A stretch of 64,000 bases of DNA from Echinicola arenosa (GTDB lineage Bacteria > Bacteroidota > Bacteroidia > Cytophagales > Cyclobacteriaceae). The notes below the pieces were generated by a model that saw nothing but the letters and a program-made list of their open reading frames with translations, made no database searches and had not been told where the DNA came from. Shown piece by piece: positions 1 to 64,000 of this stretch. The position numbers and the translations under genes are program-made. The stretch covers positions 1-64,000 of the forward strand of contig NZ_JACYTQ010000010.1 in the NCBI RefSeq assembly GCF_014841125.1, in the 5' to 3' direction. Within the stretch, counting starts at the first letter, position 1. Each line of letters begins with the position of its first letter.

Positions 1-123
1 GCCTTTCCAATGATGGTCTGGCTTTTTTTTCATAGCTTAAAATGTTAAAATTTACGATAAGGCTAATTTAGGAAGATCCGGACAATCATGCCGGCTTCCT
101 GCTTTAGCTGGATTCGTTCAACA
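1..123 (+). repeat. Direct repeat copy 1 (cut by window edge)
   Basis: This segment is nearly identical to 1424-1546, with only a few single-base differences and length changes in homopolymers (8 T here against 7 T in the other copy). Both copies end at the same CAAC core where an attC-like inverted repeat begins. It contains a small hairpin (CCGG...CCGG, 78-94). The left end may extend beyond the window. It looks like a conserved cassette-terminal sequence rather than a gene. Confidence 0.85.
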
Positions 124-248
124 CCGTGTATAGCTCATTGCGGCTGAATTCCTAATCGGAATTCATTGCAATTAACTATCTTTGGTCTACGGCAGGAAAG
201 AATCCTGCGGATTTTTCCGCAACAAGCCATACACAAAAACGTTGTAGC
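117..248 (+). other. attC-like imperfect inverted repeat A
   Basis: The left arm (CAAC, then GTGTATAGCTCATTGCGG, 119-143) pairs with the right arm 217-244, which ends in GTTG; the inner 18 bp match with about three mismatches. Inside the loop are smaller hairpins: GAATTCC/GGAATTC, GCAGGA/TCCTGC and GCGGA/TCCGC. A gene starts 12 nt after the right core (241-247). Opposing YAAC and GTT cores on a bulged long stem are the hallmark of integron attC sites; assignment to that class is inference, as no integrase is present. Confidence 0.6.
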
Positions 249-259
249 GCATTTGAAGA

Positions 260-664
260 ATGACCGAATTAATTTCAGCATATAAGTTTCAAGAAGACAA
301 AGAAGCAATTAAAAGATTGCAAGAAGTTTCTAGTGATCCAAAGTCCGATTATGGACTTAAAACGGAAAATGGACTTTTAATTGGCACTAAAGAATGGTTT
401 CGGGCAACTGAAGACGGTCGACTTTCAAAAGAGACAATAAGGGGGACAATTTCTAAGGTGTATATGTCTGGACATAATGACTGGCCAGAATTTGAAATGG
501 AAAATGAAAGTGGAAAATCGACTTGGACGAGAGAAGGGAACGACAAACTATATCAAGTCGATAAACTTGTTGAAATTGACTACGTGATTCAGAAATACAA
601 ACGTCCTTGGGATATGCTTGGCCCTACAACAAAAAAGGTGATTGAAATTAGAATTGAAAAATGA
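260..664 (+). CDS. Hypothetical protein (134 aa), cassette gene
   Basis: A small soluble protein with no signal peptide or membrane segment and no family I recognise. The middle is rich in charged residues and contains GTISKVYMSGH and a WTREGNDKLYQVDKLVEID stretch that looks like a compact beta-rich fold. The ATG lies 12 nt after the right core of attC-like site A, as expected for a cassette gene. It overlaps the next ORF by 4 nt (ATGA), so the two are probably translated together. Lower GC and A-rich codons distinguish it from the core genes further right. The role is unknown; small paired orphan genes of this kind are often toxin-antitoxin or defence cargo, but nothing here shows that. Confidence 0.65.
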   Translation: MTELISAYKFQEDKEAIKRLQEVSSDPKSDYGLKTENGLLIGTKEWFRATEDGRLSKETIRGTISKVYMSGHNDWPEFEMENESGKSTWTREGNDKLYQVDKLVEIDYVIQKYKRPWDMLGPTTKKVIEIRIEK

Positions 665-966
665 AAACAGAGACTGTAAATACAATTGTCCTTAATGAGA
701 ACAATGAGTTGATGTTAAAAATAACAGGAGAAGGAAACCCTTCTTATCAGTATGTTTATCGAGAAGCCGCAGGTGTATACTGGGACGAAAAAGAAAAGGG
801 TTTTAAGTCAACACCTTTAAGAGAATGGACAGTATCTAAATGGTTCTTCCATATCAAGGACATAGTAAAAATCGGTTTGAATTTGAGTTTAGAAATGGAT
901 AACAACATTACTTGGGAAAACATACCCACTGACGAACAAGAAAAAATTAAAAACGCGCTACAATAA
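661..966 (+). CDS. Hypothetical protein (101 aa), coupled to the 134-aa gene
   Basis: A small soluble orphan protein. It starts at an ATG overlapping the stop of the upstream gene (ATGA), indicating translational coupling. It has aromatic residues around YQYVYREAAGVYW and KWFFHIKDIVKIG and an acidic C-terminus (PTDEQEKIKNAL). No domain is recognised. The stop codon is followed directly by a dispersed repeat (965-1215). Together with the 134-aa gene it fills one cassette-like unit between site A and the next repeat block. Function is unknown; a two-component module is plausible from the overlap alone. Confidence 0.6.
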   Translation: MKTETVNTIVLNENNELMLKITGEGNPSYQYVYREAAGVYWDEKEKGFKSTPLREWTVSKWFFHIKDIVKIGLNLSLEMDNNITWENIPTDEQEKIKNALQ

Positions 967-1215
967 CTAAGCATTCTGACGGCTGGAACAGCCTAGTCTG
1001 AATGCAGTGTTGAACGAGTGGTGCTGTGAATGGGTTAAATTATGGGGAAAGCTATTTCCTCTTTTGTATTTTTGGAGGTTGGAGCTTGAAAAATCCGGTA
1101 CCTGAGCGGCGTTTTTGCCTGCTATTTGGTGGTGTTTAGGTTTTTCTTTGCCTGCTTTGTGGGCTTTGGAACAGCTTATGGGCTGTTTTTTGGTTTTTGG
1201 GCATAGGTTTCCCCT
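965..1215 (+). repeat. Dispersed repeat copy 1 in gene-free stretch 967-1720
   Basis: This stretch aligns with 4249-4495. Shared blocks include ATTCTGACGG.TGGAAC, CTGAATGCAGTG, ATGGGTTA and GGGAAA(A)GCT.TTTC, and later CTT.ATGG.C.GTT...GGTTTT.GG followed by TTCCCC or TGTCCCCC. In both places it directly follows the stop codon of a cassette gene. An ORF on the opposite strand (967-1455) spans it, but its Pro/Lys/Ser-rich translation looks non-coding. The remainder, 1216-1423, shows no gene. Confidence 0.65.
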
Positions 1216-1423
1216 TACACCGTTTGGTGTACCGACTGTTGTTTTCTGATTTTGTTCACCCAAAAGACTGGTGGCCCCCTTTGGTCGAAGCGTGCCACCG
1301 TATGCAGTGTGCCGGTCCTGCAGCATGGGCATTTCCTGAAGGGGGAAAGGGGCTTTTCGCTTTTTTTCAGGAGCACTTCTTAGCCTTTTGAACTGAAGGG
1401 CAAATCCCGGAACATTTTCAATG

Positions 1424-1546
1424 GCCCTTTCAATGATGGTCTGGCTTTTTTTCATAGCTTAAAATGTTTAAAATTTACGATAAGGCTAATTTAGGAAGAT
1501 CCGGACAATCATGCCGGCTTCCTGCTTTAGCTGGATTCGTTCAACA
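1424..1546 (+). repeat. Direct repeat copy 2
   Basis: Near-identical to 1-123 in the same orientation. It ends with TCAACA at the left core of attC-like site B, exactly as copy 1 ends at the left core of site A. The sequences diverge completely right after the core. That boundary is what cassette insertion next to a common end would produce. Confidence 0.85.
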
Positions 1547-1701
1547 AATGCTATGAATGAATGGGGTTTTATCGGTAAGGATACTGTTGTGGGGATTGGA
1601 AAGTCCACCACAAGTTTTAATTTTAAATCAAGGCGTGGCTATGTGCGAGACGAGAGGTTAGTGCTTTCTAATCCCCACCTCTTTATAGCTGGATGTTAGG
1701 C
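1540..1701 (+). other. attC-like imperfect inverted repeat B
   Basis: The left arm (CAAC then TGCTATGAATGAATGGGG, 1542-1566) pairs with the right arm CCCCACCTCTTTATAGC...GTTAGGC ending at 1701. The right core GTTAGGC (1695-1701) fits the integron core consensus GTTRRRY exactly. The arms enclose about 100 nt. The next gene begins 19 nt downstream. No integrase is visible, so the mobilising enzyme is unknown. Confidence 0.6.
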
Positions 1702-1720
1702 AAAATTTAAATCAACTAAT

Positions 1721-2281
1721 ATGGAAGAAATAATAAACTCACTTTTAGACAAACCACTCGCATTCATTATTACAATAGGTGGTATAATATTTTTAGGTTT
1801 ATCTGGAATTACAAAGGCTTTTAAAATTGAAGTTGATAGAAAAAACAGCATAAGACTTTTTTGGGCTGGACTGTCATTGCTAATTATTGGAATTCCAATC
1901 TATTATTTAGGTGACAACCAATTATCACCTGACTTAGATGTCAAGCTACTTAAAGTAGAGTTTTTTAAAAATGATGCTGGACATATTTGCGAGGAATCTT
2001 TAATACACATAAGAGAGACTTATCAGATTAAAAATGCAGAAGGAGAAAAATTTACAAAGGTTATTTTAAGTCAAGGTGGGATACATTCTCAAGATATAAT
2101 TTATCAAGATAAAAGTGGAAATTATGCAATAAACTATTGTTACAACCCAGATTTTGAAAGAACATTTAGAACTGTAATTATGTCCAGTTCAGGAAAGACA
2201 AGTAATATAATAAAATACAAAATATCTTCAGAAGATGTTTCTCAAATTCAAGAACAGGCGCCTCGCCTAGTGAGATATTAA
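1721..2281 (+). CDS. Membrane-anchored hypothetical protein (186 aa)
   Basis: Two hydrophobic segments (about residues 13-32 and 46-63) are separated by a basic loop (KAFKIEVDRKNSIR). A beta-rich domain of about 115 residues follows that would lie on one face of the membrane. I do not recognise the family. The gene starts 19 nt after the right core of attC-like site B and ends 6 nt before the left arm of site C, so it is the sole gene of one cassette-like unit. Composition is strongly A+T rich compared with the housekeeping genes, consistent with acquisition by transfer. Function unknown. Confidence 0.65.
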   Translation: MEEIINSLLDKPLAFIITIGGIIFLGLSGITKAFKIEVDRKNSIRLFWAGLSLLIIGIPIYYLGDNQLSPDLDVKLLKVEFFKNDAGHICEESLIHIRETYQIKNAEGEKFTKVILSQGGIHSQDIIYQDKSGNYAINYCYNPDFERTFRTVIMSSSGKTSNIIKYKISSEDVSQIQEQAPRLVRY

Positions 2282-2287
2282 AACTTT

Positions 2288-2380
2288 GGCTAACAAAAAT
2301 ATATTGCATTAGGCAAATAGTTCTAAATATGAAGTTTATAGCGCTTAATTGCCAAACGCAACATATTCAAACCGTTGTGT
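2288..2380 (+). other. attC-like imperfect inverted repeat C
   Basis: The left core GCTAAC (2289-2294) and arm AATATATTGC pair with GCAACATATT near 2358-2367; the right core is CCGTTGTGT (2372-2380). An inner GGCAA/TTGCC pair extends the stem. At about 93 bp it is in the size range of classical attC sites. The next ATG is 15 nt downstream. Confidence 0.6.
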
Positions 2381-2395
2381 ATAATTCCCTAAATC

Positions 2396-2875
2396 ATGAA
2401 AATAAAACTACTTTTACCTTTCCTGATTCTATTTACATCTTGTTGCAGCACTGAAAAAAAAGACAAGAATAATAATATTTCTGACCATGAAATAGCTTTA
2501 GTGCAAGAGGCTAATGATTACAAAATGGTATTAGACAACTTGACTAAAGTAAATCAAGAAAAACTTGATACAGGAAATGGAATGTTAGAAACCGAAAAGG
2601 CTTATTATTTCCAAATGGATAGCATGCTGAACGTTGTCTACAAAGACCTGATTAAATCGAACAACAAAACCAACTATGAAAAATTAAGGGAGCAACAGAG
2701 ACAATGGCTTAAGGAACGGGACATTTTTTTCCGAAATATCCAAGATGAATACCAGAAAGAATCAGGTGAAATTGGCTTTTTACCGAATGATTATAAATTA
2801 ATGGTATATGGAGAAAAATCTTCATTTGTAAAAGAAAGAGTCTTAGCTCTAATAAATTTACTAGAGGAAAAATAA
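2396..2875 (+). CDS. Lipoprotein with LprI/DUF1311-like C-terminal domain
   Basis: The N-terminus is a lipoprotein signal (KIKLLLPFLILFTSC, lipobox around Cys16-17) followed by a Lys/Asn-rich linker. The mature part contains MLETEKAYYFQMDSMLN and YEKLREQQRQWLKERD. A helix ending in Q-x-x-W-L-x-x-R-D is characteristic of the DUF1311/LprI family, small periplasmic proteins some of which inhibit lysozyme. Expected location is the periplasmic side of a membrane. It sits alone between attC-like site C and a repeat-containing gap, as one cassette cargo. The family call is by motif only; inhibitory function is not shown. Confidence 0.7.
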   Translation: MKIKLLLPFLILFTSCCSTEKKDKNNNISDHEIALVQEANDYKMVLDNLTKVNQEKLDTGNGMLETEKAYYFQMDSMLNVVYKDLIKSNNKTNYEKLREQQRQWLKERDIFFRNIQDEYQKESGEIGFLPNDYKLMVYGEKSSFVKERVLALINLLEEK

Positions 2876-2918
2876 CTATACATAGAAACTGAACATTCGT
2901 GTGGCTGGATCGATCAAG

Positions 2919-2936
2919 CCTGCCAAAGTGGACAGG
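2919..2936. repeat. Short dispersed palindrome, copy 1
   Basis: CCTGCCAAAGTGGACAGG is an imperfect palindrome (CCTG.CCA...TGG.CAGG) that occurs again, identical, at 4280-4297. Both copies lie in gene-free DNA downstream of cassette genes. It is a short repetitive hairpin element of unknown role. Confidence 0.7.
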
Positions 2937-3029
2937 TGGGCTGACGGCTTGCCGCGTGGTTTTTTCTCTTCTGCTATCTTTGGTCACAGCCGACAGTTTA
3001 GCGTTTGTAAAATCCGCCCAAAAGCTCAG

Positions 3030-3043
3030 TAGCAACGTTGTAG
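3030..3043 (+). other. Cassette-type right core D
   Basis: AGCAACGTTGTAGAAC resembles the right end of site A (AACGTTGTAGCGC): they share ACGTTGTAG. It lies 27 nt before the next gene. I could not pair a convincing left arm in 2876-2960, so only the core is claimed. Confidence 0.4.
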
Positions 3044-3070
3044 AACATTTAGGAAAATCCGAAATCTGAA

Positions 3071-3520
3071 TTGAAAAAAGAAACTTTAATAATAATTTCG
3101 ACTGTATTAATTTTACTGTCATTCTGGCTCGGAATGAAAGTTGAGCGTGAATTAGCAAGTTGGGACGAAATCGGAAAACCTGTATTTGAAAAGGAACAGA
3201 TTTACTTCCCTAATAAAAAAACCTCTCTTTATCTGAAAAGCAAAAATTGGGGATTGACTGCTGACCACAAAATTTCTGTGATTTCGACAAAGTCAGACCT
3301 TGAATTTCAACCTGACTCAATCTCTGAATATATTTTTCACGGATTTGGTGGAATAATTTACAAGATGGAAAATGACACTCTGAAAATTTATTCAACTCAA
3401 AAACCGAAAACACCACCGAAATTTGAATCAGATATAAACGTGGAAATAATAGAAATTAAGGATAATCTGGAGTGGATTAAACTAAATGACAAGATTAAAA
3501 ACGAATATCAAAAATTTTAA
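3071..3520 (+). CDS. Single-pass membrane hypothetical protein (149 aa)
   Basis: There is one N-terminal hydrophobic segment (LIIISTVLILLSFWLGM, about residues 5-21) and then a roughly 125-residue soluble domain with GTP-independent, unrecognised sequence. The segment has no cleavage site, so this is probably an N-in, C-out anchored protein. No ATG is available in frame upstream; the ORF opens with TTG at 3071, immediately before two lysine codons, which is the likely start. The gene follows core D and is followed 9 nt later by the left core of site E. A-rich, Lys/Ile-rich coding sequence suggests foreign origin. Function unknown. Confidence 0.6.
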   Translation: MKKETLIIISTVLILLSFWLGMKVERELASWDEIGKPVFEKEQIYFPNKKTSLYLKSKNWGLTADHKISVISTKSDLEFQPDSISEYIFHGFGGIIYKMENDTLKIYSTQKPKTPPKFESDINVEIIEIKDNLEWIKLNDKIKNEYQKF

Positions 3521-3529
3521 TAAAAAACG

Positions 3530-3659
3530 TTTTAACAATTTATAACCGCAATTACAGTAGATTCGACTACTTCCGAATCCACTCGGAATTGCTATCATAA
3601 GTTCTTAACCGAAGAAAAGTAATTTCCACCCAGCTGACGGTTATAGGATACCGTTAGAT
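3530..3659 (+). other. attC-like imperfect inverted repeat E
   Basis: The left core TTTTAAC (3530-3536) and arm TTTATAACCG pair with CGGTTATAGG and the right core CGTTAGAT (3652-3659). GTTAGAT fits the GTTRRRY integron consensus. The right core overlaps the ATG of the following gene, the tightest core-to-start distance in the array. Confidence 0.6.
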
Positions 3660-4245
3660 GCCACCAGAAGATAAAATGCGACTGCGGAAAATATTGATAG
3701 AACTTCACTTGACTACTTTAACGATAGCGATTTTGAATGCAATTATTAAATCGTTGACAGCATACAGTCTTGGAGGAAACATAGCGTTTGGAATTAAGGT
3801 TTTAGCGGTTATCAGTGGACTGATACTTTTCTTTTTCTATTTGAAACCATTTAAGAAAATAACCCTCTATTTCTCGATTTACCCATTAATTGGAGTTTTG
3901 TCGATGCTCGGACTAATTTTTCGTGGAATAGTTTGGGCATTAGTTTTATCAGTAGTCTTATTTCCGTTGATTCCTGACGAAAAAGAATTTGAGGAAAACG
4001 AAATTATCATCTCGACTCCGTTTCAAGGATTTATGGCACCTTGCTGCCCATACGAAATTAAGGAACGACAATTACTGATACTTGAGAAAAATTACGGAAA
4101 ATGGGAATTAGAAGGAGAAGGTCCAATTGACTTTGAAACAGTAGAGATTAGTTCTAACGACAACGAAATCGAAATAACCTACTCGACTAACTTTGATGAA
4201 GGAGTGATTAAGAAAAAGAAAATAAATAAATACGGTAATAACTAA
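3658..4245 (+). CDS. Multi-pass membrane hypothetical protein (195 aa)
   Basis: Three or four hydrophobic segments lie between residues about 15 and 115 (for example VLAVISGLILFFFYL and IVWALVLSVVLFPLI), followed by an acidic soluble tail of about 80 residues with a CCPYE motif near residue 129. No family is recognised. The first ATG (3658) overlaps the right core of site E; a second in-frame ATG at 3676 is a reasonable alternative start. It is the only gene in its cassette-like unit and is followed by the dispersed repeat at 4249. Function unknown. Confidence 0.6.
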   Translation: MPPEDKMRLRKILIELHLTTLTIAILNAIIKSLTAYSLGGNIAFGIKVLAVISGLILFFFYLKPFKKITLYFSIYPLIGVLSMLGLIFRGIVWALVLSVVLFPLIPDEKEFEENEIIISTPFQGFMAPCCPYEIKERQLLILEKNYGKWELEGEGPIDFETVEISSNDNEIEITYSTNFDEGVIKKKKINKYGNN

Positions 4246-4248
4246 ACT

Positions 4249-4495
4249 ACTAATTATTCTGACGGTTGGAACTGCCAACCCTGCCAAAGTGGACAGGCAG
4301 GCCTAACCTTTGTCAGGCAAACCTGAATGCAGTGCGGAACGAATTGTTGCTGGAAATGGGTTAGTTCTGGGAAAAGCTTTTTCTTTTTTATTTTTCGTGG
4401 TTTGTTGATGGTTTTTTCGGAGCTTTGTTTTTTTACTTTGATACTGCTTTATGGACGGTTGTTTTGGTTTTGGAGTGAAGTGTCCCCCTAAGCTC
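4249..4495 (+). repeat. Dispersed repeat copy 2 in gene-free stretch 4246-4620
   Basis: Diverged copy of 965-1215. This copy carries an extra ~40-bp insertion that includes the short palindrome at 4280-4297. The shared features are the same order of blocks beginning ATTCTGACGG and ending in a run of C after TGT/TTT. As with copy 1, it starts directly after the stop of a cassette gene. The rest of the gap (4496-4620) holds only core F. Confidence 0.65.
4280..4297. repeat. Short dispersed palindrome, copy 2
   Basis: Identical to 2919-2936. Here it is followed by CAGGC, extending the pairing with the preceding GCCAACCCTG, and lies within the insertion that distinguishes this repeat copy from 965-1215. 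Confidence 0.7.
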
Positions 4496-4570
4496 TGCTG
4501 TCCCCATATCCACTCGCTATTGCCAAGATTAGCCCTAAACCCAAAATTACTATCTTTAATCTTGTAACAA

Positions 4571-4580
4571 GCGGTTATGC
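4571..4580 (+). other. Cassette-type right core F
   Basis: GCGGTTATGC contains GTTATGC, matching the GTTRTGY form seen at site C. It precedes the serine-hydrolase gene by 16 nt (TTG) or 40 nt (ATG). I did not find a clear left arm. It may mark the right end of the cassette-like island. Confidence 0.35.
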
Positions 4581-4620
4581 GAGACCACTTTTACAATTGA
4601 GAAAACCACATTCCTGTATC

Positions 4621-5667
4621 ATGACAAAGAAAAAAACAAAGCTATTCCTGCGGATGATATTTATTATGGCGTCCATAGCGTCCTTATTCTTTGTTCCATG
4701 GCTCTTGGTCAAGGCGTGGATACTTCCACTGCCTGATACTGTTCAGGAACAGGTAGAAGAAGCTATCGGCCATGGGTTTGAAGGAATGATTGTTTATGTG
4801 GACCAAACGGGTAAACCCCCTCAGTACTTTGCTTCTGGTTGGCATAATCGAGAATCCAAGATCCCTGCCAATCCAAAGGCATTATTTAAAATTGCCAGCA
4901 TTAGCAAGCTATATGATGCCGTGGCGGTTACCAAATTGGTCAGTGATGGGCGGCTTTCTCTAGATAAAACCATCGCCGATTATTTGCCTAATCTTAAGGG
5001 AAGAATCGAAAACGCTGACAAAATCACTTTGAGGTTGATGATACAGCATAGAAGTGGCATTCCCAATTTTACAGATGTTCCCAACTTTTGGGCTGCACCA
5101 ACGGAGACTTATGAGGGAAGTCTTGCATTGATCCTGGACAAGCCAGCCAACTTTGAACCCGGAGAAGACTATGAATATTGTAATACCAATTATCTTCTCA
5201 TTGGTAAGATAATGGATGATGTGCTGGGTTATGGTCACTTTCAGTTCGTTCAGGAAAGAATTCTAGCCCCGCTAAACCTAAACCATACTTATGGTTCACT
5301 CAGTGAAGTGAATATGGACAGTGTGATGAGTGGCTATCATGTAGGCCATCCCTTTGATTTAAAAGGAGACGACTATGGCATGTTGGCGACAGCAGAAGAT
5401 GTAGGCACTTTTCTGAGAGCATTGAATGATGGATCATTGTTTGAACAGGGAGAACAGGAAATATATGCTTCCATTTATGAGTATAAACATGCAGGTTGGG
5501 TTCCGGGATACCAAAGTTTTGCAGCATACCACAAAGACCTTGATGCGGTTATTGTCGAGTTCTATAGTACCACTGATCCTAAACTGTACAATTGGAACTT
5601 GTCAGAAATCATCAACAACAGAATTGTGAAAATTCTGAAAAGACACAAAAGCAAAAAACAAAGTTAA
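4621..5667 (+). CDS. Serine hydrolase of the beta-lactamase / PBP4* fold
   Basis: A membrane-anchored or exported protein: a basic start (MTKKKTK) is followed by a hydrophobic segment (FIMASIASLFFVPWLL). The active-site signature is S-I-S-K in KIASISKLY (about residue 98), the second element is Y-C-N in YEYCNTNY (about residue 195), and HAGWVPGYQS near the C-terminus stands in for the KTG box. This is the class C beta-lactamase / D-aminopeptidase / esterase EstB superfamily, PF00144. The family includes penicillin-binding proteins, esterases and peptidases; substrate cannot be told. The ORF can open at TTG 4597, but ATG 4621 gives the better signal sequence. It may be the last member of the cassette-like island or the first gene outside it. 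Confidence 0.85.
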   Translation: MTKKKTKLFLRMIFIMASIASLFFVPWLLVKAWILPLPDTVQEQVEEAIGHGFEGMIVYVDQTGKPPQYFASGWHNRESKIPANPKALFKIASISKLYDAVAVTKLVSDGRLSLDKTIADYLPNLKGRIENADKITLRLMIQHRSGIPNFTDVPNFWAAPTETYEGSLALILDKPANFEPGEDYEYCNTNYLLIGKIMDDVLGYGHFQFVQERILAPLNLNHTYGSLSEVNMDSVMSGYHVGHPFDLKGDDYGMLATAEDVGTFLRALNDGSLFEQGEQEIYASIYEYKHAGWVPGYQSFAAYHKDLDAVIVEFYSTTDPKLYNWNLSEIINNRIVKILKRHKSKKQS

Positions 5668-6103
5668 CCTGTACGCTTTATAGCCAAGATGGTTTACAAA
5701 AGTTCAGTGCTTTTAACAGCACCGCCTTATGGTTGATTTAGTTCGTAGAATATCAATTTTATGGAAGCTCATGAAATTACATATGGCTTTTATGAATGAT
5801 CAGTTTAAAAATCTGATTATCCGCTTTGATGCCAGTAACCATACATCCATTGCTCAAGTGGTCGGAAGCCTGTCTAACTGCCAGATAGATCTGAAGACCA
5901 AAGCAGTTGATACTTTAATCAAAAGGGTATTTTCTACTCGCTTTTAATCTTTACTGGTAGAATTGCGGATATACAAATTTAAAAATGAACACGGCGTTTT
6001 GGCTCAGCGCATACTTCAAAGATTATTGCTTCTGAAAAAAGATCTGCTAAAGATTTTCTAAAACTGGGGTAAAGTTCGTATTTTCACTGCTTTATTTTTT
6101 AAA
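5668..6103. other. Gene-poor stretch upstream of acnB
   Basis: A 72-codon ORF opens at 5729, but its central part coincides with a repeat also present at 9049-9135 and 9266-9380, where the frame is broken. It is therefore likely a degenerate element, not a working gene. The final 100 nt presumably carries the acnB promoter; no clear TAnnTTTG box was found. Confidence 0.5.
5809..5915 (+). repeat. acnB-flanking repeat, copy 1
   Basis: It shares CTGATTATCCGCT.TGATGCC, AGTAACCAT.CATCC, CAAGTGGTC.GAAGCC and CTGAAGACC with 9266-9380. Its frame reads IIRFDASNHTSIAQVVGSLS. In the 9266 copy the same frame gives IIRYDASNHASFVQVVRSLS before a stop, so the element may derive from a small coding sequence. 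Confidence 0.8.
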
Positions 6104-6130
6104 ATGAGTTCTTCTAGAAAAGATAAAAAC

Positions 6131-8932
6131 ATGAGTACATATAGCGAATATTTAAAACAGATTGTTGATAGAGAAGCCCAAGGGCTTCACCCTTTACCTA
6201 TTGATGGAGCCGAATTGCTCAGTGAAATCATTGAACAAATCAAAGATGAAAATCACGAGCATAGAAAGGATTCCCTTAATTTCTTTATTTATAATGTGTT
6301 GCCCGGTACTACAAGTGCTGCAAGTGTAAAGGCTCAGTTTTTAAAAGAGATCATTCTCGGTAAATCAGTTGTAAAAGAAATATCACCTTCCTTTGCTTTC
6401 GAACAATTATCGCACATGAAAGGAGGGCCTTCCATAGATGTGTTATTGGATTTGGCCTTAGGCACGGATCAGGTTATAGCTGAAGAAGCCGCAAATGTTT
6501 TGAAAACGCAAGTTTTCTTGTACGAGGCTGATATGGAGCGCTTAGAAAATGCATTCAAAAAGGGCAGCCCAATTGCGAAAGAGCTGTTGGAAAGCTACGC
6601 CAAAGCAGAATTTTTCACCCAATTACCCGAAGTAGAGGAAGAAATAAAAGTAGTAACCTTTGTAGCCGGAGTGGGCGATATTTCTACCGATTTGCTCTCA
6701 CCAGGTAAAGAAGCGCATTCAAGAGCAGACAGAGAGCTGCATGGTCAATGTATGTTTGAATTTGATGAAGTAAGGCAAAAGGAACTACTGGAATTAAAAG
6801 AAGCCCACCCTGATAAAAGAGTAATGCTATTGGCCGAAAAAGGCACAATGGGTGTAGGCTCTTCAAGAATGTCTGGGGTAAACAATGTTGCCCTGTGGAT
6901 TGGAAAACAAGCAAGCCCTTACGTTCCATATATCAATATTGCTCCTATTGTTGCAGGAACAAATGGCATATCCCCTATTTTCTTAACTACTGTTGGCGTT
7001 ACAGGTGGTATTGGTTTAGATTTGAAAAACTGGGTAAAACAGGTTGATGATGAGGGTAACCTGATCGTGGATGAAAATGGTGACCCTATATTAAAACAAA
7101 CCTATTCTGTTGATACGGGAACCGTTCTTACAATTAATACAAAAACCAAAAAGCTATACGATAGTGAGGGCGAAGAGCTGATTGATATAGCTTCTGCCCT
7201 AACTCCTCAGAAAATGGAGTTCATAAGAGCCAAAGGATCTTATGCCGTTGTTTTCGGTAAAAAGCTACAAACTTTTGCAGCCAATACATTAGGAATCGAT
7301 GTGCCTCCTGTTTATGCTCCTTCCAAAGAGGTTACGCATAAAGGTCAGGGACTTACAGCTGTAGAAAAAATATTTAACAAAAATGCAGTTGGTACTTCCG
7401 GAGCAACTCTACACGCAGGATCCTACGTTCGGGTCAATGTAAATATTGTAGGTTCGCAAGATACGACAGGATTGATGACTTCACAGGAGTTAGAGATGAT
7501 GGCCGCTACGGTAATTTCACCAATTGTTGATGCCGGATATCAATCAGGTTGCCATACGGCCTCTGTCTGGGATTTGAAAGCACAAGCGAATACCCCCAGA
7601 TTAATGAAATTTATGAACGACTTTGGATTAATTACCGGTCGTGATCCTAAAGAAGTTTATCATCCATTAACTGATGTAATCCATAAAGTACTTAACGATA
7701 TTACTATTGATGATTGGGCGATTATCATTGGAGGTGATTCCCATACAAGAATGTCAAAAGGAGTAGCTTTTGGTGCAGATTCAGGTACGGTAGCGCTTGC
7801 TTTAGCTACTGGTGAAGCATCCATGTCCATTCCGGAATCTGTAAAAGTAACTTTTAAGGGAAAAATGGCAGACTCCATGGATTTCCGTGATGTAGTTCAC
7901 GCCACACAGGCACAGATGCTCAAGCATTTTAAGGGGGAAAATGTATTTCAAGGTAGAATTATAGAAGTACATATTGGTACCCTGCTTGCAGACCAGGCAT
8001 TTACCTTTACGGATTGGACGGCCGAAATGAAAGCAAAAGCATCTATTTGTATTTCACAACCTGATACGCTTATTCAGTCTTTAGAAATAGCCAAGAGCCG
8101 AATCAAAATAATGATTGAAAAAGGCATGGACAATGAAAAGCAGGTGCTTCAAAGTCTTATAGACAAAGCAAATAAAAGGATTGATGAGATTAAGTCTGGC
8201 GAAAAACCACCGTTGGCTCCCGACGAAAATGCTAAATATTATGCAGAATTTGAGGTTGACTTAGATATCATTGATGAACCGATGATTGCTGACCCGGATG
8301 TAAATAATGAAGATGTTTCCAGGCGATACACTCACGACACTATTCGGGAATTATCTTACTATGGTGGTGATAAAATTGTCGATCTTGGTTTTGTTGGCTC
8401 TTGTATGGTTCACAAAGGGGATATTAAGATCGTAGCCAAAATGTTGAAAAACTTGGAAGAATTATACGGTAAAGTAGAATTCAAGGCACCACTTGTAGTA
8501 GCCGCTCCAACCTATAATATCATTGAGGAGCTAAAAGAAGAAGGTGATTGGGAAATATTGGAGAAATACTCCGGTTTTGAGTTTAATGATACCGATCCAA
8601 AAACTACTGCTCGTACAGAATACGAAAATATATTGTATTTGGAGCGTCCTGGGTGCAACCTTTGCATGGGTAACCAAGAAAAAGCAGAAAAAGGAGATAC
8701 GGTTATGGCTACTTCCACTCGCTTATTTCAAGGGCGGGTTGTAGCAGATTCTGAACGTAAGAAAGGAGAATCTTTATTGGCTTCAACTCCAGTTGTAGTA
8801 CTGTCTGCTATTCTCGGAAGAATACCAACAATAGAAGAGTATAAATATGCCGTGAAAGATATTAAGCTGACTCAGTTTGCCCCACCACTTGGTAAAATGA
8901 CGACCAAGCCTGGGCATTTACTTTCCTTTTAG
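6131..8932 (+). CDS. acnB: Aconitate hydratase B (2-methylisocitrate dehydratase type)
   Basis: Converts citrate to isocitrate via cis-aconitate in the TCA cycle using a [4Fe-4S] cluster; AcnB enzymes can also dehydrate 2-methylisocitrate. The N-terminal 150 residues form the HEAT-like helical domain specific to AcnB (MSTYSEYLKQIV...GLHPLPIDG), followed by the swivelling domain and the catalytic core. The catalytic core contains GGDSHTR, and the cluster cysteines are in GSCMVHKGD and GCNLCMGNQ (residues 767, 851, 854 counted from the upstream ATG at 6104). About 930 aa against 865 in E. coli. ATG 6131 matches the usual AcnB start; ATG 6104 would add nine residues. It stands alone, flanked by copies of a ~100-bp repeat. 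Cytosolic. Confidence 0.97.
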   Translation: MSTYSEYLKQIVDREAQGLHPLPIDGAELLSEIIEQIKDENHEHRKDSLNFFIYNVLPGTTSAASVKAQFLKEIILGKSVVKEISPSFAFEQLSHMKGGPSIDVLLDLALGTDQVIAEEAANVLKTQVFLYEADMERLENAFKKGSPIAKELLESYAKAEFFTQLPEVEEEIKVVTFVAGVGDISTDLLSPGKEAHSRADRELHGQCMFEFDEVRQKELLELKEAHPDKRVMLLAEKGTMGVGSSRMSGVNNVALWIGKQASPYVPYINIAPIVAGTNGISPIFLTTVGVTGGIGLDLKNWVKQVDDEGNLIVDENGDPILKQTYSVDTGTVLTINTKTKKLYDSEGEELIDIASALTPQKMEFIRAKGSYAVVFGKKLQTFAANTLGIDVPPVYAPSKEVTHKGQGLTAVEKIFNKNAVGTSGATLHAGSYVRVNVNIVGSQDTTGLMTSQELEMMAATVISPIVDAGYQSGCHTASVWDLKAQANTPRLMKFMNDFGLITGRDPKEVYHPLTDVIHKVLNDITIDDWAIIIGGDSHTRMSKGVAFGADSGTVALALATGEASMSIPESVKVTFKGKMADSMDFRDVVHATQAQMLKHFKGENVFQGRIIEVHIGTLLADQAFTFTDWTAEMKAKASICISQPDTLIQSLEIAKSRIKIMIEKGMDNEKQVLQSLIDKANKRIDEIKSGEKPPLAPDENAKYYAEFEVDLDIIDEPMIADPDVNNEDVSRRYTHDTIRELSYYGGDKIVDLGFVGSCMVHKGDIKIVAKMLKNLEELYGKVEFKAPLVVAAPTYNIIEELKEEGDWEILEKYSGFEFNDTDPKTTARTEYENILYLERPGCNLCMGNQEKAEKGDTVMATSTRLFQGRVVADSERKKGESLLASTPVVVLSAILGRIPTIEEYKYAVKDIKLTQFAPPLGKMTTKPGHLLSF

Positions 8933-9048
8933 GCCCGTTTAATTATTGAGATAATTGCAAGAGATACTAATTGAGTTTGGTTGTCTAAAATCTGGTCTTG
9001 AAGACTATAAAACAACTTATATTTTAAAAGATTGATTTAAAATCAATC

Positions 9049-9135
9049 GGGTTATCCGCAATGGTTCCAGTAACCTTTAACTTTGTTAAACCGGTTAGGG
9101 GCTTGAAGACCGGAGTAATCAATAGCTTAACCAAA
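9049..9135 (+). repeat. acnB-flanking repeat, copy 2 (diverged)
   Basis: Aligns with gaps to the other two copies: GGTTATCCGCAATGGTTCC, AGTAACC, TTTGTT, then TTGAAGACCGGAGTAATCAA. It has lost most of the middle block, so it is a decayed copy. Confidence 0.55.
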
Positions 9136-9265
9136 ACGAACATTTGGATATACTGTTGATCAATACTGGTGCCATTGCGGGTATACATAAAAGAAAACTT
9201 ATTTTTTGGAGCGGCTTAAGGTGGGGTGTGTACATTTAATGGGAAAACATTTGATTAATACCTTT

Positions 9266-9380
9266 CTGATTATCCGCTATGATGCCAGTAACCATGCATC
9301 CTTTGTTCAAGTGGTCAGAAGCCTGTCTAATTGCCAGGTAGAACTATAGTCTGAAGACCGAAGCGGTCAATATCAGTTTT
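9266..9380 (+). repeat. acnB-flanking repeat, copy 3
   Basis: Same orientation as 5809-5915 and about 85 percent alike by eye over the shared blocks. A short insertion around CTATAGT introduces an in-frame stop after the shared coding-like frame. Confidence 0.8.
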
Positions 9381-9419
9381 TTATTGGTGTTGGCATATAG
9401 GTAGCTTTTTGTCCTTCAA

Positions 9420-9788
9420 CTAATGATTTTCAGGATTTAGGCGTTGTAAAATGACTTTTCGCAGACGCTCCTCATTTTCATCTCCCCAATTTCCCAGCGC
9501 CGTAATCACGGGAACCAATGTTTTACCAAATTCAGTTAAGCTGTACTCCACTTTTGGAGGGACTACAGGATAGATTTTTCTGATTACCAATTCGTGTTCT
9601 TCCAACTCTTTGAGTTGGATATTCAGCACACGTCTGGTGGCATCCGGAATTTTGCGTTGCAATTCACTTGGGCGCTTATGCCCTTCATTGATAAACCACA
9701 GCAATCGGATTTTCCACTTGCCATACAGTACCTCACCTATGAGGTCCAAACCACAATTTAGATTGGGCAGAATTTTTCTTTCATACAT
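9420..9788 (-). CDS. HxlR-family transcriptional regulator
   Basis: A 122-aa winged helix-turn-helix protein. The family signature is clear: LIGEVLYGKWKIRLLWFI near the start, RPSELQRKIPDATRRVLNIQLKELEEHELVIRKIYP as recognition helix and wing, and VEYSLTEFGKTLVPVI at the C-terminus. HxlR proteins typically act as dimeric repressors or activators of a divergently transcribed oxidoreductase. Some sense electrophiles through a cysteine; here Cys12 (NLNCGLDL) is in the usual position. The divergent neighbour is an SDR dehydrogenase with a SnoaL-like partner, 125 nt away, so this is very likely the local regulator. Confidence 0.95.
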   Translation of the reverse strand: MYERKILPNLNCGLDLIGEVLYGKWKIRLLWFINEGHKRPSELQRKIPDATRRVLNIQLKELEEHELVIRKIYPVVPPKVEYSLTEFGKTLVPVITALGNWGDENEERLRKVILQRLNPENH

Positions 9789-9823
9789 AGACCAAAAATA
9801 AAACTATGTTCCAAAAAGGTCAA

Positions 9824-9888
9824 TAGGGGAAAAATTTATCCCTACGTGAATCGTATTTCCGTACTTGTGTGGGCTGTACATAAGTTTG
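9824..9888. promoter_or_regulatory. Divergent hxlR-SDR control region
   Basis: TAGGG-N11-CCCTA (9824-9844) and GTAC-N11-GTAC (9861-9879) are inverted repeats in the 125-nt divergent interval, candidates for the HxlR operator. TAAGTTTG (9881-9888) matches the Bacteroidota -7 box TAnnTTTG and lies 25 nt before the SDR start. A proper -33 TTG at the usual distance was not found, so the assignment is provisional. Confidence 0.45.
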
Positions 9889-9913
9889 AAATTTGTATGA
9901 AATGATTTAAAGG

Positions 9914-10708
9914 ATGGAACAAGAAATTAATTTCAATAAGGATTTAACAGGCAAGATAGCTCTGGTAACAGGAGGTACAAAAGGAACAGGAGAAGCGATT
10001 GCGGCAAGGCTATCCGAAGCAGGAGCCAGTGTTATCATCACGGCAAGAAATCCACCTAAGCAACGCGGTCAAATGACACATTTTATATCTGCAGATTTAA
10101 GCACAGCTACAGGTACAAAAAAAGTAGTCGAAGAAGTATTGTCCAAATATGGAAGGCTGGACATTTTAGTAAATAACCTGGGCGGTTCTGAAACCACCGG
10201 TGGTGGATTTGCTGTACTGACAGATGAAGACTGGGAACAATCTCTTCAGACCAATCTACTTGCACCGGTCCGTTTGGACAGAGGGTTTTTACCATCAATG
10301 GTGGCACAGCAAAGTGGTGTGATTGTGCATATAGCATCCATCCAAGGAAGGTTACCCTTGCACGACTCCACGCTACCTTACGCTGCAGCGAAAGCAGGAT
10401 TAATCAACTACAGCAAAGGTTTGTCCAAAGAAGTTTCACCAAAAGGTGTGAGGGTTTTGACCGTATCACCAGGTTGGATAATGACATCATCTGCAGAAAG
10501 AATGATTGAGCGACTTTCAGAAAGCTCCCGCATAACAAAAGATCAAGCAACAAAAAACGTGATGGAAGCATTGGGAGGAATCCCTTACGGCAAGCCTGCA
10601 CTACCCAAGGAAGTTGCTGATTTGGTTGGCTTTTTGGTTTCTCCCAGCGCCAATTATCTGACAGGTACCGAATTTATAATCGATGGAGGAACTATCCCGA
10701 CCATCTAA
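9914..10708 (+). CDS. SDR-family oxidoreductase
   Basis: A classical short-chain dehydrogenase/reductase of 264 aa. The NAD(P) motif TGGTKGTG is near residues 19-26, NNLGG follows at about 90-94, and the catalytic Ser and YxxxK appear in IASIQGRL...PYAAAKAGL. The C-terminus has VSPGWIMT and the usual LTGTEFIIDGG ending. The lysine after TGG and the arginine in TARNPP suggest NADP(H). The substrate is unknown; FabG-like homologues reduce ketones. It is divergent from the HxlR regulator and followed 22 nt later by a SnoaL-like gene, an arrangement common for detoxification or small-molecule modification modules. Confidence 0.93.
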   Translation: MEQEINFNKDLTGKIALVTGGTKGTGEAIAARLSEAGASVIITARNPPKQRGQMTHFISADLSTATGTKKVVEEVLSKYGRLDILVNNLGGSETTGGGFAVLTDEDWEQSLQTNLLAPVRLDRGFLPSMVAQQSGVIVHIASIQGRLPLHDSTLPYAAAKAGLINYSKGLSKEVSPKGVRVLTVSPGWIMTSSAERMIERLSESSRITKDQATKNVMEALGGIPYGKPALPKEVADLVGFLVSPSANYLTGTEFIIDGGTIPTI

Positions 10709-10730
10709 TAATCATCTAAAAATAAAGAAC

Positions 10731-11045
10731 ATGAACTTACCAAATGTAGTGAACGAATTAGTGAAAGCGCAAGACAATTTTGATAGCAAAGCTTATGCAG
10801 ATTGTTTTGCTGAAACAGCCATTGTTTTTGATGAAGGAAAAACATATCACGGAAAAAAGGAAATAGAGAACTGGATAGATAAGGCTAATCGAGAATATCA
10901 GGTTACGATGAAACCGCTGGAATATTTGGAAAAAGCCCAGATCTTAAAAGCGGAAGTTTCAGGAGCCTTTCCCGGAAGTCCACTTGTTTTGACCTATCAA
11001 TATGAATTTGAGGACAAGCTGATTAAATCACTGAAAATTGTATAA
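10731..11045 (+). CDS. SnoaL-like / NTF2-fold protein
   Basis: A 104-aa protein with the layout of the SnoaL-like polyketide cyclase / NTF2 superfamily: an N-terminal helix (VVNELVKAQDNFDSKAYADC), then FAETAIVFDEGKTYHGKKEIENW and a beta-rich C-terminal half. These alpha+beta cone proteins bind small hydrophobic ligands; many have no known reaction. The open frame extends upstream to 10683 into the SDR gene, but ATG 10731 fits the fold. It is co-transcribed with the SDR gene and presumably under HxlR control. The final 'LIKSLKIV' ends abruptly at the last strand, normal for this family. Confidence 0.8.
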   Translation: MNLPNVVNELVKAQDNFDSKAYADCFAETAIVFDEGKTYHGKKEIENWIDKANREYQVTMKPLEYLEKAQILKAEVSGAFPGSPLVLTYQYEFEDKLIKSLKIV

Positions 11046-11397
11046 AGAAGGGAGCCATTGGGGAAAGCGCGTATGCATCACTGGCAGTTTTGGCCATTGA
11101 AGCATACGTGTTAACCTTGGTGATCTCTTCTCTTGAAAGTATTTTTTGTGCAAAAGACTGATACCTTACTTGGGACTAGTGTCCAACCAAAACCTTTGTT
11201 GCCTGTTTTTATCCATCGAGTGCACCCTGAATTTTTTTTCATCACTAAAACTGACATGACAACTGGTATAGAAGTGTCTCTTTCATTTTACTTGAAGGTT
11301 TGTGCTTATAATTCAGTAACTTAATCAGCAAACAGAGGGCTTCTAAAGTATTAAAAGTTTTTTTAAGCTTATTGGCAAAGATCTAAAACAATAGGAT
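11046..11397. other. Gene-free stretch
   Basis: A 63-codon ORF at 11133 lacks any coding character. A weak hairpin with arms CGTATGC and GCATACG (about 11070-11107) could end the SDR operon, but no T-run follows. I see nothing else. Confidence 0.4.
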
Positions 11398-12492
11398 ATG
11401 AACCAGAAGATTGTATGGTTGGCCGTTTGCATCGGATTATTGATGGTTACGATGGGATTTCTTTTACTTGACCATCATCCAAAGCCAAAAACCATGATTG
11501 CCATAAAAGGAGCACAGTTTTACATCAATAATGAGGTTACCTATAAAGAAAGATATTGGAATTCTCAAAAGATCGAAGGGCTGTTGTTCAACGCGAGAAT
11601 GGTGCAAGGGATCTTTGACGACTTAAATCCAAAAACAAGAGGGAATTTTATCTATCCTGATACCAAAAAGTGGAGTCCTGAAAGAAACACCCGTGAATTT
11701 GTAAAGGCCATGGCCAGCTGGAAATCACATGGCTTGCTCGCCTTTACCTTGAATTTACAAGGGGGAAGTCCTACAGGTTATGGCAATAAGGATTGGATAA
11801 ACTCTACTTTCGATAGTCTCGGAAACCTTAGGTCAGCATATATAAATAGGCTAGAGAAAATTTTAGAAAGGGCAGATGAATTGAATATGGTGGTTATTCT
11901 CGGCTATTTTTATTTTGGGCAAGATCAAGTTTTGAAAGATGAGCCTGCGGTGATCAACGCCGTGGACAATATCACCCGCTGGATTATAAGAAAAGGGTAT
12001 GGCAACGTGTTAATTGAAATAAACAATGAGTGTGACATTCACTACGATCATGATATTCTAAAACCAGATCGCGTCACTGAACTGATCAAAAGGGTGAAAA
12101 AGATCAGCAGAAACCAACTATTGGTAAGTACAAGTTACAGCGGCAAAAAAGTACCCTCAGATACGATCATCAGGCATTCGGATTTTGTGTTGCTTCATGG
12201 CAATGGAGCAAGCCCAGAGGATATCACGGATTTAGTAGATCGAGTAAGGGCTTCAGCAGCCTACTCCCCCAAACCTATCCTATTCAATGAAGATGATCAT
12301 TATGATTATGACCTAGAAACCAATAATTTATTTTCATCTATAGCCAGTTATGCATCTTGGGGTTATTTTGATTTTAGAAGGGATGGTGAAGGCTATGAGT
12401 CAGGTTTTCAAAGTGTTCCGGTGGACTGGGAAATAAATTCCAAGCGTAAAATACAGTTTTTTGAAAAGTTGAAAGAAATTACCGGAAATTAG
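11398..12492 (+). CDS. Secreted/anchored glycoside-hydrolase-like TIM-barrel protein
   Basis: The N-terminal hydrophobic segment (WLAVCIGLLMVTMGFLLL) suggests an uncleaved anchor or signal. The rest reads as a (beta/alpha)8 hydrolase: an N-terminal strand around IKGAQFYINNE, a YFYFGQD segment, IEINNECD (about residue 215, candidate acid/base Glu) and ILFNEDDH (about residue 300, candidate nucleophile Glu). Acidic residues after strands 4 and 7 are typical of clan GH-A (for example GH5-like) enzymes. The substrate is not evident. No SusC/D partner is adjacent. Start at ATG 11398. Confidence is good for the fold, moderate for hydrolase activity. Confidence 0.72.
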   Translation: MNQKIVWLAVCIGLLMVTMGFLLLDHHPKPKTMIAIKGAQFYINNEVTYKERYWNSQKIEGLLFNARMVQGIFDDLNPKTRGNFIYPDTKKWSPERNTREFVKAMASWKSHGLLAFTLNLQGGSPTGYGNKDWINSTFDSLGNLRSAYINRLEKILERADELNMVVILGYFYFGQDQVLKDEPAVINAVDNITRWIIRKGYGNVLIEINNECDIHYDHDILKPDRVTELIKRVKKISRNQLLVSTSYSGKKVPSDTIIRHSDFVLLHGNGASPEDITDLVDRVRASAAYSPKPILFNEDDHYDYDLETNNLFSSIASYASWGYFDFRRDGEGYESGFQSVPVDWEINSKRKIQFFEKLKEITGN

Positions 12493-12610
12493 AGAAAGTG
12501 GGCTTGAATTTAGCCAAGATAATTTTCCAAAGTTCAAAGTTGATCTTGGTGATTTAAATTTTATGCTGGCATTTCCAACATAATCCAATTGGTGCTGTAT
12601 TTTTACCCTT

Positions 12611-12763
12611 ATGATTGATTTTAAAAAGAATATCAAATTTCGGTTGGGATCTGAAGACTGGGAAATGCCTTTGGGAGTATTGCTGCTTTTGATAGCTATT
12701 GCATTGGGCTTAATGATTGCTGGGGCTTATTTTGGTTTTGAATTTGGGAAATCCGTGAGCTGA
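12611..12763 (+). CDS. Small single-pass membrane peptide (50 aa)
   Basis: An ATG at 12611 opens a 50-codon frame ending in TGA at 12763. The N-terminal 20 residues are polar (IDFKKNIKFRLGSEDWEMP), then one strongly hydrophobic helix, GVLLLLIAIALGLMIAGAYF, and a short tail GFEFGKSVS. A clean charged-head, helix, short-tail design and third-position G/T bias like real genes nearby make it a credible coding sequence. It lies between a glycoside-hydrolase-like gene and a convergent methyltransferase gene. No family is recognised. Confidence 0.6.
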   Translation: MIDFKKNIKFRLGSEDWEMPLGVLLLLIAIALGLMIAGAYFGFEFGKSVS

Positions 12764-12770
12764 CTTTACC

Positions 12771-13391
12771 CTACTTTTTTCTAAAACTTCCAAACACAAA
12801 ATGTTGTATGGTCCCCGTGGGAGTGATATGCTGTATTTCCTGACTTTCCAGTGGTACAAAATCGTTTTTAAACCTTTTGGTAAGTGTTTGAGCGGAATAT
12901 TGTTTGATGGCTATGCCGCTACATTTTTTCGGTCCAATTTCTGAGAATGTACCGATCATCATATAAGCATTTCGTTTGAGACTTTTGCTGGCATTGTAGA
13001 CATAGGCTTGGATATCTATTTCTTCAGTTAAGAAGTGAAAGGCCGCTCGGTCGTGCCAAATGTCATAGGCTTCAATAACCTGAAAATTGGTTATGTCTTT
13101 GACGATCCATTTAACTTTTTTGGCCTGATCTCCCAATCTTTGTTTGGCACGTTCAATGGCCTGATGAGCGATATCGAGAACCGTGATGTCCTGATAGCCC
13201 ATTTTCAGCAAGTGGTCGACCAAAAAGCTATCCCCTCCCCCGACATCGATAATTTTCGCGGTAAGGGGCAAGCCTGTTTGCTGGATAAATTCCAAGGAAG
13301 TTTCGGGCTTTTTCTGGTACCAGCTGACTTCCTGAAGCTTTTTGGTCTGATAGATATTTTCCCAGTGATCTTTGGGGTTAAAGGGAGCCAT
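12771..13391 (-). CDS. Class I SAM-dependent methyltransferase
   Basis: About 206 aa. Motif I is IIDVGGGDSFLVDHLL, followed by ITVLDIAHQAIERAK (motif II region) and the motif III-like WIVKDITNF. The start MAPFNPKDHWENIYQTK is typical of small Bacteroidota methyltransferases annotated for thiopurine/tellurite-type or unknown acceptors. The open frame reaches a GTG at 13466 which overlaps the stop of the upstream gene (TAGTG); that would add 25 unlikely residues, so ATG 13391 is preferred. It probably follows the acidic 152-aa protein gene on one transcript. The methyl acceptor is unknown. Confidence 0.88.
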   Translation of the reverse strand: MAPFNPKDHWENIYQTKKLQEVSWYQKKPETSLEFIQQTGLPLTAKIIDVGGGDSFLVDHLLKMGYQDITVLDIAHQAIERAKQRLGDQAKKVKWIVKDITNFQVIEAYDIWHDRAAFHFLTEEIDIQAYVYNASKSLKRNAYMMIGTFSEIGPKKCSGIAIKQYSAQTLTKRFKNDFVPLESQEIQHITPTGTIQHFVFGSFRKK

Positions 13392-13465
13392 TTTTTGTTC
13401 TCGGGGTTTTATACAATGGAAGGTATCATGAGCGGTGAAAGCAACAGCGCTTAAGGATTGAGCCA

Positions 13466-13924
13466 CTAGTCTAAAAACAGTCCCCAGCCATCATCATATT
13501 TATTGGAAGGATCAAAACCTTTGACCCACTGCACAAATAGTCCTTGAAAATCACTGATGGCATCCCGAAGCAATTGCAGGTGTTCCTCGGCATGAGTGTC
13601 CACCATGGCCACAGAGTAGGTCATGGAGTTAAGGTGTCTGGCATGTACTTTCATAAAGACGGCATTTTCCATTTTCAGGATAAAATCATCTACTCCTTCT
13701 GCACCAGCAAACTTCCCACAGATAACGGTGGCATCTTCCAACATAAAAGTTCCATACATCTCTTTGGCGGTTTCATCAAGTGCGCCTACCAAAGCTTCGG
13801 TGAGGTGCATGATGTCATCGGCCTTTTGCATCAAAGGATGTTTCCTGATCCGATCCTGTTCTTTTCTAAAATCTTCTTCATCTCCGCTGTCCCAGTTGTC
13901 ATCGTCTTCAAAATCGTCCCACAT
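13466..13924 (-). CDS. Conserved acidic hypothetical protein (152 aa)
   Basis: A soluble protein with a very acidic N-terminus (WDDFEDDDNWDSGDEEDF) and a mostly helical remainder: HPLMQKADDIMHLTEALVGAL and HLQLLRDAISDFQGLFVQWV. There is no catalytic motif or membrane segment. It lies upstream of the methyltransferase gene, which it may be co-transcribed with, and downstream of a terminator that separates it from the DUF3127 gene. I do not recognise the family; its composition is like that of core genes rather than the island at the left. Confidence 0.75.
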   Translation of the reverse strand: MWDDFEDDDNWDSGDEEDFRKEQDRIRKHPLMQKADDIMHLTEALVGALDETAKEMYGTFMLEDATVICGKFAGAEGVDDFILKMENAVFMKVHARHLNSMTYSVAMVDTHAEEHLQLLRDAISDFQGLFVQWVKGFDPSNKYDDGWGLFLD

Positions 13925-13946
13925 AGGTTATTTCTGTTTTATACTC

Positions 13947-13973
13947 AAAAAAAAAGCGATCATATGATCGCTT
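13947..13973 (-). terminator. Rho-independent terminator after the DUF3127 gene
   Basis: AAGCGATCATATGATCGCTT (13954-13973) is a perfect 20-nt palindrome. On the minus strand it is followed by a run of nine T (the A-run 13947-13955). It closes the DUF3127 transcript 30 nt after its stop. Confidence 0.85.
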
Positions 13974-14004
13974 AAATATAGTCTTTTTGAGAAATCTCTA
14001 CCTA

Positions 14005-14358
14005 TTAGAAAGGCAAAATATCTTCTCCACTGTCATCATTGAAAGTAGTGACTTCCGGTGAGCCTGCACTTGCCTGTCCACCAGCTGGGCTGTCTCCTTG
14101 CTTGTCCACTCTCCAAACTTTCACATCTGTGTACCATCGACTGTTAAATTCGCGACTTTCAATCTCGATTCCGGCCTTTACCGCATCACCCTGCTGCATG
14201 TTGAATTGATCGATCTTATCTCCCCAAACTGTCATGCAAACTTTTTTAGGATACTGTCCTTCTGTTTCTAGGACATAGTCTCTTTTTCTCCAAGTTCCGT
14301 TTCTTCCGTTTCCAGATTGTTCTGGAAGGACTTGAATGATTTTACCAGTAATTTCCAT
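14005..14358 (-). CDS. DUF3127 domain protein (OB-fold-like)
   Basis: A 117-aa protein that matches the DUF3127 family of Bacteroidota: MEITGKIIQVLPEQSG, then WRKRDYVLETEGQYPK, VCMTVWGDKID and FNSRWYTDVKVWRVD. A linker rich in Gly/Ser/Ala follows, and the acidic tail DDSGEDILPF resembles the C-terminal tip of single-stranded DNA-binding proteins. By analogy with SSB it may bind nucleic acid and recruit partners through the tail; this is inference. Its own terminator lies downstream. Confidence 0.85.
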   Translation of the reverse strand: MEITGKIIQVLPEQSGNGRNGTWRKRDYVLETEGQYPKKVCMTVWGDKIDQFNMQQGDAVKAGIEIESREFNSRWYTDVKVWRVDKQGDSPAGGQASAGSPEVTTFNDDSGEDILPF

Positions 14359-14672
14359 ATAGCTATATAATTTTTATTTTTTTCCGAACCACGAAGGTAC
14401 TCAATCACGCTCTCTATTAAAAAATACTCTTCCTAATTTATCAAAGTTTTTTGACTCCACCTATTGCGAGCGATGATAAGGTTAATTGATGTTAAGTTGA
14501 TATAAAATAGTTATGAAGTGTTGTAAATTATAAATGAACAGTGTTTTTTTTACAGGAGGATGGTAGTTGTTTTCTAGAATTCTTTTATCGGTGAAAAGGA
14601 AATAGTAAAGTATTGATCAGGCTCGGACTTTTATTTCTATGTGAATGTTTATCTTTGAATCAATTGATTTTT
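14359..14672. other. Divergent intergenic region before the MATE gene
   Basis: No gene. TATCTTTG at 14650-14657 matches the -7 box and is 15 nt before the MATE start codon; a -33 TTG at standard distance is not apparent. The left part must hold the promoter of the divergent DUF3127 gene. Confidence 0.5.
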
Positions 14673-16031
14673 ATGGGGGCATCAAAAGAGAAAACATACA
14701 CCGAGGGAAAGATCATTACCGCATTGACACAATTGGCTATTCCGATTATTTTGGCCAATGTATTGCAGACCGCCTATCAGTTGATTGATACCTTCTGGCT
14801 GGGGCGTCTTGGTGCCAATGCTGTGGCAGCGGTGAGTATCAGTTTTCCCATCCTATTTTTGATCCTTTCATTAGGGGCTGGGTTGACTTTGGCCGGGACT
14901 GTCTTTGTGTCCCAGCATAAGGGAGCCAATGACCAATCTAAAGTAAATTATGCTTCCTCACAGACAGTGATTGTGGTATTTGTGGTGTCTGTATTTTTGG
15001 CGTTGATTGGTTATTTCTCTGCAGGTCCATTGATGAGATTGATTGGTGCTGGGCCAGAGGTGCTGTCAGATTCGGTATCCTACTTTAAAGTGTCCGCATT
15101 GGGCTTTGTCTTTCTCTTTATGTTTTTTGTCTTCCAGTCTTTGATGCGTGGCATTGGTAATGTCCTGTTGCCTGTCTATGTGATTCTGGTGACGGTCTTT
15201 TTGAATTTGATTTTGGATCCCCTATTTATTTATGGTTTTGGACCTGTTCCTGGATTTGGGGTGTCAGGAGCTGCTGTGGCCAGTGTAATCACACAGGGTT
15301 TGTCCGCGGTGGCCGGAATGTATATTCTTTGGAAGGGAAAACATGGGATTAGAATTCATTTTTCAGAAATGAAATTTGATTGGCCATGGACCAAGAAGCT
15401 CTTTCAGTTAGGTTTGCCCTCCAGTATGGAACAGTCTGCCCGGGCTTTAGGCATGACCATGATGGTGGTTTTGGTAACCAGTTTTGGCAGTGAAGTAGTG
15501 GCAGCCTATGGTATTGGGGCGAGGATTTTGAGTTTTGTGATTATTCCTGCTTTGGGTTTGGCCATTGCGACCACCACTTTGGTGGGGCAGAATATCGGTG
15601 CCCGCAAGACCAAAAGAGCTGAGAAGACTGGGTTCTTAAGTACTAAGATTGCTTTTTTTGGTTTGACGGGAATAGGAGCTTTGCTCTTTGTTTTTGCCGA
15701 AAACCTGGTTCGTTTTTTTGTGCCCAATGAACCACAGGTAATTCATGATGGGGCTTTGTTTATCAAAATTATGGGGCCTAGTTTTGGTTTTTTGGGGGTA
15801 CAGCAAGTGATCAATGGCACCTTTAATGGAGCTGGTTTTACGAAAGCGTCCATGTTTATCTCTTTTTTGAACCTTTGGATCATCAGGTTTCCCTTGGGAT
15901 ATTACTTGGCCTATCATACGAGTTTAGCGCATGAAGGAATTTATTGGGCCTTCCCTATCTCCAACTGGATTTCTGCCACAGTTGCCTTTGTCTATTTCAA
16001 AATGGGCTATTGGAAAAAGCGCTTAATTTAG
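14673..16031 (+). CDS. MATE-family multidrug/cation efflux transporter
   Basis: About 452 aa with twelve predicted membrane helices arranged as two MatE halves. The first half has LAIPIILANVLQTAYQLIDTFWLGRLGANAVAAVS, the standard MATE opening; the second has LGLPSSMEQSARALG and GQNIGARKTKRA. These inner-membrane proteins export organic cations or drugs in exchange for Na+ or H+. The frame opens upstream with TTG 14613, but ATG 14673 (MGASKEKTYTEGK) directly precedes the conserved region and lies 15 nt behind a -7 box. The neighbouring helicase gene begins 51 nt after its stop, probably with its own promoter. Confidence 0.95.
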   Translation: MGASKEKTYTEGKIITALTQLAIPIILANVLQTAYQLIDTFWLGRLGANAVAAVSISFPILFLILSLGAGLTLAGTVFVSQHKGANDQSKVNYASSQTVIVVFVVSVFLALIGYFSAGPLMRLIGAGPEVLSDSVSYFKVSALGFVFLFMFFVFQSLMRGIGNVLLPVYVILVTVFLNLILDPLFIYGFGPVPGFGVSGAAVASVITQGLSAVAGMYILWKGKHGIRIHFSEMKFDWPWTKKLFQLGLPSSMEQSARALGMTMMVVLVTSFGSEVVAAYGIGARILSFVIIPALGLAIATTTLVGQNIGARKTKRAEKTGFLSTKIAFFGLTGIGALLFVFAENLVRFFVPNEPQVIHDGALFIKIMGPSFGFLGVQQVINGTFNGAGFTKASMFISFLNLWIIRFPLGYYLAYHTSLAHEGIYWAFPISNWISATVAFVYFKMGYWKKRLI

Positions 16032-16071
16032 TTTGGCTAGTAGGCAGGTGCCTTCAGCTGATAAAAAATAG

Positions 16072-16079
16072 TACATTTG
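16072..16079 (+). promoter_or_regulatory. -7 promoter box immediately before the helicase gene
   Basis: TACATTTG fits TAnnTTTG. The ATG at 16083 is only 3 nt beyond it, so a transcript from this box would have almost no leader. Alternatively, the match is by chance. Confidence 0.4.
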
Positions 16080-16082
16080 CCT

Positions 16083-17672
16083 ATGGCTTTTTCCATCAAG
16101 GACTATTTATACCAAGAATTTTCATCCCAAGGACTCGACACCAGCAACGAGGCATTTATCCATGCTTTGGAGGTGGCTTTGTTTTCTGAGAGGTCTTTGT
16201 TTCTTACAGGAAAAGCAGGAACAGGCAAAACTACCTTTCTTCATACCCTAAGGAAGCTTAACCGGGACAAAAATATGGCAGTGGTCGCACCTACTGGAGT
16301 GGCGGCCATCAATGCCAAGGGAAAAACCATCCATTCGTTTTTTAAGATCGATCCGCGGCAAATATTTTTGCCTGGCGACCCTCGTTTGCAGCCGAAGGCC
16401 AAGGAAAAAGGCATGTCCATCTTTGAGCAGTTTCAGTACCGCAAAAAACACCGAGACCTTTTGAACCGCATGGATATTTTGGTGATTGACGAGGTTTCTA
16501 TGGTGCGGGTGGAGATTTTGGACGTGATCGATCAATTATTGAGGGTGTACAGAAAGAAGATGCATTTACCCTTTGGAGGGGTGCAGATGATCTTTATCGG
16601 TGATCCTTTCCAATTGCCTCCAGTAGTGAGAAGCACGGATTGGGAACATTTGGCGCCCCATTATCAGTCGAGGTTTTTCTTTTCTTCGCATGCTTTTAAA
16701 GCCCTTCAGCCGATTCATATTGAATTGCAAAAAATCTACAGGCAAAAGGATGAGCAGTTTAAGGATATACTCAACAGGATCCGAGAAAGTGACCACTCAG
16801 AGGAAGATTTAAGGATTCTAAATGCCACAGCCAGTAAATACCAGTTTGAGTTATTGGATCAGGAGTATATCCTTATTGGCACACACAATGCCACTATATC
16901 CGAAATCAATAAGCAGAAACTGGCAGAGCTGAAAAAGGAGCCACGCACTTACCCTGCCGAAATCAAGGATGATTTTCCACTGAATTTGGCTCCTTTTGAT
17001 CCGATCGACCTGACTTTGAAGTTGGGGGCGCAAGTGATCTTTATGCGGAACAATGCCGAAGGGAGATATTATAATGGAATGATCGGAAAAGTTTCCAAAA
17101 TGGAAAATGACCTGATTGAAGTGGAGGACCGTCGGGGTTTTATCTATGAGGTTCGCAGGGAAACTTGGGAAAATGTGGAGTTTGTCTATAACGAGGCAGA
17201 AGAACATTTGGAGGCTAAAATTATTGGAACGTTTACCCAGTTTCCACTTAAATTGGCTTGGGCCATTACCGTTCACAAAAGCCAGGGGCTTACTTTTGAA
17301 AGGGCCATTTTGGACATCAGCAGGTCATTTGAAGCTGGACAGGCCTATGTGGCCTTAAGTCGGTGCACCAACTTGGAAGGTTTGGTACTGAAGTCCCCCA
17401 TAGGAGTTCAAAGTGTCAAAGTGAGCCCGGATAGTTTGGACTTTAGCCGCCAGCGGCTGGCCGCAGAACAGATAGAAAAAGAATTGAAAATGGCAAGGGC
17501 CATGCAATTGTTGAAGCATGCCTTCCGGGCCTTTAGGCAGGGAGAATATGATTTGGCCCAGCAGATGTTTGATGAAGTGCAGGCCGTTCATGATGTGACC
17601 AGTTATCCCAAATGGCAGCAGTTTTTAAAGCTAAAAGGTCAGTTGGAGGATCGGTATTATTGTAGGAATTAA
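16083..17672 (+). CDS. Pif1/RecD-like superfamily 1 DNA helicase
   Basis: About 529 aa. Walker A is LTGKAGTGKTTF (about residue 45); motif Ia VVAPTGVAAINAKGKTIHSFF; Walker B ILVIDEVSMV; motif III IFIGDPFQLPPVV. The C-terminal UvrD_C_2 region has AWAITVHKSQGLTFERAILDI and YVALSRCTNLEGLVL. This is the Pif1-like branch of 5'-3' helicases common in Bacteroidota, here with a ~60-residue helical C-terminal extension (KHAFRAFRQGEYDLAQQMFDE). The likely role is replication or repair. A TTG at 16077 could add two residues; ATG 16083 is preferred. Confidence 0.93.
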   Translation: MAFSIKDYLYQEFSSQGLDTSNEAFIHALEVALFSERSLFLTGKAGTGKTTFLHTLRKLNRDKNMAVVAPTGVAAINAKGKTIHSFFKIDPRQIFLPGDPRLQPKAKEKGMSIFEQFQYRKKHRDLLNRMDILVIDEVSMVRVEILDVIDQLLRVYRKKMHLPFGGVQMIFIGDPFQLPPVVRSTDWEHLAPHYQSRFFFSSHAFKALQPIHIELQKIYRQKDEQFKDILNRIRESDHSEEDLRILNATASKYQFELLDQEYILIGTHNATISEINKQKLAELKKEPRTYPAEIKDDFPLNLAPFDPIDLTLKLGAQVIFMRNNAEGRYYNGMIGKVSKMENDLIEVEDRRGFIYEVRRETWENVEFVYNEAEEHLEAKIIGTFTQFPLKLAWAITVHKSQGLTFERAILDISRSFEAGQAYVALSRCTNLEGLVLKSPIGVQSVKVSPDSLDFSRQRLAAEQIEKELKMARAMQLLKHAFRAFRQGEYDLAQQMFDEVQAVHDVTSYPKWQQFLKLKGQLEDRYYCRN

Positions 17673-17709
17673 ATTGAGTTAAGTAACCCTATTTTTGGAT
17701 AGCCCTAAG

Positions 17710-17740
17710 AAGTGATATAGCTCCTATAGTCACTTTTCTT
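17710..17740 (+). terminator. Likely terminator after the helicase gene
   Basis: AAGTGATATAG and CTATAGTCACTT pair around a short CTC loop and are followed by TTTTCTT. The stem has one bulge and the T-run is interrupted, so it is of moderate strength. Confidence 0.55.
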
Positions 17741-17917
17741 ATAATGCTGGGTTTTATGCTTGTTAATGATACGGTAGATAAATTGAAATCAAAATACTGA
17801 AGAGTTGAGATAAACTACTTTGATGCAATCGTTTATTGTGTTTTTAATTGAAAAAGCATAGGCCTTATTGCTGAAAAAGTCCTTTTCTTTGTAAGACAAA
17901 CCTATCGGTAAAGACCT

Positions 17918-19099
17918 ATGAACTTATTAAGAAAGAGGCGTATAGCACTAAGCGGACTTTTTTTTCTTGCGGGATTGAGCTTTGCATCGTGGGCTTCCAG
18001 AATCCCTGATTTTCAGCAATTATTTGATTTAAGCGAAGGACAATTAGGAACATTGTTGTTGGGGATGCCCTTGGGATCGTTGATCGCGCTGCCTTTGGCA
18101 GGTTGGGCCGTGGACAAATATGGAAGCCGTACAGTTATCATAGTGGGGAGTATGTTTTATGCTGTGTCGCTTTTGAGCTTAGGCTATACGATGAGTGTTT
18201 TTCAACTTGGAGCTGCAGTAATTATTTTCGGAATGATGGGAAACATCATGAATATTTCCTTGAATACCCAGGCTTTGTTGGTGGAGGATGGCTATCAAAG
18301 AAGCATCCTGGCTTCCTTTCATGGATTATGGAGTTTGGCAGGTTTTGCCGGTGCAGGCATTGGTGCATTGATGATTAAATTGAAATGGGAACCTAAGTTG
18401 CACTATTGGGTAGTGGCTGGGATCATGATCTTGATTCTTCTATCAGCTTACCGATTACTTTTCAAAGAAGAAAAAAAAGGTAGCGGTGGAGGGCTGGTGC
18501 TGAAAAAGCCTGATGCGATTCTGTTAAGAGTGGGTTTGGTAGGATTTTTTGGGATGATGTGCGAGGGATGTATGTTTGATTGGAGCGGAGTTTATCTCAA
18601 AAAGGTGGTTATGGCAGGGGCTGATTTAGTGCCTTTGGGGTATGTGACTTTTATGGCAGCAATGGCTTCAGGACGTTTTTTTTCGGATACACTGGCCAAT
18701 AGGTGGAGTAAAATTGTGATGCTTAGAATTTCTGGTGGGTTAATCGGCTTGGGCTTAATCCTTGCAGTGGCAGTTCCTACCTTTTGGGCAGCAGTAACCG
18801 GGTTTTTACTGGTTGGTTTTGGTACAGCATCAGTGATTCCTTTGTCATACAGTATAGCAGGTCGTTCAAAAATGTATTCACCTGGAATTGCTTTAGCCTT
18901 GGTCAGCACTATTTCGTTTTTCGGTTTTTTGTTGGGACCACCTCTGATCGGCTTTATTGCCGAAATCTTTAACCTTCAGGTTTCCTTTACGGTGATAGCA
19001 TTGATGGGGACTTGCATCACCTTATTGGTAAGTATAAAAACACAGATATTTGATGCCCACAAAACTCCAGCGACTAAAAAGGTAAGCACTAGTTCTTGA
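17918..19099 (+). CDS. MFS transporter (YbjJ-like)
   Basis: A 393-aa inner-membrane protein with about twelve helices. The start RRIALSGLFFLAGLSFASWASRIPDFQ and the loop WAVDKYGSRTVIIVG match the YbjJ/fucose-permease-like branch of the major facilitator superfamily. That branch is recognised by the 'SWATR.P' element after helix 1 and the D-x-x-G-x-R-x loop between helices 2 and 3. A Gly-rich central loop (KKGSGGGLVLKK) divides the halves. The substrate is unknown. It is not in an operon with metG, which has its own -7 box. Confidence 0.9.
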   Translation: MNLLRKRRIALSGLFFLAGLSFASWASRIPDFQQLFDLSEGQLGTLLLGMPLGSLIALPLAGWAVDKYGSRTVIIVGSMFYAVSLLSLGYTMSVFQLGAAVIIFGMMGNIMNISLNTQALLVEDGYQRSILASFHGLWSLAGFAGAGIGALMIKLKWEPKLHYWVVAGIMILILLSAYRLLFKEEKKGSGGGLVLKKPDAILLRVGLVGFFGMMCEGCMFDWSGVYLKKVVMAGADLVPLGYVTFMAAMASGRFFSDTLANRWSKIVMLRISGGLIGLGLILAVAVPTFWAAVTGFLLVGFGTASVIPLSYSIAGRSKMYSPGIALALVSTISFFGFLLGPPLIGFIAEIFNLQVSFTVIALMGTCITLLVSIKTQIFDAHKTPATKKVSTSS

Positions 19100-19181
19100 T
19101 TTGGGATAATTACTTTTCGAAGCAAGTAAATTCGCCAAAAATCGGTTGTGGGTTTATTCTCTTAAAAAAATCAAATTTCCC

Positions 19182-19189
19182 TATCTTTG
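19182..19189 (+). promoter_or_regulatory. -7 promoter box just before metG
   Basis: TATCTTTG matches the Bacteroidota consensus TAnnTTTG and ends 6 nt before the metG ATG. No TTG is found at the usual -33 distance. If it is used, the transcript starts at or next to the start codon. Confidence 0.45.
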
Positions 19190-19195
19190 CAGCCT

Positions 19196-21256
19196 ATGAG
19201 CAAAAGAGATTTCAAAAGATATACAGTTACTTCCGCTTTGCCTTACGCAAACGGACCTTTACATATTGGGCATTTAGCAGGATGTTATATTCCTTCTGAT
19301 ATTTATGTGCGTTATTTGCGTTCATTAGGTAAGGATGTGGCCTACATCTGTGGCTCTGATGAGCATGGAGTAGCGATCACCATCAAGGCCAAAAAAGAAG
19401 GGGTGACTCCACAAGAAATAGTGGATCGATACCACGGTATCATGAAGTCCAGTTTTGAGGAGTTTGGAATCAGTTTTGACCATTATTCCAGAACCAGTGC
19501 ACCAGTGCATCATGAGACAGCTTCATCTTTCTTTACAGACCTTTATGAGAAGGGAGAGTTTTTGGAGCAATCCACCGAGCAGTACTATGATGAGGAGGCG
19601 GGCCAGTTTCTGGCAGATAGGTATATAGAAGGAACTTGTCCTAAGTGTGGCTATGATCAAGCTTATGGAGATCAGTGCGAGAAGTGTGGGACATCATTGA
19701 GTCCTACTGACCTAATCAACCCTAAATCAAAGTTAAGTGGAAACTCACCTGTTTTGAAAGAAACCAAACATTGGTTTTTGGATTTGGCCAGGTATACGGA
19801 TTTCCTGAAGAAGTGGATTTTGGTTGACCATAAGGGGGATTGGAAAAACAACGTATTGGGCCAATGCCGATCGTGGTTAGAGGCAGGAGATGGCCTTCAG
19901 GCACGTTCTATGACCCGTGACATGGATTGGGGAGTTCCTGTTCCGGTAGAAGGGGCTGAAGGGAAGGTTTTATATGTGTGGTTCGACGCACCTATTGGCT
20001 ATATTTCTTCTACTAAGGAATGGGCGGCGGAAAAAGGCTTGGACTGGGAGCCCTATTGGAAAGACCAAGATACCAAATTGGTACATTTTATAGGAAAGGA
20101 TAATATTGTTTTTCATTGCATCATATTCCCGGCAATATTAAAGACACATGGGGAATATGTGCTTCCAGACAATGTGCCGGCCAATGAATTTTTGAATTTG
20201 GAAGGAGACAAAATTTCAACTTCAAGGAATTGGGCGGTATGGTTGCATGAGTATTTGAAAGACTTCCCCGGCAAGCAAGATGTGTTAAGGTATGTCCTAA
20301 CAGCAAATGCGCCTGAAACCAAGGACAATGACTTTACTTGGAAAGACTTCCAAGGAAGAAACAACTCTGAATTGGTCGCCATTTTTGGGAATTTTGTCAA
20401 TAGGGCTGTCGTACTTACCCACAAATACTTCCATGGATCCATTCCGGAAAGAGGCGATCTGTCACCTTATGACCAAGAAGTGATTGATGAGTTGAAAGCA
20501 TATCCAGACAAAATTGCCGCTTCCATTGAAAAATACAGATTCAGAGAAGCCTTGAGTTTGGTAATGGATTTTGCCAGACTTGGTAACAAATATTTAGCGG
20601 ATACCGAGCCTTGGAAGACCATAAAAGAAGATAAGGAGAGAACAGCAACCATCTTAAATATAGCGCTCAACATTGCTGCCAATTTAGGGGTTGTTTGTGA
20701 GCCGTTTTTACCGTATACCGCGGAAAAATTATCAAGCATGCTAAATACAAGAGGCTTGAAATGGACTGATGCAGGAGCTGATAATTTATTGAAAGGGGGA
20801 GAAGAGATTGGAAAGGCAGAGTTGTTATTTGAAAAAGTAGAGGATGAAGTCGTTGATGCTCAAGTTCAAAAATTAATGGAAGCAAAGAAGCAAAATGAAG
20901 CCGCAAATGCTACCGTGCCTGCAGTGAAGGAAAATATTTCTTTTGATGACTTTACCAAGCTAGATCTTCGAGTTGTGACGGTTTTGGAAGCTGAAAAAAT
21001 GAAGAAGTCAAAAAAGTTGATAAAGCTGACAGTAGACACTGGCTTGGAAAAAAGGACGGTACTGAGTGGAATAGCAGAGCATTTTAATCCTGAAGAATTA
21101 ATAGGTAAACAAGTAACCATGTTGATTAATTTGGCTCCTAGGAAAATGATGGGCGTTGAGTCTGAAGGTATGATATTGATGGCTGAAGATAAAGATGGGG
21201 CATTGCGATTAATGATGCCACATGAAACTACAGCACCGGGATCACCAATAAGTTAA
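19196..21256 (+). CDS. metG: Methionyl-tRNA synthetase
   Basis: Charges tRNA-Met with methionine in the cytosol. The HIGH motif is [15 protein letters not shown] near residue 20; the zinc knuckle is [18 protein letters not shown] (about residues 146-163), a single C4 site; the KMSKS loop appears as KISTS in [13 protein letters not shown] (about residue 340). The C-terminal 110 residues are the EMAP/Trbp111-like tRNA-binding dimerisation domain ([20 protein letters not shown]). At 686 aa this is the full-length E. coli-type enzyme. ATG 19196 is chosen over a TTG nine bases upstream. A strong terminator follows. Confidence 0.98.
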
Positions 21257-21266
21257 GCCTGGACAG

Positions 21267-21302
21267 AGCTCCCTAAGTTATTTGATTAGGGAGCTTTTTT
21301 TT
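21267..21302 (+). terminator. Rho-independent terminator after metG
   Basis: AGCTCCCTAA and TTAGGGAGCT form a perfect 10-bp stem with a 9-nt loop and are followed by eight T. It lies 10 nt after the metG stop. Confidence 0.92.
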
Positions 21303-21452
21303 ACCTCTCCATAAATGCGAATAAAGAATATATTTTTGCCAAAATTTATCGATCCTTTCAGGAGATTGGGTTAAAGGGGCTGATTTTTAGCGGGATATTG
21401 AGTATTTTGTGTCAGTTGCTTAGGTTTAAAAACTTACAAAATACTTTAGCTC

Positions 21453-21986
21453 ATGAAATTCAAGAATTCTATCCTACTGATTATTCTTTCCCTGTTTTTT
21501 GTAGCTCCTTTGATGGCTCAGGAGGAAATGGAAGAAGAAGGTGAGACCAAAAACAGGGTTTTATTTTCTTTGGGTTATACCTGGATTCCTCAAGGCGCTG
21601 AGTTAGAGGAAATAGAAGTGGGAGATGGTTTTTTTGTGCCAGCAGTAGGTTTCGATTATTTCAGAAAAATCCATGAACGTTGGGAAATTGGGATGATGTG
21701 GGACTGGGAGTTGGACCATTATATTGTCAGAAGTGAGGAATTGGAAAGAGAGCGGGCCATGCTTTTTGCTTTGGTGGCCAATTATGAGCTGACCGAAAAA
21801 TGGGCGGTTTTTGCTGGTGGAGGTGCAGAATTTGAAAAGCACGAGAACTTGGCGATTTTCAGGTTGGGAACAGAATATGCCATAGAAATGCAGAACAACT
21901 GGGAGTTTGTTCCTGCCTTGATGTTTGATTTTAAAAAGGGCTATGATACCTGGTCTTTGTCATTGGGCTTTTGTAAAAAGTTTTAA
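21453..21986 (+). CDS. Exported small beta-barrel-like protein
   Basis: 177 aa with a clear signal peptide (MKFKNSILLIILSLFFVAPLMA, cleavage before QEE). The mature protein alternates polar and hydrophobic residues in about eight strands (VLFSLGYTWIPQG, WEIGMMWDWELDHY, AMLFALVANYEL, WAVFAGGGAEFE, LAIFRLGTEYAIE, WSLSLGFCKKF) and ends in an aromatic residue, Phe, as outer-membrane barrels do. Likely an 8-stranded OmpW/OprF-N-like barrel; exact family not recognised. Single gene; no partner nearby. Confidence 0.75.
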   Translation: MKFKNSILLIILSLFFVAPLMAQEEMEEEGETKNRVLFSLGYTWIPQGAELEEIEVGDGFFVPAVGFDYFRKIHERWEIGMMWDWELDHYIVRSEELERERAMLFALVANYELTEKWAVFAGGGAEFEKHENLAIFRLGTEYAIEMQNNWEFVPALMFDFKKGYDTWSLSLGFCKKF

Positions 21987-22131
21987 AAACTAAAGTGAAT
22001 TTACCTGTTTGACCGCTAAGTTATCGATTGATACAGTTTCTTAAATATTATAAAGTAGACCAAAGAAGTTGTGGGTGTGCCATTCTTCACTCTAAAAGAC
22101 GACACAACCTAAAATAAAAGGGCAGAAATAA

Positions 22132-22139
22132 TAACTTTG
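22132..22139 (+). promoter_or_regulatory. -7 promoter box of the PIN-domain module
   Basis: TAACTTTG matches TAnnTTTG and is 37 nt before the start of the 313-aa gene, a normal leader length. No clear -33 TTG. Confidence 0.45.
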
Positions 22140-22176
22140 CGAAGGGAGATTTTTCAATTAATAACAGACAATTATA

Positions 22177-23118
22177 ATGAATTACGATATAAGGATATTG
22201 GGTGAAGACGAAGACAATGGGTTATTGGAGTTTGACAGATTAAACCTACTGACGAAATCTACCAAAGACATTGCTACCAAGGCATTGATGTATAAGTTAA
22301 GGGGATTTAGTGATATAAATCCTGACAAAAATCTGAAAAGGGCTTTGGCTATGCGATTGCAGAGCATTACTGGAAGTGGACAAGACGGCACTTATCTAAC
22401 CATTGATTGCACCAATTTTTCAGAAACAATTAAGGGGCTTCAATTAGAAATATTCAAACCAAGCGAAGAAGTCCTACACTTAACCCCAATGGCATTGGTG
22501 ATACATTCATTTCAAACAGCTCTGAATGATGAAAGTGAAGATGCTGACTTGGACAAACCACTCTTGAAATCATTGTTGAGTTTCAAGAAAAACTTCATCA
22601 GTGATAACGAAATATTTTATATGGCAAATCGTGGAACGATTGCAGAAGTTCGGTTGACAAAAGGTGATTTTCAGAAAATTGGGTTATTGGAAGACAAGAT
22701 ACCTGAGCCTAATAAGGTAATTGTAAACGGTCAATTGGATGAAATGAAGGTTTCTAAAGGAAAGCTTGGTTTACAGACAGAACAAGGTTTTGTAAACGTG
22801 TTTGCCACAGATAAAACCATCGTTGAGAACATCGTTAGCTTTATGGGCAAGGAAGTAACCATTTCGGGAATGGCACATTACAAACCAAATGGACAGTTGA
22901 GTTTTGTAGAAATTCAGGAATACAGTGAGCCAGGCACAAAAGACAAGTTTTTCTCGAAAAAGCCAACGGCAATGACAGCTCACCAACAAATACTATTTCA
23001 AGCCAAACAAACTAAAAAGTCAAGTTCACTTTCAGCACTAAGAAGTATTTCGGGCTTGTTGAAAGACGAAATCACTGATGAACAATTTCAAGAAATGCTT
23101 AAAGAAATTCACAGATGA
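22177..23118 (+). CDS. Unrecognised 313-aa partner of a PIN-domain nuclease
   Basis: I do not recognise this protein. It is soluble. A helical N-terminal part contains LLTKSTKDIATKALMYKLRG. A middle region has beta strands with KVIVNGQLDEMKVSKGKLGLQ and MGKEVTISGMAHYKPNGQLSFVEI, a small barrel-like pattern. A Lys/Ser linker leads to a short amphipathic C-terminal tail (LSALRSISGLLKDEITDEQF). The following PIN gene starts inside its stop codon (4-nt overlap), so expression is coupled, and the promoter box is on this side, as for an antitoxin gene. The C-terminal tail resembles the flexible peptide with which antitoxins cover PIN toxins; this is inference. At 313 aa it is far larger than a typical VapB (about 70-90 aa). 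Confidence 0.75.
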   Translation: MNYDIRILGEDEDNGLLEFDRLNLLTKSTKDIATKALMYKLRGFSDINPDKNLKRALAMRLQSITGSGQDGTYLTIDCTNFSETIKGLQLEIFKPSEEVLHLTPMALVIHSFQTALNDESEDADLDKPLLKSLLSFKKNFISDNEIFYMANRGTIAEVRLTKGDFQKIGLLEDKIPEPNKVIVNGQLDEMKVSKGKLGLQTEQGFVNVFATDKTIVENIVSFMGKEVTISGMAHYKPNGQLSFVEIQEYSEPGTKDKFFSKKPTAMTAHQQILFQAKQTKKSSSLSALRSISGLLKDEITDEQFQEMLKEIHR

Positions 23119-23573
23119 AAAATATTGTTATTGACACCTGTGTATTTATTCATATAGTTAGAGATACAATTACAGGGAAAAAATGCCTTGAAGAACTTGA
23201 AGAGTATGATGAAGCAGCCAATATCATTGTTTCTGTCGTTACCAAGGCAGAATTGGAATCCTTCATAGGTCAAAATAATTGGGGAAAGGCTAAAATTGAA
23301 AAGCTGAATATATTACTTGAAGAAATAACATACATCGACATTTCTAATGCTGACCAATTACTGATGGATTCATATACCGAAATAGACGCATTTTCCAAAG
23401 GAAAAACAAAAGATAAAAGCGGAAACCTTCTCACAGGATCGGCTAAAAAGATGGGAAAAAATGACCTTTGGATAGCAGCAACTGCATATTCACTTGACAT
23501 TCCACTAATGACTACCGACGGAGATTTTGACCATTTAAATAAGACCTTGGTGGATGTTATAAAAATTGTATAA
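23115..23573 (+). CDS. PIN-domain ribonuclease (VapC-like)
   Basis: 152 aa with the PIN acidic residues in order: Asp7 in NIVIDTCVF, Glu around 47 in TKAELESFI, Asp around 117 in GKNDLWIAATA, and Asp residues in TTDGDFDHL. This is the Mg/Mn-dependent RNase fold of VapC toxins, which cut tRNA, rRNA or mRNA. The insertion KGKTKDKSGNLLTGSAKKMG between the second and third acidic positions is longer than in most VapC proteins. It overlaps the upstream 313-aa gene by 4 nt. It is probably the toxin of an unusual two-gene module; an RNA-processing PIN protein is the alternative. Confidence 0.88.
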   Translation: MKNIVIDTCVFIHIVRDTITGKKCLEELEEYDEAANIIVSVVTKAELESFIGQNNWGKAKIEKLNILLEEITYIDISNADQLLMDSYTEIDAFSKGKTKDKSGNLLTGSAKKMGKNDLWIAATAYSLDIPLMTTDGDFDHLNKTLVDVIKIV

Positions 23574-24608
23574 ATGAAAGAAGGGCAAAGGCATAACAAC
23601 ACCTATTCGCAAGTAGTGGACGCGTCTCGTAGGGCAGGAAAGTAGCGAATTTAAAGTTCAGTTCTTCTTAGGAAGCTCTACTATGGTGAAAAATCTGACT
23701 GCTTTGTTAGTTGTAACTCGAAAGGTTTGCAGAATGAACAATTGAACTTGAGTATCAAATTAGAGCCAATTAAGTTTATTCTTCTATACATCAACAACAA
23801 CCTAATAAACCAAGAATTCATTTTGGTAGATAAGGGCAATCTACTCAACTATCGATGGGAGAATTTTCTAGTGAACCTCCCTTTATCATTTACATTCTTA
23901 GTGAATCAGATTCTGCATTTATAAAAGCCCAATTTTTGGAATGAAGGAGTTATTCAACTTTACAACTAAACTCTAAAGCAATCTGTGTTATACTATTATC
24001 ACTTTTAATCCAATATTCAATTCAAACACTATCTGGATGCAGAGAAAATAGACTGATTCAATACTATAGAGATGACTATCTTCAATAAAACACTCATTAA
24101 GGCTTAATAAAGACTTGAGTATTTTTGTAGGCCGTTATGCGGACAAGAAGCAGAAATAATTTTCGAAAGAATTTATGGTACCAAACGCTGGATGCTAATT
24201 GAGGAATTGAGCTTGTCAGCATAATAAATTACTCCGAGGTAGAACCTCGAGGAATTCTTTTGATTAAAGGAGCATAACATTTTGCCTAAATCATGGGTTA
24301 CGAGGCCTTGGTTTTTCGCTGATAGCACTTCAATCCAAAGTATTGACTTGGTGGTAAATCGAAACTTTTGTGTTTTTAATCAACCAGATTTCATACAGTA
24401 GCGTTCTGCGTAAGTCATTATGAGTTTAAAACTATTGCCCTATCTGAGTATGTACCTATGAATTTAACACCGTATTTTTCATTCTAGACTTATTTAAGAA
24501 TTACTACGGATTCAATTTTTCCGAACGAAAGGCAAGAAAGGAACGGCCAGTAACGTGCTTTAACAACTCCTATTCGGCTTAGCCGTTTGTATAAGAAAAA
24601 GGATCATT
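23574..24608. other. 1-kb gene-free stretch with cassette-like arms
   Basis: Only a short ORF (23727-23924) without coding character is present. GCATAACAACACCTATTCG at 23590 and TTTAACAACTCCTATTCGG at 24561 share AACAAC.CCTATTCG. GCCGTTATGCGG (24131-24142) carries the GTTRTGY core seen in the 1-4.6 kb island and is the inverse of GCATAAC at 23590. A small hairpin CGAGGT/ACCTCG is at 24236-24250. It looks like remnants of cassette-type DNA that lost its genes. Confidence 0.4.
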
Positions 24609-25124
24609 ATGGCCCTAAAGTATCAATATCGAATTTTCAAAGAAAGCCAGCGCTTCGATCAGTGGTGGGTTTGGGTGATGTTGGCTGCAGTGACCTTGGT
24701 GCCTGTTTATGGGATGTATCAGCAGTATGTTTTGGAACAGCCTTTTGGAGATGAACCCATGTCCAGTGGTGGGCTGTTTATGAGCTTTTTATTGATACTG
24801 GCTGTGGATATGCTCTTTATGATTATCCGTCTTCGCACCCATATCAATGCGCATCAAATAGAAATGTTCTTCTTCCCTTTCAAGAGGAAGATTGTCCAAT
24901 GGGCAGAAGTGGATAAAGCGGAAGTGGTTGACTATGGTTTTGTGGGCTGGGGAATCCGACTATTTACCCGGTATGGTACCGTTTATAATATCAAAGGAAG
25001 CAAGGGACTGGCTATTCAGCTGAAGAGTGGAAAGAAATTCTTGATAGGAACCCAAAAGCCCAATGATCTCATTCAGTTTTTATTGGCACGGGATGAAGCT
25101 CAATCAATCCCAGACTTATCTTAA
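24609..25124 (+). CDS. Membrane protein with PH-like domain (171 aa)
   Basis: Two hydrophobic segments (about residues 22-38 and 58-76) are followed by a C-terminal beta-rich region: INAHQIEMFFFPFKRKIVQWAEVDKAEVVDY, FTRYGTVYNIKGSKGLAIQL and KKFLIGTQKPNDLIQFL. Two helices plus a beta sandwich ending in 'IGTQKP..L..FL' is the pattern of small bacterial PH-domain membrane proteins. The role is unknown. Start at ATG 24609, 20 nt after a GTTTGTAT element in the preceding gap. Its end is 37 nt before the DinB-like gene. Confidence 0.75.
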   Translation: MALKYQYRIFKESQRFDQWWVWVMLAAVTLVPVYGMYQQYVLEQPFGDEPMSSGGLFMSFLLILAVDMLFMIIRLRTHINAHQIEMFFFPFKRKIVQWAEVDKAEVVDYGFVGWGIRLFTRYGTVYNIKGSKGLAIQLKSGKKFLIGTQKPNDLIQFLLARDEAQSIPDLS

Positions 25125-25161
25125 CTATATTTTAATTTCTCATCAAGCAAATACACTAATC

Positions 25162-25689
25162 ATGAACGAGCATCCTATCGTTACAGAAATAAAAAAGCAC
25201 GCTACATTTAGGTTAAAGGAAAACAGCGCAAAAATCAATAGTTGTTTGGAGTGGTTGTCCGAGGAAGAGATCTGGCACAGACCGAACGATGCTTCCAATA
25301 GCATGGGTAATCTGGTTTTGCATCTATGTGGCAATGTCACACAATACATCATCTCCTCTTTAGGGCAGCAGGAAGACCTCAGAGACCGCGATCAGGAATT
25401 TTCCGCTTCTGGAGGTTATAGTAAGGAGGAACTGATAGAGAAGCTGACCAATACCATCAATGATGCCTGCTCCACAATTGACAAGCTAGACCAGGAAGGA
25501 ATGGAAACAAAGTATAGTGTTCAAGGTTTTAGTTATACCGGAGTGGGAAATATCATTCATGCTGTGGAGCATTTTTCATACCATACAGGTCAGATTGCTT
25601 TTTGGACCAAAATTCTTCGGCAAAGAGATTTGGGCTTTTATGCCGATATGGATTTAAACCAGAAAAATAAAACAAAGGATGTTGAATAG
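25162..25689 (+). CDS. DinB / DUF1572-family protein
   Basis: About 175 aa. The four-helix DinB fold is indicated by three metal-binding histidine contexts: NLVLHLCGNVTQYI, then NIIHAVEHFSYHTGQIAFWTK. Members include thiol-dependent S-transferases (bacillithiol- or mycothiol-type) and unknown damage-related proteins; the activity here is not known. The open frame extends back to 25063 inside the upstream gene, but ATG 25162 precedes the conserved region. Cytosolic. Confidence 0.88.
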   Translation: MNEHPIVTEIKKHATFRLKENSAKINSCLEWLSEEEIWHRPNDASNSMGNLVLHLCGNVTQYIISSLGQQEDLRDRDQEFSASGGYSKEELIEKLTNTINDACSTIDKLDQEGMETKYSVQGFSYTGVGNIIHAVEHFSYHTGQIAFWTKILRQRDLGFYADMDLNQKNKTKDVE

Positions 25690-25782
25690 GCTTTTTTCAA
25701 TAGGTTTAGAAGACTTTTAAATTGCAATGGAGCATGAAACCTGAAATTTTAATAAATTTCATCTGAAAAAATACTCCTGAAA

Positions 25783-26436
25783 ATGGCCAGTAAGAAAACA
25801 GTGGACTTTCATCCCTCACATGATCCAAGGATTGATAGTTATATCACCAAGGCGCAGCCTTTTGCTGAACCTATTTTAAGACATTTAAGGGCCTTGGTGC
25901 ATCAAGCTTGCCCGGAAATAGAGGAAACCATCAAATGGGGCATGCCCCACTTTATGTATCGAGATGAAATCCTATGCTGCATGGCCAGCTTCAAGGCACA
26001 CTGTGCCTTTCTGTTTTGGAAAGGGACCTTGATGAAAGATCCTGTTTTGAAGGAGAATGCTGTGGGAGAGACAGCGATGGGACATTTGGGAAAGATCACG
26101 AGTATGGAGGACTTGCCCTCAGATGAAAAGATGCTGGATTACTTGCATGAAGCCATCACCTTAAATGAAGAAGGGGTCAAACTACCCAAAAAGCCCTCTA
26201 AGACGAAGAAGGACCTGAGCATTCCTGAGGACTTAAAAGTTGCCCTTGAAGCTGCTCCCGATGCATTGAATACTTTTGAGCAATTCAGTTACAGTAATCA
26301 GAAAGACTATATCGAATGGCTTGAGGAAGCCAAGACAGAAAAAACCCGTCAGAAAAGGTTAAAAACAGCTATTGAGTACATGGAAGAAGGCAAGCCCAGA
26401 AACTGGAAATATATGAAGGAATGGAAAGGCAAATAA
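25783..26436 (+). CDS. YdeI/OmpD-associated family protein (DUF1801 + OmdA)
   Basis: 217 aa. The N-terminal DUF1801 domain has AEPILRHLRALVHQACPEIEETIKWGMPHFMYRD and CCMASFKAHCAFLFWKG. The C-terminal part, after a Lys/Pro linker (KKPSKTKKDLSIPEDLK), is the bacteriocin-resistance/OmdA helical domain: AAPDALNTFEQFSYSNQKDYIEWLEEAKTE, then RQKRLKTAIEYMEEGK. Both halves are full length. The biochemical function of the family is not established. Stand-alone gene. Confidence 0.92.
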   Translation: MASKKTVDFHPSHDPRIDSYITKAQPFAEPILRHLRALVHQACPEIEETIKWGMPHFMYRDEILCCMASFKAHCAFLFWKGTLMKDPVLKENAVGETAMGHLGKITSMEDLPSDEKMLDYLHEAITLNEEGVKLPKKPSKTKKDLSIPEDLKVALEAAPDALNTFEQFSYSNQKDYIEWLEEAKTEKTRQKRLKTAIEYMEEGKPRNWKYMKEWKGK

Positions 26437-26599
26437 GCGATTTGACTTAATTTCTCTTTTTACAGTACTCTTATGCTTTAGTTGATCGATGTTTTTGTTC
26501 TGTTTGTTTATGATTTAGTGCCTCATTTCTAGAAAGTGCTTTTCTATATCATTTTGAGCTGATTTTTAGTTAAATTTAATTAGACCAAACCTGCTAAAA

Positions 26600-28009
26600 A
26601 TGAAAGCCTTAGTAGTGATTTTGACATTTTTGACTTCACTATTTTTTTCTGGAGTTAAAGCCCAAGACCAACCTTCTCCCATCATTTTTATTTATGATGC
26701 CAGCGGTTCCATGTGGGGCCAAATCGATGGTAAAACCAAAATGGAGATTGCATCGCAGGTATTAAGTGAAACGATCGAAGAGCTTCCGGATCAGCAAGCC
26801 ATTGGTTTGGTAGCCTATGGACATCGAAACAAGACCGATTGCCGCGATGTGGAATTTGTAGTGGCTACTCAGCAAGGTTCCAAGTCTCAGGTCAATACAG
26901 CTTTGGGAAACATTAAACCATTAGGAAAAACACCCTTGGCCTACTCAGCGGAATTGGTTATCGGAAAACTGAGGGAATCAAAAGAAAAGGCGACTGTAAT
27001 CCTGGTGACAGATGGGATAGAATCCTGTGACGGTGATTTATGCAAAGTGGTCCAATCCGCCAAAGCTGAAGGCATTGATTTTAAGATGCATATTGTCGGT
27101 TTTGGGCTTAAGGAAGAAGAAACTGCACCTTTGATATGTGCAGCCAAAGCAGGTGATGGGCAATATTATGATGCTGATAATGCTGAAGGTTTGAGCGAGG
27201 TACTTCAAGAAGTCACCAAAGAGACAGTGGATAAACCAGACGGAAATTTCACCGTATCGGCCTATAAAAATGGCATTCCTGTGGATGCCTTGGCTAGGGC
27301 CTATAAGGCAGGAACTAAGGAGCTGGTTTCCATGGCCAGGACTTACAGGGACACTGGGTCAATGTACCTTGTCCCGGGAATTTATGATTTGGAGGTGACC
27401 CCTTTGGAAGACAGTGATGTAATGCCTTTGTTGGTAGCAGGTCTGGAGAGCAAGGCCAATGAAACAGTTCATCAAACCATTAGCTTTGATGGAGCCAAAT
27501 TTTTAGTGATGGCCAAGAATAATGAAGAAGGTTGGGATACCATGGTAAAAATTTTTCCTACAGGCAGCAAAAAAGCATCATCAGGAGGAAGAACCTATGG
27601 GCGGGAAGATACTTATGAGTTAAATTCCGGAATGTATGATATTGAATTGACCGCATTAGTGATCAAAGGGCCTCAGATTTTTCACAGGATAGACAGTGTA
27701 CAAATTGGTGCTGGAGAAACTAAAAAGATAGCCCATACTTTTCAATCTGGCGAGGCCAAGATAGGTGTGGTTTCTGGGGAAGAATTGGTAGATGCAGTGG
27801 TAAAAGTCACCGATCCGGGCACTAAAAAAGTGGAGGCCAGTAGCCGAACCTATACAGCCCCAAACAACAATCCCCGATCATTTATCCTTACGCCCGGAAC
27901 CTATGAGATCTCGGTAATGAGCCTTGGAAAGCATGCAGGGTATTCGGAAACATTTAGCTTGGAAGTGAAGGCCGGCGAAACAGTGGAAAAAATATTAAGC
28001 ATAAAATAG
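26600..28009 (+). CDS. Secreted von Willebrand factor A domain protein
   Basis: 469 aa. A signal peptide ending ...GVKAQ is followed directly by a VWA domain with an intact MIDAS motif D-A-S-G-S in FIYDASGSMWGQ, plus the later ILVTDGIESCDGDLC. Two to three beta-rich repeats follow (around 225-310, 320-390 and 395-469), each with an SRTYT/GRTYG-like turn and 'PGTYEISV / GMYDIELT' endings. MIDAS proteins bind partner proteins through a metal ion. The downstream membrane protein begins 7 nt later and is probably its partner. Likely periplasmic or surface-exposed; the function is unknown. Confidence 0.88.
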   Translation: MKALVVILTFLTSLFFSGVKAQDQPSPIIFIYDASGSMWGQIDGKTKMEIASQVLSETIEELPDQQAIGLVAYGHRNKTDCRDVEFVVATQQGSKSQVNTALGNIKPLGKTPLAYSAELVIGKLRESKEKATVILVTDGIESCDGDLCKVVQSAKAEGIDFKMHIVGFGLKEEETAPLICAAKAGDGQYYDADNAEGLSEVLQEVTKETVDKPDGNFTVSAYKNGIPVDALARAYKAGTKELVSMARTYRDTGSMYLVPGIYDLEVTPLEDSDVMPLLVAGLESKANETVHQTISFDGAKFLVMAKNNEEGWDTMVKIFPTGSKKASSGGRTYGREDTYELNSGMYDIELTALVIKGPQIFHRIDSVQIGAGETKKIAHTFQSGEAKIGVVSGEELVDAVVKVTDPGTKKVEASSRTYTAPNNNPRSFILTPGTYEISVMSLGKHAGYSETFSLEVKAGETVEKILSIK

Positions 28010-28016
28010 GAGCATA

Positions 28017-28952
28017 ATGAAAAAGATGTTCAAAGCTTCCAGCCTATTGTTTTACCTACTTTGTTTTGTGGTATTTACCATATTGGGAACCGTTACCGCA
28101 GGCCTTGCTGGGGCAGGTGACGGTCAGGGCTTGGCCGGGGGTGCCATAGTCCTAGGTTACGGGGTCATGACAGGCTTTGGTGTTTTTGTGCTGGCCATCA
28201 TTGCGGTTTATAGTTTGGACCAAAGAAAGATCGTGGTCATGAATAAAGTTCTTGGGGGCTTTGTTCTGTTGTTATTGGGTGTTTTGGCGATTCGGGTCTT
28301 AACAATAAAAAGGATGGAAGAACCCGGAGAGGATGTGATCAGAAAGCCCTCACCTACTACCAAACCTGTAAATTTTCTTCAATCTGACGAGATGATGGGC
28401 TTAGGTTTTTTTGCTCCACAGATTGATGATGGAAATAAGCTTTACTTTTACAACAACCCTTTTCAAAATTACCAAAACCTAAATACAACCATTTATGACA
28501 GTTTGGTCTTTATGAATGATAGAAATGGAAATCCGGGGATCAGTTATGCTCCTCCCTGGTTGCTCCCTGAGATCAACAAGTTGGATTATGGAATACTTTA
28601 TTTTAGAGTACTTGGTGCTGGCAGGGAATACATTGAAATAGAAGTCAATGTCCAGACCCATCAGACTGCATTTATCCAAAGGCAATCTGGAATGCTCCTT
28701 TTTTGGCCAGATTTTCTTTTGGGGATGCATTCCGTGGAGTTTAACCAAGGAGAACAAACTACGGTGCGCATTAAGCCTTTGTCACATGCAGGAGAGGTAA
28801 TTCAGGATTTTGAGTGTATGAGAGCGTTGGAGATCAAGGAAGAATGGATGATGGTGGCTTTGCTGGATACTGATTTTAAAGAAGTGGGAAAGGGGTGGAT
28901 TCAGTGGAGGGCCGGTGACCAAATGCTCATTAACTATAATTTGTTGAGCTGA
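28017..28952 (+). CDS. Membrane-anchored hypothetical protein downstream of VWA
   Basis: 311 aa. Three hydrophobic segments lie in the first 100 residues (SLLFYLLCFVVFTILGTV; GAIVLGYGVMTGFGVFVLAII; VLGGFVLLLLGVLAIRV). A ~210-residue extracytoplasmic domain follows with strands and KLYFYNNPFQNYQN, VLGAGREYIEIEVN and GEQTTVRIKPLSH. No family is recognised. It is 7 nt from the VWA gene, so the two form an operon. The composition is core-like. Confidence 0.72.
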   Translation: MKKMFKASSLLFYLLCFVVFTILGTVTAGLAGAGDGQGLAGGAIVLGYGVMTGFGVFVLAIIAVYSLDQRKIVVMNKVLGGFVLLLLGVLAIRVLTIKRMEEPGEDVIRKPSPTTKPVNFLQSDEMMGLGFFAPQIDDGNKLYFYNNPFQNYQNLNTTIYDSLVFMNDRNGNPGISYAPPWLLPEINKLDYGILYFRVLGAGREYIEIEVNVQTHQTAFIQRQSGMLLFWPDFLLGMHSVEFNQGEQTTVRIKPLSHAGEVIQDFECMRALEIKEEWMMVALLDTDFKEVGKGWIQWRAGDQMLINYNLLS

Positions 28953-29026
28953 TTGGCAGTATCCCTTTTGGTAAACATTTAATGATTTTTTAACTCAATA
29001 TTCCTTACAGTAGATTTTTGAGCCCT

Positions 29027-29034
29027 TAATTTTG
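29027..29034 (+). promoter_or_regulatory. -7 promoter box before the ECF sigma gene
   Basis: TAATTTTG fits TAnnTTTG and lies 22 nt before the GTG start of the sigma factor gene. No clear -33 element. Confidence 0.4.
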
Positions 29035-29056
29035 GGGAAATCATCCTTAGTCTAAA

Positions 29057-29614
29057 GTGTATCCATCTGATAAAGAGTTGTTGAGTAAGGTCAATCAAGG
29101 CTGTAGAAATGCTTTTAGGCAGATCTATGAGGCCCATTGGGAGAGCTTATACCAAGCAGCTTATGCTAGGCTTTTGGATCAAGTGATGGTGGAGGATTTA
29201 GTGCAGGAAATTTTTATTGACCTTTGGAATCGAAGGGAGTCTTTGGAGCTTCATTCCACGCTAAAGGCCTATTTGCATACGGCGGTCAAATATCAGGTGC
29301 TCAAAAAATTGGATGCCCAAAGGATCAAAAGGGAGCTTGAGATTGCAGATCAAGATGTTCTTTATTATCAGGAGGATGTTTTAGGTTTTCAGGATCTTTA
29401 CCAAGAGCTTGAGGTAGCCTTGGAAAAATTGCCGGAGAAGTCACGGTTGATTTTTACCATGAGTAGGTTTGAAGGGCTTTCTACAGACGAAATAGCCCAA
29501 AAGCTCAACCTTTCCCCACAGACCATCCACAACCGAATGAGTCAGTCTTTGTCACTCATTAGGACAGAATTAAAAGAATATGCACCTGTCATTGCCTTGA
29601 TGTTGCTTAACTAA
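29057..29614 (+). CDS. ECF-type RNA polymerase sigma factor (FecI/RpoE-like)
   Basis: 185 aa. Region 2 is AFRQIYEAHWESLYQAAYARLLDQVMVEDLVQEIFIDLWNRRE; region 4 is LPEKSRLIFTMSRFEGLSTDEIAQKLNLSPQTIHNRMSQSL, an intact HTH. The start is GTG 29057 (no ATG in frame before the conserved part). It is followed 166 nt later by a FecR-type anti-sigma factor, then SusC with an STN domain: the classical Bacteroidota cell-surface signalling order. Release of this sigma factor would activate the downstream SusCD genes when the receptor is loaded. Confidence 0.95.
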   Translation: MYPSDKELLSKVNQGCRNAFRQIYEAHWESLYQAAYARLLDQVMVEDLVQEIFIDLWNRRESLELHSTLKAYLHTAVKYQVLKKLDAQRIKRELEIADQDVLYYQEDVLGFQDLYQELEVALEKLPEKSRLIFTMSRFEGLSTDEIAQKLNLSPQTIHNRMSQSLSLIRTELKEYAPVIALMLLN

Positions 29615-29780
29615 TGCCCTTTCCCTTCTTTACTGCTTAGAGACCTCTGGTCAGTTGTGGTTTTTTATGTTATCAAAACATCAAGTAGCTTTTTTATTCA
29701 TAACAATTCATTAATCATTTTTTTCGGTAGTGGCCCTGTTGATTGATCACTATATAAGTGAACAGTAGCAATACATACCA

Positions 29781-30761
29781 GTGAATAAACAAGTAAACAA
29801 TTTGATTCAAAAAGCACTTCGGGGAAAAATCAGTTCCGAAGAAAAAGCTGCATTGGATCAGTGGTACCTTGAGCAAGAAAGGACTGAATTAAAACTCAGA
29901 GACCATAAGGGAAGAAACAAACAGCAGGTCGAGGAAGAACTATTTTTCAGCATTGAAAGGCAGACTAGTCCGAGTAAAGCGCTCTATCCTAAGTCACAAA
30001 CTCATTTTACCCATGTCAGATGGGCCGTCGCAGCCTCATTGGTTCTGGTCATGGCTTTTGGGTGGCTGATGAAAGGAGTTTGGTCCCCGGAACAGGAAAT
30101 CATGGTGGCAGAGGACTCCTTTGAACTTTTTGAGAATCCTACCGGAGTAAAAAGGAAAATCAAGCTTCCTGATGGCACGGTCATCCATTTAAATCACAAT
30201 AGCAAAATATATGTCTATAAGGATTTTAACCAAAGGAGGCTTACCAAACTGGAGGGGGAAGCTTTTTTTGATGTGGCCAGAAATGAAGCTTTGCCTTTTA
30301 CCATACAAACTGAAAAACTGGAAACTGTAGTGCTGGGCACTTCCTTTAATATCCAAGCCCGAAAGGGAATGGCAGAAAAAGTGGCAGTACGGTCCGGAAA
30401 GGTACGTGTGGCCCTTCAGGGAGACAAGGATCAAGCCCACTTCTTAGAAAAAGACCAGCAGCTGCAACTGATCGATGAAAATGTGAAGGTGGAGAATATC
30501 CCCGACCTGGAAAAGGAGTTTGGGTGGATGGAAGGAAAGCTAGTTTTTCGAAAGACCAAAATGCCTGAGGTGGTAAAGATGCTGGAGGATTGGTATGGAG
30601 TACAAATAGAAGCAGACTTCAAGACATCCATTTCTTGCGAGCTTACAGGTACTTACCAAAATATGAAGTTAGAAGACCTGCTAGAGGCCGTAAAATATTC
30701 TATTCCCATGAACTATAATATCAAAGATAAAAATGTAAACATTCGATTTAAGGGCTGCTAA
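29781..30761 (+). CDS. FecR-family anti-sigma factor / signal transducer
   Basis: 326 aa. A cytosolic N-terminal part (about 1-75, EEKAALDQWYLEQE) presumably binds the sigma factor; one membrane segment (WAVAASLVLVMAFGWLM) follows; then the periplasmic FecR domain (GVKRKIKLPDGTVIHLNHNSKI, FDVARNEALPFTIQTEKLETVVLGTSFNIQA) and the C-terminal DUF4974 domain (MPEVVKMLEDWYGVQI...CELTGTYQNMKLEDLLEAV). It starts at GTG 29781. It should contact the STN domain of the SusC protein encoded next. Confidence 0.95.
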   Translation: MNKQVNNLIQKALRGKISSEEKAALDQWYLEQERTELKLRDHKGRNKQQVEEELFFSIERQTSPSKALYPKSQTHFTHVRWAVAASLVLVMAFGWLMKGVWSPEQEIMVAEDSFELFENPTGVKRKIKLPDGTVIHLNHNSKIYVYKDFNQRRLTKLEGEAFFDVARNEALPFTIQTEKLETVVLGTSFNIQARKGMAEKVAVRSGKVRVALQGDKDQAHFLEKDQQLQLIDENVKVENIPDLEKEFGWMEGKLVFRKTKMPEVVKMLEDWYGVQIEADFKTSISCELTGTYQNMKLEDLLEAVKYSIPMNYNIKDKNVNIRFKGC

Positions 30762-30765
30762 AAAA

Positions 30766-30793
30766 AAGCGGAACTGTTCCCGCAGTCCCGCTT
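30766..30793. other. Hairpin between the FecR and SusC genes
   Basis: AAGCGGAACTG pairs with CAGTCCCGCTT (11 bp, one mismatch, 6-nt loop), with an A-run on its left and no T-run on its right. On the plus strand it is not a standard terminator; it may stabilise or separate the receptor mRNA from the regulator mRNA. Confidence 0.5.
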
Positions 30794-30847
30794 AACTAGA
30801 TGGCAGATTACAATTCCTAGTTCTAATCACACCAATCAATCAAAATT

Positions 30848-33800
30848 ATGAAAAAAAAATTACTTGAATCCTTAAAGTGGTTAACGATGAGGCTATTCGT
30901 TATGATTTTTCTCTGTCATGTAGGCATGCAGCTGGTCATGGCAGAAAGGGTTAACGCCCAAAAATTGGAAGATACCTATGTCCGCTTGGGGCATACTACT
31001 TATGCGATCAATAGCGTCTTTGCAGAGGTGGAGCGGCAGACCAGCTTCAAATTTTCCTATGAAAGTGGTTTGGAAGTTTCCCAAAAAGTGGAAATTTCAA
31101 AATCGAGACAAGATTTGGAGTCCTTGCTCAGGGAGATATCCAGCCAGTCCAACTTGAAATTCAAGCAGGTCAATACAACCTTGGCTGTAAGCGAGAAGGA
31201 GAAAAGGCCAGAATCTATTGTTGCGGAGCAGATCAATGTTCAAGGGATCGTAACAGATGCAGAGACTGGTGAAAGTTTGCCCGGGGTAAACATTCTACTC
31301 AAGGACAAAGGCCGGGGAACAGTGACTGACTTGGAAGGAAACTTTACCATTCAGGTAGAAAAAGGTGATGTTTTGGTCTTTTCCTACGTAGGTTACCTCA
31401 ACCAGGAAGTAAAAGTGGAAAATAACTCGACTTTGAAGGTGAGTTTGGCCTTGGATAGTAAGGCCTTGGAAGAAGTAGTGGTGACTGCTTTGGGAATCAA
31501 GCGAGAAGAAAAGGCCTTGGGTTATGCTACCCAAAAAGTAGAAAGTGAGCAATTACTTGATGCCAAATCCAACAACTGGGCTGATGCCTTGGTGGGTAAG
31601 GTTGCGGGTTTAAATGTGCTTTCATCCGGTTCAGGCCCTATGAACTCTACCCAAATCAGCCTCAGGGGAGACAATTCCCTTAATCCAAATGGCAACAGTG
31701 CTTTGATTGTATTGGACGGTGTTCCTATGAACAGTGGATTGACCAGTTCCGGGGTCAGCAATGCTTACGGCGCAGGTTCTGGAAACGATGTGCCTATTGA
31801 TTTTGGTAATGGCATTGCAGACATCAACCCGGATGATATTGAAAATATTACGGTTTTGAAAGGTGCTAGTGCTACCGCACTTTATGGTAGCCGGGCAGCC
31901 AATGGTGCCTTGGTGATCACCACCAAATCTGGAAATAAAAATGACAAAGGCATCGGCGTATCCATCAATACCAATGTGAGCGTCAACGATGTGCTGAGAT
32001 GGCCAGACTCCCAATATGTTTACGGTCAAGGTACAGGTACTGCTTTTAATGAGGCTGGTGAGTTATATTATTCCTATGGCGCTTCAGAAGATGGCAATAA
32101 CACTGGAGGAACCAGCAGTGCATTCGGGCCTAAATTTGAAGGTCAATATTACTATCAATATGATCCGGAACTAGAAGGACAATCTGCGGAGCGACAACTA
32201 TGGAGACCTTATGAAAATAACGTAAAAGACTTCTGGAGAACAGGCTTCACGGTTTCCAATAATATTGCTCTTGAAGGAGGAACTAAAAATGGTGGTGTCA
32301 GAGCCTCTTTGACCCACACCAAGAATGAATGGATCATGCCAAATACAGGTTTTGAGCGGTATGTGGCAGCTTTGAGTGTTCACCAAAATATTACCGATCG
32401 ATTAAAGCTGAATGCCAAGGTCAATTATACCCATAAGCAAAGTGACAACCTTCCTGCTACAGGTTATAACAACCAATCCATTGCTTACTTTATGATCTTC
32501 CAAAACCCAAGCATTGACTTGGATTGGTACCGTCCTATTTGGAAAGAAGGAATGGAAAATGTGGAGCAGATCCATCCATTCAGTAGCTATATCGATAACC
32601 CGTTCTTGATTGCTTATGAGATGACCAACTCCGTGAACAACAACGCGGTACTTGGAAATCTTTCTGCTACCTACAGCTTTACTGATAAGCTGGACTTGAT
32701 GGTTCGCTCTGGTGTTGCGATGAGCCAAGAGGAAAGAGCACAGCAGAGACCATACAGCTCCGCCAATTTCCAAAGAGGCTATTACAAAGAGCAAGACATC
32801 ACCAATTATGAAATCAATACGGATTTCTTATTGACTTATAAGGATAAGTTGGGAGAGAAATTTGACATGAGTATCAGTGCTGGAGGAAACACCATGCGCA
32901 GGGAATACAGAAATGTAAATGCTTCCGTTGATGGCTTGGTGATTCCAGGAGTTTACAAGTTGTCTAACGGTATCAACAACCCAGTATTGACAACTAGGGA
33001 TAATAATCGTCAGATCAACAGTCTTTATGCATTGGGTTCATTTTCCTATGATGAGAAGATCTTTTTGGATTTGACGGGGAGAAATGATTGGTCAAGTACT
33101 CTGCCAGTACAAAACAATTCCTTCTTCTACCCTTCTGCCAGTTCCAGTTTTGTATTGACAGACCTATTCACCCTTCCAAAGGCCATTTCATTTGCTAAAT
33201 TCAGACTTTCTGCAGCTCAGGTAGGTAATGATACTGATCCTTACAAAACCAAAAAGTACTACGGTCAAAGTGAATTCCCAGGTTCTGGTTCTGTGCCTAC
33301 TACCCTGCACAATGTAGACTTTAAGCCAGAAATCACTACCAGTTATGAAACAGGTTTAGAATTTATCCTTTTGGAAAGAAGGTTGGGCGCTGACATCAAT
33401 TTTTACAAGAGCATTACCAAAAATCAGATTTTGGAAGTGCCTGTGGACAGAACCACAGGCTATAGCAGGGCAGTGTTGAATGCGGGAAAAGTTAGGAACC
33501 AAGGAATTGAATTGGTTTTGAATGGTTCTCCTATTTTGAAAACCAATTTCAAGTGGAAGACTTTTGTGACTTGGTCTAAAAATGACAATAAAGTTTTGGA
33601 GTTGGCAGATGGAATTGAAGATAGCCAGACCATTGCTACAGGTGGCCAAGCGTCCATCATTGCCAAAGTGGGTGGAACCACAGGCGATATTTATGGATAT
33701 GGTTTTGTCAGAAATCCAGAAGGCCAGATCATTTATAATGCGAATGGCTTGCCAGAGCGACCTAGCGAGATCCAATACATCGGCAATGCATATGCGGATT

Positions 33801-34330
33801 GGAAAGCCGGTTTCAGAAATGAATTTACCTATAAAAACTTTCGACTAAGTGTCTTGTTAGATGGGCAATATGGTGGAATGATTTATTCCCAAACCCATCA
33901 TAAAATGTCAGAGCAAGGGAAATTGATGCATACCCTAATGGGAAGGGAAGATGGTTTCATCATAGGAGATGGAGTGGTGAGAAATAATGATGGATCTTTC
34001 TCTCCAAACACAACCGAGGTTTCTGTTCCAGCATATTACAAAGATTACTATAGAAGGGCCAATGTGGAGTCCAACTCATTTGATGCGTCATTTATCAAGT
34101 TGAGAGAGGTAAGGTTTGAGATGAATGTTCCTTCAGCTTGGTTACAGAGAATTTTGATTCGTCAGGCTTCCTTTGCGGTGTATGGCAGAAACCTGGCCTT
34201 GATTTCTGACTTTCCCATCTTTGATCCAGAAACAGCAGCACTCAATGGAGGCTCTTTAATGCCTGGTGTGGAAATGGGACAAATGCCAACCCCAAGAACA
34301 TTCGGTGTCAACCTAACTTTAAAATTGTAA
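30848..34330 (+). CDS. SusC/RagA TonB-dependent outer-membrane transporter with STN domain
   Basis: 1160 aa. Domains in order: long signal sequence (to about residue 38, ...RVNAQ); STN signalling domain (about 50-115, AINSVFAEVERQTSFKFSY); CarboxypepD_reg-like domain (about 128-205, VQGIVTDAETGESLPGVNILL); TonB box region (LEEVVVTALGIKREEKALGYA); plug (WADALVGKVAGLNV, LIVLDGVPM, ATALYGSRAANGALVITTK); and a 22-strand barrel ending PRTFGVNLTLKL. It imports a large or complex nutrient with TonB energy. The STN domain means it also signals to the FecR protein encoded just upstream. It pairs with the SusD gene 22 nt downstream. Confidence 0.97.
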   Translation: MKKKLLESLKWLTMRLFVMIFLCHVGMQLVMAERVNAQKLEDTYVRLGHTTYAINSVFAEVERQTSFKFSYESGLEVSQKVEISKSRQDLESLLREISSQSNLKFKQVNTTLAVSEKEKRPESIVAEQINVQGIVTDAETGESLPGVNILLKDKGRGTVTDLEGNFTIQVEKGDVLVFSYVGYLNQEVKVENNSTLKVSLALDSKALEEVVVTALGIKREEKALGYATQKVESEQLLDAKSNNWADALVGKVAGLNVLSSGSGPMNSTQISLRGDNSLNPNGNSALIVLDGVPMNSGLTSSGVSNAYGAGSGNDVPIDFGNGIADINPDDIENITVLKGASATALYGSRAANGALVITTKSGNKNDKGIGVSINTNVSVNDVLRWPDSQYVYGQGTGTAFNEAGELYYSYGASEDGNNTGGTSSAFGPKFEGQYYYQYDPELEGQSAERQLWRPYENNVKDFWRTGFTVSNNIALEGGTKNGGVRASLTHTKNEWIMPNTGFERYVAALSVHQNITDRLKLNAKVNYTHKQSDNLPATGYNNQSIAYFMIFQNPSIDLDWYRPIWKEGMENVEQIHPFSSYIDNPFLIAYEMTNSVNNNAVLGNLSATYSFTDKLDLMVRSGVAMSQEERAQQRPYSSANFQRGYYKEQDITNYEINTDFLLTYKDKLGEKFDMSISAGGNTMRREYRNVNASVDGLVIPGVYKLSNGINNPVLTTRDNNRQINSLYALGSFSYDEKIFLDLTGRNDWSSTLPVQNNSFFYPSASSSFVLTDLFTLPKAISFAKFRLSAAQVGNDTDPYKTKKYYGQSEFPGSGSVPTTLHNVDFKPEITTSYETGLEFILLERRLGADINFYKSITKNQILEVPVDRTTGYSRAVLNAGKVRNQGIELVLNGSPILKTNFKWKTFVTWSKNDNKVLELADGIEDSQTIATGGQASIIAKVGGTTGDIYGYGFVRNPEGQIIYNANGLPERPSEIQYIGNAYADWKAGFRNEFTYKNFRLSVLLDGQYGGMIYSQTHHKMSEQGKLMHTLMGREDGFIIGDGVVRNNDGSFSPNTTEVSVPAYYKDYYRRANVESNSFDASFIKLREVRFEMNVPSAWLQRILIRQASFAVYGRNLALISDFPIFDPETAALNGGSLMPGVEMGQMPTPRTFGVNLTLKL

Positions 34331-34351
34331 ATAATAATTAAGCGATAAATC

Positions 34352-35788
34352 ATGAAAAAGTCTTTCTATATACTACTAATGATGGTTTTGGTGCAGGGTT
34401 TTCAAGCCTGTACTGGAGACTTTGAAGAGATCAACACAGATCCCAACCGAATTGACAAGATCAGCCCGGGCACGCTGTTGAACCCTATCATCTACAGTGT
34501 AGCTAGCTATAATACTGACCGCGCAGATGCCTGGACATTCAATATCATGCAAGTGGGCCTGCCTTTTCCAAGCGCATCTGGAGGTTATCATCGCTACGAT
34601 ATCAGCGAGTCGGCCGGTAATGGAACTTGGAACACCTATTATCGTTGGCTGATCAATATCAAAGAAATGCGGGAAGCAGCCATAGCTTCTGAGGATCCTA
34701 ATTATGAGGCCATTGCGATGACCTTGAATGCATGGGTGTACAGTCAATTGACCGATAGCTTTGGTGATGTGCCCATGGAAGAGGCCAGCAGGGCTGAAGA
34801 AGGAATTTTAAGACCAGCCTTTAACACCCAAGAAGAAGTTTATACGCAGATTCTGGCTGATTTGGAGACGGCCAATGGCCTTTATGATTTGGAAAGGGAT
34901 ATGGTTTATGGCGATGATATACTTTTTCATAATGATGTGGCCAAATGGCAAAAATTCTGTAATTCCCTTCGACTAAGATTATTGCTAAGAGTATCCAAGA
35001 GGTCTGAAATGAATGCTTATACCAAAATGGCAGAAATGGTGGCCAATCCTGAGCTTTATCCAGTTTTTGAAAATACTGCGGAGTCTGCTATCCTGCAGAT
35101 CACAGGGGTAACGCCGAACTTATCCCCTTGGGGCAGGTCCATTGACTTTACCACCTTTAGGGCTATGGGTGAGTTTTTCTTGGAAAACCTCAATGAAATG
35201 GATGATCCAAGAAGGTCAAAATTTGCCACGCAAGCCAGGGAAACCGATGGTGTGACGACCATTGGATACAAAGGTATCCCAAGTGGTTATGCGGGAAGTG
35301 AAAATCAATTTGATTTTATTCCTTCCAATCATAACCGAGCTTTGGTGGAGGCGCCGATGATTTCATTGATACTGACCTATGCAGAGGTGGAACTGATCAA
35401 GGCAGAGTTGGCGCAAAAAGGTTATATTACTTCTGATGCAGCCGCACATTATAAAAACGGTGTAACCGCAGCTATGGAACAGTGGGGGGTAGAGACTCCT
35501 TCGGACTACTTTGATAATCCAGCTGCCGCTTATGATGGAAGCTTGGAGCGTATCATGCTCCAGAAGTATTATGCACTGTACTTCAATGACTATCAGCAAT
35601 GGTTTGAATACAGAAGAACTGGTTTGCCTATTCTACCTAAAAACGAGGGAATGCTCAATAACCAGCAAGTGCCTGTTCGCTTTATGTATCCAGTGGATGT
35701 ACAAATCAACAACAAAGAAAATTATGATGCTGCTGTAGCCCGAATGGGATCTGACAATATCAACACCAAAGTGTGGTGGGAGAATTAA
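34352..35788 (+). CDS. SusD/RagB-family surface lipoprotein
   Basis: 478 aa. Lipoprotein signal MKKSFYILLMMVLVQGFQAC with Cys20, then a negatively charged start (TGDFEEINTDPNRID), as for surface-exposed lipoproteins. The sequence belongs to the SusD-like branch with 'INTDPN' and DSFGDVPMEEA, four TPR-like helical pairs and a C-terminal YYALYFNDYQQWFEYRRTG motif. It caps the SusC barrel and captures ligand. The branch differs from starch-type SusD, so the substrate is not glycan by default. A strong terminator follows. Confidence 0.95.
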   Translation: MKKSFYILLMMVLVQGFQACTGDFEEINTDPNRIDKISPGTLLNPIIYSVASYNTDRADAWTFNIMQVGLPFPSASGGYHRYDISESAGNGTWNTYYRWLINIKEMREAAIASEDPNYEAIAMTLNAWVYSQLTDSFGDVPMEEASRAEEGILRPAFNTQEEVYTQILADLETANGLYDLERDMVYGDDILFHNDVAKWQKFCNSLRLRLLLRVSKRSEMNAYTKMAEMVANPELYPVFENTAESAILQITGVTPNLSPWGRSIDFTTFRAMGEFFLENLNEMDDPRRSKFATQARETDGVTTIGYKGIPSGYAGSENQFDFIPSNHNRALVEAPMISLILTYAEVELIKAELAQKGYITSDAAAHYKNGVTAAMEQWGVETPSDYFDNPAAAYDGSLERIMLQKYYALYFNDYQQWFEYRRTGLPILPKNEGMLNNQQVPVRFMYPVDVQINNKENYDAAVARMGSDNINTKVWWEN

Positions 35789-35878
35789 TAGAGTCCTTTT
35801 GGTTGACTTATCTGGAGATTTCGACTCTTATCTCCAACTTTAGAATGATCAAAGGGTAGCGCATGAAATAACCAATAG

Positions 35879-35919
35879 ATCCATCCAGCAGAACTTAAAG
35901 AACTGCTGGATGGATTTTT
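35879..35919 (+). terminator. Terminator after the SusCD pair
   Basis: ATCCATCCAGCAG and CTGCTGGATGGAT form a perfect 13-bp stem with an 11-nt loop and are followed by TTTTT. It separates SusD from the phosphoesterase gene. Confidence 0.88.
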
Positions 35920-35979
35920 GGACATATTTATCAAACTTAATTGAGAAGTGTATTTTACATATAAAACCAACCAAGTAAA

Positions 35980-37542
35980 ATGAAAAAACTGCTTTTATCA
36001 GGTTTGCTTTTGGCTACAGCATGGACTGCCATGGCTCAGGAAACTGCCAAGGGAACGGTTTATGAAGACCTGAACGGTAATGGGAAAAAAGAAGGCCGCG
36101 AAAAGGGCATTGCCCAAGTGGCGGTCTCCAATGGAGTAGAAGTCACCTTAACGGATGAAAAGGGTCGTTATGAATTACCTGTGACAGATGATCAGATCAT
36201 TTTTGTGATCAAGCCTTCTGGTTATCAGGTGCCTGTGAATGACAAAAACTTGCCCCAGTATTTTTACATCCATAAACCCGCAGGTTCTCCAGAGACAGAA
36301 TTTGCTGGTGTAGCCCCGACTGGCAAGCTGCCCAAAAAGGTTGATTTTGGATTGATCCCATTAGCCGACAAGTCCAACTTTACGGCTTTGATCTTTGGGG
36401 ACCCTCAGCCCTACACCATTGAGGAAGTCAATCACTTTGACAATGGAGTGGTGTCAGAAGTGACCGGAATTGAAGGAATTGATTTTGGCCTTTCCTTGGG
36501 AGATTTGGTGGGAAATGATCTCAGCCTTTTCAAGCCATATATTGATGCCACCGCCAAAGTGGGGGTGCCTTGGTACAATGTATTGGGAAACCATGACCTT
36601 AACTTTGATGTGAAAGAAGACCATTTGGCTGATGAAACCTTTGAGGCACATTTTGGCCCTGCCAATTATGCTTTTAACCATGGAAAGGTTCACTTTATCG
36701 TATTGGATGATATTCTCTACCCAGATCCTAGGGATGGCAAGAGCTATTGGGGTGGATTTAGAGATGATCAGTTGACATTTGTTAAAAATGATTTGAAGCA
36801 TGTGCCCAATGATCACCTGATTGTACTGGCTTTTCACATTCCACTGAGTGAACCAGATGGAGACCCATTTGTAGATGAAGATCGGGAACAGCTGTTTGAG
36901 TTGTTAAGTGACTTTCCTTACACATTATCCTTATCTGCGCACACCCATTTGCAGAAGCAGGACTTTTTCTTTGAGAAAGATGGTTGGAACCAGAATCATC
37001 CCCATCACCACTATAATGTGGGAACCACCTCTGGCGATTGGTACTCCGGCACATTAAATGAGAAAGGGATTCCTAAGTCAACCATGAGAGATGGAACACC
37101 CAAAGGTTATGCCTTTATAGATTTTACAGGAAATCAATATGAAATCCGTTACAAAGTGGTAGATCAAGCTGAGGATTACCAAATGGAGATTTTTGCACCG
37201 AAGGTGTTGGAAAAAGACAAAAGAACTTCCGCAGGGATTTTTGTGAACTTTTTCATGGGCACTTCTGAAGATCAAGTAAGGTACAGAATTGACAATGGCC
37301 CTTGGAAAGAAATGACATACCTGGAAGAGTATGATCCAAGCTATATGTTGGATGTTTATCAATGGGACACCACAGAACAGCTTTTGGATGGTAGGAGACC
37401 CTCCAATCCAGTAAAAAGCACCCACCTTTGGAGGGCAGGAATCAATGCCAAAGAGGAAAAGGGAGTTCATACCATTGAAGTCGAAGCTACGGACATGTTT
37501 GGTAAGAAACATTATGGTAAAAAGACCTACCATATAAAATAA
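35980..37542 (+). CDS. Secreted calcineurin-like phosphoesterase
   Basis: 520 aa with signal peptide MKKLLLSGLLLATAWTAMAQ. An N-terminal Cna_B-like beta domain (VYEDLNGNGKKEGREKGIAQVAV...DEKGRYELPV, about 25-120) precedes the metallophosphatase core: GDPQPYT, SLGDLVGND, NVLGNHDLN, AFHIPLSEP and SLSAHTHLQ, i.e. the five metal-binding blocks with all expected Asp/Asn/His. A C-terminal domain (about 395-520) ends in HTIEVEATDMFGKKHYGKKTY. Such enzymes remove phosphate from mono- or diesters in the periplasm. Lying behind SusCD it probably processes the imported ligand; the substrate is unknown. Confidence 0.92.
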   Translation: MKKLLLSGLLLATAWTAMAQETAKGTVYEDLNGNGKKEGREKGIAQVAVSNGVEVTLTDEKGRYELPVTDDQIIFVIKPSGYQVPVNDKNLPQYFYIHKPAGSPETEFAGVAPTGKLPKKVDFGLIPLADKSNFTALIFGDPQPYTIEEVNHFDNGVVSEVTGIEGIDFGLSLGDLVGNDLSLFKPYIDATAKVGVPWYNVLGNHDLNFDVKEDHLADETFEAHFGPANYAFNHGKVHFIVLDDILYPDPRDGKSYWGGFRDDQLTFVKNDLKHVPNDHLIVLAFHIPLSEPDGDPFVDEDREQLFELLSDFPYTLSLSAHTHLQKQDFFFEKDGWNQNHPHHHYNVGTTSGDWYSGTLNEKGIPKSTMRDGTPKGYAFIDFTGNQYEIRYKVVDQAEDYQMEIFAPKVLEKDKRTSAGIFVNFFMGTSEDQVRYRIDNGPWKEMTYLEEYDPSYMLDVYQWDTTEQLLDGRRPSNPVKSTHLWRAGINAKEEKGVHTIEVEATDMFGKKHYGKKTYHIK

Positions 37543-37562
37543 TTTTTTTGATTTAGTTCGCT

Positions 37563-37595
37563 GCCGGGAAGCCAATTGGCTTTCCGGCTTTTTTT
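37563..37595 (+). terminator. Terminator after the phosphoesterase gene
   Basis: GCCGGGAAGCC and GGCTTTCCGGC pair around AATT and are followed by seven T. A strong stem, 21 nt after the stop. Confidence 0.9.
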
Positions 37596-37609
37596 ATTTA
37601 ATATGCTTA

Positions 37610-37644
37610 TTGATTGAAAATTTCGCTAAACCGTTTTATCTTTT
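37610..37644 (+). promoter_or_regulatory. Promoter of the GMC oxidoreductase operon
   Basis: TTG (37614-37616) is followed after 20 nt by TATCTTTT (37637-37644), one base off the -7 consensus TAnnTTTG. Start codon GTG is 24 nt further. Spacing and order fit a Bacteroidota vegetative promoter. Confidence 0.5.
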
Positions 37645-37667
37645 CAGAAAAAAACATCTAGCCCCCA

Positions 37668-38252
37668 GTGAAAACCTATAAATTTATGGATAGAAGATTA
37701 GCCTTGAAACAAATGGCTCTTTTGACGGGAGGATTGGCGCTGATTCCAGGATGTGATTTCAGCGAGGAAAAAATCCTGGCCGCCTATGATGAGCTCCAGA
37801 TTACAGAAGGCCAGCAAGAGATGCTGAAACTTTTGGTGGATACCTTCATTCCTAAAACGGACTTGAAGGGAGCAGCAGAGCTGGGGGTACATGATTTCGT
37901 GTTGGTGATGGCCAATGACTGCCTTGGTGAAGAAGACCAGACCAGATTTGTCAATGGACTGAAAGGTTTTGACGAGTATGTTAAAGCTAGTTTTGGTAAA
38001 AGGTTTGCCAAGATGGATAAGCCAAAAGCTGAAGAAACCCTGTTGGCCATTGTGGGCAAGGAAGCTGGAGGGGATGAAGACTTGGAGCAGTACCAGTACT
38101 TTCTGAATACCACCAAACGGTATACCCTGCAAGGTTATATGGCCTCTGAATATGTAATGACCGAGTTGATGCCTTATCATCTTGTGCCGGGCCCAAATTT
38201 TAAGGGTAGCAAAAAAATAGTAGCAGGAGAAAAAGTGAATATCAATGGCTAA
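37668..38252 (+). CDS. Gluconate 2-dehydrogenase subunit 3-like protein
   Basis: 194 aa. A twin-arginine-type start (DRRLALKQMALLTGGLALIPGC) with Cys at a lipobox suggests Tat export and lipidation. The mature part (LLVDTFIPKTDLKGAAELGVHDFV, then YMASEYVMTELMPYHLVPGPNF) matches the small subunit that accompanies GMC flavoproteins, as in LacC of bacterial 3-ketoglucoside dehydrogenases. It acts as partner and export escort of the flavin subunit. It starts at GTG 37668 or ATG 37686 (the latter gives the tighter Tat signal). It overlaps the GMC gene by 8 nt. Confidence 0.9.
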   Translation: MKTYKFMDRRLALKQMALLTGGLALIPGCDFSEEKILAAYDELQITEGQQEMLKLLVDTFIPKTDLKGAAELGVHDFVLVMANDCLGEEDQTRFVNGLKGFDEYVKASFGKRFAKMDKPKAEETLLAIVGKEAGGDEDLEQYQYFLNTTKRYTLQGYMASEYVMTELMPYHLVPGPNFKGSKKIVAGEKVNING

Positions 38253-39945
38253 TCTGAATATCAATAGCGTAAAAGAAAATACATATGGAGCCATTGTGAT
38301 CGGCTCTGGGATGAGTGGTGGATTTGCGGCGAAAGAATTATGTGACAAAGGAGTAAAAACCTTGGTACTGGAAAGAGGTAGAAAGGTAGAGCACAACAAG
38401 GATTACCCCACTACCAATATGATGCCTTGGGAATTTAAGCATCGCGGTCAGATTCCTGAGGATGTTGTCAGAGAGAATCCGGCCATAAGTAGGTGTTATG
38501 CCTATCGGGAAGATGCAGCCCACTTTTTTGTGAAAGACACAGACCATCCCTATATCCAAGAGAAACCGTTTGATTGGATTCGAGGGTATCAAACAGGAGG
38601 GAAATCATTGCTTTGGGCCAGACAGGTGCAGCGATGGAGTGATTTTGACTTTGAAGGGCCTGCCAGGGATGGTTTTGCGGTGGACTGGCCGATCAGGTAC
38701 AAAGAGCTGGAACCATGGTACAGCTATGTGGAGAAGTTTGTAGGGGTATCAGGATTTTATGACGGGATTGATAATTTACCCGACGGGGAGTTTCTGCCCG
38801 GAATTGAGCTTACAGCGGCCGAAGAATATTTTAAGCAACAAATGAATGAAAAATATCCAGGCAGGCATGTGATCAGTGGGCGTTGTGCCCACATTACGGG
38901 TAATGCGGAGTATTATGCCAAGCAAGGCAGAGGGATTTGCCAGCATCGGACATTGTGCCAGAGAGGATGTCCTTTTGGGAGCTATTTTAGCAGTAACTCT
39001 GCTACTTTGCCTTGGGCAGCCAGGACAGGGAATTTGACCATGCAGAATGATGCGGTGGTTCATTCCATTATCTATGATGATGAGAAGGAAAAAGCAACGG
39101 GCGTTAGGGTCATAGATGCCAATACCAAAGAAATGACGGAATACTATGCGCCGATCATTTTTGTAAACGCCAGTGCTTTGAATACCAATATGATCTTGCT
39201 CAATTCTACTTCCAAAAGGTTTCCCAATGGATTGGGCAATGACAATGGCTTAATGGGTAAATACGTGGCCTTTCATAATTACCGGGGAGGAATTTCGGCA
39301 GAATATGATGGACTAAGGGAGTTTACCACAGAAGGAAAGCGCCCAACAAGTGGTTATATGCCTCGATTCAGAAACGTGTACAAGCAGGAAACCAACTTCC
39401 TAAGAGGGTATGCGGCCGGCTTGTATGGAAGCAGAAGCAAAGAAGTTAATTATGATGGCATAGGCAGTGATTTGGTAAATAATATGATGAATCCATCTTA
39501 TGGTCCCTGGAAAGTAGGTTCGCACATGATGGGTGAAACGATTCCCAAGGAAAGCAATTATGTGGCTTTGGATTCGGATCAAAAAGACGAGTGGGGAATG
39601 CCCCTGATCAAGATCAACGTGGATTACGATCAAAATGATGAGGATATGCTTAAAGATTACCAAGAGCAGATGGCAGAGATGTTTGATGCGGCTGGCTTTA
39701 CCAATATCCGCACTTGGGATGATGGAAGAAGACCAGGACTTGACATCCATGAAATGGGTGGGGTGCGCATGGGCCATGACCCCAAAACCTCTCTGGTGAA
39801 CAAACACAATCAGTTACACGCATGTCCAAATGTGTATGTGACCGATGGAGCCTGTATGACCTCAACCAGTACGCAAAACCCTTCATTGACTTATATGGTT
39901 TTTGCTGCAAGGGCGGTAGACCATGCGATGAAAAACCAAGGTTGA
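38245..39945 (+). CDS. GMC-family FAD oxidoreductase
   Basis: 566 aa. The FAD-binding motif is AIVIGSGMSGGFAAKEL (about residues 16-32) followed by VLERGRKVEH. QTGGKSLLWARQVQRW is the second GMC region; the C-terminal part has HEMGGVRMGHDPKTS and the catalytic-type His in TSTQNPSLTYMVFAARAVDHA. This branch lacks its own signal and is thought to be carried across the membrane by the subunit-3 protein encoded just upstream. Relatives oxidise sugar or sugar-alcohol hydroxyls, for example glucosides at C3. No cytochrome c subunit is encoded next to it. Confidence 0.94.
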   Translation: MANLNINSVKENTYGAIVIGSGMSGGFAAKELCDKGVKTLVLERGRKVEHNKDYPTTNMMPWEFKHRGQIPEDVVRENPAISRCYAYREDAAHFFVKDTDHPYIQEKPFDWIRGYQTGGKSLLWARQVQRWSDFDFEGPARDGFAVDWPIRYKELEPWYSYVEKFVGVSGFYDGIDNLPDGEFLPGIELTAAEEYFKQQMNEKYPGRHVISGRCAHITGNAEYYAKQGRGICQHRTLCQRGCPFGSYFSSNSATLPWAARTGNLTMQNDAVVHSIIYDDEKEKATGVRVIDANTKEMTEYYAPIIFVNASALNTNMILLNSTSKRFPNGLGNDNGLMGKYVAFHNYRGGISAEYDGLREFTTEGKRPTSGYMPRFRNVYKQETNFLRGYAAGLYGSRSKEVNYDGIGSDLVNNMMNPSYGPWKVGSHMMGETIPKESNYVALDSDQKDEWGMPLIKINVDYDQNDEDMLKDYQEQMAEMFDAAGFTNIRTWDDGRRPGLDIHEMGGVRMGHDPKTSLVNKHNQLHACPNVYVTDGACMTSTSTQNPSLTYMVFAARAVDHAMKNQG

Positions 39946-39970
39946 GAAAAGAGAGAAATGTGAATAAAGC

Positions 39971-40002
39971 AATGCTATTTCCTGATGGAGGTAGCATTTT
40001 TC
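39971..40002 (+). terminator. Terminator after the GMC gene
   Basis: AATGCTATTTCC pairs with GGAGGTAGCATT (with G-U pairs) around a short TGAT loop and is followed by TTTTT. It ends the two-gene oxidoreductase operon. Confidence 0.75.
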
Positions 40003-40167
40003 GTTTGTAATGATTTGGAAATAAGCGCAACCTGAAAGGTTTTCTTGGGGCTTAGTGTAAGGTTGTGGGTTTATTAAATATTGTTAATCAGTGTGTTAAA
40101 GAAATTTAAATCAAGATTTTACTGGTGATTATGCCCTAGCTTGCGCTTAGGTTTTTAATTCATCAAC

Positions 40168-40842
40168 ATGATCAAAATATTTACTTTAATACTATTTTTT
40201 GTTTCCCTTACATCTTCAATTTATGCCCAAGATGATGAGCTTTTGGTCAAGGGTAAGGTCGTGGATGCCCAAACGGGCAAGCCTATCCCAGTGGTGAGGA
40301 TCAGCAGTTCTATTGAAAGGGTCTCTACCAATGATATGGGTGAGTTTGAGATCAAGACAAAGGAGGGAGACCAGTTGATTTTTGTGCATTTGACTTATTT
40401 ACCTAAAACCATCCAAATTGATGAGAATAACACAGAGAATTTGTTGGTCCAGATGGAGGAAAGAATGTTGGAACTTCAGGAGTTTGAAGTAAGTGAGATG
40501 CCCAGTGAGCAAGTCTTCAAGGAAGCGATCATGAATGCGAATCCGGCTCATGCATATGAAAGGAATGCCATGAAGAATAACCTTAATACCATTATGATAA
40601 TGAAGGATTTAAGCTATTTCCATGACTTTAGCAGTTACAATACTATGTTGAAGAATGTCAATACAAATGGAGGCGTCACTTTCTTTTCAACCAATCCCTC
40701 CCTGGGGTTGATAGGGGCGTTAAGGAAGGTCATTAACGGTAAGCCGCGTGTGAAGTATTTGGGAGAAGAGTCTGCAGGTGATGCAACAACCCGACCCTTG
40801 TGGAAGAACCCTCTTGAGGTCGATTCGTTAAAAATAGAGTAG
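40168..40842 (+). CDS. Exported carboxypeptidase-like regulatory domain protein
   Basis: 224 aa. Signal peptide IFTLILFFVSLTSSIYAQ, then one CarboxypepD_reg-like beta domain (VKGKVVDAQTGKPIPVVRISSSIERVSTNDMGEFEIKT, about 22-100) with the usual 'LIFVHLTYLPKTIQI' ending. The C-terminal half (about 105-224) is helical and then unique; it includes HAYERNAMKNN. Related small proteins occur widely in Bacteroidota, usually without a TonB receptor attached. Function unknown; stand-alone gene. Confidence 0.85.
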   Translation: MIKIFTLILFFVSLTSSIYAQDDELLVKGKVVDAQTGKPIPVVRISSSIERVSTNDMGEFEIKTKEGDQLIFVHLTYLPKTIQIDENNTENLLVQMEERMLELQEFEVSEMPSEQVFKEAIMNANPAHAYERNAMKNNLNTIMIMKDLSYFHDFSSYNTMLKNVNTNGGVTFFSTNPSLGLIGALRKVINGKPRVKYLGEESAGDATTRPLWKNPLEVDSLKIE

Positions 40843-40991
40843 TATATACGCTAAAATTTCATTTTAAGCAAAATTTTAGTATTTGCTCTTCGTTAATAAG
40901 TCGTGTTTAACAGGTAAATTGCTGTTTGTCAGTATTTAATGGAATGTAAAGAAAGATCTTTAAGTTTTAACATCCACAAATTATTTGAATT

Positions 40992-41285
40992 ATGAAAGAT
41001 CCCGCCTATGAACTTTCCAGTATCATTGTAACCATTTTACAGGTTGCGTCAGCGATGTTTGGCGGTCTGTTTCTTTGGTTGAGCATCATGGCGTTCAATG
41101 GTCAGGAAATGATGAATTCTTTCTTGAAAATGGCTGATGATCCCCATTACGTCAGTGCTGAAGAAGCCTTTGTAGCTGGTTTGGTATTACTGGGGATGTT
41201 TATCATTTGTATTGCTTCCTTCTTTATTTTGCGGTATCTGAAAAGAGTAGTGAAGAAAGAGGCCAATCAACTGGGCTTGCAATAG
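40992..41285 (+). CDS. Small two-helix membrane protein (97 aa)
   Basis: Two hydrophobic helices (IIVTILQVASAMFGGLFLWLSIM and AFVAGLVLLGMFIICIASFFIL) are separated by a polar loop (NGQEMMNSFLKMADDPHYVS) and end in a basic tail (RYLKRVVKKEANQ). No family recognised. A MITE-like repeat begins 11 nt after the stop. Confidence 0.7.
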   Translation: MKDPAYELSSIIVTILQVASAMFGGLFLWLSIMAFNGQEMMNSFLKMADDPHYVSAEEAFVAGLVLLGMFIICIASFFILRYLKRVVKKEANQLGLQ

Positions 41286-41295
41286 ACAAAAAATA

Positions 41296-41442
41296 AGCTG
41301 TCTCAAAATATTAAATCGGTCATCACAAATTAAGTGATCTCTATGCGCTCTCACTGAACGTATGATAAGATTCTTCTCCTTCATGTCTGTATGACAAACG
41401 AAGCAAGGCGGAGAAGTAATGACGAGGACTTTTGAGACAGCC
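41296..41442. mobile_element. MITE-like element with 13-bp terminal inverted repeats
   Basis: Terminal repeats AGCTGTCTCAAAA (41296-41308) and TTTTGAGACAGC (41430-41441) enclose about 120 nt without an ORF. An inner pair CTTCTCC/GGAGAAG gives nested dyad symmetry. The size and ends resemble non-autonomous IS relics. It lies between two convergent genes and may also work as a terminator for both. No clear target duplication was found. Confidence 0.6.
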
Positions 41443-41451
41443 TATAGTTTC

Positions 41452-41967
41452 TTAATGATGGTGATGTCCACCTGGTCCATGAACATGACCATGGTCTATT
41501 TCTTCTTGTTCAGCCTCTCGGATATCGACAATTTCACCTTTAAAGTAGAGGTCGTATCCAGCTAAAGGAGAATTGAAATCCATATGGACACCTTTGTAGT
41601 CCACTTTAAGGATTTCCCCCCTAAGTTGGTTGCCCTCTTCGTCCTGCATAGGGATCACCCGACCTACTTTTAGCATGTCTTTGTTCTTCTTGCCATCTTC
41701 CTTGAAATTGGATTTAGGGATAATGGTTACCTTACTTTCGTCATAGTCTCCATAGGCATTTTCATAATCAATAAATACTTCAAAGGTGTCTCCTACGCTC
41801 TTGCCTGCTATGGCTTCCTCCAAAGCGGGCAATGTGTTTCCAGCTCCAAATAGAAAAGGAAAAGCTTGTTCTTTGCTTACTTTTTCCTTGAATTCTTTGC
41901 CATTTTCTCCATCATCAATGTGCAGCTCATAAGCTACACTGACTACTTTATTTTTTTCTGCTATCAT
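41452..41967 (-). CDS. SlyD-like FKBP-type peptidyl-prolyl isomerase
   Basis: 171 aa. The FKBP part has VVSVAYELHIDDGENG and FPFLFGAGNTLPALEEAIAGKSVGDTFEVFI, and the inserted flap (IF) domain follows with ENAYGDYDESKVTIIPKSNF...IPMQDEEGN. The C-terminus is His-rich (HGHVHGPGGHHHH), as in SlyD proteins that bind nickel. It assists folding and possibly metal delivery in the cytosol. The open frame extends to 41991, but ATG 41967 (MIAEKNKVV) matches the family. Confidence 0.93.
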   Translation of the reverse strand: MIAEKNKVVSVAYELHIDDGENGKEFKEKVSKEQAFPFLFGAGNTLPALEEAIAGKSVGDTFEVFIDYENAYGDYDESKVTIIPKSNFKEDGKKNKDMLKVGRVIPMQDEEGNQLRGEILKVDYKGVHMDFNSPLAGYDLYFKGEIVDIREAEQEEIDHGHVHGPGGHHHH

Positions 41968-42099
41968 GATTTTTAAAGGTATATAGCCCAAAAAGGGTGA
42001 AATGCCCTTTCAGGTTCCCAAAAGTAAAAAATTATTTCCAGTGAAGGTTGAGTACAGAAAAGCTTTGTTAAATTCAGGTAAAAATCAACCTGTTACAGC

Positions 42100-42852
42100 A
42101 TGGAAATATTTTTGCAGAGTGAAACCTGGATTGCCCTATTGACATTGACATTTTTGGAAATTGTCCTGGGTGTGGATAATATCATTTTTATTTCGATTGT
42201 CTCCAATAAGCTTCCTGAAAATCAACAGCCAAAAGCCAGAAATTTAGGCTTACTCTTGGCCATGTTTTTTAGGGTAGGACTGCTTTTGGGGATTTCCTAT
42301 ATTATCCAGTTTACGGAGCCATTGTTTACTGTTTTTAATCATGGTTTTAGCGGCCGAGACCTGATATTGGCTGGTGGAGGACTGTTTTTGCTGTTCAAGT
42401 CCACCATGGAAATCCACCATAAGATGGAAGGGGAAGTAGAAGAAGTAAAAGCCAAATCTGGAGCTTCTTTTGGAAGTGTGTTGGTTCAGATTATTCTTTT
42501 GGACATGATATTCTCCTTTGACAGTATTTTGACGGCTGTGGGTTTGGTGGACCATGTGATCATCATGATCATTGCGGTGGTTATTTCTTTAATGATCATG
42601 ATGGCTTTTGCTGGAAAGATCAGCCGATTTATCAATGAACACCCCACCTTGCAGGTTTTGGCATTGAGCTTTTTGATTCTTATTGGGGTAATGCTTTTGG
42701 TGGAAGGTTTCCACGTAGAGGTGCCCAAAGGCTATATTTATTTTGCAGTGTTCTTCTCTTTGGCTGTGGAGCTGGTCAACATGCGGATGCGGAAGAAGAC
42801 GGCCAAGAAACCAGTGGAGCTCAAGCCCAGGATGAAAGAGTCAAAGGAGTAA
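42100..42852 (+). CDS. TerC-family integral membrane protein
   Basis: 250 aa with seven to eight helices. The TerC signature is at the start: WIALLTLTFLEIVLGVDNIIFISI, with the conserved acidic residues in E-x-x-L-x-x-D-N, and again in QIILLDMIFSFDSILTAVGL. These proteins are linked to metal-ion export (manganese, and tellurite resistance in the namesake). A basic C-terminal tail (MRMRKKTAKKPVE) is cytosolic. Stand-alone gene. Confidence 0.95.
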   Translation: MEIFLQSETWIALLTLTFLEIVLGVDNIIFISIVSNKLPENQQPKARNLGLLLAMFFRVGLLLGISYIIQFTEPLFTVFNHGFSGRDLILAGGGLFLLFKSTMEIHHKMEGEVEEVKAKSGASFGSVLVQIILLDMIFSFDSILTAVGLVDHVIIMIIAVVISLMIMMAFAGKISRFINEHPTLQVLALSFLILIGVMLLVEGFHVEVPKGYIYFAVFFSLAVELVNMRMRKKTAKKPVELKPRMKESKE

Positions 42853-43119
42853 GGAAGACTGAATAAAAGTCCATAATGTTACAAGTAACCAAACAATGTG
42901 TGTTTTTAGAGGTTTATTGAACTTTTATTCAGAAGTATTTGCGATAATGGGACTTTATGGATGCTTCGTATTTCCATTGATGAAATGTACTGAATTCCGA
43001 TAACGCGAACTAAGCCATGGAGCCTTCTTCAAAGCCTGGCAAAAGAGTTCGGTTTAATATTTCATCTTTAAAAGAATTAGAAAGGGCCTTTACATCCATG
43101 TGTTTGAATGTGTGTAGCT

Positions 43120-43881
43120 TTAATCCTCTGTCTCTTTTATTTTTTCAAGGTATGCTTTTCGGTAACTAGACCAGATTTCGTAGATGGGATCTCCCTTAGA
43201 GCTCAAACCACTATGATGCCATGCACCGTCTTTTACTTCATAGTCAAAGCCGAGGGAAGCCCCTACTCTACTATCGTCCCTACTGAAAAAGGTGATGTAT
43301 TCGGTGTACTTGCCATTTTGGGCAGTATAATTGCCTCCTCCGGTACCACTGAACTCCTTGGTTTTGGAGTTGAAGGCAATCCATTGGAATCTTCCACCGC
43401 CTAGGATTTTTACGGTTCTTCTGGCCCCGGGTGTCATGGTGCTGATTTCGTCTCCTCTTTTTCTACCAGTAATTACCCAAGTGCCATTGAGATCATCGTC
43501 GCGGTCAGAGACCTTTTCCCAAATTTCAATGACATTTTCACCTTTTTTCATATAGGAAAGTATGAGCTTTTCATCTAAGAAGTCTAAGTTGTACTGTGTA
43601 GAGGCACCAATTTTATTGGGATTGCTGGTATAGAAATCAAAAGTTTCGGTATAGCTGGTAGAGTCTTCCAAAGTATATAGTCCTCCTCCTGCACCCAAAA
43701 AGTGGTTGGTATCCATTTTCTTATTCCCGAAAGCAAAATAGCCATCTTGATAAATTTTGATGCATTCTTGATCCTTTACGGGAATACCATTGAGGTGGGT
43801 AAGTTTCCAGGCTCCTTCTAATTCTTGGGCGAAAACACCGATGCTAAAAATCAACAGGGGCAATAAGATTATCTTTTTCAT
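43120..43881 (-). CDS. Secreted hypothetical protein with two repeated domains
   Basis: 253 aa with signal peptide MKKIILLPLLIFSIGVFAQ. The mature protein has two similar halves. Each opens with a Gly-x-Trp strand (LEGAWKLTHLNG / LNGTWVITGRKRG) and contains GAGGGLYTLEDSTSYTETF / GTGGGNYTAQNGKYTEYITF, followed by PNKIGAS / DSRVGAS and a Y-x-x-D/K-x-G-x-W-x-H/I-x-G-like end (IEIWEKV / YEIWSSY). The halves look like lipocalin-type beta barrels in tandem. Ligand unknown. Confidence 0.8.
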   Translation of the reverse strand: MKKIILLPLLIFSIGVFAQELEGAWKLTHLNGIPVKDQECIKIYQDGYFAFGNKKMDTNHFLGAGGGLYTLEDSTSYTETFDFYTSNPNKIGASTQYNLDFLDEKLILSYMKKGENVIEIWEKVSDRDDDLNGTWVITGRKRGDEISTMTPGARRTVKILGGGRFQWIAFNSKTKEFSGTGGGNYTAQNGKYTEYITFFSRDDSRVGASLGFDYEVKDGAWHHSGLSSKGDPIYEIWSSYRKAYLEKIKETED

Positions 43882-44007
43882 GGCATTTTTTCTTTATTCT
43901 TCTCCTAATTTACAAAAATCAACACGTACCATTTTTATATTTGAAGAACTTTGGTACTTTTTACATCAATGGTGTAATCGAAATGCCAAAATCATACAAT
44001 TAGGTTT

Positions 44008-44331
44008 ATGGGGAAATTCACATTAGGTAGTACCAAGGAGGAAGTATTTGAAATGCTGCCAGAGGGAAATATAAAAGTAACCCAGCTGGGTGCCAAGAAG
44101 CTTTGTGTGGTGCGTAAAGGTGAGGAGGTTTATGCTTTTGAGCAACTTTGTCCTCATCGGGGAGCACCGCTAAAGGACGGCCATATCAATGGTTATGGTG
44201 AAGTAATCTGTGCGCTCCATTCCTATCGTTTTGATATGAAAACCGGCCAACTCAAATCCGGAGGGAGTTGCGGGGATCTAGAGGTTTACCAGACCCATTT
44301 GACGGATAGCGGACTGGAGATTATGGTTTGA
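44008..44331 (+). CDS. Rieske-type [2Fe-2S] protein, stand-alone
   Basis: 107 aa. Cluster ligands are in CPHRGAPLKDG (C-x-H) and CALHSYRFDMKTG (C-x2-H), the Rieske ferredoxin arrangement. The loop GSCGDLEVYQTHL replaces the longer insertions of oxygenase alpha subunits, so it is a small ferredoxin or electron carrier, similar to NirD/BphF-like proteins. No oxygenase or reductase gene is adjacent. Cytosolic. Confidence 0.92.
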   Translation: MGKFTLGSTKEEVFEMLPEGNIKVTQLGAKKLCVVRKGEEVYAFEQLCPHRGAPLKDGHINGYGEVICALHSYRFDMKTGQLKSGGSCGDLEVYQTHLTDSGLEIMV

Positions 44332-44470
44332 GTGAGAGCTTTAATATAAAAGTAAGTCCACAGATAAATAAAGAGCTGCTTACCATCAAGGTTGGTCAAC
44401 ACAGGTTGGATCATTGTCTTTTTGTGTAATTAAAAGATTTGAAATTAAAATTTAGGTAAAAGCTTTTTGA

Positions 44471-45334
44471 ATGGAAAAAATTCTCAGATTCTATAGAGAA
44501 AATCTTGTTTTCATTTTTCTAATGATAATAATTATTATCCTTTTTTTAATCGATATCAGAGTTATTGATACCTATGTAGGTTATCACTATCCACCAATTG
44601 AACTAGAATCTCCCAACATTCCATTAGCCATCCTTGTTTTTATACGGAATTTATCTGGGCTATTAATGCTAAGGTATCTATATAAAAAGAGAGAGAATAT
44701 TATGAACCTTTTCTACAACTTTTATAATGCTTATGACGATCCCATTTCCAATGATATCCCTGCCTTAATAGAGGAAGGGAGAATCAATAAAGAAGCTGGG
44801 ATTTATATTATGGAAAAAAATTTAAGCTTGTTATCAGGATCTTGGTATTATCCAGCTGTTTTGCATGAAAGAAAAAAAGACGTTGAAGAAAAGTTTCCCG
44901 AAATTATTGAAGTTAAGAACAGTAAACTAGGATATTCTATACTTGGCTTTATTTTCCTTATTTATCTATTATTACAACTAATGAATTTTATTGAATCAAT
45001 AAATATATTATCAATGAGTAATATATTAAGGCTTAGTCCTGTATTTATATTTGCTGGTTTCGCTATCTATTTTTTTAGGAAAGCATTATCAAAAAAAGTG
45101 ATTATGAAAATTAGTCAGTTAGGAATTTTAATAGATGCAAAGCTATATAGATGGTCAAATATCAAATATGTTTATTTTGAAATATATGGAGGAAAGAAGA
45201 GATGCCTTACGCTACATATAATGCCTTTAGATTGTGATAATCCTATCGAAATTCATCATGATTTACACTATAAGAATTATAACAGGAAGCAACTTGGACA
45301 TATCTTGGAGACCTATCATAGGAGATATAGTTGA
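44471..45334 (+). CDS. Multi-pass membrane hypothetical protein, AT-rich (287 aa)
   Basis: Two helices at the N-terminus (VFIFLMIIIIILFLIDIRV and ILVFIRNLSGLLMLRYLY) and two in the middle (GYSILGFIFLIYLLLQLM and PVFIFAGFAIYFF), then a C-terminal beta-rich part (VIMKISQLGILIDAKLYRWSNIKYVYFEIYG) that could be a PH-like domain. The coding sequence is markedly richer in A+T and in Ile/Lys/Asn codons than both neighbours, suggesting recent acquisition. No family recognised. Confidence 0.7.
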   Translation: MEKILRFYRENLVFIFLMIIIIILFLIDIRVIDTYVGYHYPPIELESPNIPLAILVFIRNLSGLLMLRYLYKKRENIMNLFYNFYNAYDDPISNDIPALIEEGRINKEAGIYIMEKNLSLLSGSWYYPAVLHERKKDVEEKFPEIIEVKNSKLGYSILGFIFLIYLLLQLMNFIESINILSMSNILRLSPVFIFAGFAIYFFRKALSKKVIMKISQLGILIDAKLYRWSNIKYVYFEIYGGKKRCLTLHIMPLDCDNPIEIHHDLHYKNYNRKQLGHILETYHRRYS

Positions 45335-45386
45335 GGCTCCTATTTATTTTACCACCAACACTTAGGTAGTGAAGGAAGTAAAGTTT

Positions 45387-46217
45387 TTAACCCCTTTCAA
45401 ACACAATAGCGGCCCAGTTGTCTTTTACTTTTTGTCCTTTTAGCCTTAAGCCTAGTGATTCAGCGCGGTATTGTAAGTCAGGGATGTCATGCTCATAAAA
45501 GCCGCTTAGAAAGAGATTTGCATCTGGTTTCATTAGGGAAACATAAATCTCCATTTCGTCCAGCAATACGTTTTTATTGATATTGGCCATGACAATGTCA
45601 AATGGACCTTTTGGGTTGACCTCGCGGATGGTGCCATGTCCCATTTTGACCTTATTCATGCCGTTTAGCTCAAAGTTCTCGTTGCCATTTTCCACGCACC
45701 AATTGTCGATATCAAAGGCTTCGATATGGTTTGCTCCCAGCTTATAGGCCATAATCGCCAATATTCCCGTGCCTGAGCCTATATCGATCATGCTTTTGCC
45801 TTCATGGGATACTTCCAGTTGATGGGAAAGCATTAGATAGGTGGTGGCATGGTGCCCTGTACCAAAAGACATTTTGGGATTGATCAGGATGTCATATTTG
45901 ACATCCTCTTTAGTGGCATGGAATGACGCACGGACATAAACTTCTTTGCCAATGGAAATCGGATCATAATGCTTTTCCCATTCTTCATTCCAGTTTACCT
46001 TGGGCATTTTACCTTCAACCACTGAGATTTCTGCGGCTTCATGGTATTGGAGAATGACTTGATCATAGGCTTCCCGGTCAAAAATATCTTCCTGAATATA
46101 AGCTTCTACCCCATCATCAGTTTCCAAAAATGAATCAAAACCAACTTCTGCCAATTCAGCGATGAGGATTTCTGTAAAATCTTGATTGCAGGTTATTTTG
46201 AACTCCAGGTATTCCAT
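45387..46217 (-). CDS. prmA: Ribosomal protein L11 methyltransferase
   Basis: 276 aa. Trimethylates ribosomal protein L11. The N-terminal alpha/beta domain (residues 1-95) is followed by the PrmA motif MSFGTGHHATTYLM, SAM motif I MIDIGSGTGILAIMAYKLGA, and the substrate-side FDIVMANINKNVLLDEM. Length and order match the Bacteroidota type. It lies 80 nt downstream of tpiA on the same strand, separated by a terminator hairpin. Confidence 0.95.
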   Translation of the reverse strand: MEYLEFKITCNQDFTEILIAELAEVGFDSFLETDDGVEAYIQEDIFDREAYDQVILQYHEAAEISVVEGKMPKVNWNEEWEKHYDPISIGKEVYVRASFHATKEDVKYDILINPKMSFGTGHHATTYLMLSHQLEVSHEGKSMIDIGSGTGILAIMAYKLGANHIEAFDIDNWCVENGNENFELNGMNKVKMGHGTIREVNPKGPFDIVMANINKNVLLDEMEIYVSLMKPDANLFLSGFYEHDIPDLQYRAESLGLRLKGQKVKDNWAAIVFERG

Positions 46218-46261
46218 GATTTAATTGAAAAGTAAAAGGCTTGTTTTAGCAATAGCAAGAA

Positions 46262-46296
46262 AGCACTCCCGCTGAAAAGGCGGGAGTGCTGAATTA
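46262..46296 (-). terminator. Hairpin terminator between tpiA and prmA
   Basis: AGCACTCCCGC and GCGGGAGTGCT form an 11-bp perfect stem with a 7-nt loop. On the minus strand it is followed by TTTCTT. It lies 6 nt after the tpiA stop. Confidence 0.8.
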
Positions 46297-47055
46297 TTAG
46301 AATGATTTGATAATGTCTACGAAGTCTCTTGATTTGAGCGAAGCGCCGCCGATCAGTCCACCATCTACATCAGCTTTGGAGAAGATCTCCTGAGCATTGT
46401 CCGGCTTACAGCTGCCACCATAAAGGATAGAAGTCTCTTCAGCGGCTTTTCCATATTTTGAGGCCAAGTGCGCTCTGATGGCTGCGTGCATTTCCTGAGC
46501 TTGGTCGGAGGAGGCTGTTTTACCAGTTCCGATGGCCCAGATAGGTTCATAAGCGATCACCAACTTGGAGAAATCTTCTTCACTTAGACCAAAAAGGCTA
46601 GCTGTCAATTGCTCTTTGACATAGTCTTCATGGGTTCCAGCTTCTCTGATTTCCAATGGTTCACCGCAGCAAAAGATAGGCGTCAGGTCATTGGCCAAGG
46701 CTTGCTTTACCTTTGCAGTAAGTTCCTCGTTGCTTTCCTTGAAATATTCTCTGCGTTCGCTATGTCCAAGAATCACATACTTGGCACCGAATGAAGCAAG
46801 GATTTTAGCAGAGGTTTCGCCTGTATAGGCGCCAGATTCCTTATCCGAGCAGTTTTGTCCGCCAAGGAAAATATTATCCACTCCACCGATCAATTTTTTC
46901 ACATTGGAAGCATGGATAAAAGGAGGGTTCAAAACGACCGTTACGTCACTGATTCTTTCGTCTTGTACCATATTGACAATTTCAGAAGTAAGCTTTTGGC
47001 CCTCTTCCTGCGTTCCATTCATTTTCCAGTTACCGGCGACGATTTTTTTGCGCAT
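46297..47055 (-). CDS. tpiA: Triose-phosphate isomerase
   Basis: 252 aa, the usual length. Interconverts dihydroxyacetone phosphate and glyceraldehyde 3-phosphate in glycolysis. The catalytic Lys is in AGNWKMNG, catalytic His in [11 protein letters not shown], catalytic Glu in [14 protein letters not shown], and the phosphate loop near [12 protein letters not shown]. The final [18 protein letters not shown] is complete. A terminator follows. Confidence 0.98.
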
Positions 47056-47134
47056 GATAATTTAGGTTAGGTTTAATATATTTGATGAGAAAAAGTCTTT
47101 TCCTGATTTTTGATGGACAGGAGAAGAAATTTAG

Positions 47135-47662
47135 ATGCTAAAATTACATAAAATGTCCTTCCTAAGAAAAGATTATTCCAATGAGCAGCAGAAAAAAACA
47201 CTGACACCTGGACAAGCCAAGGTGAAGATTGCTGCTTTTTGCGCATATCAAGAAAGGAGCCAGCAGGAAGTCAGGGACAAACTGTATGATTATGGATTAT
47301 ACAGCGATGAAGTGGAGGAACTGATTTCGGCCATGATTACTGAAAATTTTATCAATGAAGAGCGCTTTGCCCAATCCTACGTTCGAGGAAAATTCAACCT
47401 CAAAAAATGGGGAAAGATCAAAATTGAGCAAGGGCTAAAGCAACATAAGCTTTCGCCAAACTGTATCCGGCTTGGGATGCGGGAAATTGATGGGGACAAA
47501 TATTGGGAGAGCTTGTTAGATCTGGCGGAAAAGAAATGGCAAGCCGTAAAGGAAAATGACGCATTTAAAAAGAAAGTCAAGGTCCATCGGTATTTGCTTG
47601 GCCGTGGTTTCGAAAATGATTTGATCCAAGTGGCCTTGGATCAAATCAAGAAAGATGTTTGA
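47135..47662 (+). CDS. recX: RecX-family regulator of RecA
   Basis: 175 aa from ATG 47135; ATG 47153 is an equally good start and would remove six residues. Three-helix RecX repeats are seen: AAFCAYQERSQQEVRDKLYDYGL, FINEERFAQSYVRGKFNLKKWGKIKIEQGLKQ, and the C-terminal FKKKVKVHRYLLGRGFENDLIQVALDQI. RecX binds RecA filaments and modulates recombination. The 3' end overlaps the convergent AlbA_2 gene by 17 nt. No recA is in the window. Confidence 0.92.
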   Translation: MLKLHKMSFLRKDYSNEQQKKTLTPGQAKVKIAAFCAYQERSQQEVRDKLYDYGLYSDEVEELISAMITENFINEERFAQSYVRGKFNLKKWGKIKIEQGLKQHKLSPNCIRLGMREIDGDKYWESLLDLAEKKWQAVKENDAFKKKVKVHRYLLGRGFENDLIQVALDQIKKDV

Positions 47663-48287
47663 GTGTAAATAAGTCTTCCTGCTCCTGCGGAATCACCCTG
47701 AGTACATTGGCTAAAACCAATCTTACCAAGGTTTTGGAAGCAATGAACTTCGGTAATCTGGCGATTTTAGAATATTCCTTTAGCGTAATCGAAGTTTTTT
47801 CATTGAGGGCCTGCATCAGTTTGGTTTCTTTATCGCCATAGCTAAAGATAATGTCCTTTTCCTTTTTGCTTCGACGAAGAATTTCCCAAACTTCCCTGCT
47901 GGCCTGAACAGTGCGGTCTTCTACCCTCACGAATGACCTTTTTTTGCCTTGGTCATAAAGATAATGGGGTCTTTTGGGACTTTTTTCAAAGTGATATACG
48001 GCTACACCTTTTTTCTCATTGATAGGGATCACCCATTTCTCAAAGTCCACCATCGGGCGGATCAATTCTTTTATGGCTTTGTCCAGCACATATACATCTT
48101 CATCGATGTACCGCTGTCCACTGACCGTTTTGTCATCATCTACCCCTATAAGTAGGTAACCGCCTTCCGTATTGGCCAAAGCGATGATTTCTCTAACAAT
48201 CTTTTCAGGATGTGCTGCCTTCTTTTTGAATTCAATATGTAAACCTTCCCCTTTTTGGGCCAGTCTGCTCACCTCCTGAAGTGTCAT
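47646..48287 (-). CDS. AlbA_2 / Schlafen-like ATP-binding domain protein
   Basis: 213 aa. The N-terminal AlbA_2 domain (about 10-125) is recognised by GEGLHIEFKKKAAHPEKIVREIIALANTEGGYLLIGVDDDKTVSG, typical of 'helix-turn-helix domain/ATP-binding' proteins. The C-terminal part (LMQALNEKTSITLKEYSKIARL) looks like a winged helix. Members are often transcription regulators or nucleases of unknown target. It is convergent with recX and 12 nt upstream of the next minus-strand gene. Confidence 0.88.
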   Translation of the reverse strand: MTLQEVSRLAQKGEGLHIEFKKKAAHPEKIVREIIALANTEGGYLLIGVDDDKTVSGQRYIDEDVYVLDKAIKELIRPMVDFEKWVIPINEKKGVAVYHFEKSPKRPHYLYDQGKKRSFVRVEDRTVQASREVWEILRRSKKEKDIIFSYGDKETKLMQALNEKTSITLKEYSKIARLPKFIASKTLVRLVLANVLRVIPQEQEDLFTLKHLS

Positions 48288-48299
48288 TTTCTAAGTCAT

Positions 48300-48737
48300 T
48301 TAGTTGATCAAAAAGCTGATGCCAGCTCTTAAACCTGCTACATTGCTTACTGCATAATAATCCACCATTCCCTCTAACCTTACACGGTAAGAAAGGTTGA
48401 GGGTATAACCTGCTCCAAAGGCCAGGTCACTGTCTTTTCCTATCAAGCCCCGCATTCTAATGAAAGCTGGTTCCAGAGGATAATACCTTCCTCCCAGTGT
48501 GACTTGGTTGGGCCTATTATAGTTAAACTCATATCCACCTGAGAAGGATATATTGTACCAATGAAAATAATTGGCTTCAAGTCCGATTTGGTATCTCCTG
48601 ATGACTCCTGGAGCATCAGTTCTGGCCAGGTCAAAAGCACCTGAGACCAAATAACTTCCCTCTGCTTGTTGAGCTTGGGCATCCTCGCTGCCCCACAATA
48701 GCATAGGGACAGCCAGTAATAATAAAATTTTTCGCAT
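48300..48737 (-). CDS. Exported outer-membrane-like protein coupled to uvrB
   Basis: 145 aa. Signal peptide [22 protein letters not shown], then strands typical of a small barrel or its fragment: YQIGLEANYFHWYNISFSGGYEF, QVTLGGRYYPL, SDLAFGAGYTLNL, YRVRLEGMVDYYAVS, AGLRAGISFLIN. The start ATG overlaps the uvrB stop (TGATG), indicating translational coupling to a repair gene with which it shares no obvious function. A longer frame begins at 48785 within uvrB but lacks the signal start. Confidence 0.75.
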   Translation of the reverse strand: MRKILLLLAVPMLLWGSEDAQAQQAEGSYLVSGAFDLARTDAPGVIRRYQIGLEANYFHWYNISFSGGYEFNYNRPNQVTLGGRYYPLEPAFIRMRGLIGKDSDLAFGAGYTLNLSYRVRLEGMVDYYAVSNVAGLRAGISFLIN

Positions 48738-50773
48738 CAATCCATTCTTTTGAGCTCTTCCAATCTTTTCTTTAATCCCTGCCATTCATCGCGCAGCCTG
48801 GCAGCTTCCATAAAGTTGAGGTCCTTGGCTGCTTTTTCCATTTGCTTTTGCGTTTGAGGGATTAATTTTTCGAGCTTGTCCTTGCTCAAATATTGTACCA
48901 CAGGATCTGCGGCATAAGCTTGTTCTTCGGTAAAATGATCGTCGTAGAATTTGGCATTTTTCTTACTATCTGCCACCTTGGTTTGTCCCATGATCTTATC
49001 GCGGGATTTGATGACCGTTTTAGGCGTGATGCCGTGTTCTTCGTTATATGCCATTTGGATGGATCGTCTTCTTTTGGTTTCATCAATGGCCTTTTTCATG
49101 GAATCGGTGATTCTATCTGCATACATGATCACTCGACCATTTTCATTTCTCGCTGCCCTACCGATGGTCTGCACCAAACTTCTTTCATTTCTTAAGAAGC
49201 CTTCTTTATCAGCATCTAAGATGGCCACCAAAGATACTTCCGGTAGGTCAAGTCCCTCTCTCAAAAGGTTTACTCCGACCAATACATCAAATATGCCGAG
49301 TCTTAGTTCCCGAAGAATCTCGACCCGGTCCAAGGACTTCACTTCAGAGTGAATATAACGACATTTGATACCGGCTCTTTCCAAGAATTTATTGAGTTCT
49401 TCGGCCATTCTTTTGGTAAGCGTGGTGACTAGCACACGGTCCCCTTGCTTTATGGTTTGGTCGATTTCTTCTAAGAGGTCGTCTATCTGGTCGCCACTTG
49501 GGCGAACTTCTATCAAAGGATCCAAAAGGCCTGTAGGTCGAATGATCTGTTCTACAACCACTCCATCGGTTTGATTCAACTCATAATCTGCCGGAGTGGC
49601 GCTGACATAGATAACTTGGTTGGTGAGGGATTCAAATTCATCGAACTTAAGTGGGCGGTTATCCAAAGCAGAGGGTAGCCTAAAACCAAAGTCCACTAGG
49701 TTTACTTTTCGGGAACGGTCACCTCCCCACATTGCCCTAACCTGGGGAATGGTGACGTGGCTCTCATCGATAACCAAAAGAAAATCATCGGGAAAGTAAT
49801 CCAAAAGACAGAATGGCCTTGCACCAGCACTTCTCCGGTCAAAGTAGCGTGAATAGTTTTCCACACCCGAACAATAACCCAATTCGCGAATCATTTCCAA
49901 ATCAAATTCAGTTCTTTCGCGCAGCCTAGTAGCTTCTTCTAACCTCATGTCCTTTTCAAAAAAGGATATTTGGGACATCAGGTCATCTTGAATTTCTTTG
50001 ACCGCTACATCGATCACATCCCTGCCTGTCACGAATAGGTTGGCTGGGAAAATGGTGATCAACCTTTCTGAGGATATTTTTTTGCCTGTGGTTGGGTCAA
50101 TGGTTTGAATAGCCTCTATTTCGTCTCCCCAAAAATAGATGCGATAGGCAAAGTCAGCATAAGCGACAAAGATATCCACAGTGTCCCCTTTGACTCTGAA
50201 AGTACCATGTTTGAACTCGACGCTGGCTCGACTGTAAAGGATATCTACTAATTTGAAAAGCAATTGATTTCTTGGGATTCTATCTCCTTCCTGCAGCTTC
50301 ACCACATTCTTTCCAAATTCCTCCGGATTACCAATACCATAGATACATGAAACAGAAGCAACCACTATGACATCTCTTCTTCCGGTTAAAAGAGAAGAAG
50401 TTGCGCTCAATCGCAACTTTTCTATTTCTTCATTGATGGAAAGGTCTTTTTCGATATAGACTCCACTGGTAGGGATGAATGCTTCTGGCTGATAGTAATC
50501 ATAGTAGGAGATAAAGTACTCCACAGCATTTTCCGGAAAAAACTGTTTGAATTCCCCATACAGCTGGGCGGCCAAGGTTTTGTTATGGCAAAGCACTAAA
50601 GTCGGTTTTTGGACTTCCTGAATTACATTGGCCACGGTGAAGGTTTTTCCAGAACCAGTAACCCCTAGCAGTACCTGAGAGGGTTCTCCACTATTGATTC
50701 CTTCCGTGAGGTTTTTGATGGCAGTGGGCTGATCTCCTGTGGGACTGTAGTCAGATATTATTTTAAAATCCAT
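48737..50773 (-). CDS. uvrB: UvrABC excinuclease subunit B
   Basis: 678 aa. Nucleotide excision repair: UvrB receives damaged DNA from UvrA and positions UvrC. Walker A is [15 protein letters not shown]; the beta-hairpin region is [12 protein letters not shown] with [13 protein letters not shown]; helicase motifs include [20 protein letters not shown] and QTIGRAARN. The C-terminal UVR domain ([27 protein letters not shown]) that binds UvrC is present. uvrA and uvrC are not in the window. Confidence 0.98.
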
Positions 50774-50823
50774 AGTTTTTCCTTGGTGTCCTTAACAAAC
50801 GTCAAAGGCGGGGAGAAAAGTTT

Positions 50824-52011
50824 TTAGCCTTGAAGATTTCTCCGGTAAGCCTTGATCCTGTCCAAATTATAATATAGGTAGTTGGTTCTTAAAATCACAA
50901 CTAAAATCAGGGGTAAAATGCTGGGGTGAAATGATTGCCAACCTAAAATCCAAAATACAACTGCTGCATCAGCTAGAATGAGGGCAAACAGCAAATACTT
51001 TTTAACCCACTCGGCTGGGGATTTTTGATTCAAACCATAAGCCAAAATCCCATGTAGCGGAAATGCCCAAAGTAAGTTCCAATTGTACTTGGTGGTGCTG
51101 TGCTCAGTGAAGAACCACAATAAGACCACCATAATACCCAAAAGGGAAAGAATGGTAAACAAAGCTTGGTCAAAGCCCACAAACAAGCGCTTTTTCTTGA
51201 AGCCTATGAAAGTAATTACGATAAAGAAAATGGCAATCAGCCAAAATAGAAAATAGGGATTGAAAATACTGCTTTCAATCTTTACCGGAGGTAAATCTAA
51301 AACAGTTGACTGGCTTTTCACCAAAGGTCTGGTGGGACCATCACCTACAATTTCAGCCTGCGCAAAAGCAGCTTCCATATAATCTGGGAGGAATTGTTTT
51401 TCCCTCTCTGTGGCATCCACATCAATCACACTGCCCAAAGCGAGGTCAATGCCCAAATCACCCCAAGGAAGAGGGTAAACATATTCATCGATGAGATCTC
51501 GAAAGGTCTTTTCTTCTGTAGTTTGAGGGGCTTTCCATTCTAACTGATCCCCTAAAACCACCTCCATCATGTCCCTAATTCGGGTGGCACAATTGTCATA
51601 GAAGAAATCATATCGGTAAAATCGGTTTTCTGGTTGGTAGTTGATTTGGAGGAATTCTACTGCTTTTGCAGCTTGTTCGGGGCTGAGATCCAATACCTGT
51701 TCTCTTACAGCCCTTTCCAAGTAGGTGTAATGACCTATAAATTCATTATAAGTATTTCTGCTAAGCATATAGTCCAGTTTTCCCCGGGCAAACTTTAAAT
51801 AAAAGTTGGGAGTGTCAAAATCGAAGGTGCCGTAGTTGAAAACCGAATCTCTTCCTGTTTGGAGATCAACGACACGAATAGCATTATGACCAAAAACACT
51901 ATATAATTCTACCCCTGGGTCACAGGTCAATAAACTTATTTGATAGTGCTGTGCCTTTAATTGGCTTAAATTCAGAAGGATAAGTAGAAAAAATAAAGCA
52001 ATTTTTTTCAT
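50824..52011 (-). CDS. DUF4105 protein (Lnb-like N-terminal domain) with membrane C-terminus
   Basis: 395 aa. Signal peptide MKKIALFFLLILLNLSQLKAQ. The DUF4105 domain (about 25-230) has SLLTCDPGVELYSVFGHNAIRV, FNYGTFDFD, and YDFFYDNCATRIRDMME. The H, D/N and C in 'FGHNAIRV' and 'DNCATR' resemble an NlpC/P60-type papain fold active site. Four hydrophobic helices follow (about 255-385). The role is unknown; an envelope-related amidase or peptidase is plausible. Its start codon touches the maximal frame of the divergent gene. Confidence 0.88.
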   Translation of the reverse strand: MKKIALFFLLILLNLSQLKAQHYQISLLTCDPGVELYSVFGHNAIRVVDLQTGRDSVFNYGTFDFDTPNFYLKFARGKLDYMLSRNTYNEFIGHYTYLERAVREQVLDLSPEQAAKAVEFLQINYQPENRFYRYDFFYDNCATRIRDMMEVVLGDQLEWKAPQTTEEKTFRDLIDEYVYPLPWGDLGIDLALGSVIDVDATEREKQFLPDYMEAAFAQAEIVGDGPTRPLVKSQSTVLDLPPVKIESSIFNPYFLFWLIAIFFIVITFIGFKKKRLFVGFDQALFTILSLLGIMVVLLWFFTEHSTTKYNWNLLWAFPLHGILAYGLNQKSPAEWVKKYLLFALILADAAVVFWILGWQSFHPSILPLILVVILRTNYLYYNLDRIKAYRRNLQG

Positions 52012-52059
52012 GTGACTAGAGATATTATTAAATTATACGCTCATGTAAATTTTTTGAGC

Positions 52060-54378
52060 ATGATTTTTTTATCGTACCTGTTTTTTTGGGATGGTTTATA
52101 TCCAAAACGAATTTACAAGATAATATCCGTAATTTTTATGGTCATCTGGATATTATCATGTAACAGCTATGCGCAATCCGTTGGAGCTTATAGAAGCATT
52201 GCAAGTGGTGATTTTGATCAAATTGGTATTTGGGAGGTTTATGATGGTGCTTTATGGAATGCGGCCAGCACCAAACCAGATAAAAACCATGATGTGTACA
52301 TTGAGTTTGGTCATAAGGTGACACTTCAACAAAACGAATCCGTGCATTCTTTATTTTTGAATGCCCAAACGAGCACCGGTGAGAAGTTGGATATCAATGA
52401 CTTTCAATTAGAGGTTTATGGAAGTCTCAATGCCTTTTCAGGATCAGCTCCTGGAACAGCTGTTGGGACTTGGAACACCATCGATTGGATTGGGAGCAGT
52501 GAAGTGAGTGAGCTGATATTTAAGGGAAATTCAAGAGTAATTATCCCATCCGGGGCTTGGAGCGGGTTTACTACCAGGAGTAGGTATGCGGTGATTTTTG
52601 ATCCAAACCCAGGTGCTGAGCTCACTATTCAGGAACCTATTAAAGCAAATAGGTTTGTGATCAAATCAGGAACGGTGATCCAAGAAGGAATTCCCGGAAT
52701 GGATTGTGCTACCTTTTCTTTTAATAATGACCCCGCAGTAACGGGAGCTTATGGAGAGTTGATCATCGAATCTGGAGGGACTTTGGAAACTGACTGTGGA
52801 GAGGAAATCATCATGAGATCAGTTGCAGGTTTGGTGCCCGCTTTGCTTTTGGATTTAGAGGAAGGAGCTAGTTTGGTACTTAATGCCAATGACCCAGAGA
52901 TCGATGCTGTCTCTATTAATTTTGCTGGAACAGTCATTTATAATTCCAATTCTGGTACCCAGCACTTTGTCACCTCAAATATAGCCAGCTCGGCCAACCC
53001 GGAAAGTTATCAACATATTGTTTTTGATGGAAATGCTTCGAAAGAATTGCCCAATAATCTTGAGGTCGCAGGAAATATAACCCGTTCCGGTGGAGGTGCC
53101 ATTGTGGACAACAATACTGATTTATCTTTCACGGGAACGACAGATCAGAGTGTTTCAGGTTTTGCTCTTGACGTTACCAATCTAGATTTGAACAAGAGTA
53201 TGGGAGTCTTAGAGGTGGATCAGGATATAAATGTTAAATCTACCTTGATGATGACCTCAGGAGAATTGGATTTTAATGGAAACAATCTTTCTATCAACAC
53301 TACTGGTTTGGGAGGATTGGTTTATTTGGATGGTTCTTGGTCAAATCTCAATCTCCTAGAGTATAATAACCTTCCATGTATTTTGACAACATCCAATGCC
53401 ACCTTTCCTTTTGTGGATAAGTATGAGGGAGGTGTCCGGGCTCTGGAATTAACTGGCATGCATACTGCCTTAACTTCAGGTCTTAACATTACTTATCAAC
53501 AACTTCCCGGAGTTGATCATTCCGCCAATTTTTTGGATAGTGATGGGACTTTGATTTTGTATCAGCTTAACAGTTATTTTTCCTTTTCAGGATTAGCTGC
53601 TGATAACAGTGACTTGATCTTAAGGATTTCTGCTGATGATTTGATAGTGGATAATGTAGATGATTTAAGGGTTGTTGCAGATCATCAAGCAGCGGAAGGA
53701 GACCATATGTCAGGTGAAACCAGCGGAGGCCAATTATGGGCAAGAAGAGAAGTTTCCTTATCAGAGTTAAATGGGAATGATTTTACGATTGGGAGTTACA
53801 TAGTAGCGACAATTCTTCCCATTACCTGGGTAAATTATACAGTGAAAGCTAATGGAAAGAATAACCTAGTAGAATGGGCGGTTAGTAGTGGTGAAGAATT
53901 AAGCAAATACCATATTTATCGATCTGAGGATAATGTGGATAACTTTAGGAAACTGGAAAGTATATCTGTTAATGATTTTGTCGGAGGTAAAGGTGTGTAT
54001 CAGTTTTTTGACCAGCTTCTTAATGAGGCTGAGCATTACTACTATCAAATTGGAGCTGTGGATAAGTGGGGTGAGGAGACTTTTAGTCCCGTTTTTGGCT
54101 TACAGAGAAGTGATCTTCTCAAAGGAGAGTTTCATGTTTTTCCCAATCCCTATTTGGCTGGAAATATCAATTTTGATCTTCCAATTTATGAGCCCAATAG
54201 AGTAATGACTTTGATCATCAAAGATGCTCAAGGAATTGAAATCGCTGAATATTCAGGCAAAATTGATCAGATAACTAATTCTTTTGCGGAAAAGTTGAAA
54301 TCACTGAGAAAAGGATTTTACATTATTTCATGTGTAGTAGAAAACGAAGTGTTTACAGAAAAATGGATTAAGCAATAA
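52060..54378 (+). CDS. Large secreted protein with type IX secretion sorting domain
   Basis: About 772 aa. The N-terminal hydrophobic stretch (IYKIISVIFMVIWILSCNSYAQ) is a signal peptide. The body is beta-helix-like (IASGDFDQIGIWEVYDG...VYIEFGHKVTLQQNESVHSLFL; RVIIPSGAWSG; ELIIESGGTLETDCG). A fibronectin-like region follows at about 600-690 (ITWVNYTVKANGKNNLVEWAV). The C-terminal 80 residues (FHVFPNPYLAGNINFDLP...LIIKDAQGIEIAEYSGKI...KGFYIISCVVENEVFTEKWIK) are a T9SS type A sorting signal. The frame opens at GTG 52012, against the divergent gene; ATG 52060 is the more likely start. Cell-surface or released protein, function unknown. Confidence 0.87.
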   Translation: MIFLSYLFFWDGLYPKRIYKIISVIFMVIWILSCNSYAQSVGAYRSIASGDFDQIGIWEVYDGALWNAASTKPDKNHDVYIEFGHKVTLQQNESVHSLFLNAQTSTGEKLDINDFQLEVYGSLNAFSGSAPGTAVGTWNTIDWIGSSEVSELIFKGNSRVIIPSGAWSGFTTRSRYAVIFDPNPGAELTIQEPIKANRFVIKSGTVIQEGIPGMDCATFSFNNDPAVTGAYGELIIESGGTLETDCGEEIIMRSVAGLVPALLLDLEEGASLVLNANDPEIDAVSINFAGTVIYNSNSGTQHFVTSNIASSANPESYQHIVFDGNASKELPNNLEVAGNITRSGGGAIVDNNTDLSFTGTTDQSVSGFALDVTNLDLNKSMGVLEVDQDINVKSTLMMTSGELDFNGNNLSINTTGLGGLVYLDGSWSNLNLLEYNNLPCILTTSNATFPFVDKYEGGVRALELTGMHTALTSGLNITYQQLPGVDHSANFLDSDGTLILYQLNSYFSFSGLAADNSDLILRISADDLIVDNVDDLRVVADHQAAEGDHMSGETSGGQLWARREVSLSELNGNDFTIGSYIVATILPITWVNYTVKANGKNNLVEWAVSSGEELSKYHIYRSEDNVDNFRKLESISVNDFVGGKGVYQFFDQLLNEAEHYYYQIGAVDKWGEETFSPVFGLQRSDLLKGEFHVFPNPYLAGNINFDLPIYEPNRVMTLIIKDAQGIEIAEYSGKIDQITNSFAEKLKSLRKGFYIISCVVENEVFTEKWIKQ

Positions 54379-54403
54379 AAAACCCTAAGCTCAAAGCTTA
54401 GGG
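54376..54403 (-). terminator. Terminator for glmS
   Basis: CCCTAAGC-TCAAA-GCTTAGGG is a perfect 8-bp stem. On the minus strand it is followed by TTTTTTATT. It lies 37 nt downstream of the glmS stop and next to the end of the convergent T9SS gene, so it may serve both. Confidence 0.85.
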
Positions 54404-54439
54404 CCAAGGAATTATTGATTTGATTAGTATAATTCACAT

Positions 54440-56281
54440 TTATTCAACCGTCACTGATTTGGCGAGGTTTCTTGGTTGATCTACATTGCAACCTCTCATC
54501 ACAGCGATATGGTAAGATAGTTGTTGCAGTGGTACAACAGAAATCAAAGGGACAAAAGCTTCATGAGCCATTGGAATTTCGATCACGTGATCAGCCATTT
54601 TTTTGACAGTTTGATCACCTTCGGTTACGACAGCGATGATTTTACCTTTTCTGGCTTTTACCTCTTGGATATTGCTGACCACTTTTTCATAAGAGCTGTC
54701 TTGGGTTGCAATAAATACAACGGGCATTTCTTCATCAATCAAGGCAATTGGGCCATGCTTCATTTCAGCAGCAGGATACCCTTCTGCATGAATGTAGGAG
54801 ATTTCCTTTAATTTAAGAGCCCCTTCCAAAGCAACTGGAAAGTTATACCCACGTCCCAAATACAAGAAGTTGCTAGCGTCTTTATATTGGGCTGCGATCT
54901 TTTCTATTTGATTGTTTAATTTAAGAGCCTTTTCCACTTTTGCAGGGATGGATTCCAGTTCGCTAAGTAACTGCATATAAGTGCTTTCCGGCAAAGTGCC
55001 TCTTTGATAGCCTAACATAAGCGCCATCATGGAAAGTACAGAAATTTGAGCGGTAAAAGCTTTGGTGGAAGCGACACCAATTTCTGGTCCAGCGTGGGTA
55101 TAAGAGCCTGCGTGAGTGGCCCTGGCGATGGATGATCCCACCACATTGCAAACGCCAAAAATAGTAGCTCCTTTTTCTTTGGCCAACTCAATAGCGGCTA
55201 AAGTATCGGCTGTTTCTCCCGATTGTGAAATGGCAATCACAAAGTCTTTGGAGTTGATTACCGGATTTCTATATCGGAATTCAGAAGCATATTCTACCTC
55301 TACTGGTACTCTTGCAAATTCTTCAAAAAGGTACTCGGCCACAAGACCGGCATGCCAACTGGTGCCACAAGCAGTAATGATGATCCTGTCAGCATTTTGA
55401 AATTTGTTCATATAGTCCCTCAATCCTCCAAGGACCAATCGACCTCCTTTGGCATCCAACCTACCACGCATACAATCCGCTATAGACCTGGGTTGCTCGC
55501 TGATCTCTTTCAGCATGAAATGCTCAAAACCTCCTTTTTCAATAGCCTCCAATTCCATTTCAAGCTGATTGATATAAGGATGGGTTTCTACATTTTCAAT
55601 TGTCTTGATTTGAAGTTTGGCATCTCGGATTACAGCGATTTCATAATCATCCAAGTAAACTACCTGATTGGTGTATTCTACGATAGGCGTTGCATCAGAG
55701 GCAAGAAAGTATTCTCCCTCTCCCACACCAATGACCAATGGAGATCCTTTTCTGGCTGCTATTAGCGTATCAGGCTCGTCTTTGTTCATCAAAACAATAG
55801 CATAAGCCCCTACAATCTTGTGAAGTGCTAACCTTACGGCTTCTTCCAGGCTGCAGTTGTTGTTTTGATAAATGTCTTCAATAAAGTTGATAAATACCTC
55901 AGAATCGGTTTCACTATGAAAAGTGTACCCTTTATTGATGAGGTCTGTTTTAAGGACATCGTAGTTTTCGATGATCCCATTATGGATCATGGCGAAGTTT
56001 TCCGATGAGGAGTAATGAGGGTGGGCATTGACATCATTGGGTTCGCCATGCGTTGCCCATCTGGTATGACCTATTCCGATATGGGAATGAAGGTCGGGGT
56101 TGTCGATCAGGGAGTTTTCCAGCTCGGAAACTTTTCCTTTTTTTTTGTAAACATTCAGGCCGGCTTCGTTCAATAAGGCCACACCAGCACTGTCGTAGCC
56201 TCGATATTCGAGGCGTTTTAGGCCCTTAATGATGACAGGCAGGGCTTCCTGCTTGCCAACATAAGCTACAATTCCACACAT
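54440..56281 (-). CDS. glmS: Glutamine-fructose-6-phosphate aminotransferase (isomerizing)
   Basis: 613 aa. Makes glucosamine 6-phosphate, the first step to UDP-GlcNAc for cell wall and LPS. Nucleophile Cys2 in MCGIVAYVG; glutaminase motifs GHTRWATHGEPND and HNGIIENY; two SIS sugar-isomerase domains with TACGTSWHAG and SQSGETADTLAA; the end is CNVDQPRNLAKSVTVE. Cytosolic. It heads a conserved Bacteroidota neighbourhood with DUF4270, the starch-synthase-like gene, panC and panD. No glmS ribozyme is expected in this phylum and none was seen upstream. Confidence 0.98.
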   Translation of the reverse strand: MCGIVAYVGKQEALPVIIKGLKRLEYRGYDSAGVALLNEAGLNVYKKKGKVSELENSLIDNPDLHSHIGIGHTRWATHGEPNDVNAHPHYSSSENFAMIHNGIIENYDVLKTDLINKGYTFHSETDSEVFINFIEDIYQNNNCSLEEAVRLALHKIVGAYAIVLMNKDEPDTLIAARKGSPLVIGVGEGEYFLASDATPIVEYTNQVVYLDDYEIAVIRDAKLQIKTIENVETHPYINQLEMELEAIEKGGFEHFMLKEISEQPRSIADCMRGRLDAKGGRLVLGGLRDYMNKFQNADRIIITACGTSWHAGLVAEYLFEEFARVPVEVEYASEFRYRNPVINSKDFVIAISQSGETADTLAAIELAKEKGATIFGVCNVVGSSIARATHAGSYTHAGPEIGVASTKAFTAQISVLSMMALMLGYQRGTLPESTYMQLLSELESIPAKVEKALKLNNQIEKIAAQYKDASNFLYLGRGYNFPVALEGALKLKEISYIHAEGYPAAEMKHGPIALIDEEMPVVFIATQDSSYEKVVSNIQEVKARKGKIIAVVTEGDQTVKKMADHVIEIPMAHEAFVPLISVVPLQQLSYHIAVMRGCNVDQPRNLAKSVTVE

Positions 56282-56320
56282 AAAAATTTTTGTTTATTAG
56301 GGTCGGAGATATATTATTAG

Positions 56321-57709
56321 CTATCGCATTTTTGAATAGTAAATTTTAAGTTTGATAGAATTTTGATTTACAACATACTCTCTCAATGAACGAACGAAGT
56401 CGTTCGAATAAGGAGGAGTGCCGCCGCTAGATGGTGTTCTAGGGTACAATAACAAGTCATACCTTTGTACATCTGTTCTGAAAAGCGCATCTACATAGCT
56501 TGTTAGGGATTGTTGGTAGATGAATTTTTCGGAATCAAACAGTAAAGGATTCGTTCCTGAAGTGGAAACAGCCGGAAGCACATTTCCGTCTTCATCAATT
56601 ACGACCTGAGTGGCTACATCAGATTGAATTGAATAAAGTGCTCCATCTGATTCTCTAGTCAAAATTTGATTACTTTCGTCTGTAAAATAAGGAATTAAAC
56701 TTTGTGGAGGAAGTTTGCTGTCTGCAAAATTCTCTGTTGGCCCCATTACCAAAGTAGCTTGGTTAAAAGTGGCATTTTCCAAAGTGTCCAAGAAATTGGA
56801 CAAAGGCTCCATATCCAGTCTCAAGACAAGTCCCAAAAGGGATTTGCTACCTGCTAGGTTACCTACATCATAAGCTTCGTCATTTTCTACAATAACTTCA
56901 GTTGGTGTTCCTGTTGGGTCGTTTAAGACGCCGTTGAAGTGCCTTGACTGAGCAGTAAAAATGGTATAGGTGCTGGAAACCGTATCTTCTTCACTTTCTC
57001 TAAAGTAAAGCTTGATCCCAGTGTCGTTTCCTACCAACACATTGATAGTAGTTTCTTCGTCAGGATTTCCTTTCAGGGCAAAGCCTGGGAAGTAGTCCCT
57101 GAAATTGAAAATATTGTCAAAGATTGCATCCTCGTTTTGCAACTTGCTGAAAAGATCCGCAGCGAGCGTTTCATCCAAATTCATGGCAACGATGGTGTCA
57201 GAATTTTCGGTCAGCATAAATGAACCACTGGCAAACGGAGCTTCTTCATAGGATAGGTGGTCAAAACTATAATAGGCCGTATCCAAAATAGGCTCAGTAA
57301 GCTTGTGGGCAGAGAAGTTTTTAGCTTGATCAAGCCCCTCAGCTGTTAGAGAGGAAATGCTGATACTAAACCTTGCAGAGTCTAAAATAGCATCTGTAGT
57401 AGGCTTAGTGGCAGTGGAGCTAAAAGCCATTCTGCTGTAGCCAATGGCTTCAGTTCTTCCAAAATAATCGCTGTTGTCCCCTCCCACTACCAACACCAAT
57501 GGGTTGGTGGTTCTAAGAGAATCTACAGATACCAAAGAAGCAGAAAGGGGTATTTCTGCATAGAAAACCCCTATCTGATTAGCATTTGGATCAAGTACCA
57601 AACCGATATCAGATGGATCGGTACAAGAACTATTGAATGATGTAGTAATTAATAAGATGCCGGCAAGCTTAGCCTGCCAGGTCTGTATAGATGTTGTAAT
57701 AACTTTCAA
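56321..57709 (-). CDS. DUF4270 lipoprotein
   Basis: About 462 aa from TTG 57709. Lipoprotein signal WQAKLAGILLITTSFNSSC followed by TDPSDIGLVLDP, the hallmark of DUF4270 proteins. The family continues with VFYAEIPLSASLVSVDSL, YFGRTEAIGYSRMAF and a C-terminal VVNQNSIKLKIYYSK. These are Bacteroidota-specific envelope proteins of unknown function, commonly near glmS and the starch-synthase-like gene, as here. The frame can begin at ATG 57772, inside the upstream gene by 104 nt; the TTG start shortens the overlap to 41 nt and gives a normal signal peptide. Confidence 0.88.
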   Translation of the reverse strand: MKVITTSIQTWQAKLAGILLITTSFNSSCTDPSDIGLVLDPNANQIGVFYAEIPLSASLVSVDSLRTTNPLVLVVGGDNSDYFGRTEAIGYSRMAFSSTATKPTTDAILDSARFSISISSLTAEGLDQAKNFSAHKLTEPILDTAYYSFDHLSYEEAPFASGSFMLTENSDTIVAMNLDETLAADLFSKLQNEDAIFDNIFNFRDYFPGFALKGNPDEETTINVLVGNDTGIKLYFRESEEDTVSSTYTIFTAQSRHFNGVLNDPTGTPTEVIVENDEAYDVGNLAGSKSLLGLVLRLDMEPLSNFLDTLENATFNQATLVMGPTENFADSKLPPQSLIPYFTDESNQILTRESDGALYSIQSDVATQVVIDEDGNVLPAVSTSGTNPLLFDSEKFIYQQSLTSYVDALFRTDVQRYDLLLYPRTPSSGGTPPYSNDFVRSLREYVVNQNSIKLKIYYSKMR

Positions 57710-58484
57710 AAAGTTGTTCTTCTTCGTCTTCGTTGTTAATCTCACACTTTTTATCTTTAGAGCACTCTTCAATGATTTGATTAAGGCTGTCAGAAATTTC
57801 GTCTCCTTTGATCACCACATCGGCATATTCCATTCCTATTTTAAGGAATCCTTCATAGTCCTTGGACTTGAGAGGTGCCAAAATGCTGTCGTCAATATCG
57901 ACCATTTTTACTTTCTCCAGCAAATCATCGCCAAATTTATGATTAAATCCGTTATTATAAATAGTGAACACTGATTTTGTGCCTTTAAATAACGGCTCAT
58001 TCTTATAAGTAGTTTTCAAGTAAAGAGGAATCAAACTGGTCATCCAATCATTGCAATGTACCACATCTGGCGCCCAGCCTAGTTTTTTGACAGTTTCAAT
58101 CACTCCTTTACAGAAGAAAATGGCTCTTTCGTCATTGTCTTCATAGAAATTTTCTTGCTTGTCAAAGAAAACGCTTTTCCTCTGGAAATAGTCTTCGTTG
58201 TCGATGAAATAAACTTGAAGTTTTGCATTAGGAATAGAAGCCACCTTGATAATCAATGGTTTCTCCTCATCTCCTACAGAAATGTTGATTCCTGAAAGCC
58301 TTACTACTTCGTGCAACCTGTTCTTTCTTTCGTTGATCAAACCAAATCTCGGAACAAGAATACGGATTTCCATTCCTTTTTCTTGCATTGCCTGCGGCAG
58401 GGCTCTAACGAAGTTAGCGACCTCTGAAGTTTGAAGAAATGGATTGATTTCACTTGCTACGTAGAGAATACGAAGTTTGGACAT
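57669..58484 (-). CDS. Starch/glycogen synthase N-terminal-domain protein (short GT5-like)
   Basis: 271 aa: only the first Rossmann domain of a GT5 glycogen synthase. The opening LRILYVASEINPFLQTSEVANFVRALPQAM corresponds to the K-x-G-G-L donor-loop region, with the canonical lysine and glycines absent. DVVHCNDWMTSLIPLYLKTTYK and SVFTIYNNGFNHKFG follow. The C-terminal ADP-glucose-binding domain is missing, replaced by a short acidic tail (CEINNEDEEEQLFES). This short form is regularly found next to panC in Bacteroidota. Catalysis is doubtful; it may be regulatory. Confidence 0.85.
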   Translation of the reverse strand: MSKLRILYVASEINPFLQTSEVANFVRALPQAMQEKGMEIRILVPRFGLINERKNRLHEVVRLSGINISVGDEEKPLIIKVASIPNAKLQVYFIDNEDYFQRKSVFFDKQENFYEDNDERAIFFCKGVIETVKKLGWAPDVVHCNDWMTSLIPLYLKTTYKNEPLFKGTKSVFTIYNNGFNHKFGDDLLEKVKMVDIDDSILAPLKSKDYEGFLKIGMEYADVVIKGDEISDSLNQIIEECSKDKKCEINNEDEEEQLFESYYNIYTDLAG

Positions 58485-58550
58485 ATCTTGTTTTTTTTAT
58501 TGAGGGATAATACGGGACTACAAAGATACAAAAAAAATTACAAAAACCCA

Positions 58551-58579
58551 TTGATATTGTCCAGAATAATATACATTTG
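58551..58579 (+). promoter_or_regulatory. Promoter of the panC-panD operon
   Basis: TTG (58551-58553), 18-nt spacer, then TACATTTG (58572-58579) matching the Bacteroidota -33/-7 elements. The GTG start of panC is 33 nt downstream. Confidence 0.6.
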
Positions 58580-58611
58580 CCCCTATTTTGCTATGTCAAA
58601 ATGAAAAAGTT

Positions 58612-59469
58612 GTGAAAATTCTCCATACCAAAAACGAAATAAATTTAAAACTACTTGAGCATAGAAATGCTTCGAAGTCAATAGGTTTGGTGCCTACTAT
58701 GGGGGCATTGCATGAGGGGCATTTGAGCTTGGTGCATAAGGCCAAAGGTCATGCTGACGTGGTAGTGGTATCCATCTTTGTAAATCCAACTCAGTTTAAC
58801 AATCCTGAAGATTTGGAGAAGTATCCAAGGACGGTTAACGAAGATTTGAAGATGTTGGAAAAAAGTGGGGTTGACTATGTATTTCTTCCCTCTGTGGAGG
58901 AAATGTATCCGCAGCCATCCAAGTTAAAGTTCAATTTTGGAGATCTGGAGACTACCTTGGAAGGGGCATTCAGACCTGGGCATTTTAATGGTGTTGGTGT
59001 GGTGGTGTCTAAACTATTTCATATCATCAAGCCCGATGTTGCCTACTTCGGTCAAAAGGATCTACAGCAAGTGGCCATTATTAGAAGGATGGTCGAAGAT
59101 TTGTCCTTTGACGTGAATTTAGAAGTAGTGCCGACTGTTCGGGAAGAGGATGGACTGGCAATGTCTTCCAGAAATAGGCGGCTTAATTCAGAAGAAAGGA
59201 AATTGTCTGTAATGCTCTATGAATCTTTAGTTTGGGCCAGGAATGAACTTTTTGCTGGTTGCTCTTGGTTGGAGGTACAGGAAAAAATATCACACAAATT
59301 TAATGAGGAGCCATTGGCAAAGCTTGAATACTTCGAATTGGTGAAGACAAAAAGCCTTGAAGTGGTCTCAGGCATTGATTTGGGTAGTCAGTTGAGAGCC
59401 AATGAATTCTCGATTTGCACTGCTGTGTACATTGGAGATGTGAGGTTGATCGACAACTTACCAATATAA
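58612..59469 (+). CDS. panC: Pantoate-beta-alanine ligase
   Basis: 285 aa. Joins pantoate and beta-alanine with ATP to make pantothenate. The HIGH-type ATP motif is PTMGALHEGHLSLV; the pantoate site has FRPGHFNGVGVVVSKLFHIIKPDVAYFGQKDLQQ; MSSRNRRLN matches the conserved KMSKS-like loop. The frame extends to TTG 58588, but GTG 58612 (KILHTKNEINLK) fits the family start. panD follows 30 nt later, giving consecutive steps of one pathway; divergent from the starch-synthase-like gene. Confidence 0.97.
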   Translation: MKILHTKNEINLKLLEHRNASKSIGLVPTMGALHEGHLSLVHKAKGHADVVVVSIFVNPTQFNNPEDLEKYPRTVNEDLKMLEKSGVDYVFLPSVEEMYPQPSKLKFNFGDLETTLEGAFRPGHFNGVGVVVSKLFHIIKPDVAYFGQKDLQQVAIIRRMVEDLSFDVNLEVVPTVREEDGLAMSSRNRRLNSEERKLSVMLYESLVWARNELFAGCSWLEVQEKISHKFNEEPLAKLEYFELVKTKSLEVVSGIDLGSQLRANEFSICTAVYIGDVRLIDNLPI

Positions 59470-59499
59470 TGCTTAAATTTGTGGCAAATTTAGAATGTG

Positions 59500-59847
59500 A
59501 TGCAAATTCAGTTATTAAAATCAAAGATCCACAGGGTTAAAATTACCCAAGCGGAGCTTCATTATGTAGGCAGTATTACGATCGACGAGGACCTTATGGA
59601 TGCGGCAAACCTCATAGAAAACGAAAAGGTACAGATTGTCAACATCAATAATGGAGAGCGTTTGGAAACTTATGTGATCAAAGGGGAGCGAGGCAGTGGA
59701 AAGGTTTGTCTGAATGGTCCAGCTGCACGTAAAGCGCAAGTTGGTGATGTGGTGATCATTATATCTTATGCGAGTATGGATTTCGAAGAAGCAAAGTCCT
59801 ACAAGCCAGTAGTCATATTTCCAGATGATTCTAATAAATTGATCTAA
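59500..59847 (+). CDS. panD: Aspartate 1-decarboxylase
   Basis: 115 aa. Makes beta-alanine from aspartate for PanC. The proenzyme self-cleaves at Gly-Ser to form a pyruvoyl group; the site is in [17 protein letters not shown] (Ser about residue 25). [11 protein letters not shown] at the start and [29 protein letters not shown] with the conserved Gly-Ala-Ala-Arg-like block are typical. Start is ATG 59500; a GTG three bases earlier is possible. Operon with panC and the downstream flippase-like gene (2-nt gap). Confidence 0.97.
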
Positions 59848-59849
59848 AC

Positions 59850-60866
59850 TTGAGACTTAATATTAAGCAATGGATTCAGGTGGTGATTTCACTTTCTGTA
59901 GCCATTTGGATCTTTTGGTTCTTATACAAAGATGTAAAAATGGAAAGCCTGTTGGACGCACTTCAGCAGGCTTCACTTTTTTGGATCGGAATGTCCATCC
60001 TAGTATCCACTTTTGGCTTTTGGCTAAGAGCCTGGAGGTGGAAGTTGCTTATCAATACTGACCTAGAGAAAAAAATAACCACTTCAAAGACTTTTTGGGC
60101 TTTGATGGTGGGTTATCTGGTGAATATGCTAGTGCCCAGGGCTGGTGAAGTAGCCAGGTGTGGTGTCTTGAAAAAGACGGATAAGCTCCAAGTCAGCAAG
60201 TTGTTAGGGACTGTTATTTTAGAGCGTTCCATCGATTTGTTGTTTATGCTTTTGGTGATTTTTGTTGCTTTTGTGTTGGAGAGAGAGGTTTTTGTAGGCT
60301 TGGCTAAAGACTTGATTTCATTGGACAGTCTTAAATTGGCGGTGCAGGAATACCTTCCTTTGCTCGTTGGTGCGATTGTGCTGATTTTTATTCTGTTTTA
60401 TTGGATTACTAGAAGATATAGGGATCATGGCATTGTAAAGAAGTTCCAGCACTTTATGAGGGAATTTCTCACTGGATTAAAAAGTGTTTCCCGTATGGAT
60501 CGCCGCGCAGGCTTTTGGTTGGCATCTATTGGGATTTGGATAATCTATTACCTCATGATGTACTTTATTGCCATAGGCATGCCCAATACTGCCAATTTGT
60601 CCCCATCGTCTATTTTAATGGTCATGGTGATGGGCAGTATTGGCATGATCGCTCCTGTCCAAGGTGGGATCGGGACCTTTCATGCTCTGGTGGCCTTTAT
60701 TTTGATGACATATGGTCTTAGTGAAGAAGAGGGCAAAATATTTGCAGTCATAGTCCACAGTTCGCAAGTACTGATAGTTATCATTACTGGTGTGATCAGT
60801 TTATTGGCGGTGGCAAAAATTTCCGTAATTTCAAAACCAGAGCAGGACGGCTTGCGTATTAAATAG
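59850..60866 (+). CDS. Lysylphosphatidylglycerol synthase TM region / UPF0104 membrane protein
   Basis: 338 aa with about eight helices. The family pattern is seen in FWLRAWRWKLLI after helix 2, ALMVGYLVNMLVPRAGEVARCGVLKK, then TVILERSIDLLFML, and APVQGGIGTFHALVAFIL. This is the flippase-like domain of the MprF/AglD family without a synthase domain; such proteins are thought to move lipids or lipid-linked sugars. It starts at TTG 59850, right after the panD stop, with no earlier or nearby ATG. It is in the panCD operon. Confidence 0.9.
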   Translation: MRLNIKQWIQVVISLSVAIWIFWFLYKDVKMESLLDALQQASLFWIGMSILVSTFGFWLRAWRWKLLINTDLEKKITTSKTFWALMVGYLVNMLVPRAGEVARCGVLKKTDKLQVSKLLGTVILERSIDLLFMLLVIFVAFVLEREVFVGLAKDLISLDSLKLAVQEYLPLLVGAIVLIFILFYWITRRYRDHGIVKKFQHFMREFLTGLKSVSRMDRRAGFWLASIGIWIIYYLMMYFIAIGMPNTANLSPSSILMVMVMGSIGMIAPVQGGIGTFHALVAFILMTYGLSEEEGKIFAVIVHSSQVLIVIITGVISLLAVAKISVISKPEQDGLRIK

Positions 60867-60887
60867 GCGTTTAAAACAAACTAGAAT

Positions 60888-61580
60888 ATGTTATTAATCT
60901 TAATTGTAGTTGTATTTGGGATTTTAGGCTTTGTAGTAAGTAGCAAGCTAAAAAGTAAGTTTAAAAAGTACTCCCAGACAGCCCTTCAGGCTAATCTTTC
61001 GGGTAAAGAGATTGCCGAATTGATGTTAGCAGACCATGGTATTCATGATGTGTCCGTTAACTGTGTAGATGGACAATTGACAGACCATTATAATCCACAA
61101 AATAGAACGGTAAACCTTAGCCCTGATGTTTATTATGGTAGGAATGCTGCGGCTACGGCTGTAGCAGCCCACGAGTGTGGTCACGCGGTACAACATGCCA
61201 GATCCTATGCTTGGTTGAACATCCGTTCTGCAATGGTACCCGTTCAGAATGCCAGTGGTAAGATTTTGAACTTTGTGCTGATCGCCTCTCTTTTTGGAGG
61301 GTTGGCGCTATTTAATTTACCGTTGCAGACAGTTGGATTTGTGGTAGTAGGAGCATATGGAATTATCACCTTATTTACCTTTGTGACTTTGCCGGTGGAG
61401 TTTGATGCCAGTAGAAGGGCATTGGCTTGGGTAAAAGAAAGAAATATCGTCACTCCGTCTGAGTATGATATGTCCAAAGATGCCTTGAAATGGGCGGCCA
61501 TGACCTATGTGGTAGCAGCCTTGGCTTCATTGACGACATTGGCTTATTATGCTTCTATCTTTTTTGGTGGAAGGGACTGA
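60888..61580 (+). CDS. YugP-type zinc metallopeptidase
   Basis: 230 aa. An N-terminal helix (LLILIVVVFGILGFVVS) anchors the protein. The zinc motif is AAHECGHAVQHA (HExxH variant). Two or three more helices follow (NFVLIASLFGGLALFNL; FVVVGAYGIITLFTFVTLP), then the conserved PVEFDASRRALAWV, in which Glu/Asp may be the third ligand. The DUF/YugP family is membrane-bound and of unknown substrate. It is 21 nt downstream of the flippase-like gene, likely the last gene of that operon. Confidence 0.93.
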   Translation: MLLILIVVVFGILGFVVSSKLKSKFKKYSQTALQANLSGKEIAELMLADHGIHDVSVNCVDGQLTDHYNPQNRTVNLSPDVYYGRNAAATAVAAHECGHAVQHARSYAWLNIRSAMVPVQNASGKILNFVLIASLFGGLALFNLPLQTVGFVVVGAYGIITLFTFVTLPVEFDASRRALAWVKERNIVTPSEYDMSKDALKWAAMTYVVAALASLTTLAYYASIFFGGRD

Positions 61581-61605
61581 TTTTAAATTGAAATACGATG
61601 AGGTG

Positions 61606-61639
61606 AAAAGGGGCAAGAAATTGCCCCTTTTGTTTTTTT
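61606..61639 (+). terminator. Terminator after the metallopeptidase gene
   Basis: AAAAGGGGCAA and TTGCCCCTTTT form an 11-bp perfect stem with a GAAA tetraloop and are followed by GTTTTTTT. Confidence 0.92.
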
Positions 61640-61679
61640 AGGCTATATTTCTTTATTCAAAGAGATAAACCCAAACCTT

Positions 61680-62819
61680 ATGAACTTTCATCTTACCGAA
61701 GAACAAATGGCCGTTAAAGAAGCGGCCCGAGATTTTGCCAAAGCCGAATTATTACCTGGAGTAATTGATCGTGATACCCATGCCACTTTTCCAAAAGAGC
61801 AAATCCAGCTGATGGGCCAATTGGGTTTTTTGGGCATGATGGTGGATCCGAAATATAATGGAGGAGGTATGGACACCATTTCTTATGTGTTGGCCATGGA
61901 AGAGATTTCAAAAATTGATGCTTCTGCATCGGTGGCCATGTCTGTGAATAACTCATTGGTCTGCTGGGGGCTGGAAAAATACGGTTCAGAAGCCCAAAAA
62001 GAAAAGTACCTAAAGCCGTTGGCAGCTGGTGAAGTGTTAGGAGCATTTTGCCTATCTGAACCAGAAGCAGGTTCTGACGCCACTTCCCAAAGGACCATTG
62101 CTGAAGATAAAGGAGATTATTACCTCATCAACGGTACCAAAAACTGGATCACTAATGGTTCTACAGCCAGTGTTTACTTGGTCATCGCCCAAACAGCTCC
62201 TGAAAAAAAGCACAAAGGAATTTCTACCTTTATAGTAGAAAGGGATATGGTGGGCTTCGAAGTGGGCAAGAAGGAGGACAAGTTGGGTATTAGGGGATCT
62301 GATACGCATTCTTTGATGTTTAATGATGTTAAGGTGCCCAAGGAGAACCGAATCGGTGAGGATGGTTTTGGTTTTAGCTTTGCCATGCAGACTTTGGATG
62401 GTGGACGAATTGGGATCGCCGCGCAAGCCTTGGGAATTGCTTCAGGAGCCTATGAATTAGCTTTGGCTTATTCGAAGGAGCGTAAGACTTTTGGGAAACC
62501 CATTAGCCAGCATCAGGCCATTCAGTTTAAATTGGCTGATATGGAAACAGAGATTGAGGCAGCAAGGCTGTTGGTGATGAAAGCGGCTTGGTTGAAAGAT
62601 CAAGGAAAGGATTATGGACATGCCAGTGCAATGGCAAAATTGTACGCTTCTAAGGTAGCGATGGAAGTAACTGTAGAAGCTGTACAAATTCATGGAGGTT
62701 ATGGATTTGTCAAAGAATATCATGTGGAGAGGCTTATGAGGGATGCCAAGATCACCCAGATTTATGAGGGAACCAGTGAAATTCAGAAAATAGTTATATC
62801 CCGTAATATTTTAAGATAA
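61680..62819 (+). CDS. Acyl-CoA dehydrogenase (short/medium chain type)
   Basis: 379 aa. FAD-dependent oxidation of acyl-CoA. Typical blocks: FHLTEEQMAVKEAARDFAKAEL at the N-terminus; AFCLSEPEAGSDATSQRT and KNWITNGSTASVYLVIAQT in the beta domain; RKTFGKPISQHQAIQFKLADM; and IHGGYGFVKEYHVERLMRDAKITQIYEGTSEIQKIVI at the C-terminus, where YEGTSE carries the catalytic Glu of butyryl/medium-chain enzymes. No ETF or hydratase gene is adjacent. Confidence 0.96.
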   Translation: MNFHLTEEQMAVKEAARDFAKAELLPGVIDRDTHATFPKEQIQLMGQLGFLGMMVDPKYNGGGMDTISYVLAMEEISKIDASASVAMSVNNSLVCWGLEKYGSEAQKEKYLKPLAAGEVLGAFCLSEPEAGSDATSQRTIAEDKGDYYLINGTKNWITNGSTASVYLVIAQTAPEKKHKGISTFIVERDMVGFEVGKKEDKLGIRGSDTHSLMFNDVKVPKENRIGEDGFGFSFAMQTLDGGRIGIAAQALGIASGAYELALAYSKERKTFGKPISQHQAIQFKLADMETEIEAARLLVMKAAWLKDQGKDYGHASAMAKLYASKVAMEVTVEAVQIHGGYGFVKEYHVERLMRDAKITQIYEGTSEIQKIVISRNILR

Positions 62820-62958
62820 TAAATTTCAATACTAAAAGAATCACCTAGCCTTTATCATTTATACTATTCTTTTATTATGCTGAAACTTTTCTTTATTTTT
62901 GTTATATAAAAGTTAAAAAAATCATACTTTTACAAGTAACATACAAAAAGCGTCTGTC

Positions 62959-63891
62959 ATGGAATATTACAATAAAGTCATTGAATCCGTTGGTGTAAGG
63001 TACACGAGGGGGAACAACTATAAAGTTGAGAGACCTATAACCGTGACGGATTATATTGAACCAGAGAACTCTGTAATCCTATTGCATCAAGGATCTTTAA
63101 AATTTGGAGATGAGCAAGAATTGGTAAATGAAGGGGAGATTCTCTTCATTCCTGCGGGAAGGCCAAGCAAAGTTACCTTTGGTCCAGCCACCAAAAGGAA
63201 TGAGTCGTCCAACGATGAATTTGTAGAAAACAAGAAAAAGCACCTACAAACCATCAGTTTCAAGGACATCAAAAATGCAGAAGAGGATTGTTTGACCATC
63301 GTTACCTTTGAAGCAAAGGTGTTTGATGTGGTTAATTTTTTCAACTCATTGGGAATTCCTCCATTTATCATCCGTTTTAATGACCGATTGGCCTCTATCA
63401 TTGAGGACGTGGTCAAAGAATCAGAGCAAAATACTCCTGGAAAGGAGCGAGTGATCAAGCTTCATACCGAGTTATTAGTGGTAGAATTGGTAAGACACAT
63501 TCTTAAAAACAGGTTGTTTGTGGAAGAAATGTCTACCAACAGTACCTATTTTAAAGATCCTCGTTTGATCGATATGTTCAATTATATCAAGAAGAACATT
63601 GGTGGAGATCTTTCCAACAAGGTATTGGCGAAGGTGGCCAATGTGTCTGAAGATTATGTAGGTCAGTATTTCAAAATGCTTACCGGTATCAATCCTCAAG
63701 ATTACATTGAATACCAACGAATGGAAGCTGCAGTGGATTTGCTAAGAACTACCAAGAAAAGCATCCGGGACATCGGCAAAGAAGTAGGATACAAAGATAC
63801 GGCTTACTTCTGTCGAAGATTTAAAATGATGTACGGTTTGCCAGCTGGTAAAATGAGAAGAAGAGAATCCTTAATTAACGTTCAAGGATAA
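62959..63891 (+). CDS. AraC-family transcriptional regulator
   Basis: 310 aa. The N-terminal half is cupin-like with PENSVILLHQGSLKFGDEQELVNEGEILFIPAGRPSKVTF. The C-terminal AraC DNA-binding domain has two HTHs: NKVLAKVANVSEDYVGQYFKMLTGINPQDYIEYQRM and DIGKEVGYKDTAYFCRRFKMMYGLPAG. No operon partner; its target is unknown. The last 21 nt overlap the convergent gene at the window edge. Confidence 0.93.
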   Translation: MEYYNKVIESVGVRYTRGNNYKVERPITVTDYIEPENSVILLHQGSLKFGDEQELVNEGEILFIPAGRPSKVTFGPATKRNESSNDEFVENKKKHLQTISFKDIKNAEEDCLTIVTFEAKVFDVVNFFNSLGIPPFIIRFNDRLASIIEDVVKESEQNTPGKERVIKLHTELLVVELVRHILKNRLFVEEMSTNSTYFKDPRLIDMFNYIKKNIGGDLSNKVLAKVANVSEDYVGQYFKMLTGINPQDYIEYQRMEAAVDLLRTTKKSIRDIGKEVGYKDTAYFCRRFKMMYGLPAGKMRRRESLINVQG

Positions 63892-64000
63892 ATTATAGAC
63901 TTTCATAAAGTCAAGAACCTCGGTCAGCAGATCGGGGTTTTTTTCTACCCCATTTCCCAACACAACAATGTCCGCTCCGGCATCCCAAGCATTTCTGGCT
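63871..64000 (-). CDS. Geranylgeranylglyceryl-phosphate synthase family, C-terminus (partial)
   Basis: A minus-strand frame open to the right edge and ending in TAA at 63871-63873. It encodes ARNAWDAGADIVVLGNGVEK, then NPDLLTEVLDFMKVYNLSLNVN. The A-x-x-A-x-x-A-G-A-D-x-x-V-x-G-N segment with a following E-x-N/P is the phosphate-binding end of the PcrB/GGGP TIM barrel. Bacteroidota homologues make prenyl-glyceryl phosphates. Only the last 43 codons are in the window, so the family call is by this motif. It overlaps the AraC gene by 21 nt. Confidence 0.75.
   Translation of the reverse strand, partial: ARNAWDAGADIVVLGNGVEKNPDLLTEVLDFMKVYNLSLNVN
63916..63944 (+). terminator. Terminator of the AraC gene inside the convergent coding sequence
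   Basis: AACCTCG pairs with CGGGGTT (one G-U) around GTCAGCAGAT and is followed by seven T. The same bases encode the Glu-Lys-Asn-Pro stretch and following residues of the minus-strand gene. Confidence 0.7.

What the first reader, a model, noticed from the sequence alone, without database searches (positions are those of the whole stretch)
1..4620. Integron-like cassette array without a visible integrase
Six small orphan genes or gene pairs (260, 1721, 2396, 3071, 3658, 4597/4621) each begin between 0 and about 30 nt (about 40 nt for the last, counting its ATG) after a GTTRRRY/GTTRTGY-like core. Four of these cores end a long imperfect inverted repeat that opens with a YAAC-like core: 117-248, 1540-1701, 2288-2380 and 3530-3659. 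The loops differ in sequence but keep the opposed-core geometry. Seen directly: the paired arms, the regular core-to-start spacing, the orphan, A+T-rich cargo, all on one strand. Known: this is how attC sites and gene cassettes are built. Inference: a cassette system, possibly a Bacteroidota-specific type of attC, mobilised by an enzyme encoded elsewhere.
Basis: partly seen in the sequence, partly recalled or inferred. Interest (0 to 1): 0.8.

Follow-up and report, generated by a model that had tools for sequence, protein, structure and literature searches.

The report
Bacteroidota integron with unusual integrase
The window holds the far end of a mobile gene-cassette array, part of an integron-like gene-capture system that appears widespread in the phylum Bacteroidota and seems to be driven by an enzyme outside the known integron-integrase family.

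Summary
A covariance model built only from other genomes finds all four named hairpins at the stated bounds (E 1e-12, 2e-7, 6e-5, 0.2). A congener (G143) has the same locus: left flank matching our contig C12 end, an intact 462-aa integrase, an insertion site, a largely different array, the same aconitase gene. Here little more than that integrase's C-terminal end remains. So the window is the distal end of an integron-like array whose integrase has decayed.

In 20 loci fetched by integrase match, 90 sites lie downstream of the integrase and 5 upstream. Each cassette's end core mirrors its start core in 56 of 68 pairs. Close relatives diverge at the attI core in all four pairs compared. Sites occur in 151 of 296 sampled genomes of the phylum and 0 of 15 from other phyla.

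It works like an integron, but the integrase lacks the IntI-specific domain, falls outside the IntI clade, mostly carries a HARP-like N-terminal domain, and has attI on its 3' side. Recombination itself was not tested.

The parts
1..122 (+). right end of a copy of the ~580-bp ORF-less element (ends GTTCAAC at 116-122); contig C2 starts inside this repeat
   Evidence: 100% identical to 1468-1546 over 45-123; also at C6:1-143, 96% and in G143
116..247 (+). attC-like site 1 (R'' GTTCAAC, R' GTTGTAG at 241-247); bottom strand is the predicted folded strand
   Evidence: R1 64.9 bits, E 1.1e-12; fold z -5.8
260..966 (+). cassette genes 260-664 and 661-966; the second matches Pfam PF18287, 'Integron Cassette Protein Hfx_Cass5'
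   Evidence: PF18287 26 bits over a cut-off of 25; starts 12 nt after the core
964..1545 (+). ORF-less inserted element: begins with a GCATTC...GAATGC hairpin right after the cassette's own R'' (CTACAA at 958-963) and ends GTTCAAC (1539-1545)
   Evidence: direct repeats; copies or ends in C6, C19 and G143; boundaries read from the sequence
1539..1701 (+). attC-like site 2 (R' GTTAGGC at 1695-1701)
   Evidence: R1 30.9 bits, E 6.2e-5
1721..2281 (+). cassette gene, 186 aa, no Pfam match up to E 0.1
   Evidence: starts 19 nt after the core
2288..2380 (+). attC-like site 3 (R'' GGCTAAC, 6 of 7 complementary to the previous R'; R' GTTGTGT)
   Evidence: R1 41.9 bits, E 1.9e-7
2396..2875 (+). cassette gene, LprI-like (PF07007)
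   Evidence: 31 bits over a cut-off of 22
2877..3043 (+). decayed attC-like region ending in core GTTGTAG (3037-3043)
   Evidence: read from sequence; detector score 20, below threshold; not found by R1; shared with G143 from 2883 on
3071..3520 (+). cassette gene (TTG start), shared with G143 at the same place
   Evidence: 94.5% DNA identity over window 2883-3814
3530..3659 (+). attC-like site 4 (R' GTTAGAT at 3653-3659)
   Evidence: R1 E 0.22, weak; G143 homologue E 0.05; fold z -3.3
3658..4245 (+). cassette gene whose ATG overlaps the core; its 3' part is missing in G143
4249..4382 (+). decayed copy of the ORF-less element's left end / attC-like hairpin
   Evidence: 66-80% identical to the other copies
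4574..4580 (+). R'-like core GTTATGC before the last gene
   Evidence: read
4621..5667 (+). serine hydrolase of beta-lactamase fold (PF00144), possible last cassette gene; no attC found after it
   Evidence: its homologue in congener G139 lies between two R1 sites, one of them a partial match
6104..8932 (+). flanking aconitase gene (name recalled), right border of the locus, syntenic in G143
   Evidence: 99% aa identity in G143; matched in 2 of 11 genus genomes at E 1e-100, this one included

Best explanation
Window 1 to about 4600 (perhaps to 5667) is the distal end of a gene-cassette array belonging to a Bacteroidota integron-like system. In that system a tyrosine integrase gene is followed, typically 45-150 bp after its stop codon, by an attI site. 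Cassettes are inserted after it, one behind the other, in the same direction as the integrase. Each cassette is [GTT core - short leader - gene - R'' - hairpin], and its attC site (often about 131 bp) is recognised as a folded bottom strand. The crossover lies at the GTT of the R' core, so the R'' of each cassette stays complementary to the core at its own start. Most integrases carry one to three HARP-like N-terminal domains and none tested has the IntI additional domain. I propose that the HARP-like domain reads the folded single-strand/duplex junction. In this genome the integrase of the locus (C12 end) is mostly deleted, so the array is now a fossil (CALIN-like), while the congener keeps an intact one. 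Shown by comparison: array, site structure, core breakpoints, attI position, decay here. Inferred: that this integrase performs the recombination, that single-stranded bottom DNA is the substrate, the role of HARP, and the physical link C12-C2.
For: Own-genome sites found by a model trained on other genomes. In 20 loci (19 genomes) fetched by integrase match, 90 sites downstream in 134,726 bp against 5 upstream in 196,163 bp; 17 of 20 loci have at least one downstream. Chain rule R''(n) = rc R'(n-1): 56 of 68 pairs in 17 loci, own R' 6 of 68, shuffled mean 4.0 (max 11), within-locus shuffles mean 16.0 (max 30). The first site's R'' predicts a 7-nt attI core 3' of the integrase in 20 of 24 loci (16 of them 45-143 nt from the stop; about 2 expected by chance). 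Four of four pairs of close relatives are alike up to the attI GTT and then differ. A 920-bp cassette shared by two genera at 93.5% starts and stops at cores; an identical 570-bp cassette recurs at three unit positions in one array. Structure: 89.6% of cells paired against 66.4% shuffled; covariation score 0.587 against 0.197; a G-T pair in 50 of 50 that would be A-C on the other strand. G143 locus intact. Independent laboratory hint: in Riemerella (Bacteroidota) a gene with its 27-bp leader and 140-bp attC-like 3' part integrates without homology, enzyme unidentified (PMC13148043, section 11 read).
Against: No recombination was observed. In the window itself the chain rule is blurred: one exact pair (1009-1015 with 1539-1545, the ends of the ORF-less element), one 6 of 7, the rest interrupted or decayed; C6 has one exact pair. 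Site 2 does not fold better on the bottom strand and site 4 is weak alone. My detector selects for paired arms, so the pairing statistics of A2 are partly built in, and one measure is weak: 15 of 19 pairs change on both sides, but shuffles give 12.4. Four of 24 loci lack the predicted attI 7-mer, and one of the 20 matches (L068 at +3528) is probably chance. Only one of 85 cassettes compared was shared between genomes. 50 of 53 family genomes with an N-terminal-integrase match have sites, but so do 53 of 65 without, so that query does not pair enzyme and sites. Three of the 20 loci show no site downstream. The link C12-C2 rests on synteny with one congener, not on assembly.
Confidence: 0.9

Rival explanations
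1. An ordinary CALIN: cassettes of a classical integron (IntI with its additional domain) that was lost, captured from elsewhere.
For: R boxes and chain rule are the classical ones; canonical controls show the same rule (3 of 4, 2 of 5, 4 of 4 pairs). One gene matches an 'integron cassette protein' family. NCBI's model NF040815, named 'site-specific tyrosine recombinase/integron integrase', is passed by 5 of 8 relatives' integrases.
Against: No TIGR02249 match over the cut-off in this genome. 8 of 8 relatives' integrases tested score under that cut-off in two stretches; G143's intact integrase at this locus has XerD-like spacing (65 aa). R1 finds nothing in two genomes with apparent canonical integrons. 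In three canonical controls with upstream sequence held, the array is upstream of the integrase; against this, one IntI locus at a contig edge (L147) has four sites downstream.
Confidence: 0.06
2. The hairpins are mobilised by the host XerC/XerD (both present) or by the IS91-linked short integrases, and the long integrase is a bystander.
For: XerC and XerD are present. IS91 units with a 269-278-aa integrase sit in several arrays and roughly obey the core rule. Sites occur in 53 of 65 family genomes without an N-terminal match.
Against: Xer-like proteins rang in all 14 control genomes, yet sites were absent in the 15 non-Bacteroidota genomes tried. Sites cluster 3' of the long integrase, and attI cores lie mostly 45-143 nt from its stop. 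In the stretches of L059, L063, L064, L077 and L078 no second integrase was found by tblastn.
Confidence: 0.07
3. The repeats are not recombination sites but terminators, IS ends or other spreading hairpins, with genes fixed between them.
For: Some repeats here are mobile-element ends (ORF-less element, IS91 ends, IS110 copies).
Against: The chain rule, core-to-core cassette sharing between genera and divergence at attI cores have no reason to exist for terminators.
Confidence: 0.03

Closest known systems
Integrons (IntI class; sedentary chromosomal integrons, CALINs)
   Same: RYYYAAC/GTTRRRY-type boxes, palindromic attC with variable loop, attI, same-direction cassettes, R''-R' complementarity within a cassette, a cassette shared between genera, group II intron and IS insertion at attC
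   Different: Integrase outside the 100/100 IntI clade, without the IntI additional domain, mostly with an N-terminal HARP-like domain; attI and array 3' of the integrase and in the same direction, a layout also seen in one canonical IntI locus here (L147) and recalled for a few canonical integrons; attC type not matched in two genomes with apparent canonical integrons
XerA / archaeal XerC-like recombinases (PDB 5hxy, 4a8e; NCBIfam NF040815)
   Same: best sequence and fold relatives of the catalytic part
   Different: single recombinases, not known for arrays (recalled); no HARP-like domain in the two archaeal rows tested, L112 and L119
Homology-independent integration in Riemerella anatipestifer (PMC13148043)
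   Same: Bacteroidota; gene with 27-bp leader and 140-bp attC-like 3' part inserted as a unit (section 11 read)
   Different: no integrase, attI or array identified in the text I read
SMARCAL1 HARP domain (PDB 4o66) and Pfam DUF5710
   Same: N-terminal profile matches 4o66 at E 9e-6; single domains match DUF5710 (6 of 20, best 9e-6) and HARP (5 of 20, best 8e-5)
   Different: HARP is known from a eukaryotic repair helicase, not a recombinase; its fork-DNA binding is recalled, not read here

Membership tests
Integron (IntI class) | IntI tyrosine recombinase with the IntI-specific additional domain near patch III | tested here: not met
   IntI 2a3v aligns at 9-183 and 243-320 only: 59 IntI residues against 16 profile positions. 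KGxxR-to-LRHS spacing is 59-65 aa where measured, against 83-102 aa in six canonical IntIs measured. IntI is one clade, 13 of 13 rows, 100/100, excluding all 37 rows of the Bacteroidota group.
Integron (IntI class) | attC sites: R''/R' boxes at the ends of an imperfect palindrome with variable loop | tested here: met
   window sites by model
Integron (IntI class) | bottom strand folds better (strand-selective site) | tested here: met
   44 of 50 training sites; window 3 of 4, of which 3530-3659 by only 0.5 kcal/mol
Integron (IntI class) | attI next to the integrase gene, with crossover at GTT | tested here: met
   predicted core in 20 of 24 loci; four pairs diverge at the core. But it is 3' of the gene, not 5'.
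Integron (IntI class) | tandem cassettes in one direction, promoter-less | tested here: inconclusive
   57 of 62 cassette ORFs in array direction, ATG a median 24 nt after the core; promoters were not tested
Integron (IntI class) | integrase-mediated attI x attC recombination | not testable with these tools
   needs an assay
CALIN (at least two attC under 4 kb apart, no integrase beside them) | clustered attC, no functional integrase adjacent | tested here: met
   four sites in 3.5 kb; integrase of the locus mostly deleted at the C12 end. IntegronFinder itself was not available.
HARP domain (PF07443) | Pfam gathering score | tested here: inconclusive
   5 of 20 domains match, best E 8e-5, 22.6 bits under the cut-off of 25; DUF5710 matches 6 of 20, best 9e-6; PDB profile match to 4o66 E 9e-6

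The most novel reading that the evidence does not exclude
Bacteroidota carry a second, phylum-wide lineage of integrons that has gone largely unrecognised. Its integrases split from IntI and never had, or lost, the domain held essential for integron function. They read the folded attC hairpin instead with a HARP-like N-terminal domain of the kind found in fork-remodelling helicases, and take cassettes in on the 3' side of their own gene.
Probability: 0.55. Interest if true: 0.95.

Novelty: new variant of a known kind. Interest (0 to 1): 0.9.

Why it matters
Reviews list Bacteroidota among phyla with integrons (PMC8618304, PMC2426708, passages), but a large survey reports only array-less integrases earlier and then one complete integron in Salinibacter (PMC9024848, passage). 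Here about half of the sampled genomes of the phylum carry matching sites (151 of 296), and 103 of 118 of this family. If the integrase is confirmed, this is a gene-capture system in a major environmental and host-associated phylum that IntI-based searches would probably miss. It would show that folded attC can be read without the IntI domain, making the origin of integrons testable, and would offer a mechanism for the homology-independent uptake seen in Riemerella. Among 56 cassette proteins scanned, single hits include restriction and defence-like families, superoxide dismutase and a lincosamide-nucleotidyltransferase-like protein.

Tried and rejected
Rfam has no match in the window at gathering scores. 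PADLOC finds nothing up to E 0.01 in the ten own cassette proteins scanned. TIGR02249 alone is useless as a marker: it also matches in 14 of 14 control genomes, below its cut-off. I first read the second integrase in several arrays as a cassette-borne integrase; it proved to be part of an IS91-like unit. I first counted the hairpin at 964-1012 as an ordinary attC; its copies show it is the left end of an inserted ORF-less element. Integrase presence by the N-terminal query does not separate genomes with and without sites. Hydrolase loci in the genus did not give the syntenic locus; the aconitase gene did. A separate structure of the HARP-like domain could not be obtained. IntegronFinder and HattCI are not among the tools. 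Of 57 cassette ORFs listed, one IS91 transposase (L076:9668-10720) was dropped before the family scans.

Literature: ten searches of an open-licence PMC library listed no paper that I recognised as describing this system. Subscription papers and preprints are not held, so 'not in print' is not shown. Seen as passages only: PMC8618304, PMC9668308, PMC9024848, PMC2426708, PMC8138268, PMC7858055, PMC8352920, PMC5458099, PMC5331189. PMC13148043: passages and section 11. PMC4889954 was not held.

Full report
OBSERVATION. The window is the start of contig C2 of an unnamed 5.39-Mb genome in 20 contigs. The phylum is taken as Bacteroidota from named relatives of its genes; no call names the host. An independent detector finds the four named sites at 116-247, 1539-1701, 2288-2380 and 3530-3659, against a mean of 0.4 in 30 shuffles of the same 4620 bases and four hits in the other 58 kb. 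The genes start 0-40 nt after a GTT core, all on one strand.

THE ENZYME. This genome has no integron integrase over the NCBIfam cut-off. It has XerD, XerC and fragments of another tyrosine integrase at C15:1-420, C12:562929, C12:1093690 and C19:66801. Searching 118 family genomes with the N-terminal fragment gave matches in 53, mostly in open frames of 365-575 aa. My detector then found 90 sites downstream of the integrase in 134,726 bp and 5 upstream in 196,163 bp; 17 of 20 loci have at least one downstream, L071, L073 and L074 none. Arrays of 7-12 sites occur in L059, L063, L064, L069, L076, L077 and L078.

CASSETTE LOGIC. In neighbouring sites the first four bases of R'' match the reverse complement of the R' of the preceding site in 56 of 68 pairs (17 loci), against 6 of 68 for the R' of the same site, 4.0 on average after shuffling (max 11 in 2000) and 16.0 (max 30) after shuffling within loci. 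This is what insertion at the R' core produces, because a cassette's two core ends meet in its circle. The rule predicts the attI core from the first site's R''. The predicted 7-mer lies 3' of the integrase in 20 of 24 loci, 16 of them 45-143 nt after the stop; about 2 chance hits were expected. I put in 24 loci that have a downstream site; L087, L089, L092, L100, L118 and the non-Bacteroidota loci were not put in. L068 matches only at +3528, probably by chance; its leader shows GTTGTGC where L059 has its attI. L060, L061 and L065 miss by one base, with GTTGAAC at 74-104 nt; L080 misses.

BREAKPOINTS. Close relatives are alike through the integrase end and leader up to GTT, then differ: L059/L068, L060/L083, L074/L077 and this genome's C12 end against G143. 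Among 85 cassettes compared, one 920-bp cassette is shared between genomes (two genera, 93.5%), with homology starting and ending at cores; an identical 570-bp cassette stands at three unit positions in L064, two adjacent and one apart. Of 69 chain-rule cassettes, 62 have an ORF of at least 50 aa, 57 in array direction, ATG a median of 24 nt after the core and within 60 nt in 45 of 57.

SITE STRUCTURE. Fifty sites from relatives and named Bacteroidota were aligned on the bottom strand; two are from congener G047, none from this genome or G143. Standard pairs fill 89.6% of cells (66.4% shuffled, 29.8-49.5% slid); the covariation score is 0.587 (0.197 shuffled); 15 of 19 pairs change on both sides, though shuffles give 12.4. 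One pair is G-T in 50 of 50, which would be A-C on the top strand. The bottom strand is more stable in 44 of 50. Because the detector chose paired arms, part of this is built in; the chain rule, attI and clustering results do not follow from that choice.

THE MODEL ON THIS GENOME. R1 finds all four window sites at exact bounds (E 1.1e-12, 6.2e-5, 1.9e-7, 0.22) and four on C6 (best 2.8e-18), and nothing else up to E 1 in 196 kb. Over the whole genome 11 matches reach E 1: seven are C6 and C2 sites, among them the best five; four lie elsewhere (C12:15984 at 5e-4, others weaker); 3530-3659 is not listed.

DISTRIBUTION. R1 gives sites in 103 of 118 family genomes at E 1e-3 with 28 candidates scored per genome, in 11 of 11 genus genomes and in 151 of 296 genomes of the phylum at E 1e-4 with only 11 candidates scored per genome. 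Named: Winogradskyella ursingii 31, Flavobacteriaceae S0862 51, Aquiflexum TKW24L 9, Adhaeribacter terrigena 5, Pontibacter 2; 0 in the 15 non-Bacteroidota genomes put in, among them Pseudoalteromonas and Halieaceae with canonical-looking integrons. In those two and in a Calditrichia MAG five sites lie upstream of the integrase, the classical divergent layout; but L147, an acidobacterial IntI with 75 bp upstream held, has four sites 2.1-3.7 kb downstream. A same-direction layout is also recalled for a few canonical integrons, so it is not diagnostic alone.

NOT AN INTI. 8 of 8 integrases tested score 199-231 bits against a cut-off of 265 for TIGR02249, in two stretches; 5 of 8 pass NF040815, an archaeal-XerA model whose name includes 'integron integrase'. 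Against IntI 2a3v the profile aligns at 9-183 and 243-320, leaving 59 IntI residues opposite 16 positions. The KGxxR-to-LRHS spacing is 59-65 aa where measured, 68 in XerD, 83-102 in six canonical IntIs. In a 68-row tree IntI is one clade (13 of 13, 100/100) without any of the 37 rows of the Bacteroidota group (one an unplaced MAG), whose own monophyly is not resolved. The predicted structure (pLDDT 80.5, pTM 0.52) is closest to XerA, an archaeal Xer and IntI. The text seen in PMC8138268 calls the IntI insertion not fully conserved in its subgroup but essential for integron function.

HARP-LIKE DOMAIN. The N-terminal ~80 residues, repeated up to three times, match the SMARCAL1 HARP domain structure 4o66 (E 9e-6, next hit 0.19). 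In Pfam, DUF5710 matches 6 of 20 domains (best 9e-6) and HARP 5 of 20 (best 8e-5, below its cut-off). A profile of the domain is found in 17 of 20 family loci (biased, since they were fetched with an N-terminal query), 17 of 19 named Bacteroidota rows, 0 of 13 IntI, 0 of 2 own Xer and 0 of 4 IS91-linked integrases; one Bacillota MAG (L101) also has it, and many positives were in the training alignment. HARP binding of forked DNA is recalled. A junction-reading domain would suit an enzyme of folded single strands; this is inference.

THE WINDOW'S LOCUS. Of 11 genus genomes only G143 shares the flanking aconitase gene (99% aa identity). There the order is: left flank, 92% identical to 8.7 kb at the end of our C12; an intact 462-aa integrase; attI; about ten other genes, two IS110 copies among them, with five R1 sites; the cassette with gene 3071 and the counterpart of site 3530-3659 (94.5%); aconitase. 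G143 lacks window 3815-5968, so the hydrolase too. In our genome about 1.2 kb of the integrase is replaced by about 110 bp; its first ~55 bp and C-terminal end remain, then attI with another first unit. C6 ends and C2 begins in the same repeated element, so an order C12 - ... - C6 - C2 is likely but not assembled. The array here is therefore the fossil end of an integron that keeps its integrase in the congener.

MOBILE ELEMENTS IN THE ARRAYS. A group II intron interrupts a C6 site. IS110-family transposase genes start 257 nt after a core in two places in G143, and IS91-type transposases with a short integrase sit in several arrays. A ~580-bp ORF-less element ends at four different attC hairpins (window 122 and 1545, C6:122, G143). 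Classical integrons are known hosts of attC-targeting introns and IS elements (recalled).

PRIOR KNOWLEDGE. The passages seen list Bacteroidota among phyla with integrons, report array-less integrases plus one Salinibacter integron, no Bacteroidetes among 11 taxon attC models, and one 2026 paper with an attC-like integration in Riemerella without an enzyme. Ten searches listed nothing that I recognised as this system.

Noticed in passing
window 964-1545 and 1-122; C6:1-122; C19:72105 (left end); L195:14044-14378: A ~580-bp ORF-less element with hairpin left end (GCATTC...GAATGC) and GTTCAAC right end has inserted at attC R'' boxes; homology between the four right ends seen stops right after GTTCAACA.
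   Followed up: partly
L017:1577-1923 (contig C6), minus strand: Group II intron pieces (Rfam RF02001, RF01998) inside what looks like the R'' of an attC site, like the attC-targeting group II introns of classical integrons (recalled).
   Followed up: partly
L195:7425-8789 and 10002-11366: Two IS110-family transposase genes with the same translation each start 257 nt after an R' core in G143's array, resembling IS elements known to target attC (recalled).
   Followed up: partly
L060:8200-10612 and 14765-17177; L061, L062, L065, L076: IS91-type transposase plus a 269-278-aa tyrosine integrase forms a unit bounded by GTTGAAC ... GTTCAAC/GTCCAAC whose end hairpin resembles attC; in L060, L061, L062 and L065 it is the first unit after the long integrase.
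   Followed up: partly
L018:1-420 (C15 start) and L024:8770-8990 (C12 end): Two decayed copies of integrase C-terminus plus attI in this genome, both at contig ends next to an IS91-like start.
   Followed up: partly
window 6104-8932: The aconitase gene beside the array is 99% identical in G143 but not matched (E 1e-100) in 9 of 11 genus genomes searched, so it may itself be mobile.
   Followed up: no
G049:C3:305117-388362: R1 sites spread over about 83 kb of one contig suggest a very large array.
   Followed up: no
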